DNA from: Diphasiastrum complanatum
Lineage: Eukaryota > Streptophyta > Lycopodiopsida > Lycopodiales > Lycopodiaceae
NCBI GenBank assembly: GCA_029204225.1
Contig: CM055111.1
Coordinates: 42,286,815 to 42,350,814, forward strand
DNA: 64,000 nt
Reading direction: 5' to 3'
In this document: one piece after another, positions 1-64,000 of the stretch
Layout of the letters: each line of letters starts with the position of its first letter
Numbering within the stretch: the first letter of the stretch is position 1
Notes under the pieces: model-generated
The model's input: only the letters and a program-made list of their open reading frames with translations
The model's database searches: none
Told to the model about the DNA's origin: nothing
Position numbers and translations under genes: made by a program

Positions 1-372
1 CGGAAGGATAGTGGTGAAGGTTCCCAGTGCTAATCATGCCCAAATTGCATTCAGAACCTTCGTTGTGAACCATTCTTCGCCAACAAGAACCCTCGCCTAG
101 CTCCCTAAAGTGGTCATACACTACTATGATAAATCATATATCAGTCAGACGAAGGTTCCTATTAAGAAAATCTGAAAAAATTGTTGAAACTACTAGTGAC
201 TTGACCCGCGAAATACCCGTTTGATCCTATGCAATTCATACCATTTAGTGTTGGGGGCCAGCGCAGTGCCCCAGACCCCTACGCCGGGACTCATCTCTCA
301 ATAACCATTTCAATTGTCGTGCAGTAAAATTTGTGCCAAAAGCCTCTACTCTGTATTAAATCTGCACAGTGA
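1..372 (+). other. non-coding leader of a gypsy gag remnant
   Basis: No reading frame is seen. The stretch runs directly into a gypsy gag start at 373. It contains scattered gaaggttc and aaccttcg words like those in the longer leader upstream of the related gag at 35890 (34777-35889), so it is probably the LTR-to-gag leader of the same family. No LTR end or primer site could be placed. Confidence 0.35.
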
Positions 373-880
373 ATGAGATTGAGATCTGGTAGAATACTAC
401 CTACACAAAATTCAGAGCTACATCAAGCAGTAGTGGAAGAGATTCGACCAAATCAGCCAGATCCAATGGATCAAGATATTCCTATGCCAGCGGTACCTCT
501 CTAGGCAATCAGAAGATCTCCCCGATTGAAAATTGCCCAAATTTGATGAATCCACTGATCCCATCAAATTCTTGCATATCTATGGGCAAGCATGCGAGAT
601 CTATGGTGAAACCAATTAGCAGAGAAACTGAAGTTGTTTCCAATGTCCCTAACAAGAGCGGCTTTAGACTGGTTTCAATCAGACGACACAAGAACGAACA
701 GATTGGGAAGTGAGAAAAGCAGTCTTGATCACCAGATTTAAGCCGCGGAAGTTCCTTGAAGACCCATTCCTCCTGCTTAGCAAAATCAAGATGGGAAAAA
801 GAGAAAGGGTCAGAGACTACTTCGAATGGATCAAACACCTGAGGTCCAAGTGTAATGTGGAGCTTACTCTTCAAACAACT
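373..880 (+). pseudogene. Ty3/gypsy gag remnant (5' part)
   Basis: A frame opens at 373 with MRLRSGRILPTQNSE and reaches a stop after about 43 codons. Recognisable gag sequence continues in shifted frames, including RFKPRKFLEDPFLLLSKIKM at about 739-798. The same core is found in the gag at 35890 and, on the minus strand, in the gag ending at 58301, so the window carries three copies of one family. The gag protein would form the particle shell; this copy is dead, with several stops and frameshifts. Homology breaks off near 880, where copia sequence begins without a clean boundary. The family assignment is strong. The start is inferred from the similar MxLRxGR start of the 58-kb copy. Confidence 0.8.
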
Positions 881-3590
881 ACTCAATCAGTTAGCTGTAG
901 TAGGTTCGTCAGTATCAGACGAAGATGCTAACATGGCTCTTCTGTCAAGTCTTCCTCTCTCTTATGACAATCTAGTATTGCTACTTAGCAGTACTCTTGA
1001 TTTTACAAGTAGAAGTGAGGAAGTCCTCCAAATCCAAGGTAGAGCCTCCAAATGTCCTCCAGACAACCTGCAAGCTTCAAGATGCTCCCCAACTCCAAGC
1101 TAGGATGCCTCCACCTACAAGTAAGGATCTACAAGCCTCCAAGGATCTCTCCTCCACTTGTGTCCCTACTCTTTAAACACAAAGATAGATAACAAGTTGG
1201 CCTCAAGTATTCACCACCCAACCATAGTATTCACCATCCAAGCTCCAAGCAAGACATATCTAGAACCCCCTTGCTAACCATAAACAAATCACAAGCATAC
1301 CACAACACTCCATAACATAGTCAAGATCCAAACCCTACTTATGTCCCATACCATAAGCAAGATCCAAACCTTAAGCATACTACCACAAGAAAGCACTCTA
1401 CACACTAGTAGCAACACTAGAGCATAAGCAAAGCAAACAAGAGAGATATCCCCCTCCCAATGGGCGCCCTACTACCCTCATGTAGATGGCCCATGGACCC
1501 CTCCAATGTTCTATGGAGTTCCATGCTCATCCTATGAGAGAGAGAGAAGCCTAGGGGAGTTAAAGAATCTCCAAGAGCCTCCATAGGCTTATGGAATGTC
1601 AAGAGACTCCTTCCATAACCTATGACTCTTTGAATGCCTTTCTTGTGGGAGTTGGGAGCTCAATGGACCCTTTGGGAGGGTGCCCTCCTACTAGGTCCCA
1701 ATGCCCAAGTTGTGCAAGTATACTTTGGTCCTATACCAATAAAGTGATATGGTTCAAGGTTGAGGCCCAAGGTTTAGAAAAATAGTCATCCAATGACTTT
1801 CTAACACCTCTCTAGGTTTCATACCTCCATCCAAGGCATAGATTACTACCTGCCCTTAACCAGGGACACTAGTACCTTAATCTAAAATATCTACCCTTAA
1901 TCCTAAGGGTACCCCTTATCCAAGGGTCACGTGACTCCATACCTCGATACCCCCAATACTAAATGGACCAATAGGGGTCTGAAGTACTGCTAGTTACATA
2001 GGTATGTAACACCTGACCTGTCTCTACAAAAGGTGACAACAAGCTTATTGCAAGAAGAAGTAAAAAGGAAAAGCTTATCCACGTCGAATACGAAGATAGT
2101 CGCTCTCTATTTGAGTAAGCAACCATTCTCGAAGAAGAAATCTTCGAAGGACAAGAAGCCAAAAGTTGAGCAAACCGATTCAGACTAGCAATCACAACAA
2201 CACAATTGACAACATCGAAAGCCTAAGACCAAACTCTTCTGCAAGTACTACAAGAGAACCAACCACGACATCAAGGATTGTTGAGTTCTCAAGCATAACG
2301 AAGCCAAGAAGAAGATGCAGCAGGATGGGAGATCTGATTCTGCCAGAATCTCTCAAGAAGACCCAACTCTACTAATAATACAAGATGTAACCATTAGAGA
2401 TGCATTGGATTGGTATCTCAATTCTGGTGCTTCTCAATACATGACTTCATGCAAGTCCTTATTCGAAGACCTCACACCAGCAGATTCGAAGTATGTCTAC
2501 TTCGGTGACTCAAGTACACTGCAGATTGAAGGCAAATGATCTATTCGCCTTTATCCTCCAAATGGTAAAATGATCTTGCTCAAGGATGTACTTTACATAC
2601 CCAAGCTGACCAAGAATTTATTGTCAGTCAACAAGTTCACTGATCAAGGCTACAGAGCCATGTTCACTTCAAGACAATGTACCATTCTAGACAAGCACGA
2701 CAAAGAAATCTTCTTTGCAAACAGAGAAGGTAATTTGTACATTCTGGGTCACGAATATGCACTCAAGGACTTAAACTTTAATGCTGCCTCCACTGACATT
2801 CGACAAGCCTGTGAGATGTGCCTATTAGGAAAACAGCCTAGATCAAGATTCCCAAAGGGACAAACCACTAGAGCTACGTCCATTCTAGAATTGCTACATG
2901 GTGATCTGTGTGGCCCTATGAGTACTCCCTCTCTGGGTTCAGCACTATATTTTATCACTTTTATCGATGATTATTCAAGATTCCTACCATTGTGTTCATT
3001 AAGAACAAGTTTGAGACGTTCAACTGTTTCAAAGACTTCAGACAGTTCGCTGAGACACAGACTGGTCAACGACTAAAAACCCTTCATATAGACAGTGGTG
3101 GAGAGTTTTTGTCAAACAAAATGTTTGACTATCTGGGATCATTCGGCATTCATCATCAGTTCACCACCAACTACACACCATAACAGAATGGAGTAGCCAA
3201 AAGGAAGAATCGAACATTGCTAAATGCAGCATGATCAATGATGTCAAATGCTCAGCTCACCAAGAATTTCTGGGCTGAAGTTGTTTCAATAGCCTGCTAT
3301 CTGCAGAACTATTTGAGTACCAAAGCAGTCAACTCAAAGACTCCTTTCAAGCTTTCTATGGCTACAAACCGAGTCTATGACACATCCGAGTGTTTGGGTA
3401 TCTTTGCTATGTACACGTTCCCTCTGATCTGAGAAAGAAGCTTGACCCTGTTAGCTGTAGGAGTATCATTCATTGGATATTCAACATCATAAAGCCTATC
3501 GAATCTACGATGTCGAATTGAGCCGAATCTTAGTTTGTCAAAATAGTAAGGCGAATCATCATCTCTGTAGCAGCCTTGGTTCACCTGTCA
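881..3590 (+). pseudogene. Ty1/copia gag-protease-integrase remnant
   Basis: In order: the end of a UBN2-type gag (MALLSSLPLSYDNLV, about 930-975); an interruption at about 1021-2037; gag resuming with LLQEEVKRK; a zinc knuckle (CKYYKRTNHDIKDC, second Cys replaced by Tyr) at about 2240-2281; a protease with NSGAS in place of DSGAS at about 2422; the pre-integrase domain; and an integrase core with LHGDLCGP and the HIDSGGEF region. The integrase runs to about 3590 over frameshifts (near 2985) and stops (near 3182 and 3232). Reverse transcriptase and RNase H are absent. The knuckle resembles the one at 19930, so this copy belongs to the same broad lineage as the element at 15341-20467. It cannot encode a working polyprotein. 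Confidence 0.88.
1021..2037. other. unidentified ~1-kb insertion inside copia gag
   Basis: Gag homology stops just before this stretch and resumes after it with LLQEEVKRK. The internal sequence is unusually C-rich on the plus strand with many short CCTCC and CCAAGC words, has no retroelement domain and has no convincing reading frame. No terminal inverted repeat or target duplication could be placed, so the type of insertion is unknown. Confidence 0.5.
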
Positions 3591-4019
<429 letters not shown>

Positions 4020-4164
4020 AAGGATGTCCAATTCACATTTGGACATAATCTGCTCCTCCTATTGAACATGGAAATATGGTACAAATGGTGTCTTTTTATG
4101 GAGGGGGAAGGCCCTTGCCCCTTTTTTCTATTGGTTAATCAGAATGGCAAGGATCCTAATCCAA

Positions 4165-4480
4165 GCCATCTAAAAAGAAATCTTCCAATTTAATTCTTAT
4201 TTGATAGTACCCTGTTCTGAGATCTATCTTAGTGAGATATTTTGCTCCACCCAAGTGAGCTACAAGGTCATCCATCCTGGATAACATATATTTATTCTTA
4301 ATAGTCACCTTATTCAACCCCTTGTAATCCACGCACACCTAGAAATCTCTATCTTTCTTCACTTTCAGAAGAACAGGAGTGTCCCATTGTGACTTAATAG
4401 GTTGGATATGTCTCATCCTCAGATAGTTTTCTATTTGATTTGAAATCTCTACTTCTGCTTCAAGGTAGATATTGACTTTT
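4165..4480 (-). pseudogene. Ty3/gypsy reverse transcriptase fragment
   Basis: Read on the minus strand the stretch gives IQPIKSQWDTPVLL, then a stop, then [15 protein letters not shown] and [16 protein letters not shown], the N-terminal RT motifs of gypsy elements. The catalytic box and all flanking domains are missing. No LTR was found nearby. This is an isolated fragment. Confidence 0.85.
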
Positions 4481-6642
4481 TCCAACTGCTTGCTCAATCT
4501 GGGTGGTCATAACAGCGATTGAGACCATGGGAGGTAGCAATAGACTCTTCATGCATGAATCTACAACATTAGTTTCTGCTTTTTAACTTTATTCTACACT
4601 GCTAAATCCCTTATGAACTGATATACTCTTAGTGTCAATGCTCAGTTATTTGTTTATTTAGAAATGTGCTGGTAGCAAGTACTTGCGGCATTGGAAAGAT
4701 CTTCATAACCCGAGCTGGAAAGACAACTAAGGCTCACTGGTCGTGATGGCCTCTTGATCAATTGATAATTGGTAGCTATAGCCTCGCTCCCTCTCTATTA
4801 ACACATAGAAGCCAAAAGGCCCACACCTCCAATGGATGCATGACGGCTTCAAGCGCATGCTAACTGCTAGCTCAGACCCAACAAGGCTCCAATTCTTGAT
4901 TGTAATGGAACATGGACTACTCAGATTGCCTACACACACAAGATGCTTCTTGGACAACTTATTGTCACTCCATCTCCTTGATCCAACAACAACTCTCCTT
5001 TACCCGACTCTCATACTCTTGATAGTAGCAACTCACTCCTTCATCAGTTTCAGCAACGAGCTCCCAAACAGTATCACGCCCTCCTTTTACTCACACTAAA
5101 AAAGACAACATTTCGAGTTGCAGCTCTCTCTCTCTGTATCTCCTACAGCAGCATCACTAGACTCACAAGATTTTCACTCTTCATTGTCCTCTCACATCTT
5201 CTCTTCTATTCTTCAAAACTCACTCTTCTGGCCTCTCTTCCATAGAAGCCCCCCCCCCCCCCCCCCCCCCCCCCCCTTCCTTATATTCTTTTCACATGTG
5301 AATGATGTATTTGTCTTTTCTTCAAAACCTCCCTTGAAAGTGGTATTTGGCCTTCCTTTACTTTTTCTTGATAATTCCGGGTTTTGAACTTAATTTTCGA
5401 AGTTGCCCAATGCATTTCGAGTATTCAGAAGAATAAAGGTGGGTTTGCCGGCAGCTTTCGTCATGAAAACTTCTCTCAACTTTTCAGGTAGCGCTTTGAC
5501 ACTCAAACTGAAGAATTGCATTGTAAGATTCAGATGAGCGAAGTTTTCTCTTTTGAATTTCATTTGAAAAAATTCTTTTGGTCTGACTTTCCTCTTGAAG
5601 TTTTCAATAGCTTCTACCCTTCAAGTTTATTTTTAAGACTTGAACCGTTATTTGTTTGAAGTCAACTCCTCCTTTTTGAAAATGAAGTGCTAACCTTTCT
5701 CTTCATTTGTCAGGAACCTTTCCCCACATATGTTCGAAGTTTGTTAGGAGCAATTTATTGTCACAACATCTCCCTAGTGCTTAATGACGTTCTCATCTTC
5801 TTGTCTGTTTTATTTTCATGGGTCTTGTTCTTATCCTGTCTGTGGAATTTGTGTGATGTCATCATGATCCCTATGAAGTTCCCTGTGTCTTTTCATTTTC
5901 AAAGCACTGCATGGGCTTGTGAAGGGTGGTAGCCGTTTTTGACACACCTAGTAACTCCTCAACATTTTCATAGATTTATTACATAATTCGGTTCCTCTTC
6001 AAATTAGACCTTTTTCCCATAACTATCGAGCATATATTTTCAACTTAATAAAACTCAGTATTTTTGGTTTTGAGAATTGGGGTTTGTTTGATGTCTAAGT
6101 AGAACCTTGAATGTTAGCGTTATTGATGGAGATGAAATTTTTGACGGTCACTGTCCAAATTTCCTATGTGCGTACTGTGTCGGTGACCGATTTTGGTAGA
6201 AAATAACCTGCCTGAAACACCTTGTTGATGTTTCTACTCATATTGCCAATCTTATTCCCATTTGCAATGTATTTGAAATTCTCAATAGTGGTGTTGTTGT
6301 TGATGCTATGCCCCGTGACTGAGATTTCCCTAGTCGACAGGTGGGATCAAAACGTACTGTGGTTTTTATTAACTGAATGTCATAAGTACATTGAAAGCGT
6401 TGTTTACATGCTTCTAAATTATTGGAAAAAATATTTACAGAAATTTAAAAATTCTACTTTGGCCATTATTGGGCAGGCTAGATGCCCTAAACTATAAATA
6501 CAGTACATACAATAATGTACAATAATCGGCCATAGTAGCCTGATTTTGTCATGAAAATTTAAAAAATTGTCATAATTCAAGTCCGGTTTTTTATGATGAA
6601 AAATCGGCTAACAGTCTATGCATTTACAGAACATTAAATAAA
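4481..6642. other. long non-coding stretch
   Basis: No conserved coding domain is recognised on either strand. The stretch is pyrimidine-rich between about 4950 and 5280, contains a run of 28 C, and from 5280 on is T-rich with short hydrophobic reading frames that look random. It could hold LTR or UTR sequence of an unrecognised element. Confidence 0.4.
5249..5276. repeat. poly-C run (28 bp)
   Basis: Twenty-eight consecutive cytosines follow CATAGAAG. The exact length is likely uncertain in any assembly. Confidence 0.95.
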
Positions 6643-6846
6643 GTCATAATGAAGAATAAAATCCTATGCCTCGGGTAGATGAGTTATTTGATCAACTCAA
6701 CGAGGCTAGATATTTTAGCAAAATAGATTTACGTTTGGGGAATTATCAAGTCCATATTTAAGGCAGAAGATGTTCTAGAAACAACTTTCAAAACTCTTCA
6801 CGGTCATTACGAGTTTAAGGTGATGGCGTTTGGGCTCACCAAACCT
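6643..6846 (+). pseudogene. Ty3/gypsy reverse transcriptase fragment
   Basis: The plus strand reads [20 protein letters not shown] then [10 protein letters not shown], a stop, and after a frameshift HGHYEFKVMAFGLT. These are successive gypsy RT motifs. The catalytic YxDD region and all neighbouring domains are missing. It is an isolated broken piece in the opposite orientation to the RT fragment at 4165-4480. Confidence 0.85.
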
Positions 6847-7504
6847 TGATGAACAGTGTTTTTCGGCCATATTTAGGAAATTTTGTGATTTCGTTAATTC
6901 AACTTTTGAACTTCCATAACTTTTCTGCTTGAGCTCAGATTATAATGGAGTAAAAAGCAAAATACACCAACTCAACATGACCAATACATTTGTAACTCAA
7001 TGTTCATTTTTATTAATATTATCATTATCAATAAGGGACATAAAAGTCAGGCAATACTCAAGAGCTCGAAATGCTACATCTGTGGGCTTTATTGCATCAA
7101 TAGTTTTCCCCGACAATTTTGAATTAGATCAGACAAAATCAAAAGGCAAAACAACAAAAAATACAAAATGTTATTTTGTGGTAGTAGAAGATGGATGAGG
7201 AGTTCCAGTCCACTGCTAAGGGATTGCATGGCCCCCAACTGTCATGCATGTGTTTTCATGGGCATTACTAGCCCTCATACTTATTGCATGGTATGCATGC
7301 ATGTGATTGACTCACACTTTCTTTTGCCCTCCGATGGTTAGCTACACCTAGAAGTAATGTTGGGTCGGCGTTATGGTCTCCTAACACCTTCTCCCCCTTA
7401 AGAGCTGCCTTGGTCCTCTAAGACAAAATTTGGATATAACTATAATGTGTTGCATGTCTATGTCGAAAGGAAGACAATATAATCTAAATAGCCCATCTAT
7501 AGAC
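6847..7504. other. non-coding, no feature recognised
   Basis: Nothing firm is seen. The 89-codon frame at 6929-7198 has no recognisable motif. The last 100 bases adjoin the gypsy integrase fragment and may be part of the same old element. Confidence 0.4.
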
Positions 7505-7668
7505 AACCTTTCTCACTCTGGAGCTGTGACGATTGTTTTGATCAGAATGAAATGAGCCATTTTGGTCAAACGGTTAACTATGACCCATATAGCATCATGA
7601 ACCTTCTAGGTTCTAGGCAGGCCTACTATGAGATCCATGGAAATATTTTCCCATTTACCAACTGATAT
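7505..7668 (-). pseudogene. Ty3/gypsy integrase fragment
   Basis: The minus strand reads VGKWENISMDLIVGLPRT, a stop, then KVHDAIWVIVNRLTKMAHF, the start of the gypsy integrase core. It holds the first catalytic Asp region (SMD). The rest of the core is missing. Confidence 0.85.
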
Positions 7669-7684
7669 TTCCGATGGCTCTTCG

Positions 7685-7819
7685 CTATGCTCAACATAGC
7701 ACTGCATGAATAAAATATATAAGAGCTATGCTGGACATAGCATCTATTGAGATAAATGGAGTATTTCCTATGCTTAGCGAATAGTAGGGAGCAGATACCT
7801 TTCCCTATGCTTAACATAG
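7685..7819. repeat. four copies of a CTATGCTnnnCATAG palindromic motif
   Basis: Near-palindromes lie at 7685-7699, 7726-7740, about 7768-7784 (degenerate) and 7805-7819. Each pairs CTATG with CATAG around a short centre. The spacing is irregular, so this is a motif cluster and not a simple tandem repeat. Confidence 0.7.
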
Positions 7820-7913
7820 TAATGGTAAGAGCACGTGATTGTTTAAGTCCTTGTATAGTTTCTTGTCCGATTCAAATTGGATGATCAAATCATACCAATT
7901 CTACAATTTCAAA

Positions 7914-7953
7914 TTGATTCGAATCCCCAATAATTGATTCGAATCCCCAATAA
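7914..7953. repeat. 20-bp direct duplication
   Basis: The word TTGATTCGAATCCCCAATAA occurs twice head to tail at 7914-7933 and 7934-7953. Confidence 0.85.
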
Positions 7954-8117
7954 TGAATTTTATGAATTTTTTGAGATTTTTTTGCATGCAGGCATAAATT
8001 TTAGGATTTAGATTCTATAAATTAGGTTGTACATTGTACTTCAAGCATTTCAGTGATATTTCATGTTTGATGCATTCGATAATTGGTTCAAAATGATTTG
8101 TATTGCCAATTTGGAAA

Positions 8118-9110
8118 CTAAATTACCGAATTGATGTTACCAATCGATGAAGTTGCATTTCTTGAAAGTTGAGGCTTGTTGATAGAGGATTTATCTCTGG
8201 TTAAAAGTTCAATGGAAGTTTGATTATTTAGACTCTTGGTCGTGCATTTATTTTGAACGTAGGCTACCATTGCAATAGCTTCTACCCAAAATAGTTTTGG
8301 AGATGCATGTGCTAGCATAGCTTCGGCACATTCTAATTTGTTTTTCCTTTCTACTATACCATTCAATTATGGAGAAAAGCTTGTTGTTAATCGATGGATG
8401 ATGCCATTACTCTGACAATAATTTTTAAATTCAATAAAGATGTATTTTTCTTGACCATCTGATCGAAGGAGTTTCAGCTTCTTCTTGTGTCATTGATTCT
8501 ACTTTGAACATCTTAAAAACTTTAAAAGCTTCAAACTTTTCCTTTAAGAAGTATACTACACACCTCCTAAAATAATCATTTATGAAAGTTAAAAAAGTAC
8601 TTTGCTCCCTTCAGAAATTGAGTATGCATTGGACCACAAATGTCACTATGCAAAATATCAAGCAAGCCTTTGGAAGTATGTACATGATCAGACTTGAATG
8701 GTTTCCTAGCACGCTTTCCTAAGGTACAACTTTCACATATTGGATGATTTGCATTACTAGAGAAATCTAAATCATGTGCTAGATTTTGCTTATACATGTG
8801 CACAATACTATTGTAATTTACATGACCCAATCTATAATGCCACAATAAATCTTTATTGATTGAGGTGAAAATGTTCAAAGAAAGAAAAGATCTGAATCAA
8901 TTTATACAACCTTGCATCTTTCCAAGTGCAAGAATAGAACTATCATAGATTTTATAGCAATCAAAATTGAACAAAATTCTATGTCCTAGGTATGCTATCA
9001 TGCTTATGGAGAGTACGTTCTTTGTAGACCAGGGACGTAAAGTACATTTGGAATGGACTTCACTTTTTCAATTTGGAAGTTGAGCTTAATGGTACCTTCA
9101 TCGAGGATAC
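8118..9110 (-). pseudogene. Ty1/copia protease-to-integrase remnant
   Basis: On the minus strand, from high to low coordinates: a protease-end region with TKNVLSISMI near 9010-9040; the pre-integrase domain LLWHYRLGHVNYNSIVHM with CESCTLGKRARKPF at about 8700-8850; the integrase start LHSDICGPMH; a break between about 8576 and 8400; then GIVERKNKLECAEAMLAHAS and FWVEAIAMVAYVQNKCTTKS at about 8200-8366. The zinc-binding HHCC signature is partly kept. Gag, RT, RNase H and LTRs are absent. Confidence 0.85.
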
Positions 9111-9872
9111 TGTTGGAGCTTAATATTTCTCCTACTCACCTAATTATATCGTTTGAGTACTCATGTACACTATTAATACTCATTCTTCACAACAATTTGT
9201 AGAAATGAACTATTATTCGAGACAGTCTATAATTTTACACGCATATTTGAACAGTTTGTAGAAATACATGGATATTCAAAGTAGAGCAACGAATCGACCC
9301 CGACACTCCACATTCGGGTTCAAAGTCAAGTAACCAGCCAATGAGAGCAAATAGACATGATCGGCACTATCATCACTATCGTGACTATCGACAGTTGACT
9401 GTCGATTATCGGCACCGTGTTGGACCATTTTCGTGCCTCCCTAATCGTCGCGATCAAGAGGGCAATGACGGGGTTTGGATCTCCAACTGAGTGAGTAGTC
9501 GTGTAGTATGGGCTTGATCCAATGGGGAGGGGGTTAAACTACGGATCTAAGACATGATCTAATCCTACCAAGAGTGTCAATCTTAGTGGATGTAAACCGT
9601 GGTGTAGGTACCTCCATTTCTGTTTGTAAGTAATGATTGATAAAGTCGAATATTTGATTTGTTGCAGTCTCAAGCTCTTTGGTCACACTGGACGATTAAG
9701 AAGAATCTTGAATTCACTTCTAGTATATTTCTCTTAACTTTCTATTGTGCTCAAGTCTAGCTACTCTTTCTCTAGCTCTTTGATCCGCGCCTGATTCTAA
9801 CATTCATTTTCAAGATATTTCTTCAATATGTATTGTTTCAAGAAGATTTCTTCAACTCTAGTAAATAAACTT
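9111..9872. other. non-coding, no gene seen
   Basis: No domain is recognised. It contains a perfect 9-bp-arm palindrome at 9387-9406 (ATCGACAGT, 2-base spacer, ACTGTCGAT). The end of the stretch abuts a CACTA-like terminus. Confidence 0.4.
9387..9406. repeat. perfect inverted repeat
   Basis: ATCGACAGT and ACTGTCGAT are separated by TG, giving a 20-bp near-perfect palindrome. Confidence 0.85.
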
Positions 9873-10017
9873 CACTACAACAAGAAGCGGGGATTTCGAC
9901 ATGTGCTTCTGACGAATTTCACAAAAATTTAAACTCTTCAAAATCTGATAGATCTTTTCAAACCGCTTGGAAAAACTCCAGCAACATCCAACAATGAGTG
10001 CGAAATAAATTTTAAAT

Positions 10018-10022
10018 TAAAT
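10018..10022. repeat. 5-bp target site duplication TAAAT (left)
   Basis: TAAAT lies immediately before the 5' LTR and is repeated at 14179-14183 immediately after the 3' LTR. Confidence 0.93.
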
Positions 10023-10726
10023 TGTGAAGAATTGCCAAAAATTGGCAAATCTAGCTTGATCAAAAACCATGTAGTATAATGTAAATTTTGTACATAAGTG
10101 GATTCCACACATGTGAGGCCAAGATGCCACGTGGAAACCCACTCCTAATGTAGGTTAGGTCAAGTCAAGAGAGTTGTTCATGTCTATTTGGTGGTCATCC
10201 CTACATTATAGGACCTATACCTAAGTTTAAGGTGAAAATTTGACTAACTAGCTACATACCAAGCATAACTCTAGGATCTAGGCTAGGGTTTCATTTTAGG
10301 GCAAAAAGACGGAGTTAACTTTCTTATTACATGCTGTAAATCCACATAACTTCAAGAAAGAAGTCAAATTTGCTATGTATTCTAAGCTCCCATAGTGAGA
10401 AGATAGAATATTTTTGGAGCTCATTGGCAATCTCAAGCTAGTTCACTATGTACATTGAGTTTTTGTGATCCAAATGAAAACAAATCAATTTCTACTTGTT
10501 TCTCAGCTTGAAGGCCGTACTACAGCCTGTAGTACCAACACATGTGTGGGCTTGATTTCAATGTTGATCAATGCTTTTGATTGTTAATGCTTGTTGTTTG
10601 TCAAATTGCCAATCTAGGTCAACTTTTTGATGACTAGTTTTTTGATAGATTGTTAAGCAAGCATCCAATCACTCTTGTGGATCTTTTGTAGATCTATTTA
10701 TGGTCCTAAAGTATAGTACTTTCACA
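10023..10726 (+). repeat. 5' LTR (704 bp)
   Basis: Direct repeat of 13464-14178, beginning TG and ending CA. It includes CACACATGTG near its start. Confidence 0.95.
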
Positions 10727-10738
10727 TGGTATCAAAGA
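10727..10738 (+). promoter_or_regulatory. primer binding site, tRNA-iMet type
   Basis: TGGTATCAAAGA directly follows the LTR end. The usual plant copia site begins TGGTATCAGAGC, so two positions differ. Confidence 0.85.
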
Positions 10739-11156
10739 AAAGTACAAGAGCATAAGCCATTGATCTAATGCAAATCCATTGTTAGCAAGTTTTGGTGCGA
10801 AAAACTAGTATTGAGAGGGCAAGCTAGAATCTTGATTTTAGTAAGGAGATTTGATCCCAAACTTGGTAGGGGTACAAATCCATACTGTCCACATTTGTGG
10901 GCACCTCTAAACCTACATTTAATTCATGGAATTCATTTGATTCAAAGAGATTCAATTTGTGAGCTTTTGATGTAATTTTTGGTGGAAATCTTAGGATAAG
11001 CTACCAAGATTGAGTGCCATTGATTAGATTTGACATAGGGTCATGAGATCTAATAATCTAGGCTGAAATCAGGTCCTCTAAACTTATTTTGCAGGTCTTG
11101 AAAGTACATCAAAAATTTTGAGGGAGATTTAGCCATGTTATTGTCAAAAAATAGCC

Positions 11157-11399
11157 AAAATTGGCAAGATTTGATTGTAAGTAGATTTCACATCTTATCT
11201 TCATTCCAACTTTGTGAGGAGTGCTAGAACTGAAATTATAAGCCCATTTGTTGGATTAGAAATCTAATTTGAGTGAAACACTACAAGAAAGAGACCTTAG
11301 TGAGTTTCTCGAGACAATCAAATCCCATTTCTTGGCAAGATTTGTTTGAAAGTAGTTTTCACTTCATCTTATCTTCATTCCAGCTTTGTGAGGGCTAGG
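11157..11399 (+). repeat. diverged direct duplication in the leader
   Basis: About 70 bases starting TTGGCAAGATTTG at 11160 reappear from about 11333 with small changes (both include ATCTTATCTTCATTCCA). The second copy runs into the gag frame. Confidence 0.7.
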
Positions 11400-12413
11400 C
11401 TAGCACTTCATTGTGTGAAAATGAATGTGAGAAATGATCTTTTGAGAGAAGTATCATCATGTAAAATTGCTAAAGAGGCTTGGGAGTCTTTAAAATCAAT
11501 CTATGAGGCTAGCAACACTTCTAGAGTTCTTATGCTTAGAAATCAAATTTTGCAAAGCATGAGGAGAAGTGAAAAGAGTGCACATGATTATGTACTCAAA
11601 ATCAAGTCTCTAAATAGGGAGTTGGCTTCCATTGGAGAGAGGATTCATGATGGAGAGCTTGTGGAAATTGTTCTTAATGGTCTAGGAGATGACTTTGCAA
11701 ATTTGGTCCAAAGTTTTGCCATCCAAGACACTTTGCCAACTATAGAAAAACTTCACAATGTATTAGTGGCTGAAGAGGGTAGGATGCTCCATGCAAAATC
11801 TAGGATAAGTTCCTTGTCTTTGTAGGATGGTGATGAGAAATCCAATTTTTCATTCAAGGGCAAAAAGAAGACCAATGGAAAGAAGAAGCATCCAAATGAG
11901 GCCAAAGAAGAGGATGATGCATCAAGCTCAAAGGACAAGTCAAAGCAAAAATGCTTCTTTTCTGGAAAGAAGGGGCATTATGCATCTGAATGCTACAAGA
12001 GGCTAAGAGCACAAGTGGAGGAGGACAAACAAGGAAACCTTGCAAAGGAGGAGGTGGATGATGAAGTAGATGTATTCTTGATGGCATCTACATCCTCACC
12101 AACAAGCAATAGCAATTCAAGAGACAATTGGTGGATCGACAGTGGGGCTAGCTCCCACATGTCTTGTGAAAAGGAACTTTTTCTCAACCTTATACTCTTT
12201 CAATGATGCTAAAAAGTTTGTCTTTACTGCAAATGATGAAGAGTGTAGGACAGATGGTGTTGGCACCATCTCTTTGTGTCTAGAATCCTCAAAATGCATG
12301 GATCTAGAAAATGTCCTTTATGTACCATCAATCACCAAGAATATGCTTAGTGTTGGTCTACTCTTAGAAAGTGGTCTGGATGTCCACTTTAAGCATGGTT
12401 TTGTTTCATCTTG
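11346..12413 (+). pseudogene. copia gag-zinc knuckle-protease, broken
   Basis: The frame starting at 11346 carries a UBN2-type gag core (KIAKEAWESLKSIYEASNTS; VLNGLGDDFANLVQ) up to a stop at 11823. It continues in the same frame through a lysine-rich linker and a zinc knuckle, CFFSGKKGHYASEC, with the second Cys changed to Ser. The protease motif WWIDSGASSHMS follows near 12131-12166, and the frame ends at 12206. The protease remainder is in another frame (ENVLYVPSITKNMLSVG, about 12307-12357) and stops at 12412. Gag would package the element RNA and the protease would cut the polyprotein. With one stop, one frameshift and one lost zinc ligand the copy is disabled. The true gag start lies upstream of the chosen ATG or was lost. 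Confidence 0.88.
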
Positions 12414-13260
12414 AAGAATGATGTTTTCATTGAAAAGGGATTTAAACATGGAAGATTGTTTAAGTTGGAATGTAGTGCTGCTTTTGAAAGAATGAGCTTG
12501 GCAAAGGAGGAGATCTTTGCAAAGTGTGATCTTGCTTGCATTGAGGAGGAGCATCAAAAGGAGGAAGATCTTGAGGATCAGCCTCAAAGCATGAGAGTTC
12601 CAAGGGAGTCCTCAATGACAATGGCCGAGTCATCAAATTGCATGCAAACTGTCCATTCAAGTGTGCATCTTGCAAGGGTGGTGAGCATTGGAGAGTCTAC
12701 TATCTTTGAATACTTTTTGGAAAGTATTAGTAGACATAAGGTGACTTGTTTCTTACCTTTAAGATTCATGGTGTAATAGTTTGAATAGAGTCATAAAAGA
12801 TGAAACATCATTTGTATTGGAAATATTTGGGTACACATGCTTTGAGCATGATCATTCCAATGTAAGGACCAAAGATTATCCTATTTCAATGATAGGAATA
12901 ATGGTAGTGTTTTGCTCTTCAAGTAGAGATTGTAGAATCTACTTGTCTTCCATCAAAGAAGTTGTCAATGGTGGAAATGTGACCTTTCAAGAGTGGAAGA
13001 TTTGTAAACTTGAAGAAGCAACTTGGATCAACACCTTATTCAATTCATTGATGGTTTGGAGTCAAGTCAAGTGGAGGAGCAAGCTCAAGACCCGAAGAAC
13101 CTTGAGTATCAAGATGGAGCCATCTAGGCTCAATCATATGGATCAAGCAAGGCAAGTTGTCTTTGGCATCATTATGTATGCACTTAATAGTTTATTGATG
13201 TATCTTCAAGTGCACAAAATGCCTTGAAATCCATGGCTTGGCATGATGTTTAGTTTTGAA
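12414..13260 (+). pseudogene. copia pre-integrase and integrase C-terminal remnant
   Basis: From 12414 the sequence reads NDVFIEKGFKHGRLFKLE, as expected after a copia protease. It then passes into a glutamate-rich stretch to 12776 without a known motif. From about 12806 it reads EIFGYTCFEHDHSNVRTK, IYLSSIKEVV and GGNVTFQEWK in changing frames, which corresponds to the segment after the integrase core that usually ends with a VTFFE motif. The catalytic integrase core and all of RT are deleted between and after these blocks. Assignment of the second block is by motif resemblance. Confidence 0.6.
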
Positions 13261-13453
13261 GTGTGCTACATGTATATAGACACATTTATGGAACATCTTG
13301 TAAGGGATCCTCTAAGAGGTGGTGAAAGATCCTTCATGGACATCATTCTCTATTGGAGTCTCAAAAGTTTCTTGTTTGTAGCTGGATTTCTTAGACACTT
13401 CTAAAAGCATTTATTCATCTAGCAAGAGAGTTGTAAATAGATCAAGTTAAATT

Positions 13454-13463
13454 TGAGGAGGAG
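13454..13463 (+). promoter_or_regulatory. polypurine tract
   Basis: TGAGGAGGAG sits directly before the 3' LTR start TGTGAAG. The 5281-bp element at 45986-51266 has a related TTTGAGGAG tract before a TGTGA LTR start. Confidence 0.85.
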
Positions 13464-14178
13464 TGTGAAGAATTGCCAAAAATTGGCAAATCTAGCTTGA
13501 TCAAAAACCATGTAGTATAATGTAAATTTTGTACATAAGTGGATTCCACACATGTGAGGCCAAGATGTCATGTGGAAACCCACTCCTAATGTAGGTTAGG
13601 TCAAGTCAAGAGAGTTGTTCATGTCTATTTGGTGATCATCCCTACATTATAGGACCTACACCTAAGTTTAAGGTGAAAATTTGACCAACTAGCTACCTAC
13701 CAAGCATAACTCTAGGATCTAGGCTAGGGTTTCATTTTAGAGCAATAAGAGTGAGTTAACTTTCTTGTTACATATTGGAAATCCACATAACTTCAAGAAA
13801 GAAGTCGAATTTGCTATGTATTCCAAGCTCCCATAGTGAGAAGATAGAATATTTTTGGAGCTCATTGGCAATCTCAAGCTAGTTCACTATGTACATTGAG
13901 TTTTTGTGATCCAAATGAAACCAAATCAATTTCTACTTGTTTCTCAGCTTGAAGGCCGTACTATAGCCTGTGGTACACATGTGTGTGGCTCGGATTTTAA
14001 TGTTGATCAATGCTTTTGATTGCTAATGGTTGTTGTTTATCAAATTGCCAATCTAGATCAACTTTTTGATGACTAGTTTTTTGATAGATTGTTAAGCAAG
14101 CATCGAATCACTCTTGTGGATCTTTTGTAGATCCATTTATGGTCCTAAAGTATAGTCCTAAAGTATAGTACTTTCACA
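13464..14178 (+). repeat. 3' LTR (715 bp)
   Basis: Direct repeat of the 5' LTR with scattered substitutions. Near the end the word GTATAGTCCTAAA is duplicated, which accounts for the extra length. Confidence 0.95.
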
Positions 14179-14183
14179 TAAAT
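14179..14183. repeat. 5-bp target site duplication TAAAT (right)
   Basis: Exact copy of 10018-10022. Confidence 0.93.
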
Positions 14184-14271
14184 GTCGGACTCCGAAAAAT
14201 AACTTAGGTGTTGGAATTCGACATCACAGGTGGCAATCACATGGCAAATGTTTTTCGAGGTGGCCTTTGAT

Positions 14272-14323
14272 GTGGATGTTGGATTTCGACGTATTATTTT
14301 GTGCGTCGAATTCTAACATCCAC
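14272..14323. repeat. 20-bp-arm inverted repeat in the CACTA-like remnant
   Basis: Arm 14272-14291 (GTGGATGTTGGATTTCGACG) pairs with 14304-14323 at 18 of 20 positions, with a 12-base loop. Both arms carry the repeated TTCGACG word. Confidence 0.8.
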
Positions 14324-14400
14324 GACTTCGATGATTTGATGTTTTTTAATATGACAAATATCTCATAATTTGACAGATACTCTATTCATTGGATTCCGAC

Positions 14401-14710
14401 ATTGTTTTTGTTTTCCACTCCCGCGAAACCATTTTCGGATTTATTTTTGCAGGTTTTAGGAGTGATTTTGGGATTCTCCTTGCTTGCAGCTCTCCTTGCA
14501 GATTGGTTTGTTTTTTGGTTTCTGGTTTGTCTTTGGTTTTTTTTGGTTTTTTGGTTTTAAGAAATTGAGGGGGAAAGAGATAGAGAGAGAATGAGAAGTA
14601 ATGAGTGTATGTGTAAGTAAAGGAATGAAATGTGATTGAAAGAAATTGTGAAAAGAGATAATTATGGTTTGTTTTGATTTTTTGGTTTTGAGAAAAGAGA
14701 AAGAGAGTTA

Positions 14711-14746
<36 letters not shown>

Positions 14747-15340
14747 ATGCATGCATGCATGCGTTCTCTTGCATACCTTAGTACAAAGGTAAGTCTCTAT
14801 CCAGATGCCCTCTTGAATAAGCTCACAATCTCAAAATGTAAAAGCTCTCAAATGAGGAACAATTTATGAGTGTTTATAAATCTTAAGTTAAGGTTCCCTT
14901 TAAGAGCCTCACTATGGATAGGGTTGGGCGCCCACTTACAAGTTCCTTCCAAGAATCTTCATTGGGCCTATTATTGAAATAATGTGGAGTACTCCAAAAG
15001 TTTGAAAGGTAAATGAATAAGGCCACAGCTTCAGAAAACCTAATCATACATTCTTAAATGTACCATACATATCAGGGCTAAAATCTTTTGAATCTAATAC
15101 AATTGGATCTATTGTTTGCACAATATTCTTATGGTTTTTGGTGCAGAGCTTTTTGTGCACATGAACATCATTGCACCGTAGATATAGCTAATTTTCCATC
15201 CTTCATATTCAATGGAACATTACAAGAAGAGATGGTAGCTAATCCAGCCTTATTGTGAAGGAATATGCATGTTGGAAATCAAAGAATTAGTTCAAGATCT
15301 ATATGTCAACAATTCTTTCATAATTTATAGCACTTCCAAT
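14401..15340. other. non-coding with (TG)n microsatellite
   Basis: No gene is recognised. The stretch holds (TG)16 at 14712-14743 followed by alternating GCATGCAT to 14763. It ends at the left edge of the next LTR element. Confidence 0.45.
14712..14763. repeat. (TG)16 plus (GCAT)n tract
   Basis: TG dinucleotides followed by GCGCATGCATGC-type sequence. Both are alternating purine-pyrimidine. Confidence 0.95.
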
Positions 15341-16359
15341 TGTTAGATTTCTTATGCTCAGCCTTAAACAAATTGTTCAAGTAATGAGCATCCTGAAAAC
15401 CGAAGGCCGACTACATGTTTTTGGACCTTCACATTTTTTCGTTTAAAGATTTTTTTGCCTTAACTTTTTTTTAGGCACCTTAGCCTTTTTGGCACCTTAG
15501 CGAGAAAAGCGACACAGTGGCCAAGTGGCTAGAATGCCCTAGAAACCATACTTGAGGCACCTTCGCCTTTTTTGCCCCTTCGCAAAAAATGCGACAAAGT
15601 AACCAGAATGCCTTATAAACTATTTTAAAGACACCTTCGGCTTTTTCGGCATTTTCGCTGCCTTTAGTCTAAGGCACCTTCGGCATTTTCGCTACCTTTA
15701 ATCTAAGGCACCTTCTGTATTTTCGTTGTCTTTAGTCTAAGGCACCTTCGTCTTCTTCGTTGCCTTTAGTCCAAGGCACATTTTGGCTTTTTCGCCTTCT
15801 TTGCTGCCTTAAATCTAAGGGTGCCTTCAAGATTTACATACCGTAAGTCTAAGTGCACCTTCAAGATTTGCATACCTTCAATCTAAGGGCACCTTCGAGT
15901 TTTTCCTACATTGGCAGACCGACGTCGCCAACTTATCATCAATCCTAAAACAACTGGAGAAACAAATATTCTAAGGGCGGTTACCAACTTTGTACAAATG
16001 CAAAATTGGAGTAAATGGCAGTTAAGCCTTATAAGATATTTTTCTGGACACTTGTAAATCTATATATTAGCTGAATCAAGCTATGTAAGTGTTAGTTGAA
16101 ATTCTCTTTCAATCAGAGTTTATTTGTAGCCAGCGTTATCACGCTCAACAAGCTGAAGTTATTACTTCAAGCCATTGTACTCATTGTTGATATCAATTGG
16201 AGTGCAATTTTTGTCTCACTACTGCGTCGTTCATTTGCGCATTCTGTATGAATTTTTCTACGTGAATAATTCTGCTGCTAACTGTTGTATTTCCGTTCCT
16301 ACACGCCTCGCTTAAATCCTTGAGCTTCCGTTGTCGCTCACGCCGGCTGTTTTACGACA
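15341..16359 (+). repeat. 5' LTR (1019 bp) with an internal ACCTTCGGC-type motif array
   Basis: The LTR begins TGTTAG and ends ACGACA. Between about 15470 and 15910 it holds roughly ten irregular copies of a 30-40 bp unit with the core GGCACCTTCGGCTTTTTCG and a TTTAGTCTAA spacer. The same array is in the 3' LTR up to 19516. Confidence 0.93.
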
Positions 16360-16371
16360 TGGTATCAGAAC
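16360..16371 (+). promoter_or_regulatory. primer binding site, tRNA-iMet type
   Basis: TGGTATCAGAAC directly follows the LTR end, as in most plant copia elements. Confidence 0.92.
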
Positions 16372-16501
16372 ATGCATTTCAATAATCTGCATTTCTACTG
16401 CAGATTATCAGTCTTGTTTCTATCAAGACGTCTTCTAGCAAACGCACAGCCAACAATATTCCGACAATCGTTGTTTCTACCAACGATCTCGTTCAACCAC
16501 A

Positions 16502-17122
16502 ATGGATCCATCATCTAGTTCATCTCTCATTGACAAACTCGATGGCAATGCCATGATCACCCTCAACATCAAGGATATTCAGATCAGCCACATACGTGCT
16601 GCTCAGACTGCTAAGGATGCATGGGACATCCTAGCAACTCTCTACGACATTAGAGACGATACTTCCAAGTTTCATCTCAAGAAGAAATTCTTCACCCTTA
16701 GAATGTTTGACACAGATAGTGTTTCGAGTCACCTCAACACGTTCAAAAATCTTATAGAACAGATGACTGCAATTGGCTCAGTCATAGAAGATTTTGATGC
16801 ACTCATGACTCTATTATCGAGTCTACCTGAAGACTACGAAAATTGGGTAATGGCAATTTCTACCCAGGAGCACCTCACTCTATCAAGAGTAATTTCGATG
16901 CTCCTACAAGAGGAGATCAGAAGATTAGCATCCTCCTCAGGCTCAAGATCGGATCCTCAAGCTCTGCATTCAAAAAATCAGAAGTTTAGATCCCAGAGAT
17001 CTACAAAGTCAAGCTCTACTAACAAGAAGAGCAACATGCAGTCTAAACCAAATTGCGGTTTAGGATCGAATTCAAGCTCTTTATCATTCCAACCAGCGCA
17101 GAAAGTTTTCTACAGATACTAG
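16502..17122 (+). CDS. copia gag (UBN2 type), truncated at both ends
   Basis: A 206-codon open frame. The start reads MDPSSSSSLIDKLDGNAM. The usual gag segment after KLDG (the block with the YxxW motif) is missing and the sequence jumps to TLNIKDIQISHIR. The UBN2 core follows: TAKDAWDILATLYD (about residues 37-50), SVSSHLNTFKNLIEQM and LLSSLPEDYENWV. A serine- and lysine-rich tail comes next, and the frame stops at the first residues of the zinc knuckle (KVFYRY). Gag would assemble the particle in the cytoplasm. With the N-terminal block and zinc finger gone, it is probably not functional although the frame is intact. Confidence 0.85.
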   Translation: MDPSSSSSLIDKLDGNAMITLNIKDIQISHIRAAQTAKDAWDILATLYDIRDDTSKFHLKKKFFTLRMFDTDSVSSHLNTFKNLIEQMTAIGSVIEDFDALMTLLSSLPEDYENWVMAISTQEHLTLSRVISMLLQEEIRRLASSSGSRSDPQALHSKNQKFRSQRSTKSSSTNKKSNMQSKPNCGLGSNSSSLSFQPAQKVFYRY

Positions 17123-18977
17123 GCATACAAGCTCTACAATTTGGATACTGAGAAGGCATTCACCAGTAGAGATGTCATTTTCGTGGAAGACCAATTCATC
17201 GACCACAAAGGGAAAGTTGCTGATAATTTTGACCCAAGGATCGAGCAACCAGACAATTCTGATCCAGAGATTCAATTGCTGAATAACGATGATGACTCAG
17301 ACAATAAGTTAGAACCTCAACGAGTCAACCCACATCAGAGGACTGAAGTTCAACCCAGAAAGTCGAACAGGTCCAGACAGCCTCCATCCATATTTATGGA
17401 TGATCCGACCTGCTACTTTGTGCAGGAACCAACCGTCATTTCTGAGGCAATGTCTACTGCTGATGCTGAGCAATGAAAAGCAGCGATGGACACCGAATTC
17501 GATTTTCTGATGGAGAATCAAACATGGACACTCAATGAGCTGCCGAAGGACTGGAAACCAATTCCATGCAAATGGATATTCAAGACAAAGTACGACACTG
17601 AAGGAAGACTAAATCTTTACAAGGCCAGGCTAGTCGCCAAAGGCTTTCCTAGATTCCAGATCTGGATTATTCAGAAACCTTCAGTCCAGTCGTCAAACAT
17701 GCTTCGATCTGCCTACTCCCCTCCTTTGTAACCGCGATAGATCTTGAGGTCCACTAGATGGATGTCCAGACCGCTTTCCTCAATGGAACCATCGAAGAGG
17801 AAATCTACATGACGCAACCAGAGGGATACGAACTCAACGGCAAGCAACAACACCTTGTATGCAAAATCCACAAGGTGCTCTACGAGCTGAAACAATCACC
17901 CAGAGCTTGGTTCCAGAAGATCAACGCAACTCAGCAGACTCGAATGTCTACTTCAAGTCTGTATCAGATTACTTCATCATCATCACTCTCTACGTAAATG
18001 ATACACTCCTATTCAATACTAATATGAATCTGATGAATGATACAAAATGCATGTTGGCACAGGAATACAAGATGATGGGTCCAACCCACTATTGTCTCGG
18101 AATTTAAATTCAACGAGATCAATCCAACAGACTGATCTTTATCAGTCGGCAACAATATCTCAACAACGTGCTAGAAAAGTATGGAATGGCCAACTGCAAA
18201 CCAAGTCACTTTTCACTCAACCCTGGACTAAAGTTATCAAAGGAACAGTCTCCTCAAACTGAGGCAGAGAAAGAGGAGATGAAGCACTACTCGTTTCAAT
18301 CCATCATCGGCTCATTGATGTAGGCAATGATCTGCATGCAACCAGACCTTGCATACTCGATTAGTGTACTCAGCCAGTTCCTGTCAAATCCAGGCTTAAC
18401 TCATTGGAAGGCACTAACAAAGGTCATGAAGTACATCCAAACAACGAAAACTCTTAGCATCTGCTACGGAGGCAACCACACTACCAACATCCTTGAAGCC
18501 TACACAGATGCAGATTGGGTAGGAGATGTCAACACCAGAAAATCAACTTCTAGATTTGTATTTTTATACAACCAAGGCCCAATCTCATGGAACAGCCGGA
18601 AGCAGACTTCAGTATCATTATCATCAACAGAATCGGAATACATAGCCGCCACCAATGAAACCAAAGAGACGATCTGGCTAAGGCAACTGCTTGCAGACCT
18701 GAACCTTGCACAACCACTTCCTACAACAATCTATTGTGACAATCAAAGCACAATAGCGCTATCTCTCAATCCGAGATTTCACTCTCGAAGCAAACATATA
18801 GAAATCAGGTATCATCACCTTAGAGAGAAAGTGCACAACAAGGAAGTAGAACTGATTTTATGCAGAACAAACTACATGACAGCCGATTACTTCACAAAGG
18901 CTCTATCAAAGGAACAACATCTCATATTTAACGATATGTTAAATTTGAAGATCAAAGTTTTTCAGAATCCACATTAA
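17123..18977 (+). pseudogene. copia RT-RNase H region, broken
   Basis: It begins abruptly in the integrase-RT linker (YNLDTEKAFTSRDVIFVEDQ), with no protease or integrase. RT then runs NQTWTLNELPKDWKPIPCKW, ARLVAKGF, a frameshift near 17650, a stop near 17757, MDVQTAFLNGTIEEEIYMTQ and LYELKQSPRAWF. A short deletion follows near 17920. The catalytic box reads YVND in place of YVDD. RNase H is better preserved, in one 216-codon frame at 18327-18977, with AYTDADWVGD, SLSSTESEYIAA, IYCDNQSTIAL and SKHIEIRYHHLRE, ending just before the polypurine tract. The changed catalytic Asp alone should abolish RT activity. Confidence 0.93.
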
Positions 18978-18984
18978 GAGGGAG
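18975..18984 (+). promoter_or_regulatory. polypurine tract
   Basis: AAGAGGGAG lies directly before the 3' LTR start TGTTAGATTTC. Confidence 0.85.
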
Positions 18985-20467
18985 TGTTAGATTTCTTATG
19001 CTCAGGTTTAAACAAATCGTTCAAGTAATGAGCATCTTGAAAACCAAAGGCCGACTACATGTTTTCGGACCTTCACATTTTTTTGTTTAAAGATTTTTTT
19101 GCCTTAACCATTTTTTAGGCACCTTAGCCTTTTTCGCACCTTACCGAGAAAAGTGACACAATGACCAAGTGGCCAGAATGCCTTAGAAACCATTCTTAAG
19201 GCACCTTCGCCTTTTTCGTCCCTTTGCGAAAAATACGACAAAGTAACCAGAATGCCTTAGAAACCATTTTAAAGACACCTTCGGCTTTTTTGGCATTTTC
19301 GTTGCCTTTAGTCTAAGGCACCTTCGGCATTTACACTGTCTTTAATCTAAGACACCTTTTTTTTTGCTGCCTTTAGTCCAAGGCACATTTCGGCTTTTTC
19401 GCCTTCTTCGCTGCCTTAAATCTAAGGGCGCCTTCAGGATTTACATACCTTAAGTCTAAGGACACCTTCAGGATTTGCATACCTTCAGTCTAAGGGCACC
19501 TTCGGATTTTTCCTACTTCACCCTCAGAATGTTTGACGCAGATAGTGTTTCAAGTCACCTCAACACGTTCAAAAATCTTATGGAACAGATGACTGCAACT
19601 GGCTCAATCATAGAAGATTTTGATGCACTCATGACTCTATTATCGAGTCTACCTGAAGCCTACGAAAATTGGGTAATGACAATTTTTACCCAGGAGCACC
19701 TCACTCTATTAAGAGTAATTTTGAAGCTCCTACAAGAGGAGATCAGAAGATCAGCATTCTCCTCAAGCTCAAGATCGGATCCTCAAGCTCTGTATTAAAA
19801 AAAATCAGAAGTTTAGATCCCAGAGATCTACAAAGTCAAGCTCTACTGACAAGAAGAGCAACATGCAGTCTGGACCAAATTCCGGTTTAGGATCGAATTC
19901 AAGCTCTTTATCATTCCAACCAGCGCAGAAACTTTTCTACAGATACTGTAAGAGGACTAGCCACGACATCAAGGACTGCCTAACTTTGAAATACAACAAC
20001 GAAAAGAAGAAGCAGTTCCAACAACAAGCACATAGTGCTACAACCAGTGACTCAAATTAGAAACAAGAAGAAAAAGATGAAGCAACTTTCATGACCAAAG
20101 TCGAAGAACAACATAATATCGATTCCTGGTATCTAGATTCCGGACATTTTTCTGGACACTTGTAAATCTATATATTAGCTTAATCAAGTTATGTAAGTGT
20201 TAATTGAAATTCTCTTTCAATCAGAGTTTATTTGTAGCCAGAGTTATCATGCTTAGCAAGCTGAAGTTATTACTTCAAGCCATTGTACTCATTGTTGATA
20301 TTAATCGGAGTGCAATTTTTGTCTCACTACTGCGTCGTTCATTTGCGCATTCTGTATGAATTCTTCTACTTGAATATTTCTGCTGCTAACTGTTGTGTTT
20401 CCGTTCCTACACGCCTCGCTCAAATCCTCGAGCTTCCGCTGCCGTTCATGCCCGCTGTTTTACGACA
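18985..20467 (+). repeat. 3' LTR (1483 bp), enlarged by captured gag
   Basis: 18985-19516 matches 15341-15909, and 20146-20467 matches 16038-16359. The segment between them (19517-20145) is not LTR but gag-zinc knuckle-protease sequence that replaces 128 bp of the LTR. Without it the LTR would be about the size of the 5' copy. Confidence 0.93.
19517..20145 (+). pseudogene. gag to protease segment captured inside the 3' LTR
   Basis: The sequence enters in gag at FTLRMFDADSVSSHLNTFKN (matching 16690 onward) and runs through MTLLSSLPEAYENWV and LLQEEIRR. A frameshift follows near 19797. It then continues through the zinc knuckle FYRYCKRTSHDIKDC and an Asn/Gln-rich linker to the first protease residues SWYLDSG, and returns to LTR at CATTTTTCTGG. 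The knuckle and protease start are absent from the body of this same element, so the donor was a fuller relative. The first knuckle Cys is Tyr. Confidence 0.92.
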
Positions 20468-21877
20468 CCAACTTCCTTGAAACTTGGAAGAAGCAACATA
20501 GATATAATAGATTTCATAACATTCACTCAAGTTCTCCTATGAAGATCTGTAAGGCATTATTTTTTCCATTGCAGCACTAATTATATGCCTAATAACATCA
20601 TATGCCATCTTGTTTAATATGAGGGGAGACCAGTGGTGAAGACTTCAAAGCATTGATGTATTTCTCCTCGATGATCAAATTCATGCAATGGCATCTACCA
20701 TCCATCATAACATTGTTTTGGTCGTCACGAGTGCAGATGCTGCTATAGGGGGAGGAAATGATAAATGCTCAAACTTGTGAATGATGCCAATTATTTTAAG
20801 GCATATATGTAACAATAACCAATACTGAAATGCATGAGAAACATGAATTACAAAAAAGAAAGCTCCCAAGTCAAGATGACACACAAGCACGCTTCCGACA
20901 TTCTTTACAAAAAAGATCTTATCTTTTTGACTCAATGCAATACAACTTATTCTGCTTGAACTTGAATGCTTTTGCAATTTCAAGGACATTTGAGGCCTGG
21001 TTAATAAATCGATACCACAGGTCAATTTGTCTAATGACTCTCATGTTTTAGTAACAAATCATAGTTACTCATGGTTTGTTTCTTTAAATAACTCAAAAAA
21101 TTCTCAGGATGTTAGGATGCATATGTATTTTTCTAATGATTGAGGCATCATCAAAGAAAAGCTTCAGTTTTGAAAAGAGAAGTTCTAAAGGCATGATCAC
21201 TAGCCCTACAAATAGCACATCAGCTTATCAATTTTGAGTTCTTTAGGGTTCATATGTCCCCCGAGTTTTACCCAGGTATATTCATATTTTTCATAAATAC
21301 AATGCCCCTTGGTTCATGCCAATGGAGGGAATGGGATATCAAACCCATGGCCTCATTTTTGAAAGTCGAGGGCCCCACTGCTTGCCCTAGTACCCATTGG
21401 CAGTGTCATTATAAGGAGGTGGCTTTCCTTGAAAGGCTGTGAGAGTTCTTCTGGAATCACCAAAAGTTCTTCATAAAATACATGTAGGTCCTTACAGGAG
21501 TTTGTCCTTGAGAGGCATAAATTGAACAGCTGTTATGAAGTCATCAAGGAGGTTTGCATGAAGAAAAACTGTGATCATTTTAATGGACAAGTAGCCCTTT
21601 TAGGTAGCATATCATTAAAAATGTGCATCTCCAGAGAGTCATTAGCAGAACATCGCCTACTCAACCACTCCACAAAAATAACGGTCCACCATCAAAGGTG
21701 AGGTGTGGCACAAAAGCTCTCTGGAGCAAACTGTATCCAGAATAATTCAAGAGATGACAAATGAGAATGCAGTGGATCAGCCTGCTGTCATGGAGCTTAC
21801 AGTAGTGCTGTGATGCAGCAATGTAGTCCAGCATCCATTATACAGCTCAGAATATCCGGATCGAATGTTGTTGCTCA
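20468..21877. other. 3' flank and probable 3' UTR of the DUF3067 gene
   Basis: The minus-strand part nearest 21877 follows the stop codon of the split gene and is presumably its 3' UTR. The end of the transcript could not be placed. Nothing else is recognised here; the short frames at 20705-21051 and 21254-21442 have no known motif. Confidence 0.4.
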
Positions 21878-21943
21878 TTACCTGTATATCCATTCATTAG
21901 CTCGGCCTCCTGTGTCATCCAGGTCGATGAAAATGCTCACAGC
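21878..21943 (-). CDS. DUF3067 gene, last coding exon
   Basis: After acceptor GATGTTCAG the exon encodes AVSIFIDLDDTGGRANEWIY R and a TAA stop at 21880-21878. AVSIF directly continues the ERPRIGK block as in the family. The final CAG/GTAATG also looks like a splice donor, so a further exon is possible but not needed. Confidence 0.87.
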   Translation of the reverse strand, partial: AVSIFIDLDDTGGRANEWIYR

Positions 21944-23708
21944 CTGAACATCAGGATCAGGTTTAGCTAACTTGAATTCGCAAAATCCTACTCACTAGAA
22001 ATCAAACTTCATAATCTACCATATCATCAACTAGCTTCAAAAGTGGAAATTCTATCTAGCTATTTCAAAGCTTTAACAATCAAACGTTGAAATTGCTGAT
22101 GTAGAGACCTTCATGATGTACAGTGTTCCTAACAAAAGATTCCCTAGATTGTGCAACATAAAATTAATACTGCAGCTTGTTGACTGGAGTAATACTGTAA
22201 TTAGATCTTTGATGGATCCATTCAAGTCCAGAACTTGCAACTACTTGAATATACGACTGGGAATAGGTAAATGAATCTGCAATAGATACATCATTCTAGA
22301 GAATAAAATAGCTTTCTGGTTTCTTTATGTAATTACATAGCATAAGGACAGCTGAGTTTGGCAGCTAAATTTTGCCATATACAATGATCAGGAGGTTAAG
22401 CCCTTGTAGTCCATACGATCTGACCAGAGTTTGAGCCTTCACTCCAATCCTTGGCAAATAAGAATAATAAATAAATTCGGGACTTGATTAACTGCTAATT
22501 GCAAAAATTCAGAAGCTGGTGATGCTTTGTAATACTACTGGAGTTGCACTTTCCATTCCGGAATTAGGGTTTCCCGTAACACATTTTTTTTTTTGGGTGC
22601 CAGTATGGATATCAGATTAAAGGTGTTTTCAAGAGCAATTCACTTATCTAGTTTGCTCGGAGTTCCAAGAGAAGTGCGGTCCAATTTTGGGCCATTAAGT
22701 GATTCTTTATCGAACATCTCTATTTCTGTATTATGTGAAATGAAATCACATGGAACCGTATTGAATGACAGCAAACTGACAACAAATATGAAGCATAAGC
22801 ACCCATCTCAGAAGCATAAGCATAAGTATTCCTTCAAACAGTCGTGTGCGTGTGAGTTCTGTGTCGGGAGTCTCTAATCTTCTTTCACATGCCATCTATA
22901 ACAGTCTATTGTTGTTTCAACTCCAATAATCCAAGATTGTAATGATTCCATCATGTCCACCATCCAATTAGGGTTTAGTTAGTATTAAACTATCAAAAAA
23001 ACAAAAAAAATTGGCCATTAGTCTTTTCTCCACCAAAAAAAAAAATTAATTTGCGATCCGGGTCGCGGATCGCCGACATTCTGGAACGCACGTTCCAGAA
23101 CGTTTTTGCAGCGGATCGTGATCCGCTGCAACTTTGTAGCAGACGTTTAAGACTGGGAAGTAGAGCACTAGCATTCACCATTGCATCTTAGGCCCATCTG
23201 AATTTACCCTCAAAAATTTGTCATTGAACTAAAAATAGTTTTCAGCAAAGAGATGGACCATATGCAAACTTCCTGGCTATATATTAAGTTTTCTCTCTAT
23301 TCATTCCTACCTTAACATTATCTACTGAATAAACTTCTAGAGATGAAAGGTAGCTAAGCCGCCTAGAAACGTCTAAGCAGCTTGACACCACAATGACTAA
23401 ATAAACTAGACATTGGCCTTGTTAACTAAAAACAAGAAAAAATAATATTGTTGATAAACAGCAGTGACCAATGCTTAGTAGTACCCAACCCTGCATCTAT
23501 TATGCCTGCAGCCTTTTTAAAAACAGAATTATGATAGTATTTGCTAAACACAGTGGATACTATTAATGTTTTATCTCCCCAAATTCTTGAGTGGTTTTAA
23601 GGGCAAGATACTTCATACATAGAGTGACCACAAGTAAGGTCATTACTACTGTTAGGAATTCAGAGGTAGGCTACCAAATTAGAAATTGGAACTTCGTATA
23701 GACTCTTG

Positions 23709-23754
<46 letters not shown>

Positions 23755-26700
23755 ACACACACACCTTCCCAATCCGTGGCCTTTCTTTTGTCTTTGAAAG
23801 GCTATTTCGAACATATGAGACTGCTCCCCAGCATCTTAAATTGTTTGCAACATCATCTAATCTTAGAAGATACTGTTCTTCTGTCAAAGGAAATGATCGC
23901 TGCACAAACAATCAAGCCGAAACTCATCTTAGTAGCACAAGTTACATTGACAATTATGCCAAGGACAAAACTGAAGTATCAAAAAGGACAAAAAAAATAC
24001 ACAAGTTGCCATAGTTCCATTCTTTTGGCCTCACAAGGATGTTAGGCCACATTTGAATCTTAAGCATGTTACCTCAATCAGGACAACAATGAAAAAAAAA
24101 CTAGAAAGTCTACTCCCTTTTATGTTCTGTTCCATCCCACTGTATCACAGCATTTCTAGGAAATCCTACATCAATTAGAAAATGGATGACTATTTTTGCC
24201 CTATGAGGTTTTGTGCTTGCATGCATCAGTTAAGAAAAGCACGAGAACTAAGACTGTGTACACATCGTGAGAGCCATAGTAGAAGGCTAGAAGCTCCTCA
24301 AAAAAAAGAAAAATTGGGCTGGGTGTATCATTCCATACTTGCAAAACGAGCTTAAATTTTTTTTTTGTCCTGGTAGCAGATTTTTTCAAAGGGCGAGCTT
24401 TAGGAAACACTTTCATGGGCCCCAACAAGAGTAGATAATTGTGGAGAGCAAAGACATTCCTCTATTGCAAATCTCACTGAAAAAAAAATCATTCAGCATG
24501 TTTACATTAGAGGGAGAAAATTGTTTCATACTGCTAGGTGATTTTACCGGGATTACGGATCTACATCGAACTCCATATTTGTGTTCCACTATGATGAATT
24601 TTTCATGATTATGAGTTTGTAAGTATCTATCTATCTATCTATCTATCTATATATAATGATGACCTATAGAAGATATGGAGGAGAGAATGATTTCCGTTCG
24701 TGGGGAATGAAGTATCCCATTATCTATTAATGTTTATTTGCACCTCTAATGTTGGTTTGGCCATGCATGTGAACTATTTTATGGGCCATTTCTAGTATAT
24801 CAAAGTCAAAGTCCTAAAGTCAAATTAATTACTCTTGCATGTAGGAGGTTGCACTCGTTCTAGAGTAGAACATGATTTTTCAATTAGAAATTTAATAACT
24901 TTACCCAAAATAGAGAGCAACTATAGTAATCAGCTTTTTGCTTTTTGCTAAGGACTAGAAAAATTATAAAAAGAGGGCTGGCGCCCCAGCTCCATTCATT
25001 CCATTGTAGAGAGTATGCTCATTCTTCAATGAATTTGAGTTCTCTTTAATCTCTTATGTTGATCTTGATTGGTGGGTCATCATGCAGGTATTGCAGATAT
25101 TTGTTTAGTGACTAAGTTATGGCATGAAAGGTTTGGACATTTGAATTTCAAAAGTCTACAAGTCTTCAGGAAATACCATATGGTTACTAGTTTACCTCAA
25201 GTTGTTTATGATCACAACTTTTGTGAGGGCTGTGTCTTAGGGAAACATCATATGAAGAAATTCGAGTCTAGTACTTATAGGGTGAGAAATGTTCTAGAAC
25301 TTGTTCATAGAAATATGTGTGGTCCTATGAAAATTCAGTCTTATGGGGGAGCAAGTTACTTTATGGTGTTTGCTGATAATTATTCTAGGACATAGTCGCA
25401 GCGAATTGCGGTTCGAACCGCCGAACCGTTCAGATTCGGTTCCTGTTTCGAACCTTTTTTGCCAAAAGAAAAAAAAAAACAATAACAAACGGTTCGAATT
25501 GGCCCCCAATTCGAACCATACAGGCCGGTTCAAATCAGATTGAATTGGATCGAATCGGCCAATTAGAATCGACGTGCAACTATGTTCTACGAAGAATGTG
25601 GGTATAACTTCTCAAGTATAAGGGTGAGGCATTCAAGTTCACATGGTTTAAGACACAGGTGGAGAAAGAAACAAATAGACAGATAAAGATACTTCGTTTG
25701 GATAAAGGGGGACAATATCTTTCTACCATAGTTGCCCGTTCCGGAACTGAATGGGACCCCCAAAAAATTTTAAAAATATGTATTTTTTTATTAAAAAAAA
25801 AAACTGCTTTTTGAAGTTCCTTCTTCTTTTTCATAGTTGCTTTGATGCACATGTATTTCAGTTGTTGGTCCAGTTTCTTGCCCCTATCTAAGTCTCTAAG
25901 TATGAGAGCAGTAGGAAGCTCCATTTTTTAGGTCTAACACACAACCTTTTCAACATGTGGCCTTAGGTGCTCTTCAAGACACATTTTAAGCCTCAAATGT
26001 AGAGACACTAATAGAACTTTGATATTATTATACAAATACCCTATCAACCACAACATTTACTTGTGAACAAGGTTTTACTGAATCAAGATTCTTTCCTAAA
26101 AGAATAGAAATTCCCTTTTGAAAAGTTTTGATCTATCTCAAACATTAAAGAATCAAAACCATTTGCTTATGGACCCGGTTAATCACATGTTGTTCTACCC
26201 TATTTAACTCTATGGTGGAAAATGGATCAAGGTCATATTTAAGTTTGAATCTCAGTTATAATTTTAACGGGACCATGGTTGTATGGAGTTCAAATCATGT
26301 CTACATTTAACTTTGGATTATAGTAATATTTGAGTTTGAATTTGCCAAATGTAGTCAATTATTGTGTGCACTTGAAAGTCATCACTTGCAAGTGAACATT
26401 CTATATTAACACTTGTAAATCTGCAGACTATAAAAGAACACAAAAAAATCCGCAGAACTGGATAAACAATGGATGAAAATTAAAACCGATAAGTCGATTA
26501 GTAAGAAGGAGACTAATCCCGCAGATAGAGCGGGGGTGGGGTGAAGGCCGGATAGGGCCGACTTGGCAAGCGTAGCTACTCCTACTGGCTGCGGTCTAAT
26601 TCTCTTCCAAGCCCCAAATCATCTCTAACGATCTGTTGTAAAAATTAAACTTATAAAACAGCAGATAATGTTGAGTAGAGCAATAGTGAAAATATATCTA

Positions 26701-29700
26701 CTGCTAGCATGCATTCAAACATTACAAATCATACACATTACAGAACAAAGTATTGTGGAAATCGCTTTAATTATCAGAACTGAATTTACAATATTTTCTT
26801 GAGCGTTGTCTGTTTTCTAGATCAACACATTGGCGCAATAGAGGTGTTCTCTCTCATGTGTAATGCGACTGTAAAGCTCACCATCGAGCTATATCAAACT
26901 CTTACAGTTTTGTCTATATCTGTATCCGTGACTGTATCAATCTGTATGTATATTCTCTGATCTATCGTTGATCCTTTTTATGTGATCAATCCAAAGAACT
27001 GATTAAGTTAAAAGATCTAATCAAAAGAAATGCATTAGGCTTAATCGAAACTAATTTTGGTTTCTTGTCGCTGTCCTCCATGCATCAGCCACTCTATGCC
27101 CGTTACACTCCGCCTTCACGCTGCAGACCTTCACATTTTGCTAAAAGACACCTTCAGGATTTTAAAGGCACCTTCGCATTTTTCGGAAGGCTTTTATAAG
27201 GCAGTTTCGCATTTTGCCGAAGGGCGAAAAACCCAAAGGTATGCCAAAAAATATTTCTAAGGCATTTACGAGGCAGTGTCGCTTCTTCTCAAAATGCAAA
27301 AAATGCGACAGTGTCGGGCCAATTGGCCAAAATTATTTTCGAAGTGTTTTTGATTTAGTGATGCATTTTTCTCATGACCCAAAAATGCGAACTGTGCGAC
27401 GAAACAGTTCAAAAATGCAGATTGTGCGAAACATAGTTCAAAATGCAACAGTATATAGCTTCTCTTCGTCAAGATCTTTGTCAATCTGCAATCCTAGGTA
27501 GCATCTTGCTTCCCCTAGGTCTGATATTTCAAAATGCTGAGAAGTATCATGCTTCACCTGAGCAATGAGATTGTCGCTTCTGGACAGAATCAAAGTGTCA
27601 TCAACGTAGACAACAATTATTATGATTTCTCCATCTGTGACCTTTGTATAGACATTGTAGTCGGGCATCAATGGTTGAAATCCTAAGGATCTGAGGGTGT
27701 GATCCTTCTTCTTATACCACTGTCTGGCAGACTGCTTCAGTCCATATATGCTTCTTTGCATTCGGCAGGCGTAGTTGGCAAAGCGTGAGTAGATGAATCC
27801 TGGTGGTTGGTCCATGTAGACTTCTTTATTCAACTCGCCATGTAAGAAGGCGGTCTTCTCATCCACTGTGGATCTTGAGACTGTATGTTGCTGCATATGC
27901 AAATAGTAGGCATAAGGACGAATGCTTTATGACTGGAGAAAAGGTTTCAGTATAGTCAACACCATACTTCTGAGAGAAACCTTTTGTTACCAATCTGGCC
28001 TTGTACTTTGATAAGTTGCCATCAGGTCCATACTTATATTTGAAAACTCACTTGTATTTTACAGTCTTCCTGTCTGCTGGTAAGTAAATCATGTTAAATA
28101 CAAGATAAATCACTATTTTCTAGTTACATTTATCATTTTTTTGTGGAACAATTGGCATTTGAAAATTAGGCTTATTCTTTCCTAGGAACCCTGATTTTGA
28201 ACTCTGCCTGATTCTCAAGCTACAATTGGATCTTATGCCTTCCTAATACTCCAAACCCATACAACACCATATAGATGAAAAAAAGAAAAAAAGAAAACCT
28301 TTCCGACCTAGTACGTTCTGGAACAAACGGTATTGTATGTACATTACGTTTTGACCCAAAAGCGTTGGAACGAGTTTCCAAGCTTTCTACAGAGTTTTAG
28401 GTGCTTTGCAAGGATCGTGGCAAGTACGGAAACGCCTCAACAAAATGGAGTTGCAAAAAGAAAGAATCAGTCTATTGTAGAAACTGCAAGGAGCATGCTT
28501 AAAAGTAAGAAATTTCCGAATATGTTTTGGGTGAAGCAGTTCAAATAGCGGTTTATCTTTTGAATCAAAATCCTACAAAAGTTGTAGAGAATCGGACTCC
28601 AGAGGAAGCTTACAAGGGTTGAAAACCTGACGTAAGTCATTTGAGGGTTTTTGGAAGTATTGCATATGTTCACATACCAAAGGATTTAAGGAGCAAATTG
28701 GATTCAACGGCTACTAAGTGTTTATTTCTTGGATATGATAGTCAAGAGAAGGGATAAAGGTTGTATGACTTGAAGAGTAAGAAAATTATCATAAGTAGGG
28801 ATGTGATCTTTGATGAGAATGGATCTCATAAAGATAAAGAAATATCTTATGATAGGAAGCAAGATGGAGGAATTCCTATCTTGTGTGACGAGTCATTACA
28901 GGAGCCTAAGTCGACACATATGACACATATGACGCCTACACCAATTCAAGTACCTAGAGTGACCATGGTTGAGAAAGGAAAAAGGAAGGAGAGATCAAGT
29001 ACATGGAATACTTATCACCTCTGACTTCACCAGGTAGGAAGCATGGAATATTCAACAAATGGACGTTAAGAGTGCATTCTTTAATAGATTTAAAGATTTC
29101 TAGAGGAGGAAGTCTACATGGTGCAGCCAGAGGGATACATTGTAGCAGGACAAAAAGACAAGGTTTGCAAGTTGGACAAGGCATTATATGGACTTAAGCA
29201 ACACCCAGGGCATGGTACACGAGGATTGACACATACTTTGAGGAGCTTGGTTTTTGAAGGAGTAGTTCAAAGCCTGGACTTAATGTTTTGATCAGGGATG
29301 GTCATCTTGTTATTGTAGTGATGTTCATAGGTTTGGATCGTGATTTGATTCATAATATTAAAAAAGATCTCTCATTAGAGTTTGATATGAAAGATTTTGG
29401 CTCGCTACAATACTTTCTTGACATTGAGGTATGGAGAGTACCACATGGACTATTTATTTCTCAATCTAAGTATGCTCATGAACTTCTTGAAAAGTTCAAT
29501 ATGTTAGAGTGCAAGCCTATTTCTACACCATATGGTAGTGGATGTGAGCTTACTCAAGTTGAGGATGATCAAGATGTAGATGGGAAGTTATATAGAAAGC
29601 TTGTTGGAAGCTTAATTTATCTAACTACTCTGAGACCAGATATTGCATATGCTGTTAGATGGTTAGTCAGTTTATGGCTAAGCAGATTCACTAGAAAGCT

Positions 29701-32700
29701 GTTAAGCGAGTAATCGAATATATCAAGGGTACTTTGAGGTTTGGTATTTTCTATGGAAGACGGGATTTTTTGAGGGATATGTGGATGTTGATTGGGTTGG
29801 AGATGCAGAAGATCGAAGATCTACTACAAGTTATGTCTTTAGTCTCGGTTCGAGTTCTATATCTTGAAGTTCAAAGAAGTAGCATACTATTGCATCATCA
29901 TCTATAGAGGCAAGAGTACCAAGCTACTACGAGTGCAGCAAGTGAAGCAATATGGTTACGAAGGATTCTACAAGATCCTCATATGGTACATGGTACACCT
30001 ACATTACTTCAATGTGATAATCAAAGTTGTATTAAATTGGAGAAGAATCCAATTGTTCACAGCAAGACCAAGCACATCGAAATACAACAACACTTCATCA
30101 GAGAGAAGATTCAAAGTGGTAAAGTAGAGATTATTTATTGCCCTACAAAAGAGCAAGTTGCATATAACTTTACCAAAGTACTGGGCAAAGAAAAGTTTCA
30201 GAAGTTTAGAGAACTAGGAGTAATAGATAACAAGGTAAACATTAAGGGGGTGTTAGAAATTAATGTTTATTTCACCTCTAATGTTGGTTTGGCCATGCCT
30301 ACGAGCTATTGTAGGGGCCATTTCTATTTTTAGTATACCAAAGTCAAAGTCCTAAAGTCAAATTAATTAGTCTTGCATGTAGGAGGGCACACTAGTTCTA
30401 GAATCTACATGATTTTTCACTTAGAAATCTAGTAAGGGTCTTTACCCAAAATAGAGAGCAACTATAGTAATCAACTTTTTGCTTTATTCTTAATGCTTTT
30501 AGCTTTTGCCAAGGACTAGAGAAATTATATAAGGATGGCTGGCACCCCACCTCCATTCATTCCATTGTAGGTAGCTATGCTCATTCTTCAATTAATCTAA
30601 GTTCTATTTAATCTCTTTTGTTGATCTTAATTGGTGTGTGTGAGGGCTAATATGATTAGTTCACTCCTACCTTGAATTTGAGCATCAAATTCCAAGACTA
30701 TTTATACGGTATATCATTGATTGACATGACCATTTATTAATATGGGACCAAGGGTCGTTCTTATTGATTAGGTTACTAACCATGTAAGAGAATGTAAACC
30801 CACTCTAGGACCCAAGAAACCCTAACTAGGTGTCTCCATACACTATAAATAGAGCTAGCTCCACTTACTCCATAGTTTAGTACTTGGTGCTTTCACTCCT
30901 TTGTAGGAAGTTCTACAAAAGCTCTTTGTGGGAGATATGGTACTCGTTGTAGCCATTGATGTTCTTTCACTGTTCTTAGTTGGTGATTGCTTCACAGCAA
31001 GCGACAATAGGCCCTGACAACAAGAACATCCCTTCCACATAAGCTGAGGATTGGAGTTTGAAACTGTAATGGGATTCATTCATCCACATAAGTTGAGGAT
31101 TGGAGTTTGGAACCGTAATGGGATTCATTCATCCACAATTGAGGATCTTTTGGATTTCATTAACAGGGGGATATACTATTGTTAGATGCATGAGAGTCAT
31201 GAGAGAGGTTTACCAAAGTTCCCTAGGTTTTGCTGGTGTTCATATAGAGCAAAGACACAATCGACGGATGCTCTTTCTATATATAGCAAGACTTAATTTA
31301 CAGATCTTCGGCCCTAGCAGAAACCTTCCATTTGCTTGTGATATCATAGTTTTCAAAGCACACTATGCATATTTCTATTGACGGTGGGAAGTAGCATGCT
31401 TAGTCCATGTTTCGCACATCAAGAGTTCATATTTGGCAATGATGTGTTGCCATTCTCATGACATTCCATATAAATGATAGCACATCTCCTGGCAGAGACC
31501 TTTCATTTGCATGTGGTATCATAGTTTTTATAGAACACTTATGCATATTTCTATTGATGGTAAGAAGTAATGTTGCTAGTGCATGTTTCATACATCAACA
31601 ACTTCAATTTGACAATGATGAGTTCGCCACTCTCACAACACTCCATACAAGTGATAGCAAGTCCCTCTATACTCAGTGATTGTGTTATGATATACCTCGG
31701 CCATGATGCTCATACAACATGTTCAAGAGGAGCTTGTGTTTGTTGGTCCCATCTACAATTCCAACAATAAATCATCCAAAAGCCTTCACAATTCATTCAC
31801 AAGAGAAAGTTTGACTAAGATTACCTTTACTAACACCCATGGAGACCAACATGGTCTATAAGACCAAATTCCAATACAAATACCAAAGTCTTAGAGAATT
31901 TTGAAACAACACGAAGTAATACTATTCTTAAGATCAACTACTAATTAGAAGAGTGGCAAAATTTTATGTCTAGCAAAAGCTTTAAAAAGCAAACTACCAA
32001 CCATGCTAAGATTATCACGACTGAAGACTCATTGGAAAGTCCCTTAAAAATCTTTTTGAAGTAGTTGTAAGCAGCCACATTACAAAATATGGTGAAATTT
32101 CGTTTCCACTTCCTCATTGTTGTAAAGAAAGCATGTCCATGCCTCCCAAGGGGGGCACTTCGAACTGCACTATCATATCGTTTCCGATTGAAGTTCATCT
32201 GGACCCAAGAAATGCCCTGGTTTTTCTTCATGGAAATTCTATTTCAATTTGAGGAAGCATGAGACTTTAGACAACCACCATTGATAGTCTATCAACTTGT
32301 GCAAAGTCAACTCTGATTATTCATGAATTGAGTTACAGTGCCTAGAGCTTAAGAGATAATTGCTTTGCTGATAGTAATATAGTTGAGGCAGCTAAGCAAA
32401 CATCTAGAAACAGTCTCGTTAAGTTTATTTTCAGCATAAAAAATCTTCAAATATTTATTTGTTACACTTCCAAATTTCAAACTTACCTGCTACAACTTAA
32501 TGCAGTCAAGACTCAAGACTATTAAATACATATTATAGGTCAAGACTCCAGTTTACTGTTTTACAGCCTACAGCTTTATGTAGTCTAAATTCCAGACTAA
32601 ATACAGCAAGAACTCCAAAAGCATTTCCTAAAAACTTGCTGATATGCTCTTCCTCTTCAAGGCAATTGATTAAGCACAGAAACAATAAAGTAAAAAGTGT

Positions 32701-33011
32701 TACTCTCAACTGATATATTAATAAATCTTTTACTAGACTCAAAGCCAGCAAAAGAACTACCATACCTGAGAACTTAATGAAGGAAAAGGCAAACCTGTTC
32801 ACGATACTTCCACATGACATTCATAGCCAATAACTGACGTCCCATAAACTCCTGAAATAGCCATGAAGGCAAAAATATATCAACCACATATGACAAAAAA
32901 CTGAATGTGTGGCATGCATAAGTGGTAGTTGGCTATCAATCCAAATGGAAACTTTACTCAACAAATGTGGCAAATAACTCTTTTTTTTTTTTTTGGGGGG
33001 GGGGGGGAATT

Positions 33012-33092
<81 letters not shown>

Positions 33093-33670
33093 TATTAATG
33101 TCCTTCCCATGCCAAAAGGCATATAATACTAGTAAATGTACATGTCAAGCAAGTGGTAACAGTGTGAGCGTATGAAACGTCTCTAAAACAGTAACAGAAA
33201 GGAACAACATATCTAATACTATGAACTGAAATAAATGAGATGAGATAGATATATAGGAGCATAAATGAGGTATATCATTATCATCATGTCTTGTTGCTGC
33301 TATAGAAGGATGTGATATGAGCTGCAGCATGAGATAACTCAGGTAATTGCTGATGTCGTCTAGGAGGATGAGATGAGTATCTCCTCATGATAGGTCGGAT
33401 AACTCAAGCTGCAACATGACTATAAGTGGTGCGCAGCCTCTGCTCTCAATGGATAGGTACGTCGTCATCATCCTCATCATCACTAGACTTGGAATCCCAT
33501 TGCGGTCTTCTCCTAGAGAAGAAAGAGGTAATCTGAAGCTGAACGCTAAGATGCCTCTGCTGAGCTATTTGACATAGATCTCGTTGTAGTAGGAACATCT
33601 CTCATATCATTAAGTGCAACACAGCCGGAGTCCTCATATGCTATGAGTGATCGAAGTATGGTCGTTCTCC

Positions 33671-33712
<42 letters not shown>

Positions 33713-36700
33713 TTGAGCTTTATTGATGTCTATTAAGTACCAAAGGTGCATAAAACTGAGATGTACATGTTGTGGGAGCGTAAAATGTGTCCAATAAGAA
33801 ATATAATTTTAAGTAAAAGCTGAAACTGAATACGAGACTAAACTTGGAACATAAACTGAATCTAAGACTGACTCTTAGCTCAAAAAGTTAAAACAAAGGC
33901 ATAAAGCCATAAAAACATCATACCAATCTCTTCTACTTCAATGAACTGAATAAAGTCTTGATAGATGCTAATGGTTGAGCTCTATGGTGTGAGGAACATG
34001 GTGTCTGTTGGAGGGTTTGCAGATCCCAAGGCAACCCTAACCCTAGTTAATAAGTGAGAGGGATTTGGCACCTTGCGTGTGTAAGTCCAACCCGATGATC
34101 ACATAGTTATTTGATTGATTAGTTAAAAGTCAATAAAAGGACTTTATGCCTTTTTGCGGGACTTTTAATGTCGCAGGGCCTAAATGTCAAGTTAGTGAAT
34201 AAAGTTGGGTTTCCCTCCAAATTTGATGGTTCCCACACTTTTTTAAATTTGAATAAAAAGAGAGGCAAGACTGGACCAATAGGATTCAGAGGCCAGGGTC
34301 CTCCTCTCTACTATAAGAAGGGACCAACTTGAGTTGCTCCTCATGTTCATTTCCACATTTCAATAAAGCAGATTGGTTCTCTTCAGAAATGGATTGATGA
34401 ATGTCCTTGCTCTTCTTCTTTCCTTCTCCATCTCTCATGCTTTCTTTGTATTTTGCTAATTATTGGATCTGAATGTTATTGGGATTGAGTGTTATTATAC
34501 TTTTTATGGGAGAGAAAGAGAGAGAGAAAGAGTAAGCTATCTTTGTTGTGGATCGTAGTGTTAATGGATCTTAGTGTTAACGAGTAGGGTTAATGGATGT
34601 AGAGTTAGATTTAGATCTTCCATTCATGCTGAAATTTGAACTAAACTATCGCTCTCATGGGAACGAACCTACGCGTGATAACTAACTCCGTCTCTATGAT
34701 GCTAGATTGACTAGATCTTGGATTCAGGTTAGGCAAGGAAAGAAACCCACTACAATTTTGGCACCGTTGCCAAGGAGCTACGCCAATTTTTCAGTTTGCA
34801 GCATGATTGTTGGATGGTTAGCTTGCATTAGGCATCTTGTCGTGACATGAATAGTGTTAGATCTGCATTTTAGGGTTAGTTTGGGATTGATTTTGCTTGA
34901 TTTGAGTGGATTTGCTTGTTTGAAATCTAATTTGATTGTTTAAACAGGGAAAGCTATTCAGATCACCAATCTTAAGATCCATTTGGATCTGAGATATAAG
35001 AGAAAATAACAAAAATCGGTCAAATCTGCCAGATTTGGTCAAAAAGAGGCAAAAAGCGTCATCAGAGCTTAGAACTTTTTACCCTCTTTCAGAAAACCTT
35101 CGCCAAGTTGCAGACACCTTCGGTTTTGTTCACAGAACCTTCAGTTTGAAGGGCGAAGATTAATTCCCAGCAGATTTCCAGAAACATCAAAAAAACCGTC
35201 AAAAAACACCAAAAAATCATCAAAACCCTAAAAATACAGAAAAAGAACCTTCGCCCGATTCACTGTGCACAGGTGTGATTCAGATCTATCTACTGCCAGG
35301 TCAGCGAAGAATAATACCAAAAATAGAAAGGGTTTCAGAGGATCAGTTGTCATATTGCCATATTTTTACCAAAAAAGTCACTTTTTTGCAAAATTACTGA
35401 TCAGATCATAGAAAATCTTGAATTTTACCCTCGAGAACCATCAGAAACTATATTTTCTTGTGTCATAAACCTTCGCCAGTTTTTCCAATTGTATCTGTGT
35501 CAGATCTTTCACCTGAGAGGTCGGCAAAGGTTATTTTTCAAGAAATCATCAAAAAAAATGTTCAGAGAGTTTTTTGCCCAAAATAGCACTATTGAACCTT
35601 TGCCGAGCCAATCTTTGCCTAGTGAACCTTCGCCAGACCTATTTTAAGTTTCTGATTTTCCAGATCAAGTCTCTGTCAAAATTTGGATCAAATCTGATAT
35701 ATTTTGAATTGGATTCTGAGAGATTTATCAGTTTTGAGAAGTATCGATTGATCGAATCTCGAAAACTTTTTCATGATATAGAATCAGATTCTTGAAAAAC
35801 GGAATAGATCTAGCAGATCTGATCTGAGATAGTTGTGATTAAAAAATCTAGATCCAATCTCATTGTCTGCTTAATCTAAATTTGTAAAGATGGCTGCCCC
35901 TGGAGCTGCTCCTGGAGGTGCTCCACAGGAAGTCAATCCAATTATTGTTAGAAGAGCACCCCGTTTAGATCTACCCAAATATAATGGATTAACAGATCCA
36001 GTTAGATTTCTTCAGATCTATGCTGAATCATGTGAAGTCTATGGTGAGAATTATCCTCAAGATAAACTTCAGCTGTTTCCTATGGCCTTAACAGGCGCAG
36101 CACAAGATTGGTACTATAACCAAGACGAAACTGAGCGTACAGATTGGGAGGTTGTTAAGCGAGCCCTTATCGCACGGTTCAAACCGCGAAAGTTTATGGA
36201 AGACCCTTTCCTACTTTTAAGTAAAATTAAAATGGGAAAGCGGGAAATGGTTCGAGATGACATTGAACGGGTGAAACGTCTTAGATCTGAATGCGAACCT
36301 GAGCTGATTAACGAAAATGCCATGATTATGTGGTTTTTGTCAGGTCTACCTAAACGGATCAGACGTGAGTTGAAACGCCATAATGAGTATGCACTCTTGC
36401 AAAATGCCATGGACGATGCAATTCGGGAGGAGGATGAAGATTCAGATGAGGAGCCAAATATCAGTATGTTGCCTTATATAGCAGGGCAGACTACTACGAC
36501 ATCCACCACTATTGCATCAACGAATGCCAATGCTACTGCAGAAATGATGCGCCTTGGAAAATTTCCACGAGGAAACAAACAAGGAACTTGAAAAGCTTGC
36601 AAAGACTTTTCCTACCAGGGAAAATGTCTGGTGTTCTATTTGTGCAGGAAATCACACAGTGAACGAGTGTCCTCAATTGAAAAAACGAATGGAACTCAGC

Positions 36701-39700
36701 GTTTGCCATCTGTGTAATTCACCTGATCATGAGACTGCTTTTTGCAACTTCAACCCTCGGATAATTCAACAACGGTATGCCCATATGGGATATCGAGAAC
36801 CACAGTATGGAGGTAATCCAGCAGTAAGACCGCGACAATCTGCTCTTGGATACCCGGAACGTTTAGCTTTACTTGCCCCACCAAAGCACTCCGCTCCTCC
36901 TGCCAATTTGATGGAACCAGAACCTTACGGAAGTGCTGAGCAATGGAACTATGGTAATGATCAGGAAGGTGGATCTTCAGAACAATATGCCATTTATGCT
37001 GCCACTCAACAACAAGCTTCTAGAAATTGGACCAGAGCACCACTTGGATGCTTTGCATGTGGAGAAAATCACAGAGTTGCAGAATGTCCACATAAAGGGA
37101 AATTTTGTACCATTCTGTCGTGATTGTGGTTATGGGCATTGCTATAAAGACTGTCCAGCAAGACCGAAGCCACCACCAGCTACAGCACCTGTAAATTTGA
37201 TAACAATCAAGCAAAGACCAGTAGCTCAGAATAAACCAAGTGCACCCTTGATGGTGGTCACCAGAGCACAGAAGCAAAAAGAACCAGTAGTGATCCAGTA
37301 CCTGCTGATTCTATACCATTGAACGATACACCAACAGCATCGGGAGTCTATCCAAATCTTAATGCAGAAAAACGAAGATATCAGAATATGAGGCAGTGGA
37401 TTAAACATCTGCAAGAAGAAGAGGAGCTTGAAGCTGCTAAATCAACAGCTGAAGTTCGGTCTTCACCATTGCAGCCTTCAAGAAATTTACGTACGGATAT
37501 GAATGATCAGTTACATCATCTTGAAGAACCCTTCAAGATGACTGAACCAGAAGCACCGCAAACAGAACTACTCATATACATTTTGTCTAGTAAGATCAAT
37601 ATTTCATTGGGAGAGTTCCTGAAGTTGGTGCCAAAAGCAAAAGAAGTCTTAGCGCAAAAGTTAGCTCAAGAAGAACCAGAAGTCCATCAGGAGCCACTTT
37701 TTTGTGCTGGATTTGAAAAATCTAACGAAGCACTCCATGTTGGAGCCGCTTGGGAAAGTGAACAAAAGAATATCACTCTGCCGATACAGCATAGACAATT
37801 TCCTAAAGAAGCAGCCGTGATAGATGGCGGTTCAGGAGTTAACCTGATCTCTACAAAGCTATGTGCAAAATGGGGCCTTACAAAGACCAAACCTGCTACT
37901 TTTGCTATTAAGCTAGCTGATCAAACGACAGTTCGTCCACGAGGAATGGTGGAAGATATACCTGTCAGGATTGCAGGAGTACAGTTCGTCATTACTTTCG
38001 TAGTGATGGACTTACCAGAAGCGCCTAATGTTTACCGAGTTCTATTGGGACGTCCATGGTTACGAGTTGCGCAAGTAATTCATAACTAGGGTACCGGAAA
38101 AATCACTTTTGAAAATCATGAACGTGCAGTTAAAATTGATCCTACAACTTGGACTATCAAACCAATGGTTCAAAAAGAGGATGACAATTCGTCAACAACG
38201 GATCACACTTGTGACTAACCACAGAAAAATTTGGGAGTTCACTACGATTCTCAAACAGATACGGTCAATTGGAATGAAGCTCTTGCAACGATTGACTGTC
38301 CAGCAGGATATATGTGTCAACAAGATAATCAATCAGATTTGAGCGAGATTTCCTTATGAATCTTTTAGAATTATAAAATATACCCAGTCATACTTTAAAA
38401 TCTTTGGGTGATCTCTTAATATTAGCATAATGGTTAGCTCTATCTTGAGCACTATGAATACTCTCACGAGCTAAATGCAACATTTCTTGCATTTCATGCA
38501 GCAAATCTCCAACCTTGTGTTCTCTACTATTACAAGCAAATTCTATCAAAGGGATGTAATCTTCCCAATGAGATTTCCTATGAAAAACATGTCCTCAACA
38601 TATTTTCCATAGTCTGAATAGTGCTTTCATTCTATCCATCTGATTCAAGACGATCAGTAAAACTAAAACTAAGAGAAGTCTCAAGTTTATGGAAAACTAC
38701 AAACCTGACATGACCTGTGACTTTTAGATCTCTATAACTAATGATATCACTAGACAGTCCATATAACGTAAATAATCTTTCAACAAAAATCTGCTTAGTT
38801 CACTTAAGTGGAATGAATGTAGCTAACTTATCAAAGAGAATCACTTTTTGGGAAGTGCAACTAGAAAATCCATAAATATGTGCTCGCATCACTTATCAAG
38901 GATGTCTAAGGGATGTAATAAACCATTAATTAGCCTTGAAGCATTTAGCTTTAGCTAGTTGATAAAATTTACATATTAACACATAAGACTCAACAAATGG
39001 TTTGGGTCTTGGCCAATAGAACTCTCTTCTGACCAAGTCCAAAGTCCTATGTATACCTAGATGACTCGCACAAGGTAACCTTGTGTGGGGGGTGTGTCAT
39101 GACATTCAAACAGAACTTTTCTCTTCAAAGCACCATCCCTTGATATACAAATATCTCCCTTTCAAGAATAACAATCCATTTTGAATGTTGTATTGTTCCA
39201 CAATCTTCTTATCTTTCATATCCAATTGAGAACCCTATAAACCAATTTCAAGCTCATTCTCAGTTTAGTTTAAACAATCTTTCATATCCGACCATAATGA
39301 GAATCATTTTCACACAATCCTCTGAACAACAGATATAGATTTGTAAAATTCTGAGTGAATGTAAGTTCATTTAACCCACCAATCCAACTTGATTAGAGTT
39401 GCCTTTTATATATTGAATCTCATGATCAAACTCTTGCATCACCTCAGCTCATCAGGCTTTCGAATCTCTCAGATCACGTTGATTATAAAAATAATTAAAA
39501 GGCTAGTGATCTGTATACACTATATACTTACTACCATACAAGTAGTGTCTCCAGGTTTTACGTGCATGAGTCATAGCAAATAATACTTGGACCTCAGTTG
39601 TATAACACAACTGAGGTCCAGTGAAAATTCTTGCTCCTATCAATCTATAATAGATCTGCTCCAATTGTAATATCACTTGCGTCGATTCTCAAGATGTAAG

Positions 39701-42645
39701 GCTGGTTTGGATTTGCAATCTATAACACGGAAGCAAAAACAATCAAGCTTTTGAGTTTCCCAAAACACTAATTCATTTCCCCGTTCCATACAATAAGTGG
39801 ACTAGGCCATTTTTCTTCTTCTTTGTATTAATTCTACCCATGATTGCGCTCGCTTGGATGGTTTTTTTAATCAAATTTTGTTTATATGTGATGTTCAAGA
39901 TAACTAAACTTCATATTGTCTGTAAAATCTTCTAGACTACGAAAAAGATGTGCAAGTTTGTAGTGAAAGAACTTCTGACATGTGAATCTTGTAAAAAAAA
40001 TTACAGCTTTTTTCAACACAACTTTCCAGAACGTGAGGGTCCGGAATGACGTTCCAGTGCAATTTAGCATAGGTTAACATAAATGGAGCAAGATAATGAT
40101 GATGAAGACGGTGCGGCAGAAGTTATTATGAGCACATGATATATGCGCTGCGTTCCAGAACATAGAGTTTCAATCACGTTCCGGAACTGCTTGTTCCGAA
40201 AATTTCAGAAAGTCCCGTTCCATAACGTGTTTTTTTTTTTGTTTTTTTTTTTGGGGGGGGGTGTCGGTCATTTTTTTACATGTCTTAGAGATGGAAAAAA
40301 GCCATAAAAAGGCATCTAAAAGCACATTTAAATACATTGTACCAAGTACCATATTCTAAGCACTTATCTTCTGAATGTTTAAAAAATTCACCTGATAAAA
40401 GGTATTTAAATTCCAGAACAGACTTATGAAGACACTAGGCCTTTTTTTTTTGAAGTCATGAATCCCCAATTTAAAAAAGAAAACCATTTCTAGATGGAAA
40501 CAATTTTCACCAAGATGAGATCAAACCTTAAGTTTAGAATCTAGTACCCAATCCGCCTTAAAAAACAAAAAGCTCCCATCATGCCACCTTCCTTTCTTTA
40601 ACATATAATCGACAATTTTGCATGAATAATTTTAGCTCCAAGGAAGATTGAAGAATAGAAACTAACGACAATGAGAAATAATAGTTTAGGCTGACTGCTG
40701 ATTAACAAAAGAAGAAAGAAGAATCTCATTTGATAAGTTTTTTATGAGATTCCTCCATAATCAAGACAAACTTGTCTCAAGAACTAGTCTAAGACTAGAT
40801 GGTAACACTTCAAAGTTCGTATTATGATAGCATGCAATACCCAAAAACATTAATATGCTACACGTGAATTAGTGTACCACCATAAGAAAACCACCAGGCA
40901 TAGATTTTGTTTTTTTGGGGTTTCAACATTCCGGAACGCTCATTCCGGAATGCCGTTCTGATGCAACTTAGCTGCACATCAAAGAGAAAGAGGGTGTGGG
41001 ATTGAAGACTATGATGGAATTTGGGAAATGATCTCATGTTTTGTGAAAAGAAAGGAGGCATGTGACGAAGCAAGAGGTTTACAAAGAGACTTTGCAACTG
41101 ATCTCGACATGCATTTTTGAAATATCAACGTTGTAATTGGAGGTGGAAAATGATAGATAAGTGATCATGAAAAAAGCGAACAGTATGAAGATACACAAGA
41201 CTTTGAAATGAGCAGTTATAAACCACAGGAATTAAAAAAGTGGATGAAAGGGATTGCAGGCATTATGCATTTGGGCTTTTATAACACAGGCATAGTACTT
41301 ATTCAGTGTGAAGAAATAAGATGTCGGCATTCCTATCATTAAAAGAAATGGCCTTGCTCAGCTTCCAGCCTGGATGATTGAATTGAAGTCAAATAGGTGT
41401 GACTGCAACAGTATTTTTTATTGAAGACCTTCTCTTTGCATACATGCTGTAACTATTGTCTTGAAAGAGAGAACTGTAAAGAAAAATACATCTTTGACCT
41501 CCGAAATTCTGTCATTGTAAGAGGTATCCATTGTTTCAATTTTGTACAGGGTTGCATTGATTTGAGGAAAAAATTTGTGGAAGAGGTTTTTCAGAAGTTA
41601 AATGAAAAAACAAAAACCCAAGATTACCATCCTAAACCATGTGGATTGTTCCAGCACGCTCACTTGCTAATGTTCACAGTAGCCACAAAAAAAGTTTTCT
41701 TTCAAGATCACTGCAAAAGTCTAACCATATGTAACAGTAACATGCAATTTGGTAAATACCTATCCCATTTACTTTAATTGTCTTTCCATCTATCTAGAAG
41801 TAGTTCCAGATAGATGGTGCAACGAACATATCAAGTTTTGACATTAATATATCTACTCGTCACATTCAGATTTCAAACTACCAGAAAAACTGTAAATGCT
41901 CTTAGGAGTTTACCAAGCATCAACTTGTAGAAACTGCTTTGAATAGCTATTCTACTTTCAGAAGGCATTCTAAGCTGCTCCTCAAAGATATTCAACTTTC
42001 AGAGAAGATTCCAAACTTGCCCTTTTTATTAGCTGGACATCGTAGGACCTTCCATACTTCTGTCTGATGAGTGTAGCCAGCTCTTTGCCACCAAAAAAAT
42101 CATCATTGCCATCTATGATGTTCTCCAAACGACTCCTAAATGAGTCAGCAGGTGTCTACAAAACATCAATTACCAAAATCATTTTCAAAGTGTCATGTCA
42201 AAGATAAGAATGACGCAGTTGCATAATCTTCAAAGTACATAACCACCTGATCAGCTCAGAAATTGAATGATTACTGTATTCTAATTTCTTGCAATACAAT
42301 TCAGATACGCAATGCAAGAGTATTTCTAGAATGCAATTAAGGTGCATTGTTAGTGTTAAGCCTCACTTCATCAGTACTGCCACTTTGTGAACTGTCCTCC
42401 TCTTCATCACCTTTTTCATTTTCATCTGGTTCCTCTGTCCCAGAAAGTGCATACATTGGTGTTATAAGAGGTTTTCGCTTCCAAAAAAACCTTTCTCTAG
42501 CTTGAGGCATTCTTAACTTCGATAACTGTGTCCTGGGGCGAAATATGCTCTTCGAATGAGAAATGTGGTGACTGTACAGCCCAGATTCTTCCTGGAGCAC
42601 TTTCATGTGAATGGTACTCTGGAACCCCACACTTGAAGATGCCAT
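21878..42645 (-). CDS. DUF3067-family, probably plastid-targeted protein; five coding exons, 223 aa
   Basis: Joining 42645-42367, 42155-42021, 32851-32795, 23899-23765 and 21943-21878 on the minus strand gives one frame of 223 codons plus stop, with every junction in phase 0. Residues 1-93 begin MASSSVGFQ, are Ser- and basic-rich, then turn acidic, as in a chloroplast transit peptide and linker. Residues 94-223 carry the conserved DUF3067 blocks: FFGGKELATLIRQKYGRSYD, EFMGRQLLAMNVMWKYREQ, RSFPLTEEQYLLRLDDVAN, ERPRIGK and AVSIFIDLDD. The domain is known from cyanobacteria and plastid-bearing eukaryotes. I know no established reaction for it. Splice sites are canonical except a GC donor on the third intron. 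The introns of 9169 and 8895 bp hold nested retroelements, yet no coding exon shows a stop or frameshift, so the gene looks intact. The upstream in-frame ATG at 42657 is an alternative start. The stop could instead be a splice donor (CAG/GTAATG). Confidence 0.9.
23055..23140. repeat. clustered inverted repeats (MITE-like)
   Basis: GGAACGCACGTTCC (23081-23094) lies within TCTGGAACGCACGTTCCAGA, and GCAGCGGATC/GATCCGCTGC form a second hairpin around 23109-23129. The segment ends GCAACTTTG, like the GCAACTATG end of the insertion at 25391-25584. Confidence 0.6.
23711..23764. repeat. (AG)20(AC)7 microsatellite at a splice donor
   Basis: (AG)20 is followed by (AC)7. On the gene strand it reads (GT)7(CT)20, and its first GT is the donor of intron 5. 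Confidence 0.95.
23765..23899 (-). CDS. DUF3067 gene, fourth coding exon
   Basis: A 135-nt exon encoding 45 residues, from RSFPLTEEQYLLRLDDVAN to KERPRIGK. The acceptor is GTTTGTGCAG. The donor AAG/GTGTGT is itself the start of a (GT)7(CT)20 tract on the coding strand. Confidence 0.93.
24624..24650. repeat. (TATC)n tetranucleotide repeat
   Basis: About seven TATC units followed by TATATA. Confidence 0.93.
24727..25070 (+). repeat. 5' LTR (partial)
   Basis: It matches 30260-30634 from TTAATGTTTATTT through GGCCATTTCTA, CAAAGTCAAAGTCCTAAAG and the TTGATCTT...ATTGG end. About nine bases of the LTR start are replaced. Confidence 0.85.
25081..25726 (+). pseudogene. copia integrase, N-terminal part
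   Basis: LWHERFGHLNFKSLQVF with CEGCVLGKHHMKKF is the HHCC zinc domain. NMCGPMKIQSYGGASYFMVF and DNYSR follow, starting the core. A 194-bp insertion follows. The frame resumes with KNVGI and, over frameshifts, reaches ILRLDKGGQYLST, where the second insertion sits. Removing the first insertion and one TSD copy restores DNYSRKN in one frame. Confidence 0.9.
25391..25584. mobile_element. hAT-like MITE (194 bp) inside copia integrase
   Basis: The termini are CATAGTCGCA and TGCAACTATG, inverted repeats matching at 9 of 10 bases. They are flanked by TTCTAGGA (25383-25390) and TTCTACGA (25585-25592), an 8-bp duplication with one change. The interior is full of GGTTCGAACC-type palindromic words and a poly-A tract, and has no coding potential. 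The 8-bp duplication points to the hAT superfamily. Confidence 0.8.
25727..28382. mobile_element. 2.66-kb insertion with a perfect 8-bp TSD (hAT-like)
   Basis: The insertion is flanked by CTTTCTAC at 25719-25726 and 28383-28390, a duplicated piece of the copia integrase frame. The left end, CATAGTTGCCCGTTCC, resembles the terminus of the 194-bp MITE. The right end, GTTGGAACGAGTTTCCAAG, shares only an inner CGTTCC inverted word, so the outer termini are degenerate. No transposase is recognised. It contains a minus-strand copia RT fragment (27438-28085) and an LTR-like stretch rich in GCACCTTCGC words at about 27125-27230. Confidence 0.75.
27438..28085 (-). pseudogene. copia reverse transcriptase fragment
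   Basis: The minus strand reads PADRKTVKYK, a stop, VFKYKYGPDGNLSKYKARLV, GFSQKYGVDYTETFSPVIKH, a short frameshifted stretch, then KTAFLHGELNKEVYMDQPPG, YGLKQSARQWYKK, an intact VVYVDDTLIL catalytic box and YLGLQID. The 154-codon frame at 27438-27902 holds the catalytic half. RNase H and all other domains are missing. It lies inside the 2.66-kb insertion and is unrelated to the copia element around that insertion. Confidence 0.92.
28391..29030 (+). pseudogene. copia integrase, C-terminal part and linker
   Basis: After the insertion the frame reads PQQNGVAKRKNQSIVETARS, FPNMFWV, then over a frameshift YLLNQNPTKVVENRTPEEAY, SHLRVFGSIAYVHIPKDLRS and CLFLGYDSQEKG. After a stop it reads LYDLKSKKIIISRDVIFDEN and a charged linker. 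The third catalytic acidic region and the GKGY-like module are recognisable. The piece continues the integrase ending at 25726. Confidence 0.9.
29050..30250 (+). pseudogene. copia RT (C-terminal half) and RNase H
   Basis: RT enters at QMDVKSAFF near 29060, with its N-terminal half deleted, and continues through VYMVQPEGYIVAGQKDKVCK and LDKALYGLKQH. Where the YVDD box should be, the sequence reads VVMFIGLD near 29310. FDMKDFGSLQYFLDIEV, SKYAHELLEKFNM and DIAYAV follow. RNase H appears over frameshifts as VDVDWVGDAEDRRSTTSYVF, SSKKQHTIASSSIEA, LLQCDNQSCIKLEKNPIVHS and KTKHIEIQQHFIREKI. It ends before the AAGGGGG polypurine tract at 30244-30250. Confidence 0.92.
30251..30634 (+). repeat. 3' LTR
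   Basis: It starts TGTTAGAAATTAATG directly after AAGGGGG and matches the 5' LTR. It is somewhat longer because of a TTATTCTTAATGC insertion. The right border is uncertain by a few bases. Confidence 0.85.
30639..31030 (+). other. possible solo LTR or promoter-bearing remnant
   Basis: It begins TGTGAGGGCTAATATG directly at the copia 3' LTR edge and contains ACTATAAATAGAG at about 30841-30853, a good TATA box. No partner LTR was found in the window. Confidence 0.3.
31035..31132 (+). repeat. 49-bp tandem duplication
   Basis: CCACATAAGCTGAGGATTGG and the following 29 bases repeat head to tail from 31084 with three substitutions. Confidence 0.9.
31309..31666 (+). repeat. 179-bp diverged tandem duplication
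   Basis: The copy at 31309-31487 (CCTAGCAGAAACCTTCCATT) and the copy at 31488-31666 (CCTGGCAGAGACCTTTCATT) align along their length, including GCATATTTCTATTGA and CAATGATG words, with many substitutions. Confidence 0.85.
31667..32794. other. intron sequence, no feature recognised
   Basis: Part of intron 4 of the DUF3067 gene. The 96-codon minus-strand frame at 31941-32231 has no family resemblance that I can name. Confidence 0.45.
32795..32851 (-). CDS. DUF3067 gene, third coding exon (57 nt)
   Basis: A micro-sized exon of 19 codons, EFMGRQLLAMNVMWKYREQ, with acceptor GCTATTTCAG and donor CAG/GTTTGC. It is isolated by about 9 kb of transposon-rich intron on each side. The peptide is one of the most conserved blocks of the family, which is why the exon can be recognised. 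Confidence 0.93.
32981..33089. repeat. T14-G13 run and (AG)37 microsatellite
   Basis: Poly-T (32981-32994), then poly-G (32995-33007), then (AG)n at 33016-33089. The unique sequence right of the AG tract resembles that right of the tract at 33672-33709. Confidence 0.93.
33672..33709. repeat. (AG)19 microsatellite
   Basis: It is followed by GCTTTATTGATGTCTATTAAG and CCAAAGGTGCATAAAACT, a diverged copy of the sequence after the AG tract at 33016-33089. Confidence 0.93.
34006..34754 (+). repeat. probable 5' LTR of a gypsy element
   Basis: It begins TGTTGGAGGG, ends ACTACA, has a CAATAAAG poly-A-like word near 34360, and is followed by a primer-site-like TGGCACCGTTGCC. No second LTR is present, so the borders are inferred. 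Confidence 0.6.
34759..34776 (+). promoter_or_regulatory. primer binding site, tRNA-Asp-like
   Basis: TGGCACCGTTGCCAAGGA is close to the TGGCGCCGTTG-type primer site of many plant gypsy elements. Confidence 0.7.
34777..35889 (+). other. gypsy leader with repeated ACCTTCGCC words
   Basis: No frame is seen. The words AACCTTCGCC and GAACCTTCGCCAG recur at irregular spacing between about 35095 and 35640. Confidence 0.6.
35890..36591 (+). CDS. Ty3/gypsy gag, 233 codons, then frameshift
   Basis: An open frame starting MAAPGAAPGGAPQEV after a long leader. The retrotransposon gag core includes FLQIYAESCEVYGENYPQDK, LFPMALTGAAQDWYYNQ, ARFKPRKFMEDPFLLLSKIK and IMWFLSGLPKRIRRELKRH, then an acidic stretch EEDEDSDEEP. 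It ends by a frameshift near 36560, beyond which the zinc-knuckle part continues in another frame. This is the best preserved of the three gag copies of this family in the window. It is antisense to the DUF3067 gene within intron 3. The frame itself is clean, but the gag protein is cut short. Confidence 0.92.
   Translation: MAAPGAAPGGAPQEVNPIIVRRAPRLDLPKYNGLTDPVRFLQIYAESCEVYGENYPQDKLQLFPMALTGAAQDWYYNQDETERTDWEVVKRALIARFKPRKFMEDPFLLLSKIKMGKREMVRDDIERVKRLRSECEPELINENAMIMWFLSGLPKRIRRELKRHNEYALLQNAMDDAIREEDEDSDEEPNISMLPYIAGQTTTTSTTIASTNANATAEMMRLGKFPRGNKQGT
36554..37320 (+). pseudogene. gypsy gag C-terminus with four zinc knuckles
   Basis: The frame from 36554 carries CSICAGNHTVNEC, CHLCNSPDHETAFC and CFACGENHRVAEC. 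After a frameshift near 37100 a fourth knuckle, CRDCGYGHCYKDC, follows. Three of the four have the shorter CX2CX3HX4C spacing and one the usual CX2CX4HX4C. Such knuckles bind the packaged RNA. The linker between them is proline- and glutamine-rich. The 37319 frame continues into the protease. Confidence 0.88.
37319..38350 (+). pseudogene. gypsy aspartic protease and following linker
   Basis: A frame of 256 codons ends at 38089. After an acidic N-terminal part it contains FCAGFEKSNEALHVGAAWES, then the protease core AAVIDGGSGVNLISTKLCAK, where the active site reads D-G-G-S, and VVMDLPEAPNVYRVLLGRPW. After the stop at 38087, sequence corresponding to KITFENHERAVKIDP and WNEALATIDC continues in broken frames to about 38350, matching the minus-strand copy at 55215-55457. 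RT and integrase of this copy are missing. Confidence 0.9.
38351..39710 (-). pseudogene. Ty3/gypsy RNase H and integrase remnant
   Basis: On the minus strand, from 39710 downward: AYILRIDASDITIGADLL and YNQRDLRDSKA of RNase H; AEVMQEFDHEIQYIKGNSNQ; a zinc-domain region with KRKVLFECHDTPPTQGYL; and the integrase core EHIFMDFLVALPKK, FTDRLESDG, STIQTMENMLR and DYIPLIEFACN. It ends with ARESIHSAQDRANHYANIKR and SPKDFKV. Stops are frequent. It lies tail to tail with the gypsy gag-protease segment and belongs to a different gypsy group. Confidence 0.85.
39711..42020. other. intron sequence with GTTCCGGAAC-type words
   Basis: Part of intron 3 of the DUF3067 gene. No coding domain is seen. Palindromic words around TTCCGGAACG occur at 40026-40060, 40148-40218 and 40928-40960, the first and last ending in TGCAATTTAG or TGCAACTTAG, like the ends of MITE-like copies elsewhere in the introns. 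A T/G homopolymer lies at about 40229-40261. Confidence 0.45.
42021..42155 (-). CDS. DUF3067 gene, second coding exon
   Basis: A 135-nt, 45-codon exon from acceptor TTTTGTAG to donor AGG/GCAAGT. It encodes residues 94-138, including FRSRLENIIDGNDDFFGG and RQKYGRSYDVQLIKR. A GT donor 4-5 bases downstream would break the frame to the next exon, while the GC donor keeps it. Confidence 0.9.
42156..42366 (-). other. DUF3067 gene, intron 2 (211 bp)
   Basis: A short GT-AG intron without insertions, in contrast to the next two introns. Confidence 0.85.
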
Positions 42646-42669
42646 CCGATAGGTCATCTCCTCCTTATA
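42367..42669 (-). CDS. DUF3067 gene, first coding exon (transit peptide)
   Basis: The exon is bounded by an acceptor (TATCTCAG) ending at 42670 and a donor (GAA/GTGAGG) starting at 42366. The first 24 bases are 5' UTR if translation starts at 42645 (MASSSVGF), or 12 bases if it starts at 42657 (MTYRM). It encodes the 93-residue N-terminal region: a basic, Ser-rich stretch including MPQARERFFWKRKPL, then the acidic linker EEPDENEKGDEEED. The MASSS start was chosen because it fits plastid transit peptides. Confidence 0.8.
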
Positions 42670-44099
42670 CTGAGATACCCAATTGCAATAAGTTTAGACA
42701 AGGACATCAAGAAGGTTTATTTCTAGCTAGCCATTTTCGAATCATCATGATTAGAATCGCAAGATTTTGAAGATCAACAAAACTGGACGAGCAACTCCAA
42801 ATAGGAATGTAGGAGACTAAAAAACTTGGATGCAGGTAGTAGCCCTGCACTCTTTATTTATGCCTATAGATGCTGCAAGTATCCTTTTTCAAAGCAAACA
42901 GTCAAAAAAGGTGTTGCAGAAGGTCCTAATATTCGGTGTGACAACTCTATACCGATTCCAAGCATAGCACTCTAAAGAGCTTCTCTACGTGCCCTGTCTG
43001 CAACCCTCTGGCAATAATAGCAAAAATTGACCTTTGTTCACAAGAAATGCTTGTAGAAAAAAGTGTAGCAAAACCAATAATGGTACTGATGAACAGCTTG
43101 GCGACTAAAATTAAAGGCAGACCTAGAATTAGCAAAACTCTAAGCGACTGCTAGAACTTCTTATGTAGGCAACTAAATATAAATACAAAGACGAAGAACC
43201 AAAAGTAGGAATTAGTGCTCAACACAGTGAATAGATGCATGTACTTGAAAAAGCATGCCTCAGAATAATACCGCAAAAAGACTGGCCAGTGCTAGAAAAC
43301 AGCAGACTGGTTAGGGACTAAACAAGCTTGTGATAAATTACTCAGGAGTCAGAATAAAGGTTCACAGTCTTGAATTGGTTCACACTATCACTTGCAAAAA
43401 GAAAATCAAACAAGAATTTCAAAGAGTGTTTAAAAACTAGTTCCAAGCTAAGGCCAAATTTGTAAGATTTACGCTGTGCACAAATTAATATATAAATTTC
43501 AGTTTAAGAGTCATTTTACAGACAGTATGAGCCAGCAGAAAAGCTTCACGACAAGACGAGGTAATTCGAGGTAAAGATTATTAAGGTTTCTTTAAACTAA
43601 ACATAAGACATTCAGTCAGGCTTCACAGGCCTGTGTACAGCATGTACTTGGCATCTCAAATTTCGATTTCATTGGGATATTGGGAGCCTGTCAAAGTAGT
43701 CTGTGTTCTAGTGTGGGTGTGGTTTGATGTGCGCATGAGGGAGGGGCACTTTCACACTAGTAAAGCTATTCTTCGCCAATAGTCAGCTTGTGGTAGAATT
43801 CGAATTTGAATTTAATTATGGCACTCCATAGAGCATATAAATAGTTCATAAACGTGACGAAACGCAATAGTAAACACGTCTGAGCGCGACATTTCTATGC
43901 ATTCATCTTTCCCAAATTCAAATTATTACGTTAACAACTACAATTTCTGCACAGCCAAGGATCAGTCGTAGAAATAAGCGGAACCACAGCATTCAAAAAC
44001 CAAATAGACTGCGTGACAAACTTTCCTCAAAGCAGCAAGCTGACCTTAAATAAACAGCCAAACAGATTTTCTTCAATTTTTCAGCACATCTATTCTTTT
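42670..44099. other. probable 5' UTR intron of the DUF3067 gene
   Basis: It lies upstream of the acceptor at 42671-42670. No domain is recognised. The upstream donor was not located. Confidence 0.35.
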
Positions 44100-44345
44100 A
44101 CAATAAGCGTTGCAACTAGCCTCCGCAGTTCGTTCACTACTACTCAAGCAGAGCAACAGCCTCTAAGTAACAGCTCCTCAGCCATCACGCAGGCGTTCCA
44201 TCGCCTCTTTACGCAGGAGAAGAAGAAGAAGGAGAAAGGGAGATGGAAAGAAGGCAAGAAAGAAAGAGGTCCTTTTCACGAAAGATGAACGCTCAGACGC
44301 AAAGAAGCAGCCACTCTAGGAAGGGAGTTGAGACGAGGGTGATGT
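44100..44345 (-). promoter_or_regulatory. possible first non-coding exon and promoter of the DUF3067 gene
   Basis: The first coding exon has a good splice acceptor upstream of its ATG, so a 5' exon should lie above 42.7 kb. On the minus strand 44340-44200 is strongly pyrimidine-rich (CTTTCTCCTTCTTC), like many plant 5' UTRs, and an AACCAATGG lies near 44385. Two short upstream frames (7 and 13 codons) occur near 44185-44200. No TATA box or donor could be fixed, so this is a guess from position and composition. Confidence 0.25.
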
Positions 44346-45600
44346 AGAATAGAAGTTGTGAAGTTTTAGAGTGGGAAAGCTTTGAACCATTGGTTAGAAG
44401 GGTGTCATGGCCCCATGGCACTCCAGCTTGGCACACACATCCTCCATGCTTCCCCTACTCACTCATCCCACACTCACACACACACTAGGCACGCCAAGAG
44501 CCTAAGAGCCCCTCCCCATTAACAAACTCTAAGGCACTACATGCACCTCATAGGTTTTGGACCTATCCCAATGGCTAAAATTCATCGTCATTAAGCAATT
44601 GTGTTAGTATGATCACATTTTATTTGTATGTCTCGAGGCTCTTTGTATAGAAGCGACTAACACTCCAATGTGTGAGCAGATGCCAACAACTTGTATTATT
44701 GAGACATGAAAATGTTTTTTTATATATGTACACACACACACACACACACACACATACACACAAAAGGAGTAGTTCAAATTCGATTTTCTAGGCGGGAGAA
44801 CATCCATGTGGTTCATATAGGACGGATAGCAAAGGTATAAGGAACGCCAAGTGAAGATCCGACTAGATCTTGTTGCATGAAGGACACTTGTGGAGCCAAA
44901 CCACCCAACCAACATGAAATGGCTAGTCAATACCCTAACCACTTCACCCCCAAGCCATGATGAATGAATGCAAGAGAGGAGGGGATCCTGGCTTCATGGA
45001 TCAAAAAATCCAATATGGAGATGGGCGAGTTTCCAGTAGTATATATAATCTCCTTTGGGGAGAGAATATTCTTCTTAGGATCCCACACACCCAAGTATAA
45101 GCAATTGGCCTCCTACTCTTGCATTATAGCAGTCAAACACCTGCAAGTGCTCCTATGTCCAATTATAGGTCTGGGCCCTCATAAGATTATTAATTACATT
45201 ATCGGCCAACTCTAGAATGACGAGGCATAACTAATAACCTTGTACATTGGAGTAACCGGCTATCCATGTTAGGAATTATTTCGAATCCCACATACTGGAC
45301 ATGGACGTAACAAAAGGTCTGACAAATAGGTTTGTGTGTGGGGGGTGATGGAGGGGCATAACTGTGACTCAACATCACTATTGCCACCACCCCCTTTCCA
45401 TGTGAACACCCTAATTTTTGACGCTTTGAGATGGCCTTTCCACCCATGTTCTCTACTCTCATAATCCACAATGCTATCATCTGCAATGTTCTCTTGTTTG
45501 GCAATGATCTTCATGGGTCTCTGTCATGCCCACAATTGATCTCGGATTACTTATCCCGTTAGAAGTCAGTAGGCCTACCTCGACCATAAGTTAATTATGA
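44346..45600. other. intergenic, no gene seen
   Basis: It holds a (CA)12-type microsatellite at 44730-44754 after TATATATG. The frames at 44613-44942, 44964-45215 and 45199-45514 have no family resemblance. Confidence 0.4.
44730..44762. repeat. (CA)n microsatellite
   Basis: About twelve CA units followed by TACACACA. Confidence 0.93.
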
Positions 45601-45663
45601 TTATGAGGGGTTTGGAGCCCTCAAGGATATATAGTAGTAATTAATGGTTGGAGGCCTAAACTC

Positions 45664-45985
45664 ATGATGGTGGATTATTATGGATCTATCAGTATTATCA
45701 ATCTTGAAGACAATCAAGACATGTTGGGGTCGAGGCTTGAGGAGGAGCATCTTCAAGCAATCACACCAAGAAGATCTATGAGAGAGAGATCCGAGCCCAA
45801 GAGGCCCTTTTATGTGGAGAAAGGCAAGCAAGTGGAGGATGGCACCACCTATTATGCAATTTTTATCTCTCATGAAGAGCCAAGAAGTGTCCAAGAAGCA
45901 CTCCAATCCAAGAGGTGATATGAAGCCATCTCTATGGAGTATGATGTCTTGATTTCCAACAACACTTGGGAGCTCGCGGTGGATC
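45664..45985 (+). pseudogene. copia RT, N-terminal part (left of a nested element)
   Basis: The frame reads RRSMRERSEPKRPFYVEKGK in the integrase-RT linker, EEPRSVQEALQSKR, a stop in place of the usual Trp, then YEAISMEYDVLISNNTWELA, the start of RT. The next bases, GGATC, are the target duplication of the inserted element. The frame resumes at 51267. Confidence 0.88.
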
Positions 45986-46806
45986 TGTGCAAAAAGTACA
46001 AAAAAGACCAAGAGTGGATTCTAATCTGATCCTCAAGAGGGATTGGTTGTCAGATTACTTGATCTATCAATCTACTTCAGATTAAGATCAATTCTAGACA
46101 CAAAATCCTAACAAGAACAATCATTAATTGAAGGTAAGTGTACTTTATGGTTTCACACATGTGAAACACTGTCTGAGTAGGGACTCCAACCTGAAAATCA
46201 AGTACACATTGATAGAACCTCAAAACAATCAAAACAAATGTAGACAAATGGAGAGAATCACTCAAAATTGCTTCCAAAACCAAGATTGGTGTCTCACAAT
46301 GATTATGGCCAAATGTGGCTCTATATATACAATAAGTGAGAGCTCGTGGTACTGATCATCCCTCTGATCCCACATGTGTGAAGGTGCTTTGTCATATGAT
46401 GATTCATCATGCAAAACTGACACTTGGACAAAACCTTCTATTTTGAACACTTTTGGTCCATTTTCCTTCTATATGGAGATCTACTTGGAAATATTCTAGA
46501 AGTCAAAATTCGCCTACTTTAGCTTATTCCACACATGTGAGCTGTCCTCTACACATGTGATATGAAACCTAACCAAAGGATGTGGCTCATGCAATCAATA
46601 GATTGATGCCATGTGTCATATGTCTAAAAAACTAGTTTTTGGACTTTTAGCCACTAGAACCTAAATTAAATCATATGTACAACCTATATGATTATGGTAC
46701 ATGACAAGTACATTATTTTCACACGTGGGAACAGGCTCCACACATGTGTGTTTATCTATATACAAGATTTTTGGCCTCTACCAAGCTTATTTTTGCATTT
46801 TTCACA
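45986..46806 (-). repeat. 3' LTR of the nested element (821 bp)
   Basis: Direct repeat of 50436-51266. It contains six or so ACACATGTG or CACACGTG palindromic words. Confidence 0.95.
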
Positions 46807-46816
46807 CTCCTCAAAA
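46807..46816 (-). promoter_or_regulatory. polypurine tract
   Basis: On the minus strand TTTGAGGAG directly precedes the LTR start TGTGAAAAATG. Confidence 0.8.
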
Positions 46817-47143
46817 ATCTAGCTTGGTAAATTTAGCTTGATGGAAAACATGATGATCTTGAACTTGACTCCATGGGCTGAATTGGTCTTTGCTAGTCCA
46901 AAAGGTGTGAAGATCAGCCAATGAGCTTGATGTTGATCTGAAATCACCATATCCATGATAGTGCTTCTTTGATGTGGACATCTTTGATGAACTTGAGAGC
47001 TTTGCACCATCCTAGCATCTTCGAAATTGATTCCTTCCAAATTTCATGTAGATGCTTGACTTTGAGGCTTGCTCCTTCTTCTTGTGCATGCTCCTCCATG
47101 AGAAAATAAAGATTTCTTCTTGAATTATTAGGATCACAAAGAT

Positions 47144-47570
47144 CTAAATCATGTTACCATGATCTAGAGAATTAGACTTATCCAAATTGGCAAGACTATG
47201 CATGCTATAATAACAAAGTGTTTGCATCATATCTTCATGCTTGTTTACCATGCTAATCTCAGATCCAATGAGGCTAAATACTTCATTATGGAGATAAGTG
47301 TCTTTAGAAGATGATTCACTTACTTTCATAAAGAGTTTACAGTTTGCCTCAATACAAATTTTCAAACTATGAGTGAACAAATCACTTTCGCTCTTATATG
47401 ACTCAAGAGCATACATTTGATGAAATAACCATTTGCTTTCTAATTGATTTAAAATCAATTTCAACCTTTTAAGAACATCATCTGTGTTCTCAAGAGAGAC
47501 TTCATACTCAACTAGTATGGCTTTACTCCAATTTTGAGATGCAATGATCTCACTAAAGCAAATTGATAAG
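47144..47570 (-). pseudogene. unknown module, copy 2, of the non-autonomous element
   Basis: The minus strand reads CFSEIIASQNWSKAILVEYE, then a frame with CKLFMKVSESSSKDTYLHNE and VFSLIGSEISMVNKHEDMM, ending in LANLDKSN. The ATG-initiated part is 106 codons. It aligns with the next module (47553-48240), so the pair is a tandem duplication of about 670 bp. I do not recognise the family. It has no catalytic motif, signal peptide or membrane segment. Confidence 0.6.
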
Positions 47571-48240
47571 AGAAGTAGTTATGAGATGTATACCACATGA
47601 GATATGCTCCTCTTTCCCTTGAAATGTGAGCCACATGGAATCAACCATATTTCTTGAGTTTCTTTTTGGAATCACAACTTGAGAAGGTCTCTCCTCCTCA
47701 ATCCTTGGCACACTTGAACCTTGAGAAGATTCTTTAAGATCCTCTTCATGGTGCTCCTTTTTTATGGAAATCCGAGACCTCCATGTCTCATAATGATCAC
47801 AACAAGTATGACCATTCAATATGCACTTCCTATGATTATCAAGATTACTTATGCTAGAAACATAAGTCCAAAAATCACCACAACTTGGCATGATTTTTCC
47901 AATATTGAAATCAAAAGGTATTTCCATATCAATAAAGCTAACTACTTGCTTATGGATATAAGTGTCCACTTTGGATGCTTCACTTATTCTCATTAGAAGT
48001 TTACAACTTGCCTTTAGGACTGAAAACATACAATTTTCATCTTTATGAATAAATACACCATTCATGATCTTATTGAAACCAAAAGATCCTACATTATGAA
48101 GATATTTCCATTTCCTTGACTTCATAACAAATGTAAGCTTACAAGTAAAACATATTTTGCTATCTTTTAAGGCATCACACTCAACTAGTATTGCCTTAAT
48201 CCACCTTTGAGATACAAAATCTCTTCAAAGCAAAATGGTT
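47553..48240 (-). pseudogene. unknown module, copy 1, 190-codon frame
   Basis: The minus strand reads CFEEI, then after a frameshift SQRWIKAILVECDALKDSK and a 190-codon frame from 48125. That frame has SRKWKYLHNVGSFGFNKIMN, CKLLMRISEASKVDTYIHKQ and VVSFIDMEIPFDFNIGKIM. Its tail is polar: EDLKESSQGSSVPRIEEERP, SQVVIPKRNSRNMVDSMW. The tail resembles the charged linker before copia RT. The first part has no family I can name and is duplicated at 47144-47570. Frames around it are broken, so it is probably no longer expressed as one protein. Confidence 0.6.
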
Positions 48241-48834
48241 CTTCATAAGTTGACATGATAGCATAAATGAAGCTATTTTCATTTTGTGATTGCTGCTCCT
48301 TATTCTTGATTTCTCTTGGATCATAGCAATAAGTTTGAACTTATCTAAATTTCCAAGCAAAATACTTTCCAAGGACATAAAATAAATCCAAGTTACTTTC
48401 ATAAAAATGACATCTATCTTTGCATCTTGAACCAAACAATGCACTTCCAAATGAAAAATTTCAAAAGTTTTGACATGTGTTGTGATGGACTCTTGAAGAC
48501 AAATCTTGCAAGTCCTTGTGAGACTCCAAGCCTCATTCACCTTTCCACAAAGGAAACACCTTTCCTTGGACTTATCCTTCTTGTATTTGCATTTTGAACT
48601 TGAAGCTCCATCCTTCACCTTGACCCCCTTGCTTTGGTTCTCCTTGGATGGATTGGTCTTCTTTTTGTAGCATCTTGAGAAAAAATATTCTCCCTTGCCA
48701 CAAAGGTTGCACTCTGGATCCTTTCTTTCCTTCAATAGGATGCCACCTATTGATGCCATGTGAATAAAAACCTGTGATATGATTCTACAAATGTAATTTG
48801 TGACTTTCAAGAGACTAGATTTGAACATCTTCAA
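48196..48834 (-). pseudogene. gag-like zinc-knuckle frame of the nested element
   Basis: A 212-codon minus-strand frame. It contains ECNLCGKGEYFFSRCYKK, a knuckle that has lost its His spacing, a Lys-rich linker, then CFLCGKVNEAWSLTRTCKIC, four cysteines as CX2C-x11-CX2C. After this the peptide LVQDAKIDVIFMKVTWIYFM may be a third, very diverged module. Gag core motifs are not seen upstream, so only the nucleic-acid-binding end of gag seems to remain. Confidence 0.6.
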
Positions 48835-50419
48835 TAATCTAGAATGATCTACAAAAGATCTAGCTCACAAACCTAAGAATCATTCTTCACAGTAATGACT
48901 AGTCACTTGGAAACTTTACTTTGATCACTAAGAAAAAAGCACACAATCTTTGAATCAAATCACTAAAGAAATCACATCCAATCTCCTATTGGACTCATCA
49001 AATACCAATGACTCTTTCTTTTAAAAGTTGAAATGGATATGAAAAAGATTTGACACCTAGATTTTTCTTTTCACTTGACTAATTCTCTCAACACTTGAGA
49101 TTCTTGAACAAAAGATGGGTTTTGTTTTAAACACATGAAAATCAAACTTAATCACTTATTTTGGACTCACTCTTGACCCAAATAATCTCACTCTTGAGAT
49201 TTAGAATGAATTTGATTTGATTTGAAAACAAACTATACCACCAATTTTTCACAAAGCTTAAAATTAGACAACTAGAGATTCACAAAGATCTCAACCATGC
49301 ATGAATACTCAAATATGGACTCCTCCTCATTCTAGACATCAAATGGGATCACAAATTGACCCTCACACTCTCACAAAGAAAGTTAAATAGAACTAATTTG
49401 AGTTTCATACGTTCTATGTCAATTTTTGCTCAACAAATTGAATTCAATCACTCCTATTGGATTCCACCAATTACTCTAGTTTTTAAGACTTGGAATGAAT
49501 TCAAAATCAAAAGTTGTGATTTTTCTTACTAAGATATTGTGCTTCAAAGAGCTAATACCACTTAGAAATATTTGATCACCTAGGAGAAGACAAATTCTTC
49601 ACCAATAACAACACATAATGAGCTTCTAGATCTTGCCCTCTACAAAGGAAGAAACTCTTAGAAAATTGGATCTCTCTCTACACATTTGTCATAGACACCT
49701 TAATGACTCTTTTCAAACCTTACAATCACTCAAACAAATTGAGTAGGGTTGAACAATGTGACTTGGATCTTAATCTCTTTTCTAGAACTCTCAATTTAAG
49801 CCAATCTATGTCAAATTCTACAAAAGATTTGCATAGATGCTCTATATGCACTAGAAACTCTCAAAGGTTTCACTTGGAGGACAGATCCAAGGATGTTTTC
49901 TAGCAAATTGATGCTTCTAAACTTGACCCTATCACTCTTGAACAAATCTAGAGTGATGGTACAATGGATTTCAACCTCTCACCTTGCATATCACTCCTTA
50001 ATCTATGATTTTAAGCAAAATCTCTCTTAACTTCAACATGCACTCAAAAAATCAGAGATAATCAATTAATGCACCTAATTCAAGCTTCAAATTTAATTTC
50101 TTGGCTGATCTAATCCAAAAACTAATAAAGGGATTAGATTCTCTATAAAAAAAATGCTTGATTTTGCACCAAAAATCACTCAAATTGGGTATGTGAGTCA
50201 AATTCTACAAATTTTTGAAATTTATCAGTCAAAACCGGAGCTGTATGGCCTCACACGTGTGAAAAGAGTTCCTACAGTCCACAACAAGATCTGGACCAAA
50301 ATTTTTGAGGATAGCTATCAGATCCAACTCACCACACAAAATTTGACTAGTTTTCAAAAAACTGCTAATTTTGGCTTTGATTTGGATTAACCCTATCAAT
50401 CTCAACAAAACCTCTTGTA
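48835..50419 (-). other. leader-like non-coding interior of the nested element
   Basis: It lies between the primer site and the zinc-knuckle frame. No gag core is found on either strand, and the short frames at 49703-49903 and 50154-50390 have no known motif. Confidence 0.5.
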
Positions 50420-50435
50420 CTAGGCTCTGATACCA
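50420..50435 (-). promoter_or_regulatory. primer binding site, tRNA-iMet
   Basis: On the minus strand TGGTATCAGAGCCTAG directly follows the LTR end, a full match to the usual plant site at its first twelve bases. Confidence 0.95.
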
Positions 50436-51266
50436 TGTGCAAAAAGTACAAAAAGGACCAAGAGTGGATCCTAATCTGATCCTCAAGAGGGATTGGTTGT
50501 CAGATTACTTGATCTATCAATCTACTTCAGATTAAGGTCAATCTAGATCAATTCTAGACACAAAATCCTAACAAGAACAATCATTAATTGAAGGTAAGTG
50601 TACTTTATGGTTTCACACGTGTGAAACACTGTCTGAGTAGGGACTCCAACCTGAAATTCAAGTACACATTGATAGAACCTCAAAACAATCAAAACAAATG
50701 TAGACAAATGGAGAGAATCACTCAAAATTGCTTCCAAACCAAGATTGGTGTCTCACAATGATTATGGCCAAATGTGGCTCTATATATACAATAAGTGGGA
50801 TCTCGTGGTACTGATCATCCCTCTGATCCCACATGTGCGAAGGTGCTTTGTCATATGATGATTCATCATGCAAAACTGACACTTGGACAAAACCTTCTAT
50901 TTTGAGCACTTTTGGTCCATTTTCCTTCTATATGGAGATCTACTTGGAAATCTTCTAGAAGTCAAAATTCACCTACTTCAGCTTATTCCACACATGTGAA
51001 CTGTCCTCTACACATGTGATATGACAACTAACCAAAGGATGTGGCTCATGCAATCAATAGATTGATGCCATGTGTCATATGTCTAGAAAACTAGTTTTTG
51101 GCCTTTTTAGCCACTAGAACTTGAATTAAATCATATGTACAACCTATATGATTATGGTACATGACAAGTACATTATTTTAACACGTGGGAACAGGCTCCA
51201 CACATGTGTATTTATCTATATACAAGATTTTTGGCCTTTACCAAGCTTATTTTTTCATTTTTCACA
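50436..51266 (-). repeat. 5' LTR of the nested element (831 bp)
   Basis: Direct repeat of 45986-46806. The 10-bp difference includes an extra GGTCAATCTAG-type segment near 50538. Confidence 0.95.
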
Positions 51267-51900
51267 GGATTCACCTATTAACAAGCATGTTATTGGATGC
51301 AAGTGGGTGTTTCAAATCAAGTACAATAATGATGAATCTTTTAACAAGTTCAAAACAAGACTATGTGCCAAAAAATATGCTCAAATTCATGATCTTGACT
51401 ATGAAGACACCTTTGCACCCATGGCCAAGATGGTCACTATAAGAATTATCATTTCTATCGCATGCTATTTCAAGTGGAGGCTGTTCCAACTTTATGTTTC
51501 TAATGTCTTCCTCAATGGCTCCCTTGAGGAGGAGATATATATGGAGCAACCCGAAGGCTTTATCAAGGAAGGTGAAGTATCCAAAGTTTGTCTCTTATTC
51601 AAAAGTTTTTATGGGCTCAAACAAGCCCCAAGATATTGGTATGCAAGGCTCAACTCATTTCTCATCTCACTTGGATTCAATCTAAGTGCAGATAATCTCT
51701 CTTTGTACATAAAGTTTGTAAGTAGCAATATTGTCATTCTCATCATCTATGTAGATGATATAATCTTGAGTGGAAGTTGCATGAAGCTAGTTGATGAGAC
51801 AAAAAGTGCACTAGGTAGTGAATTTAATATGCAAAACTTGTTGTTGACTTTCTATCAGTAAGAATTTCCAAAGTCCAACTAGGAGTTCTACCATCTTGAG
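51267..51900 (+). pseudogene. copia RT, central part (right of the nested element)
   Basis: It continues the RT interrupted at 45985: DSPINKHVIGCKWVFQIKYN, YAQIHDLDYEDTFAPMAKMV, FLNGSLEEEIYMEQPEGF, FYGLKQAPRYWYARLNS and an intact IIYVDDIILSGS catalytic box, in one long frame to 51861. The sequence then degenerates and RNase H is missing. Apart from the nested element and the stop near 45916 this RT would be nearly readable, which suggests it was intact until fairly recently. Confidence 0.92.
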
Positions 51901-52008
51901 GTATGAGGTCTTCATTAGTTCTAGCAAGGGTTATGTGGTATCACTGTGTGATGCTAACCACTTCGACTTGTAGTAATACGATACTGATTTTTAGATTGCA
52001 CAAACATG

Positions 52009-52410
52009 CTAGCTTGGGGCCGATGGTCTAAACTAGAATCGTTCTCAAGACATGCAATCTGAGATACATCAAATTTGTAGACTGTTAATAGTATGACTAC
52101 CCTTCAAGCACTATTCCCTTATCAAGTAGCTCCCAGCAAACGCACCAATGTTAAGCGTCTGGCAGGTCAAATAACATAAGCAACCCGCAAATGGCTAATC
52201 TGTAGAGTCCACAGTCGTACATATAGATAATCGCCCTTCAAACAATAGCCCATTATCAAATTCCTCCCGACAGACGCACCAATGTTAAGCATCTTGCGTG
52301 TCAAATAACATAAGCAACCCGCAAATGGCTAATCTGTATAGTCCACAGCCCTACATATAGATAATCGCCCTTCAAACAATAGCCCATTATCAAATTCCTC
52401 CCAGCAGATG
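52009..52410. repeat. 134-bp tandem repeat, three copies
   Basis: The word CACCAATGTTA starts at 52143, 52277 and 52411, an exact 134-bp period. The copies at 52143-52276 and 52277-52410 are close to identical. The preceding copy is clearly diverged. Confidence 0.93.
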
Positions 52411-52789
52411 CACCAATGTTAGGGCCATTTTTGACGGGGGGTTGGTCCAGCCAAAACATCCTAAAAGAGTCAAGGGGTCTCACCTCTAATGCCGGTTCGG
52501 CCCTACGTGAGCAACAGAGGATTTGCCACTTCCAACCCTGATGGCCCTCTCTATTGCCTCGTGCTCCCCCACCGATGAGAGTTTTCCAGGCTCTCAGAGA
52601 TACGGTTGCTAATACTTTTGGTGCAATGATTCACTAGCTTTCTAGAATTATGGTTCCATAAAAACTTTTGATCGCTAATTCACTAATGTCTCTTTCCCCA
52701 TTGAATTCGGCTTACAGTTAGTAAATATCTTACATGGGCTGGAAACCGATTTACTGTCTATGATGTGCTCGTGGGGTGCAAGTTATACG

Positions 52790-52864
52790 CACCGCTTTGT
52801 TTGCTAAGCGGTGGTATTTTCGCCGACCGTCGGGTCTAGGTATTTCGCTAGACAGTACCGACGG
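52790..52864. repeat. consecutive strong hairpins
   Basis: CACCGCTT/AAGCGGTG (52790-52797 and 52806-52813) form a perfect 8-bp stem with an 8-base loop. CCGTCGG/CCGACGG (52827-52833 and 52858-52864) enclose a second stem, GTCTAG/CTAGAC. Confidence 0.85.
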
Positions 52865-53475
52865 CGGGTGGGACTAGTGTGACGCTTAACCAAGACGATG
52901 TATTTCAACCGCGGATGGTGGACGGCCCGCTCTAGTGTTTCACAGAGGTATGGTCCAATTAATACGCTTCATAATGGAAAACAAACGATTCCAACTTGAC
53001 GATTTTCACAATTTATAGATCATGCCGTATGTCAACTAGTTTATAGACCGGCCAACAACCACATGCAGTTACTATGAAGGAAAACCAGGCTCCACTACTA
53101 GCAATGTATGATCTACTAGAAGAACATTGTTTTAACTTTAAAATGAAGAAGCGATTCCATGGTAAGTACAATTCAACTCATGAACCGGTTGTCCCCTCTT
53201 TCCTAACGGAAAACAATTCTATTGTCAGTCTAGTTCAAATCATTTAAAAATAGCAATTACGGCGTAAATACTGATAACCCTAGATGACGCATGAAGCCTC
53301 AATAGCTATTTACCCTATCCGGCCAAAATCACAAACAATTTCATTATGTCAAAACAATAGCAAGTACGGAATCTTCGGAGTGCATGATTCCTGAAACACT
53401 ACACACCGGCATACTACCATTCTGGTTCTAAAATTTTTAGTACGATTCACTACAGTACACATTCGACCCATTACT

Positions 53476-54160
53476 TCATGCCAATTTCTTCCAAGATTTG
53501 TCTCAACCATATAGCTTCATGTGCTGCACTACACATTGCCTTTTACTCTGCTTCTATGGTGGATAGAGCAATTGTACTTTGCTTCTTACTAGACCAAGAA
53601 AAACAACTACCACAAAACTGGAATACATACCCTGTGGTGGATCTACGATCATCATAGTCACCTCCCCAATCTGCATCCACATAGCCACACAACTCAAGTA
53701 AACCATCATTCTTCCTATAAAGAATGAAAATCCTATAATAGTTGGCATGACCCATGAAAATGTAGACCTCACGGATCGTCCCTGGTGGTGGTAGATCAAC
53801 AATGATCCTGATCTTTGATAGGTCTGTGGCGATCCCGTGTCTTGATACTATATGGCCGAGTATCAAGCCATGCGTCACCCAGAATTGACATTTTTCTGGA
53901 TTCAGGGAGAGCTGATATTCGCGGCATTTTTGTAGCACCTTCTCCAAATTGGATAAGTGTTCTGAATCTGGTCCATGCATGCACAGATCGTCCAAGAAAA
54001 TTTCTAGAAATCTTTGCAAATAATCTTTGAATGCTGCCTGCATGACTCGCTGGAAAGTGCTTGGGGCATTGCAAAGTCCGAATGGCATCACTTTATAGGC
54101 ATAAGTTTCCCATTCCGTGGCGAATGTTGTCTTGTGCTGGTCCTGGGGGGCTATTTTCAC
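53476..54160 (-). pseudogene. in-frame chimera of gypsy RT and copia RNase H
   Basis: One 205-codon minus-strand frame starts in gypsy RT (KVMPFGLCNAPSTFQRVMQA; the catalytic box reads FLDD; SLNPEKCQFWVTHGLILGHI; FMGHANYYR). Near 53716-53732 it turns into copia RNase H (KNDGLLELCGYVDADWGGDY, RRSTTGYVFQF, SWSSKKQSTIALSTIEAE) without losing the frame. After a stop, copia sequence continues as KAMCSAAHEAIWLRQILEEI to about 53476. The two superfamilies have different domain orders, so this is a recombinant and not a natural polyprotein. Whether the fusion protein is ever made is unknown. Confidence 0.93.
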
Positions 54161-54166
54161 CTGGTT

Positions 54167-54500
54167 CTAGCCGTTGAAGCCGTCCACAAAACTGTAGACT
54201 TCGTCGCCAGCTACTCTATCGAGGACACTTTTCGTAAATGGTAAAGGAAAATGGTCCTTTTTGGTGACTACAATAAGCGCCTTCAGATTCACATAGATAC
54301 GCATTTTGCCATTCTTCTTGGGTACTATAACTATCGGCAATACCCATTTTGTGTGCTCGATATTGTAAATGAAATCTGCATCCATAAGTTTTTACAACTC
54401 TTGCTTGATCAGTTCTGTATAATTCGGGTTGCAGCGGTAGTAACGACTTACCTTGGGGACTGCTCTGTCCACCAAAGGTATGGTGTGTTGGACTACTGTT
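54167..54500 (-). pseudogene. gypsy RT, N-terminal part
   Basis: The minus strand reads VPKVSRYYRCNPNYTELIKQ, then in the next frame DADFIYNIEHTKWVLPIVIV, PKKNGKMRIYVNLKALIVVT and KKDHFPLPFTKSVLDRVAGD, which lead into the RT core of the chimera. A stop separates the two parts near 54167. It belongs to the family of the gag at 35890 by position and order. Confidence 0.88.
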
Positions 54501-55658
54501 GGCAGAATGCCCTTTAGACCACTATAGCTCCAGGCAAAACAGTCTTTATATTCCACCAACAAGGATCGTAGTCTCTTGAACTGCGTGGGTGTTAACTGCT
54601 CTCCCACATGCACTATCCTTTCTTCTTCTCCTGGTTCCGCAAGATTCATCGGTTGTGTTTGCGCAGGTCCCTCGAAGACTTGTTCCGCTGGTGCCTGACT
54701 TTGATCAGGTTCTCGTTGGGCTTGCGACATCATGATTACCACGTCGTCCAATGCATAATTCTTGAAAGTATCAGGCATCTCATGAACTAGAGCTCGTCGA
54801 GATTCATCTTTCGGCATATTGATCTTGGCCCAACTGGTCATTTTTTTTATTTTCTATCACCTGTGTAGAAGATGACGCTGTAATTGAGTCCAACTTGATT
54901 GACTTCAAAGAATCCAACACCTTCTTCTTGCTCTTTTTTATCATTTTGGTGGGTTTATTCTTGTTGTCTTTCTTTGGGACTGCTGTGACATTCATCTCAT
55001 GGTTGCGAATATCAACGTCTATTGTAGCTATTGCCTCTTCGGGTAGGTCACTCCATCGGATCACCTGGTTGTAGCGTTCCTTCAACTGATTCTTCTTATT
55101 CGCAGGTGCCTTGGGTGGTTCGATCCTTGAGACTTTCGTCATAACAGACCTTTGTGGTGGTTGAGTTGGTACCTTCTTGGTTCCGTAACGATCTGGGTCC
55201 ATGTGGTGTAGGACTTATTCATCAGTCAGCTCAATCTCTTTATTATAGGTTAGAGCATATTGCCAAGGGACTAGATCATCGTCCATTGGGTTCTCAATCG
55301 GCTCCGCTGACAGCCATGCTACGTTTATCATATTCACCCCAAATGTGATTGGTGTGTCCATAGTGTAACATTTGGGTGAAGATGTACTCGGTTCTAGATC
55401 TGATTCATATTGACATACTTGGCAGTCAATAGTTGCTAATGCATCCGTCCATCTCATGACATCCGTCTCTGAATGATAGTGACCTCCCTTGGCTGGCCTT
55501 GGGCGGTCAATCGTATGATCTATTGTGGATGATCCATCATCAGCTTTGGGTGCAATAGGTTTTACCGCCCATGTGGTTGGATCTACCTTTATAGCCTATT
55601 CTCTACGGTATGCAGATGGAGATTCAGGTATATCCATGACCACAAAAGTAATTATATA
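54501..55658 (-). pseudogene. linker between protease and RT of the gypsy element
   Basis: Broken minus-strand frames include WTDALATIDCQVCQYESD, matching WNEALATIDC of the copy at 38.2 kb, a lysine-rich part (KKDNKNKPTKMIKKSKKK), and LTPTQFKRLRSLLVEYKDCF and AWSYSGLKGI just before RT. No catalytic domain is present. Confidence 0.75.
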
Positions 55659-56400
55659 CTACATGTCTGCTATCCTTACGGGAATATCAGCAACTACACC
55701 TTTTGGTTTCACACAGGATTGATTTGCTAGCTTGATGGCAAATCTGGCTGGCTTCAATCCTTGTAATCCCCATTTTTCGTACAAAGTAGTGGAGATCAGA
55801 TTGACACCTGATCCTCCATCTACCACTGCCGCCTCGTCCTCGTATCTCTTGTGTTTGATTGGCAAAGTGATGTTGTGTTCCTCACTTTCCCATGCTGCTT
55901 CGATGTGGAGGACATTACTTGTTTCATCATAGCCCGCACAATATATGGGCTCAGGCGCTACTGGCTCCTCATCCGCTTTGGCCCATTCAGCTAAAAGGCT
56001 TTTTGCTTGTGGTGCCATCCGCAGTAGTTCTCCGAGGGGTAAACTAACGTGGCTTGACAACAAGAGTGTGAGCCTTTCAGTGAGTGGTTCCTCAGGCTCC
56101 ACCATGTGAAAAGATGGTTCATGTTGGTGCAACCGATCATTCTGATCAGTGCGCAGTGGTGAGTCAGTTTGCGGTTCCCGTTCGACGCCGATTGGAGGTT
56201 CTGTGGGATTGTTTCGTTCTTGCTCTTTTTTCTCCTCTTGTGCTTTTTGTACCCAGTGTCTTATTTCTGGTACTGTCTTCTCTCTTCCCTCACATTTGGA
56301 TATGGTGTTGAAGTTGAGGGTTGGTCGTCAGTGACCGATGGTGGTGGTGAGGGAGCCATTTCCTTCATCTTCTGTGCTCGCGTAACAACTAACACATGAG
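55659..56400 (-). pseudogene. gypsy aspartic protease
   Basis: A 157-codon minus-strand frame with EPIYCAGYDETSNVLHIEAA, AAVVDGGSGVNLISTTLYEK and VKPKGVVADIPVRI. The active-site motif DGGSG and its surroundings match the plus-strand copy at about 37813. The frame stops before the second half of the protease. Upstream of 56132 the frame is broken. Confidence 0.9.
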
Positions 56401-57200
56401 CGTGGTCGTGTTGACCTTTTGATGGCATCCCCGCTGGAATTGCTGATTGCTATATGGCAATGAGGTTAAGAGGTGCACTGGTTCCAGGTTTAAATGGACA
56501 ATTCTTGAAACAGTGTCCATAACTGCAAACCCGGAAGGAGGTTGTATATTGTCCTTTGTAGGGACATTATGCAATTCTGTGTCCCTCGCCGCACCCGTAG
56601 CAGTCGTAATTTCTTCCACCTTGACGTTGAGTTTGAGCTGCATAGGCCGAAACATATTCATTTATGACAGGATTCATAAATGGTTCATCTGGTCCGTACC
56701 ACTACTGCTGCTCAGGTTGAGGTGACATTTGCATTTCTTGTTCTGCTGCTATCAGGTTCACATGGGCCACTTGTTGATTAGCTGGCCCTGGTGGAGCAAG
56801 TAAGGCCATGCATTGTGGTTGATTGGGTGCACCGTACCTTGGGGCCACGTTAGGTGCCCCTTGATGATAAGGATAAGAAGTTTGATAAGGACTTCCCTTC
56901 TGTTGAACAACCCTTGGGTTAAACGGGCAAAATGCAGTATCGTGCGATGTTGCATTGCACAGATGGCAGAATCTATGTGTCAATCTCAGATTTTGCTTTA
57001 GGACTGGACACTCGTTTGTTGTATGGTTTTGCGTGCATACTGAACCCCATACATTTTCTCGTCGAGGATATTGCAGCTGGGTTGGTTCCGGTTGATGTGG
57101 AGTTACTGCTACAGTTCCTTGTAAAGCCTTCAGTTTCTGGTCAAACTGCACCGTAAGTTGCTCCATCTACTGTTCTATTCAACGGCGATGTTGTACTGTG
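56401..57200 (-). pseudogene. gypsy gag C-terminal zinc-knuckle region
   Basis: The 154-codon frame at 56702-57166 contains VWGSVCTQNHTTNECP, a knuckle with the first Cys changed to Gly, and CHLCNATSHDTAFC. Further knuckle remnants with GYGHCFKNCP are in a shifted frame near 56490-56530. The Pro/Gln-rich linker resembles that of the copy at 36.6-37.1 kb. Confidence 0.85.
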
Positions 57201-58301
57201 TACACTCCCTGTACGACTCTGATACCAACTTAGAATTTGCTTTGCACAGGAACACAGATCATGCTAAACAGTAACACAGACATAAAACACTCTACACAGC
57301 AAGCTCACATAGCAATTGTATTTCTCAAAATGAAATTACACTATACATATAGTTGTTCACTCAGGCAATCCATGCATGACCCAGGTTGCCGTTGGCGGGA
57401 TGTGTGTCCCGTCGACTTGCCTTGTGGTGAGGCCAACTGATCCTTATCCACTGATAGGACCCATAGTACAGTAACACAGTGATTCTACTTTAATTCTAAC
57501 TTTGATATCCTATTTTTGAATGCTATATTTATTCTATGTTTGTAATTTTGTCATTTGCTCCAACAACAGTTCTGTGGATAGAGCGGATGCGTTTGATGAT
57601 GATGATGTGATCAAGGGAGTAGGAGTGTGGGTGGAAGGATATTCGTTGTCAGATCCCTCATCCTCTTCCCTGATGACATCTTCCATAGCTTCTTGCAGAG
57701 TAGCGTATTGCTCCCGTCGTTTCAGTTCTTTTCTGGTGCTTCGTGGTAATTCGGCTAGGAACCACATAATCACCGCATGATCAGGAGTCAGGGCTGCACT
57801 GCACTCGGATCGTAGATGTTTGAACTATTCAATATAGTTCTAGACCCTTTCTCGTTTTCCCATCTTGACTTTGCTTAGCAGGAGAAACGGGTCTTCTAGG
57901 AACTTTCTTGGTTTAAAGCACGTAATGAGATCCGCTTTAACCGCTTCCCAGGTGGATTTCTCTTCCTCTGACAGGTTGAAAAACCAAACTTGAGCCACTG
58001 CAAGTAAGGACATAGGGAATAGCATCAGCTTCTCTGCAGGTGTCCGTTCGCCATAGATTTCACAAGCTTGCTCGTAGATCTGGAGGAATCGGATGGGATC
58101 TGATGATTCATCGTATTTTGGTATCTCCATCCGTGGTGCTCTCTGAACTGCATGCAAGGGTGCGACAGGTATAGATTGGCCCAATGGATCCATTGGTGTT
58201 GGTTCCGGTTCTGCCTCTTGTTGCACAGTTGCTAATCTGGGAAAATGTGGTGCCTGATTTGCTATCCTTTGTGCTATTGATCGTCCCAATCTTAGATTCA
58301 T
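57201..58301 (-). pseudogene. gypsy gag core
   Basis: The minus strand starts MNLRLGRSIAQRIANQ at 58301 and runs through APRMEIPKYDESSDPIRFLQ, YEQACEIYGERTPAEKLMLF and CFKPRKFLEDPFLLLSKVKM. A stop follows at about 57840. It then continues in another frame as IMWFLAELPRSTRKELKRRE and EAMEDVIREEDEGSDNEYPS to 57534. 57201-57530 is a degenerate spacer. It is the third copy of the gag family seen at 373 and 35890, and the only one linked to RT. Confidence 0.92.
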
Positions 58302-58667
58302 CCGATGGTGGGTTCCAAAGTGATTGGATCTTGCTTATACAATAGGATGCAGTCTGGATCTTCAAGGATCTGATCGATCTGATCAGCCGGAATGAATTTT
58401 AGGCCTTTTACGGTGGTTTTTCCTTGATAACTTTTTACTCCTTGCACTGATTGATTTGAGATTTTGACAGTAGCTGGATTTGGGTTATCTTGTGCGAGAG
58501 TTGGCTGTGTGAGGGTTCTTTAGCTGTTTTTGCAGGAAAAAGAAAAACATTCACTATTGACAAACAATAAACATGGAAATAGAAAGCAAGAGAAATCACA
58601 ACCAAAAGCAATAGCAAGTAGTGAATAGCAAATGAGGATGCTTCTCTTCCAAAAATGGTAGAGTTTT
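58302..58667. other. gypsy leader or spacer, nothing recognised
   Basis: It lies between the gag start and a copia LTR fragment. No LTR end or primer site for the gypsy element was found. Confidence 0.4.
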
Positions 58668-58848
58668 CTCCTTAAGCAATATCATTCATTCACCATAAGC
58701 AATCACGAGAAGGAGGAAGAAGAACACACACCATCACACATACTCACTAAATGTAAAGTGTACAATAAACCCTGATAGAGAGAGAGAAACCTAGGAGTTG
58801 ACTAATTGACTAGCCTACAACTAATTATAGTTCGTAACAGTAAAGTAC
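58668..58848 (-). repeat. 3' LTR fragment
   Basis: It matches 61190-61375 (ACCATAAGCAATCAC, ACATACTCACT, AACCTAGGAGT). The start of the LTR on the minus strand is missing. Confidence 0.88.
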
Positions 58849-59427
58849 ATTACCCATCAACTGCCTATACAAATAAGCATCCACTTTATCAGATTCATCA
58901 TATGCAGTAAGCTTCGTGTTGACATCCATAGGTGTGCTCAAAGGCTTACAATCTTGCATATCTAACTTCCATTTGCTGGATCTTCCAACCATAGAAAGCA
59001 AAAATAGCAATGATATAACGTATAGTTACATCTTAGCTACGGGTGCGAAGGTTTCCTCAGAATCAATACCTTCCTATTGCTCGCAACCAACCGTGCTTTG
59101 TATTAAGTTGCCCATCCGTTCCATATTTGATCTTATAAATCCATTAGGCGTCTTACCATTTGGTGGTAGCTCAACCAAGTTCCACGTTCTATTTTTTGAT
59201 ATGGCTTTCATAAAAGTTTTTGGTTCTTGAGCCTTGAGCTCAGAACCCATTAGGGCTAGATTCATCTCTAATCTTGTAGGAGATTTTCGATTTCTACTTG
59301 ACCCTCTAAGCTCTCTCTTCTCGCTAGATTCGGGAGTATCTCCCTTCTTTGCCTCACTTGTGACTTTCTTGGGAACTTCAGCATCAGGCTTGCCTTTGTC
59401 TATTTGATCTTCCACATCAAAATCCAC
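58849..59427 (-). pseudogene. copia RT pieces
   Basis: 59427-59074 reads a charged linker and TRLEMNLALMGSELKAQEPK, MKAISKNRTWNLVELPPNGK, the start of RT. After a deletion, 59010-58849 reads KLDMQDCKPLSTPMDVNTKL and DKVDAYLYRQLMGNVLY, from the end of RT. The catalytic part is missing. Confidence 0.88.
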
Positions 59428-59925
59428 TTCCTTCTTGACCTGTACTTTGCTTTCTCATCAAAAGGTTTAGTGATTGCTTCAGTTTGTTCACCTTGACCCA
59501 TCTCGTCAAATGTTGCATCCCTAGAAATCACAAGCTTATGTTCATTTGTGTCATACATTTTGTATGCCTTGGCCTTCTCATCATATTTTAGAAAAATACA
59601 TCTAATAGCTTTTGCATCCAATTTCCGTCATCTCTCATCAAGAATATGAGCCTAAGCATCACAACCAAATACTCTCAAATGAGAAATATTAGGTTTCTTT
59701 CTAGTAAAAGCTTCATGAGGTGTCTTACCTTCCACAAATTTTGTAGGATGTGCGTAGTTGTGCTACAAGCTTCTGCCCAAAAGGCGTTTGGAAAACCCTT
59801 GCTTTTGAGCATCACCCTTGCCATCTCAACAATGGATCCGTTCTTTCATTCTACAAATCCGCCACCACGTCCTCTGACTGCAAGAGCTTGATCAAATCCC
59901 CTGTTGCAAACTCAAGTTCTCTTGA
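59428..59925 (-). pseudogene. copia integrase, C-terminal part
   Basis: The minus strand reads SIVEMARVMLKSKGFPNAFW, KTPHEAFTRKKPNISHLRVF, DAKAIRCIFLKYDEKAKAYK and MYDTNEHKLVISRDATFDE in changing frames. The catalytic Asp residues of the core are deleted. Confidence 0.88.
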
Positions 59926-60448
59926 CGTTATTCTTCCTGCAAATGCAATCCACCTAACTCTTCCTCGGTTGGAAGATTCTCTTGTGTAACTATACTCCTC
60001 ACAAACATCTGATGTGACTCACTCAAACTGTTCAATGTCAATTGCACAATCTCATGATCCTAAACTCGCTCTCCAACGACGACTAATTGATCACGAATGT
60101 CCTTTACCTTTAATAGGTGATCGGGTTGCACCATCATCCATTCGTAGTGTGTGTAGCTTCGTCTTCAGAAATAACACTCGAGATGTGTTTGTGGTTTCAA
60201 ACAATGCCTTCAATGTATCCCAAGTTTCTTTTGGTCCTTCCGAATCCAAAATGTAGGGAATAATCATCATCTCTAATTGATAAGTTGATGACATTCTGTG
60301 CTTTCCGGTTTCTCCTATCAAATGCCCGTTGATCTTCTTCAATTAACGACCTTGTCTCTTCACCTGTCACGATCTCCCATAGCTTCTTTTCCATCAAAAT
60401 GTTCTTCAATTTGAAATTCCAAACTACGTAGTTGCCGACTCCTTCCAA
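59926..60448 (-). pseudogene. copia gag (UBN2 type)
   Basis: From 60448: MEGVGNYVVWNFKLKNILME, KKLWEIVTGEE and RRNRKAQNVINLSIRDDD. In the next frame come GPKETWDTLKALFETTNTSR and LKTKLHTLRMDDGA. Further on, with stops, IRDQLVVVGERV, LTLNSLSESHQMFVRSIVTQ and NLPTEEELGGLHLQE follow. It is a nearly complete gag core with at least three frame breaks and no zinc knuckle. Confidence 0.9.
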
Positions 60449-61165
60449 TTTGCTTGACTCGGACGCTCTCGCTTAGAGTTGCCATCATGGCATAAATGAG
60501 TCCGGATCGCAAAAATGACTCAATATGAGCACACGATTTGTCTCCAAATTTATCACACCACAGAACCGTATATCCTTGGTTGTACACCTGATATCGATTC
60601 AACGCGCACATGTACGACTCCTAGTCCTTGACTTGGCTATTCGCGCGTTGATTCGATATGTACGGACACATGCAATATTGATTCAATGCGCAGATGTACG
60701 ACCTCTCGGGATCTTTTTGGGCTTTCGCATGTTGAATCGATATTAGTACGGATGAAGATGAAAACTAGGGAGAATATTTGAATTTTCAAAGGGAATATTC
60801 TAGATTCCCCACTTCGGCGCAACTAAGTCAAAGTGTGTGATCGTTAAAAAAAAAAAAATCAGTAATGTGAAAAGTATGAGGCCTTAGATTCGATCCAAAG
60901 ACTTGACACAAAACTAGGAAGTATAGTAAAAAGAAAATCTCCCAACAGATTTTCAATCTGTCTAATGCTACCCTAACCTTTCTGATGTCCGGGACTGTGT
61001 CTCCATTCCCCACTGATGATTCTGATGCTTCAGTACCTGCAAAATAGCAAAAGTATATTTTTCCAGGCTTTTGCCGCTCCAAACTTTCACCTCCTGTGAA
61101 GGACTTTGTCATTTCATTGAGGAGCCTGTGACAAGCTGTATCCACTGATCAGACACGCAAGACTA
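60449..61165 (-). other. copia leader region
   Basis: It lies between primer site and gag. GATTCAACGCGCACATGTACGAC-like words recur at about 60596, 60652 and 60680. No gene is seen; the frame at 60828-61145 has no known motif. Confidence 0.5.
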
Positions 61166-61181
61166 TCGGGATTTGATACCA
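61166..61181 (-). promoter_or_regulatory. primer binding site, tRNA-iMet type
   Basis: On the minus strand TGGTATCAAATCCCG directly follows the LTR end. Confidence 0.85.
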
Positions 61182-61422
61182 TGTCAATAATCAGATAAGC
61201 AATATCAATCATTTACCATAAGCAATCACCACAAGGAAGAAGAAGAACACACACATCACACATACTCACTGAATGTAAAGTGTACATTAAATCTTGATAG
61301 AGAGAGAGAAACCTAGGAGTAAACTAATTGACTAGCCTACAACTAATTGCAGCTGGCAACAGTTGTCAATAGTAAAATACATCGTAAACAATAACAATGA
61401 AGTTTATCATTGATTTCTAACA
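61182..61422 (-). repeat. 5' LTR (241 bp)
   Basis: On the minus strand it begins TGTTAGAAATCAATG and ends TTATTGACA. It is short for a copia LTR, but primer site and start motif fix both ends. Confidence 0.88.
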
Positions 61423-63564
61423 CACCTATCATGAATGTTGCAACAAGGAGAATGAGAAGAGAAGAGAGACTAGAGATGAAGGAGCATGGAAGCCACTCTT
61501 CCTATGCGCAAATCCGCCTGGCATATTTAGCTCCTTCGTAGCTCGTCGATGGTGGCAAAAACTTGCCCCTACACCATAGCTTCCTACGACAAAGTGACAT
61601 GCCATGCTGAAGATGCAACCTACGATGAATCTAAACAAAAAAAAGGAGATACTACACATGACTAGCAGTCTAGGCATCATACATGACTAATAGAGAAGCA
61701 AGCATTAAGCATAAAACAAACACACTCACCTCACAACTCTCTCTATCTCTTACAAACATTCACAAAACACAAAAGGAGGGAACTCAACTCTTTGATTGAA
61801 CAAATGAAGTTGGAGAACATGAAATACAAAGGATTTGACTCTTATATAGTTGGGTCCAAAAAAGTTGAAGTGGCATTTTCTTATTGGCTCATTTCTAAAA
61901 CTTGAGAGTCTAAGTTAACTTGCTTTTGTTTATTTTGCAAGTACCTGACTTTACAATGGTTTTGCAATTCCTACTCGAGCCATGCCACATAAATTCTCCT
62001 AATGTGCTTTGAGGCACTTAAGCAAAATTAGCTGCTTATTCTTTCTAATGCTTTGAGGCATATTTGTAGCTAATGGAACTTAGTGCATGACAAGTGCGCC
62101 GTTATGCGATGTCTGACTTTTATTCGATTACATAACTTTACAAAATTGAGGATGCGCGACCCCTCAATATTTATTTACATGCTTTGTGCGTTGGGCATTG
62201 CATGGTACTATAAATGGCCAACAACATGTTTGTAGTAAAAGTGTGGAAAAAGCCACTTCTCTAAGTTGGGGCTTATATCACCAATCCTCCATGATTGAAC
62301 ACTCCATAGACTCACCATCAGCAGGGCGACCCTATTGTAGGCATTTGCAAATTCAATAAAAAACATAGCAAGATCGGTGCAAAATGTGTGAAGGAGGGCG
62401 CAACCGCCATAGCTAGTAGAGGAGAGAGAGAGCCTAATGCAAACAAGTCGCTCGCAGCGAATCGCGCTGGAACCGTAGTGCACCGAGGGGTCTAGAGGGC
62501 GGAAGAACAACTACGGGCACACGGAATTCATGTGGGCCATCAGATAAGGTCCCAAATAAGTGAATGTTAAGCAAATTGATGGCTGAGATGGAGTGTTCCT
62601 GAATGAATGGATGAGATGCATTTGAAGGGACCCAATGTCATATGAAGAACAAAGTGAGCTTCAACTTCATTAAAAATTTTCACCTTGAAAGGGACCCAAG
62701 ATTGTGAAATTCACGTAGGGTGAAGTTTCTTCACCAAGAAAAAACAATTCAAAAACTCAACAGGGCCTATTTTACTTGTTTTAAGTTCGTTTCAAACCAA
62801 ATGAAAATGAAGGGCACTTGGACCGTATCTACAAGTAATGTACCACAAAAACAGAGTGTTAACTACGGATAAAGTGCTAAGTGGATGCCAAAAGCGATTT
62901 TACCCCCTTTTGGGAGAATCGAGGTAGGAGCGTGTGCCTAAAGGCATTTTGGAAACGAAAACCGTCTTGGTTTCTGATTTGGTAATAAAACGGCGGGTGG
63001 CCTGGTAAGCTAAAAAGTGCAAGTCTTTATTTGAAATTTTGACATTGCTATTGGCTTCGACATACTTCTTTTACCTTACATGTGTAGTTTTAGGCATTTT
63101 GGAAATGGCCAACATGGGAGAGTCCATTTTGAGTGAAAATAGCAAATTGGACGAGATTTTTAACTTTGCAATGTGGAAGTTCATAATGAAGCTCAACGGG
63201 TGAGAGGATTTGAAAGTTTTTTCGAAACCCGTTCTCTTAGAAAAAACGGGTCACCTATTCTCTTAGTTGGAAAGACAACGTAGGGTGATGCAGAGCCCGA
63301 GTGAGAGAGTGAGCATGGAAAGAGCCCCTTAACCCTCTCTCATCGTAAAGCCTAAAGCCACCAAACTAGCCGGTTCTCATTAGGTAGTACACCACATATG
63401 CACTTGCAGTGCATCTGCTGGCACTGGTCCCACACCATCCAAGGGGAGACAAATTTTTTTCTCCCTTAGCCCCCCAACCCTAAACCATTGGATGGAGTGG
63501 GGCCAGCACTGCAAGTGCCCGCGGGTGCAAACTAGCCCATGAGGATTCTTTCAAAATGTAAGAA

Positions 63565-63612
<48 letters not shown>

Positions 63613-64000
63613 ACTAAAGAGAGATTAGTTGATAGTAATGGATACCTGCTGAATATTATGCCCATTTTCAGACAAATTAAAAAGTAGAAAATGTATGCGT
63701 TTTTTTCAAAGGCAGATTTTGCTTTTTCTTTTTCTGCCTGTCTGTGCCCGTCCATACAGCTGCCACATGGTGCATTTTCAATGGTCAGTCAAAGTCAAAC
63801 TGCCCATTATGCTTCATAATGGGCATGTGAAAAAATCCCAAGTATCCATTACGCAATGGAAGGCGCTCGGGCACAGGCCATTCTCGGTTGGCTTTCCAAA
63901 AAAGTCTAAGTTTGGCCCCTCTGGGCGTCGCCCAAATTTTTTTGAAAATCCTTACCGGGCAAAATAGCCTGTCCGACTCCTTCCATAATAGGAAAGTGAT
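61423..64000. other. right end of the window, no gene seen
   Basis: No domain is recognised on either strand. The minus-strand frames at 61429-61680 and 62208-62510 look random. Only a (AG)20 microsatellite (63569-63608) stands out. Confidence 0.4.
63569..63608. repeat. (AG)20 microsatellite
   Basis: Uninterrupted AG dinucleotides followed by GGTAACT. Confidence 0.95.

Follow-up and report, generated by a model that had tools for sequence, protein, structure and literature searches.

Five short exons on the minus strand, set among long introns that carry pieces of retroelements, raise the question of whether this locus of the clubmoss Diphasiastrum complanatum holds one working gene and, if it does, what its product might do. 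We analyzed a stretch of 64,000 nucleotides (C20:42286815-42350814), which we refer to here as the window, and in which an earlier note had described five exons joining in phase 0 to a protein of 223 residues. Joining the exons in the window sequence reproduced this structure. The length of every exon is divisible by 3, and the joined product runs for 223 amino acids to a stop codon, with no internal stop or frameshift across the 672 coding nucleotides. The sequence itself thus shows the gene, the exons and the family to which they belong, and the coding part is laid out as follows.

42367..42645, minus strand: exon 1 (coding), from the ATG of MASSS; putative transit peptide and acidic linker
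42156..42366, minus strand: intron 1, 211 nt, GT-AG, phase 0
42021..42155, minus strand: exon 2 (coding), 135 nt; the DUF3067 domain begins here
32852..42020, minus strand: intron 2, 9169 nt, GC-AG, phase 0; Ty3-type gag/protease remnant within
32795..32851, minus strand: exon 3 (coding), 57 nt, encoding EFMGRQLLAMNVMWKYREQ
23900..32794, minus strand: intron 3, 8895 nt, GT-AG, phase 0; old Copia-type element within
23765..23899, minus strand: exon 4 (coding), 135 nt; the exon detected by the PF11267 genome scan
21944..23764, minus strand: intron 4, 1821 nt, GT-AG, phase 0; (GT)n(CT)n microsatellite straight after the donor
21878..21943, minus strand: exon 5 (coding), ending in EWIYR and TAA, a stop common to the family

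Pre-mRNA splicing would remove these four coding introns, including the one of the GC-AG type. All four acceptors are AG and the donors of introns 1, 3 and 4 are GT, while intron 2 has a non-canonical GC donor at 42020 (AAAAGG/GCAAGT, the slash marking the exon end), a feature that the earlier note does not mention. Introns of the GC-AG type form a known minority. A GT lying a few bases past the end of exon 2 was considered as an alternative donor and rejected: its use would add 4 bases and lose the frame, and the extra residues are absent from the deposited protein described below. Separately, (AG)n arrays were observed at 23711-23751, adjoining the intron 4 donor, at 33016-33089, about 165 nt ahead of exon 3, and at 33672-33709.

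The earlier note had placed the 223-residue product in the DUF3067 family, and alignment confirmed this membership. The product matched the PF11267 (DUF3067) profile end to end (E = 2.5e-35; 121.3 bits against a curated cut-off of 25; residues 117-221 on profile positions 1-98 of 98). It also matched Alr2454 of Nostoc sp. PCC 7120 (PDB 2ljw) with E = 6.5e-23, a match that indicates a shared fold. Together, these two matches rule out a chance assembly of exons.

At a threshold of E <= 1e-3, a protein search yielded 456 homologues; the comparisons below use the 120 that were listed. Land-plant DUF3067 proteins, such as those of Ceratopteris richardii (P0008) and Araucaria cunninghamii (P0009), resemble the clubmoss product in having a full-length domain behind an N-terminal extension of similar length, and they share with it the blocks KYGRSYDVQ, MWKYREQ, SFPLTEE, ERPRIGKAVSIFID and EWIY. 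It differs from them in having an R instead of a K ahead of EFMGR at the end of exon 2, which is also seen in some conifer-like sequences, and the deposited clubmoss model has a different C-terminal tail. The cyanobacterial Alr2454, in contrast, has ∼100 residues without an N-terminal extension and is encoded by an intronless bacterial gene. The clubmoss extension, ∼115 residues ahead of the domain in length, is plausibly a transit peptide; we infer that the gene is expressed and that its product is most likely imported into the plastid.

Retroelements in two introns and a GC donor in intron 2 might be expected of a decayed gene copy whose exons have stayed open by accident. We regard such a dead copy as very improbable, given the unbroken coding frame and the retention in the clubmoss product of residues that are invariant over 37 aligned plant and cyanobacterial sequences. 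Moreover, a PF11267 scan of the whole genome (1,744,706,496 bases) scored four candidates and returned a single match, exon 4 of this gene, leaving no second match that could be the working copy; the scan would miss short exons, and the single-copy status holds at that sensitivity. The open frame and the invariant residues also bear out the earlier note's view that the gene is likely functional, and judging by its sequence we would call it probably functional. We thus hold it to be very likely that the locus is a real gene, working, nuclear and single-copy, for a DUF3067 protein of the cyanobacterial type.

The public annotation includes this gene. Its best homologue is the deposited D. complanatum protein O6H91_20G067000 (P0001), which is identical over the aligned query and has equal internal joins; the "20G" of its locus tag agrees with the position of the window on C20. 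The expectation that annotation would probably miss the gene was therefore not borne out. The deposited model starts four residues earlier, at an in-frame ATG at 42657 (MTYR) rather than at 42645 (MASSS), the in-frame codons E-M-T-Y-R (from 42660) preceding MASSS. Both starts are in frame, and MASSS appears a little likelier on sequence comparison, because fern-like homologues begin with MASSS or MASTS (P0002, P0003, P0004, P0006 and P0007). At the other end, the deposited model includes two further features.

21731..21881, minus strand: terminal intron of the deposited model, 151 nt, GT-AG (GTAATG...ATACAG); the donor, GTAA, shares bases with the TAA stop
21661..21730, minus strand: exon 6 of the deposited model only, coding part, with the tail SLLQRAFVPHLTFDGGPLFLWSG; 3' UTR if the exon 5 stop is used

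The sequence at the overlap of stop and donor reads CAG/GTAATG, and removal of 21881-21731 as an intron would give the end ...EWIYSLLQRAFVPHLTFDGGPLFLWSG of the deposited protein P0001. The gene could therefore be real and yet have as its main product the deposited 249-residue form, in which this stop-codon intron is spliced out and a new 23-residue tail replaces EWIYR. The deposition of P0001 itself and the fitting GT-AG sites of the 151-nt intron speak for this form, which we nevertheless consider unlikely to be the main one, as its 23-residue tail has no relative among the listed homologues. Of these, 117 of 120 end at the shared stop, with EWIYK in 94, EWIYR in 21 and EWINR in 2; only P0001, P0034 and P0038 read past it, and the tails of P0034 and P0038 differ from that of P0001. 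This family-wide ending favors the exon 5 stop, at which the earlier note had ended the protein, and that C-terminus is possibly better than the deposited one.

We next describe what lies within the two longest introns.

35875..38089, plus strand: Ty3-type gag and aspartic-protease remnant in intron 2 (PF03732, 5e-9; PF13650, 0.0021; PF13975, 0.0034)
24726..30639, plus strand: in intron 3, an old LTR element of Copia type (LTR pair at 24726-25077 and 30259-30639; RVT_2 piece at 29258-29713)
27438-27926, opposite orientation (antisense): further Copia RVT_2 piece inside the intron 3 element (profile match)

The protease match in intron 2 is weak, the PF13650 and PF13975 scores lying under their curated cut-offs. 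The LTR pair in intron 3 shows 82% identity with gaps included, or 35 mismatches in 350 gap-free columns, for a Jukes-Cantor distance of ∼0.11. Both elements are old and broken, and old retroelements of this kind would have lengthened introns 2 and 3 to ∼9 kb. The description of these introns as transposon filled holds for the ∼5.9 of 8.9 kb of intron 3 covered by the Copia element and for the Ty3 remnant in intron 2; the remaining intron sequence was matched to no element.

Long introns of this type are described for the fern Ceratopteris richardii, in which transposon insertion into introns has reportedly led to exceptionally long genes; introns there average 5,555 bp, and 17,745 of them exceed 10 kb (PMC9477723). 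Retroelements would lengthen genes there as they do here, the comparison being between a different lineage and a single clubmoss gene. Within the clubmoss genome, two neighboring exon matches of the PGK family lie 4.9 kb apart on C23, an arrangement repeated on C2167, and matches in the other PGK genes lie at most ∼1 kb from their neighbors. Long introns thus occur in this genome, and the view that 9-kb introns are ordinary would draw on the fern paper. Given the fern introns and the PGK matches, nothing about the gene is unusual enough to call it "split" or "hidden"; we dropped the label "split gene" for this locus in favor of ordinary splicing, and regard it as an annotated, ordinary plastid-type gene with long introns.

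Other repeats were observed in the window outside the gene. Two LTR-like direct-repeat pairs are younger, one at 45986-46806 and 50436-51266 (96%) and one at 10023-10720 and 13464-14159 (95%), the latter with a Copia-type gag between the repeats. A duplicated Copia-type cluster at 15341-20467 contains gag pieces and repeats that are 86 to 95% alike. The remains of a Ty3-type element lie on the minus strand at 53543-58334, with RVT_1 at 53543-54166, and their DNA is ∼65 to 68% alike to the gag/protease remnant of intron 2.

What the DUF3067 protein might do was approached through its cyanobacterial relatives, as the literature that we searched contained no paper on the function of DUF3067, PF11267 or Alr2454, although a structure of the family has been solved. 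A contig scan gave 266 DUF3067 relatives, and the best 80 of these, all from Nostocales, were kept. PetC was matched in the locus in 80 of these 80, PetA in 79 (the contig ends in L015) and TatC in 60; in locus L002, the three neighbors identified by Pfam were PetC/Rieske, cytochrome f and TatC. To go beyond Nostocales, 292 genomes were drawn from the cyanobacterial phylum. DUF3067 was present in 138 of them, and the PetC anchor family TM_PetC was found at E <= 1e-3 in 141, with 138 passing the cut-off.

In this wider sample, DUF3067 proved to be associated with the genes of the cytochrome b6f complex. Both DUF3067 and petC could be placed in 136 genomes, and in 101 of these they lay within 3.5 kb of each other, head-to-head (divergent) in all 101 cases, the domain matches being separated by a median of 260 nt. 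The two were apart in the other 35, at distant positions on one contig in 17 and on different contigs, some possibly due to assembly breaks, in 18. Two DUF3067 genomes fell outside the 136: G178, for which the genome table lists a TM_PetC match, and G228, in which the stretch is partly N. The order petA-petC / DUF3067 / tatC is widespread and probably ancestral.

DUF3067 did not, however, occur wherever b6f genes did. In G148, petC and petA were present and the genome search found no DUF3067. In-frame stops interrupt DUF3067 in G142 and G265, where the alignments to PetC and TatC are long and span most of either protein. These three genomes indicate that b6f can manage without DUF3067 in some cyanobacteria, so that DUF3067 could be no more than a helper, dispensable in some lineages. 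In two cyanobacterial genomes (loci L112 and L113), a stop-carrying DUF3067 remnant lies between the PetC and TatC matches, a natural loss in which the b6f genes were kept.

The cyanobacterial gene order suggests, with about an even chance of being right, a role for DUF3067 in cytochrome b6f biogenesis that involves the Rieske protein PetC. DUF3067 would then help to make the b6f complex by acting on PetC or close to it. For the function of the plant protein, gene neighborhood is a hint and not a proof, and the joint presence of DUF3067 and PetC may come from a link to oxygenic photosynthesis as a whole, for which the same presence pattern is expected. DUF3067 might instead do a different job in photosynthesis or the Tat pathway, for example at a photosystem or in Tat export, its proximity to petC-petA and tatC being only inherited gene order. 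The presence of DUF3067 may track oxygenic phototrophs no less closely than b6f itself, and tatC is its second neighbor, within 4 kb and convergent in every case, in 55 of 128 genomes (those of the 138 DUF3067 genomes in which TatC could be placed). Against this stands that DUF3067 is linked to petC about twice as often as to tatC, with the petC link divergent in every case, and that TatC was found in 212 of the 292 genomes, compared with 138 for DUF3067. This other-job explanation is a serious possibility that falls somewhat short of an even chance.

The fuller form of the b6f proposal is that DUF3067 is a conserved, unnamed b6f biogenesis factor from the cyanobacterial ancestor of the plastid, inherited with the petC-petA neighborhood and probably acting at Rieske export or insertion, and that the stop-codon intron may besides act as a switch for the C-terminus in the clubmoss; we put this forward tentatively, as somewhat less than an even bet. 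As stated in a 2022 paper, the assembly of b6f subunits is very little understood (PMC9279372). The b6f assembly factor DEIP1 is, as presented in that paper, likewise a chloroplast protein with a DUF and points to a possible partner process; it is unrelated to DUF3067.

The clubmoss gene itself adds one more conserved plastid protein to a large plant genome, and its possible interest lies mainly in the proposed link of the family to b6f.
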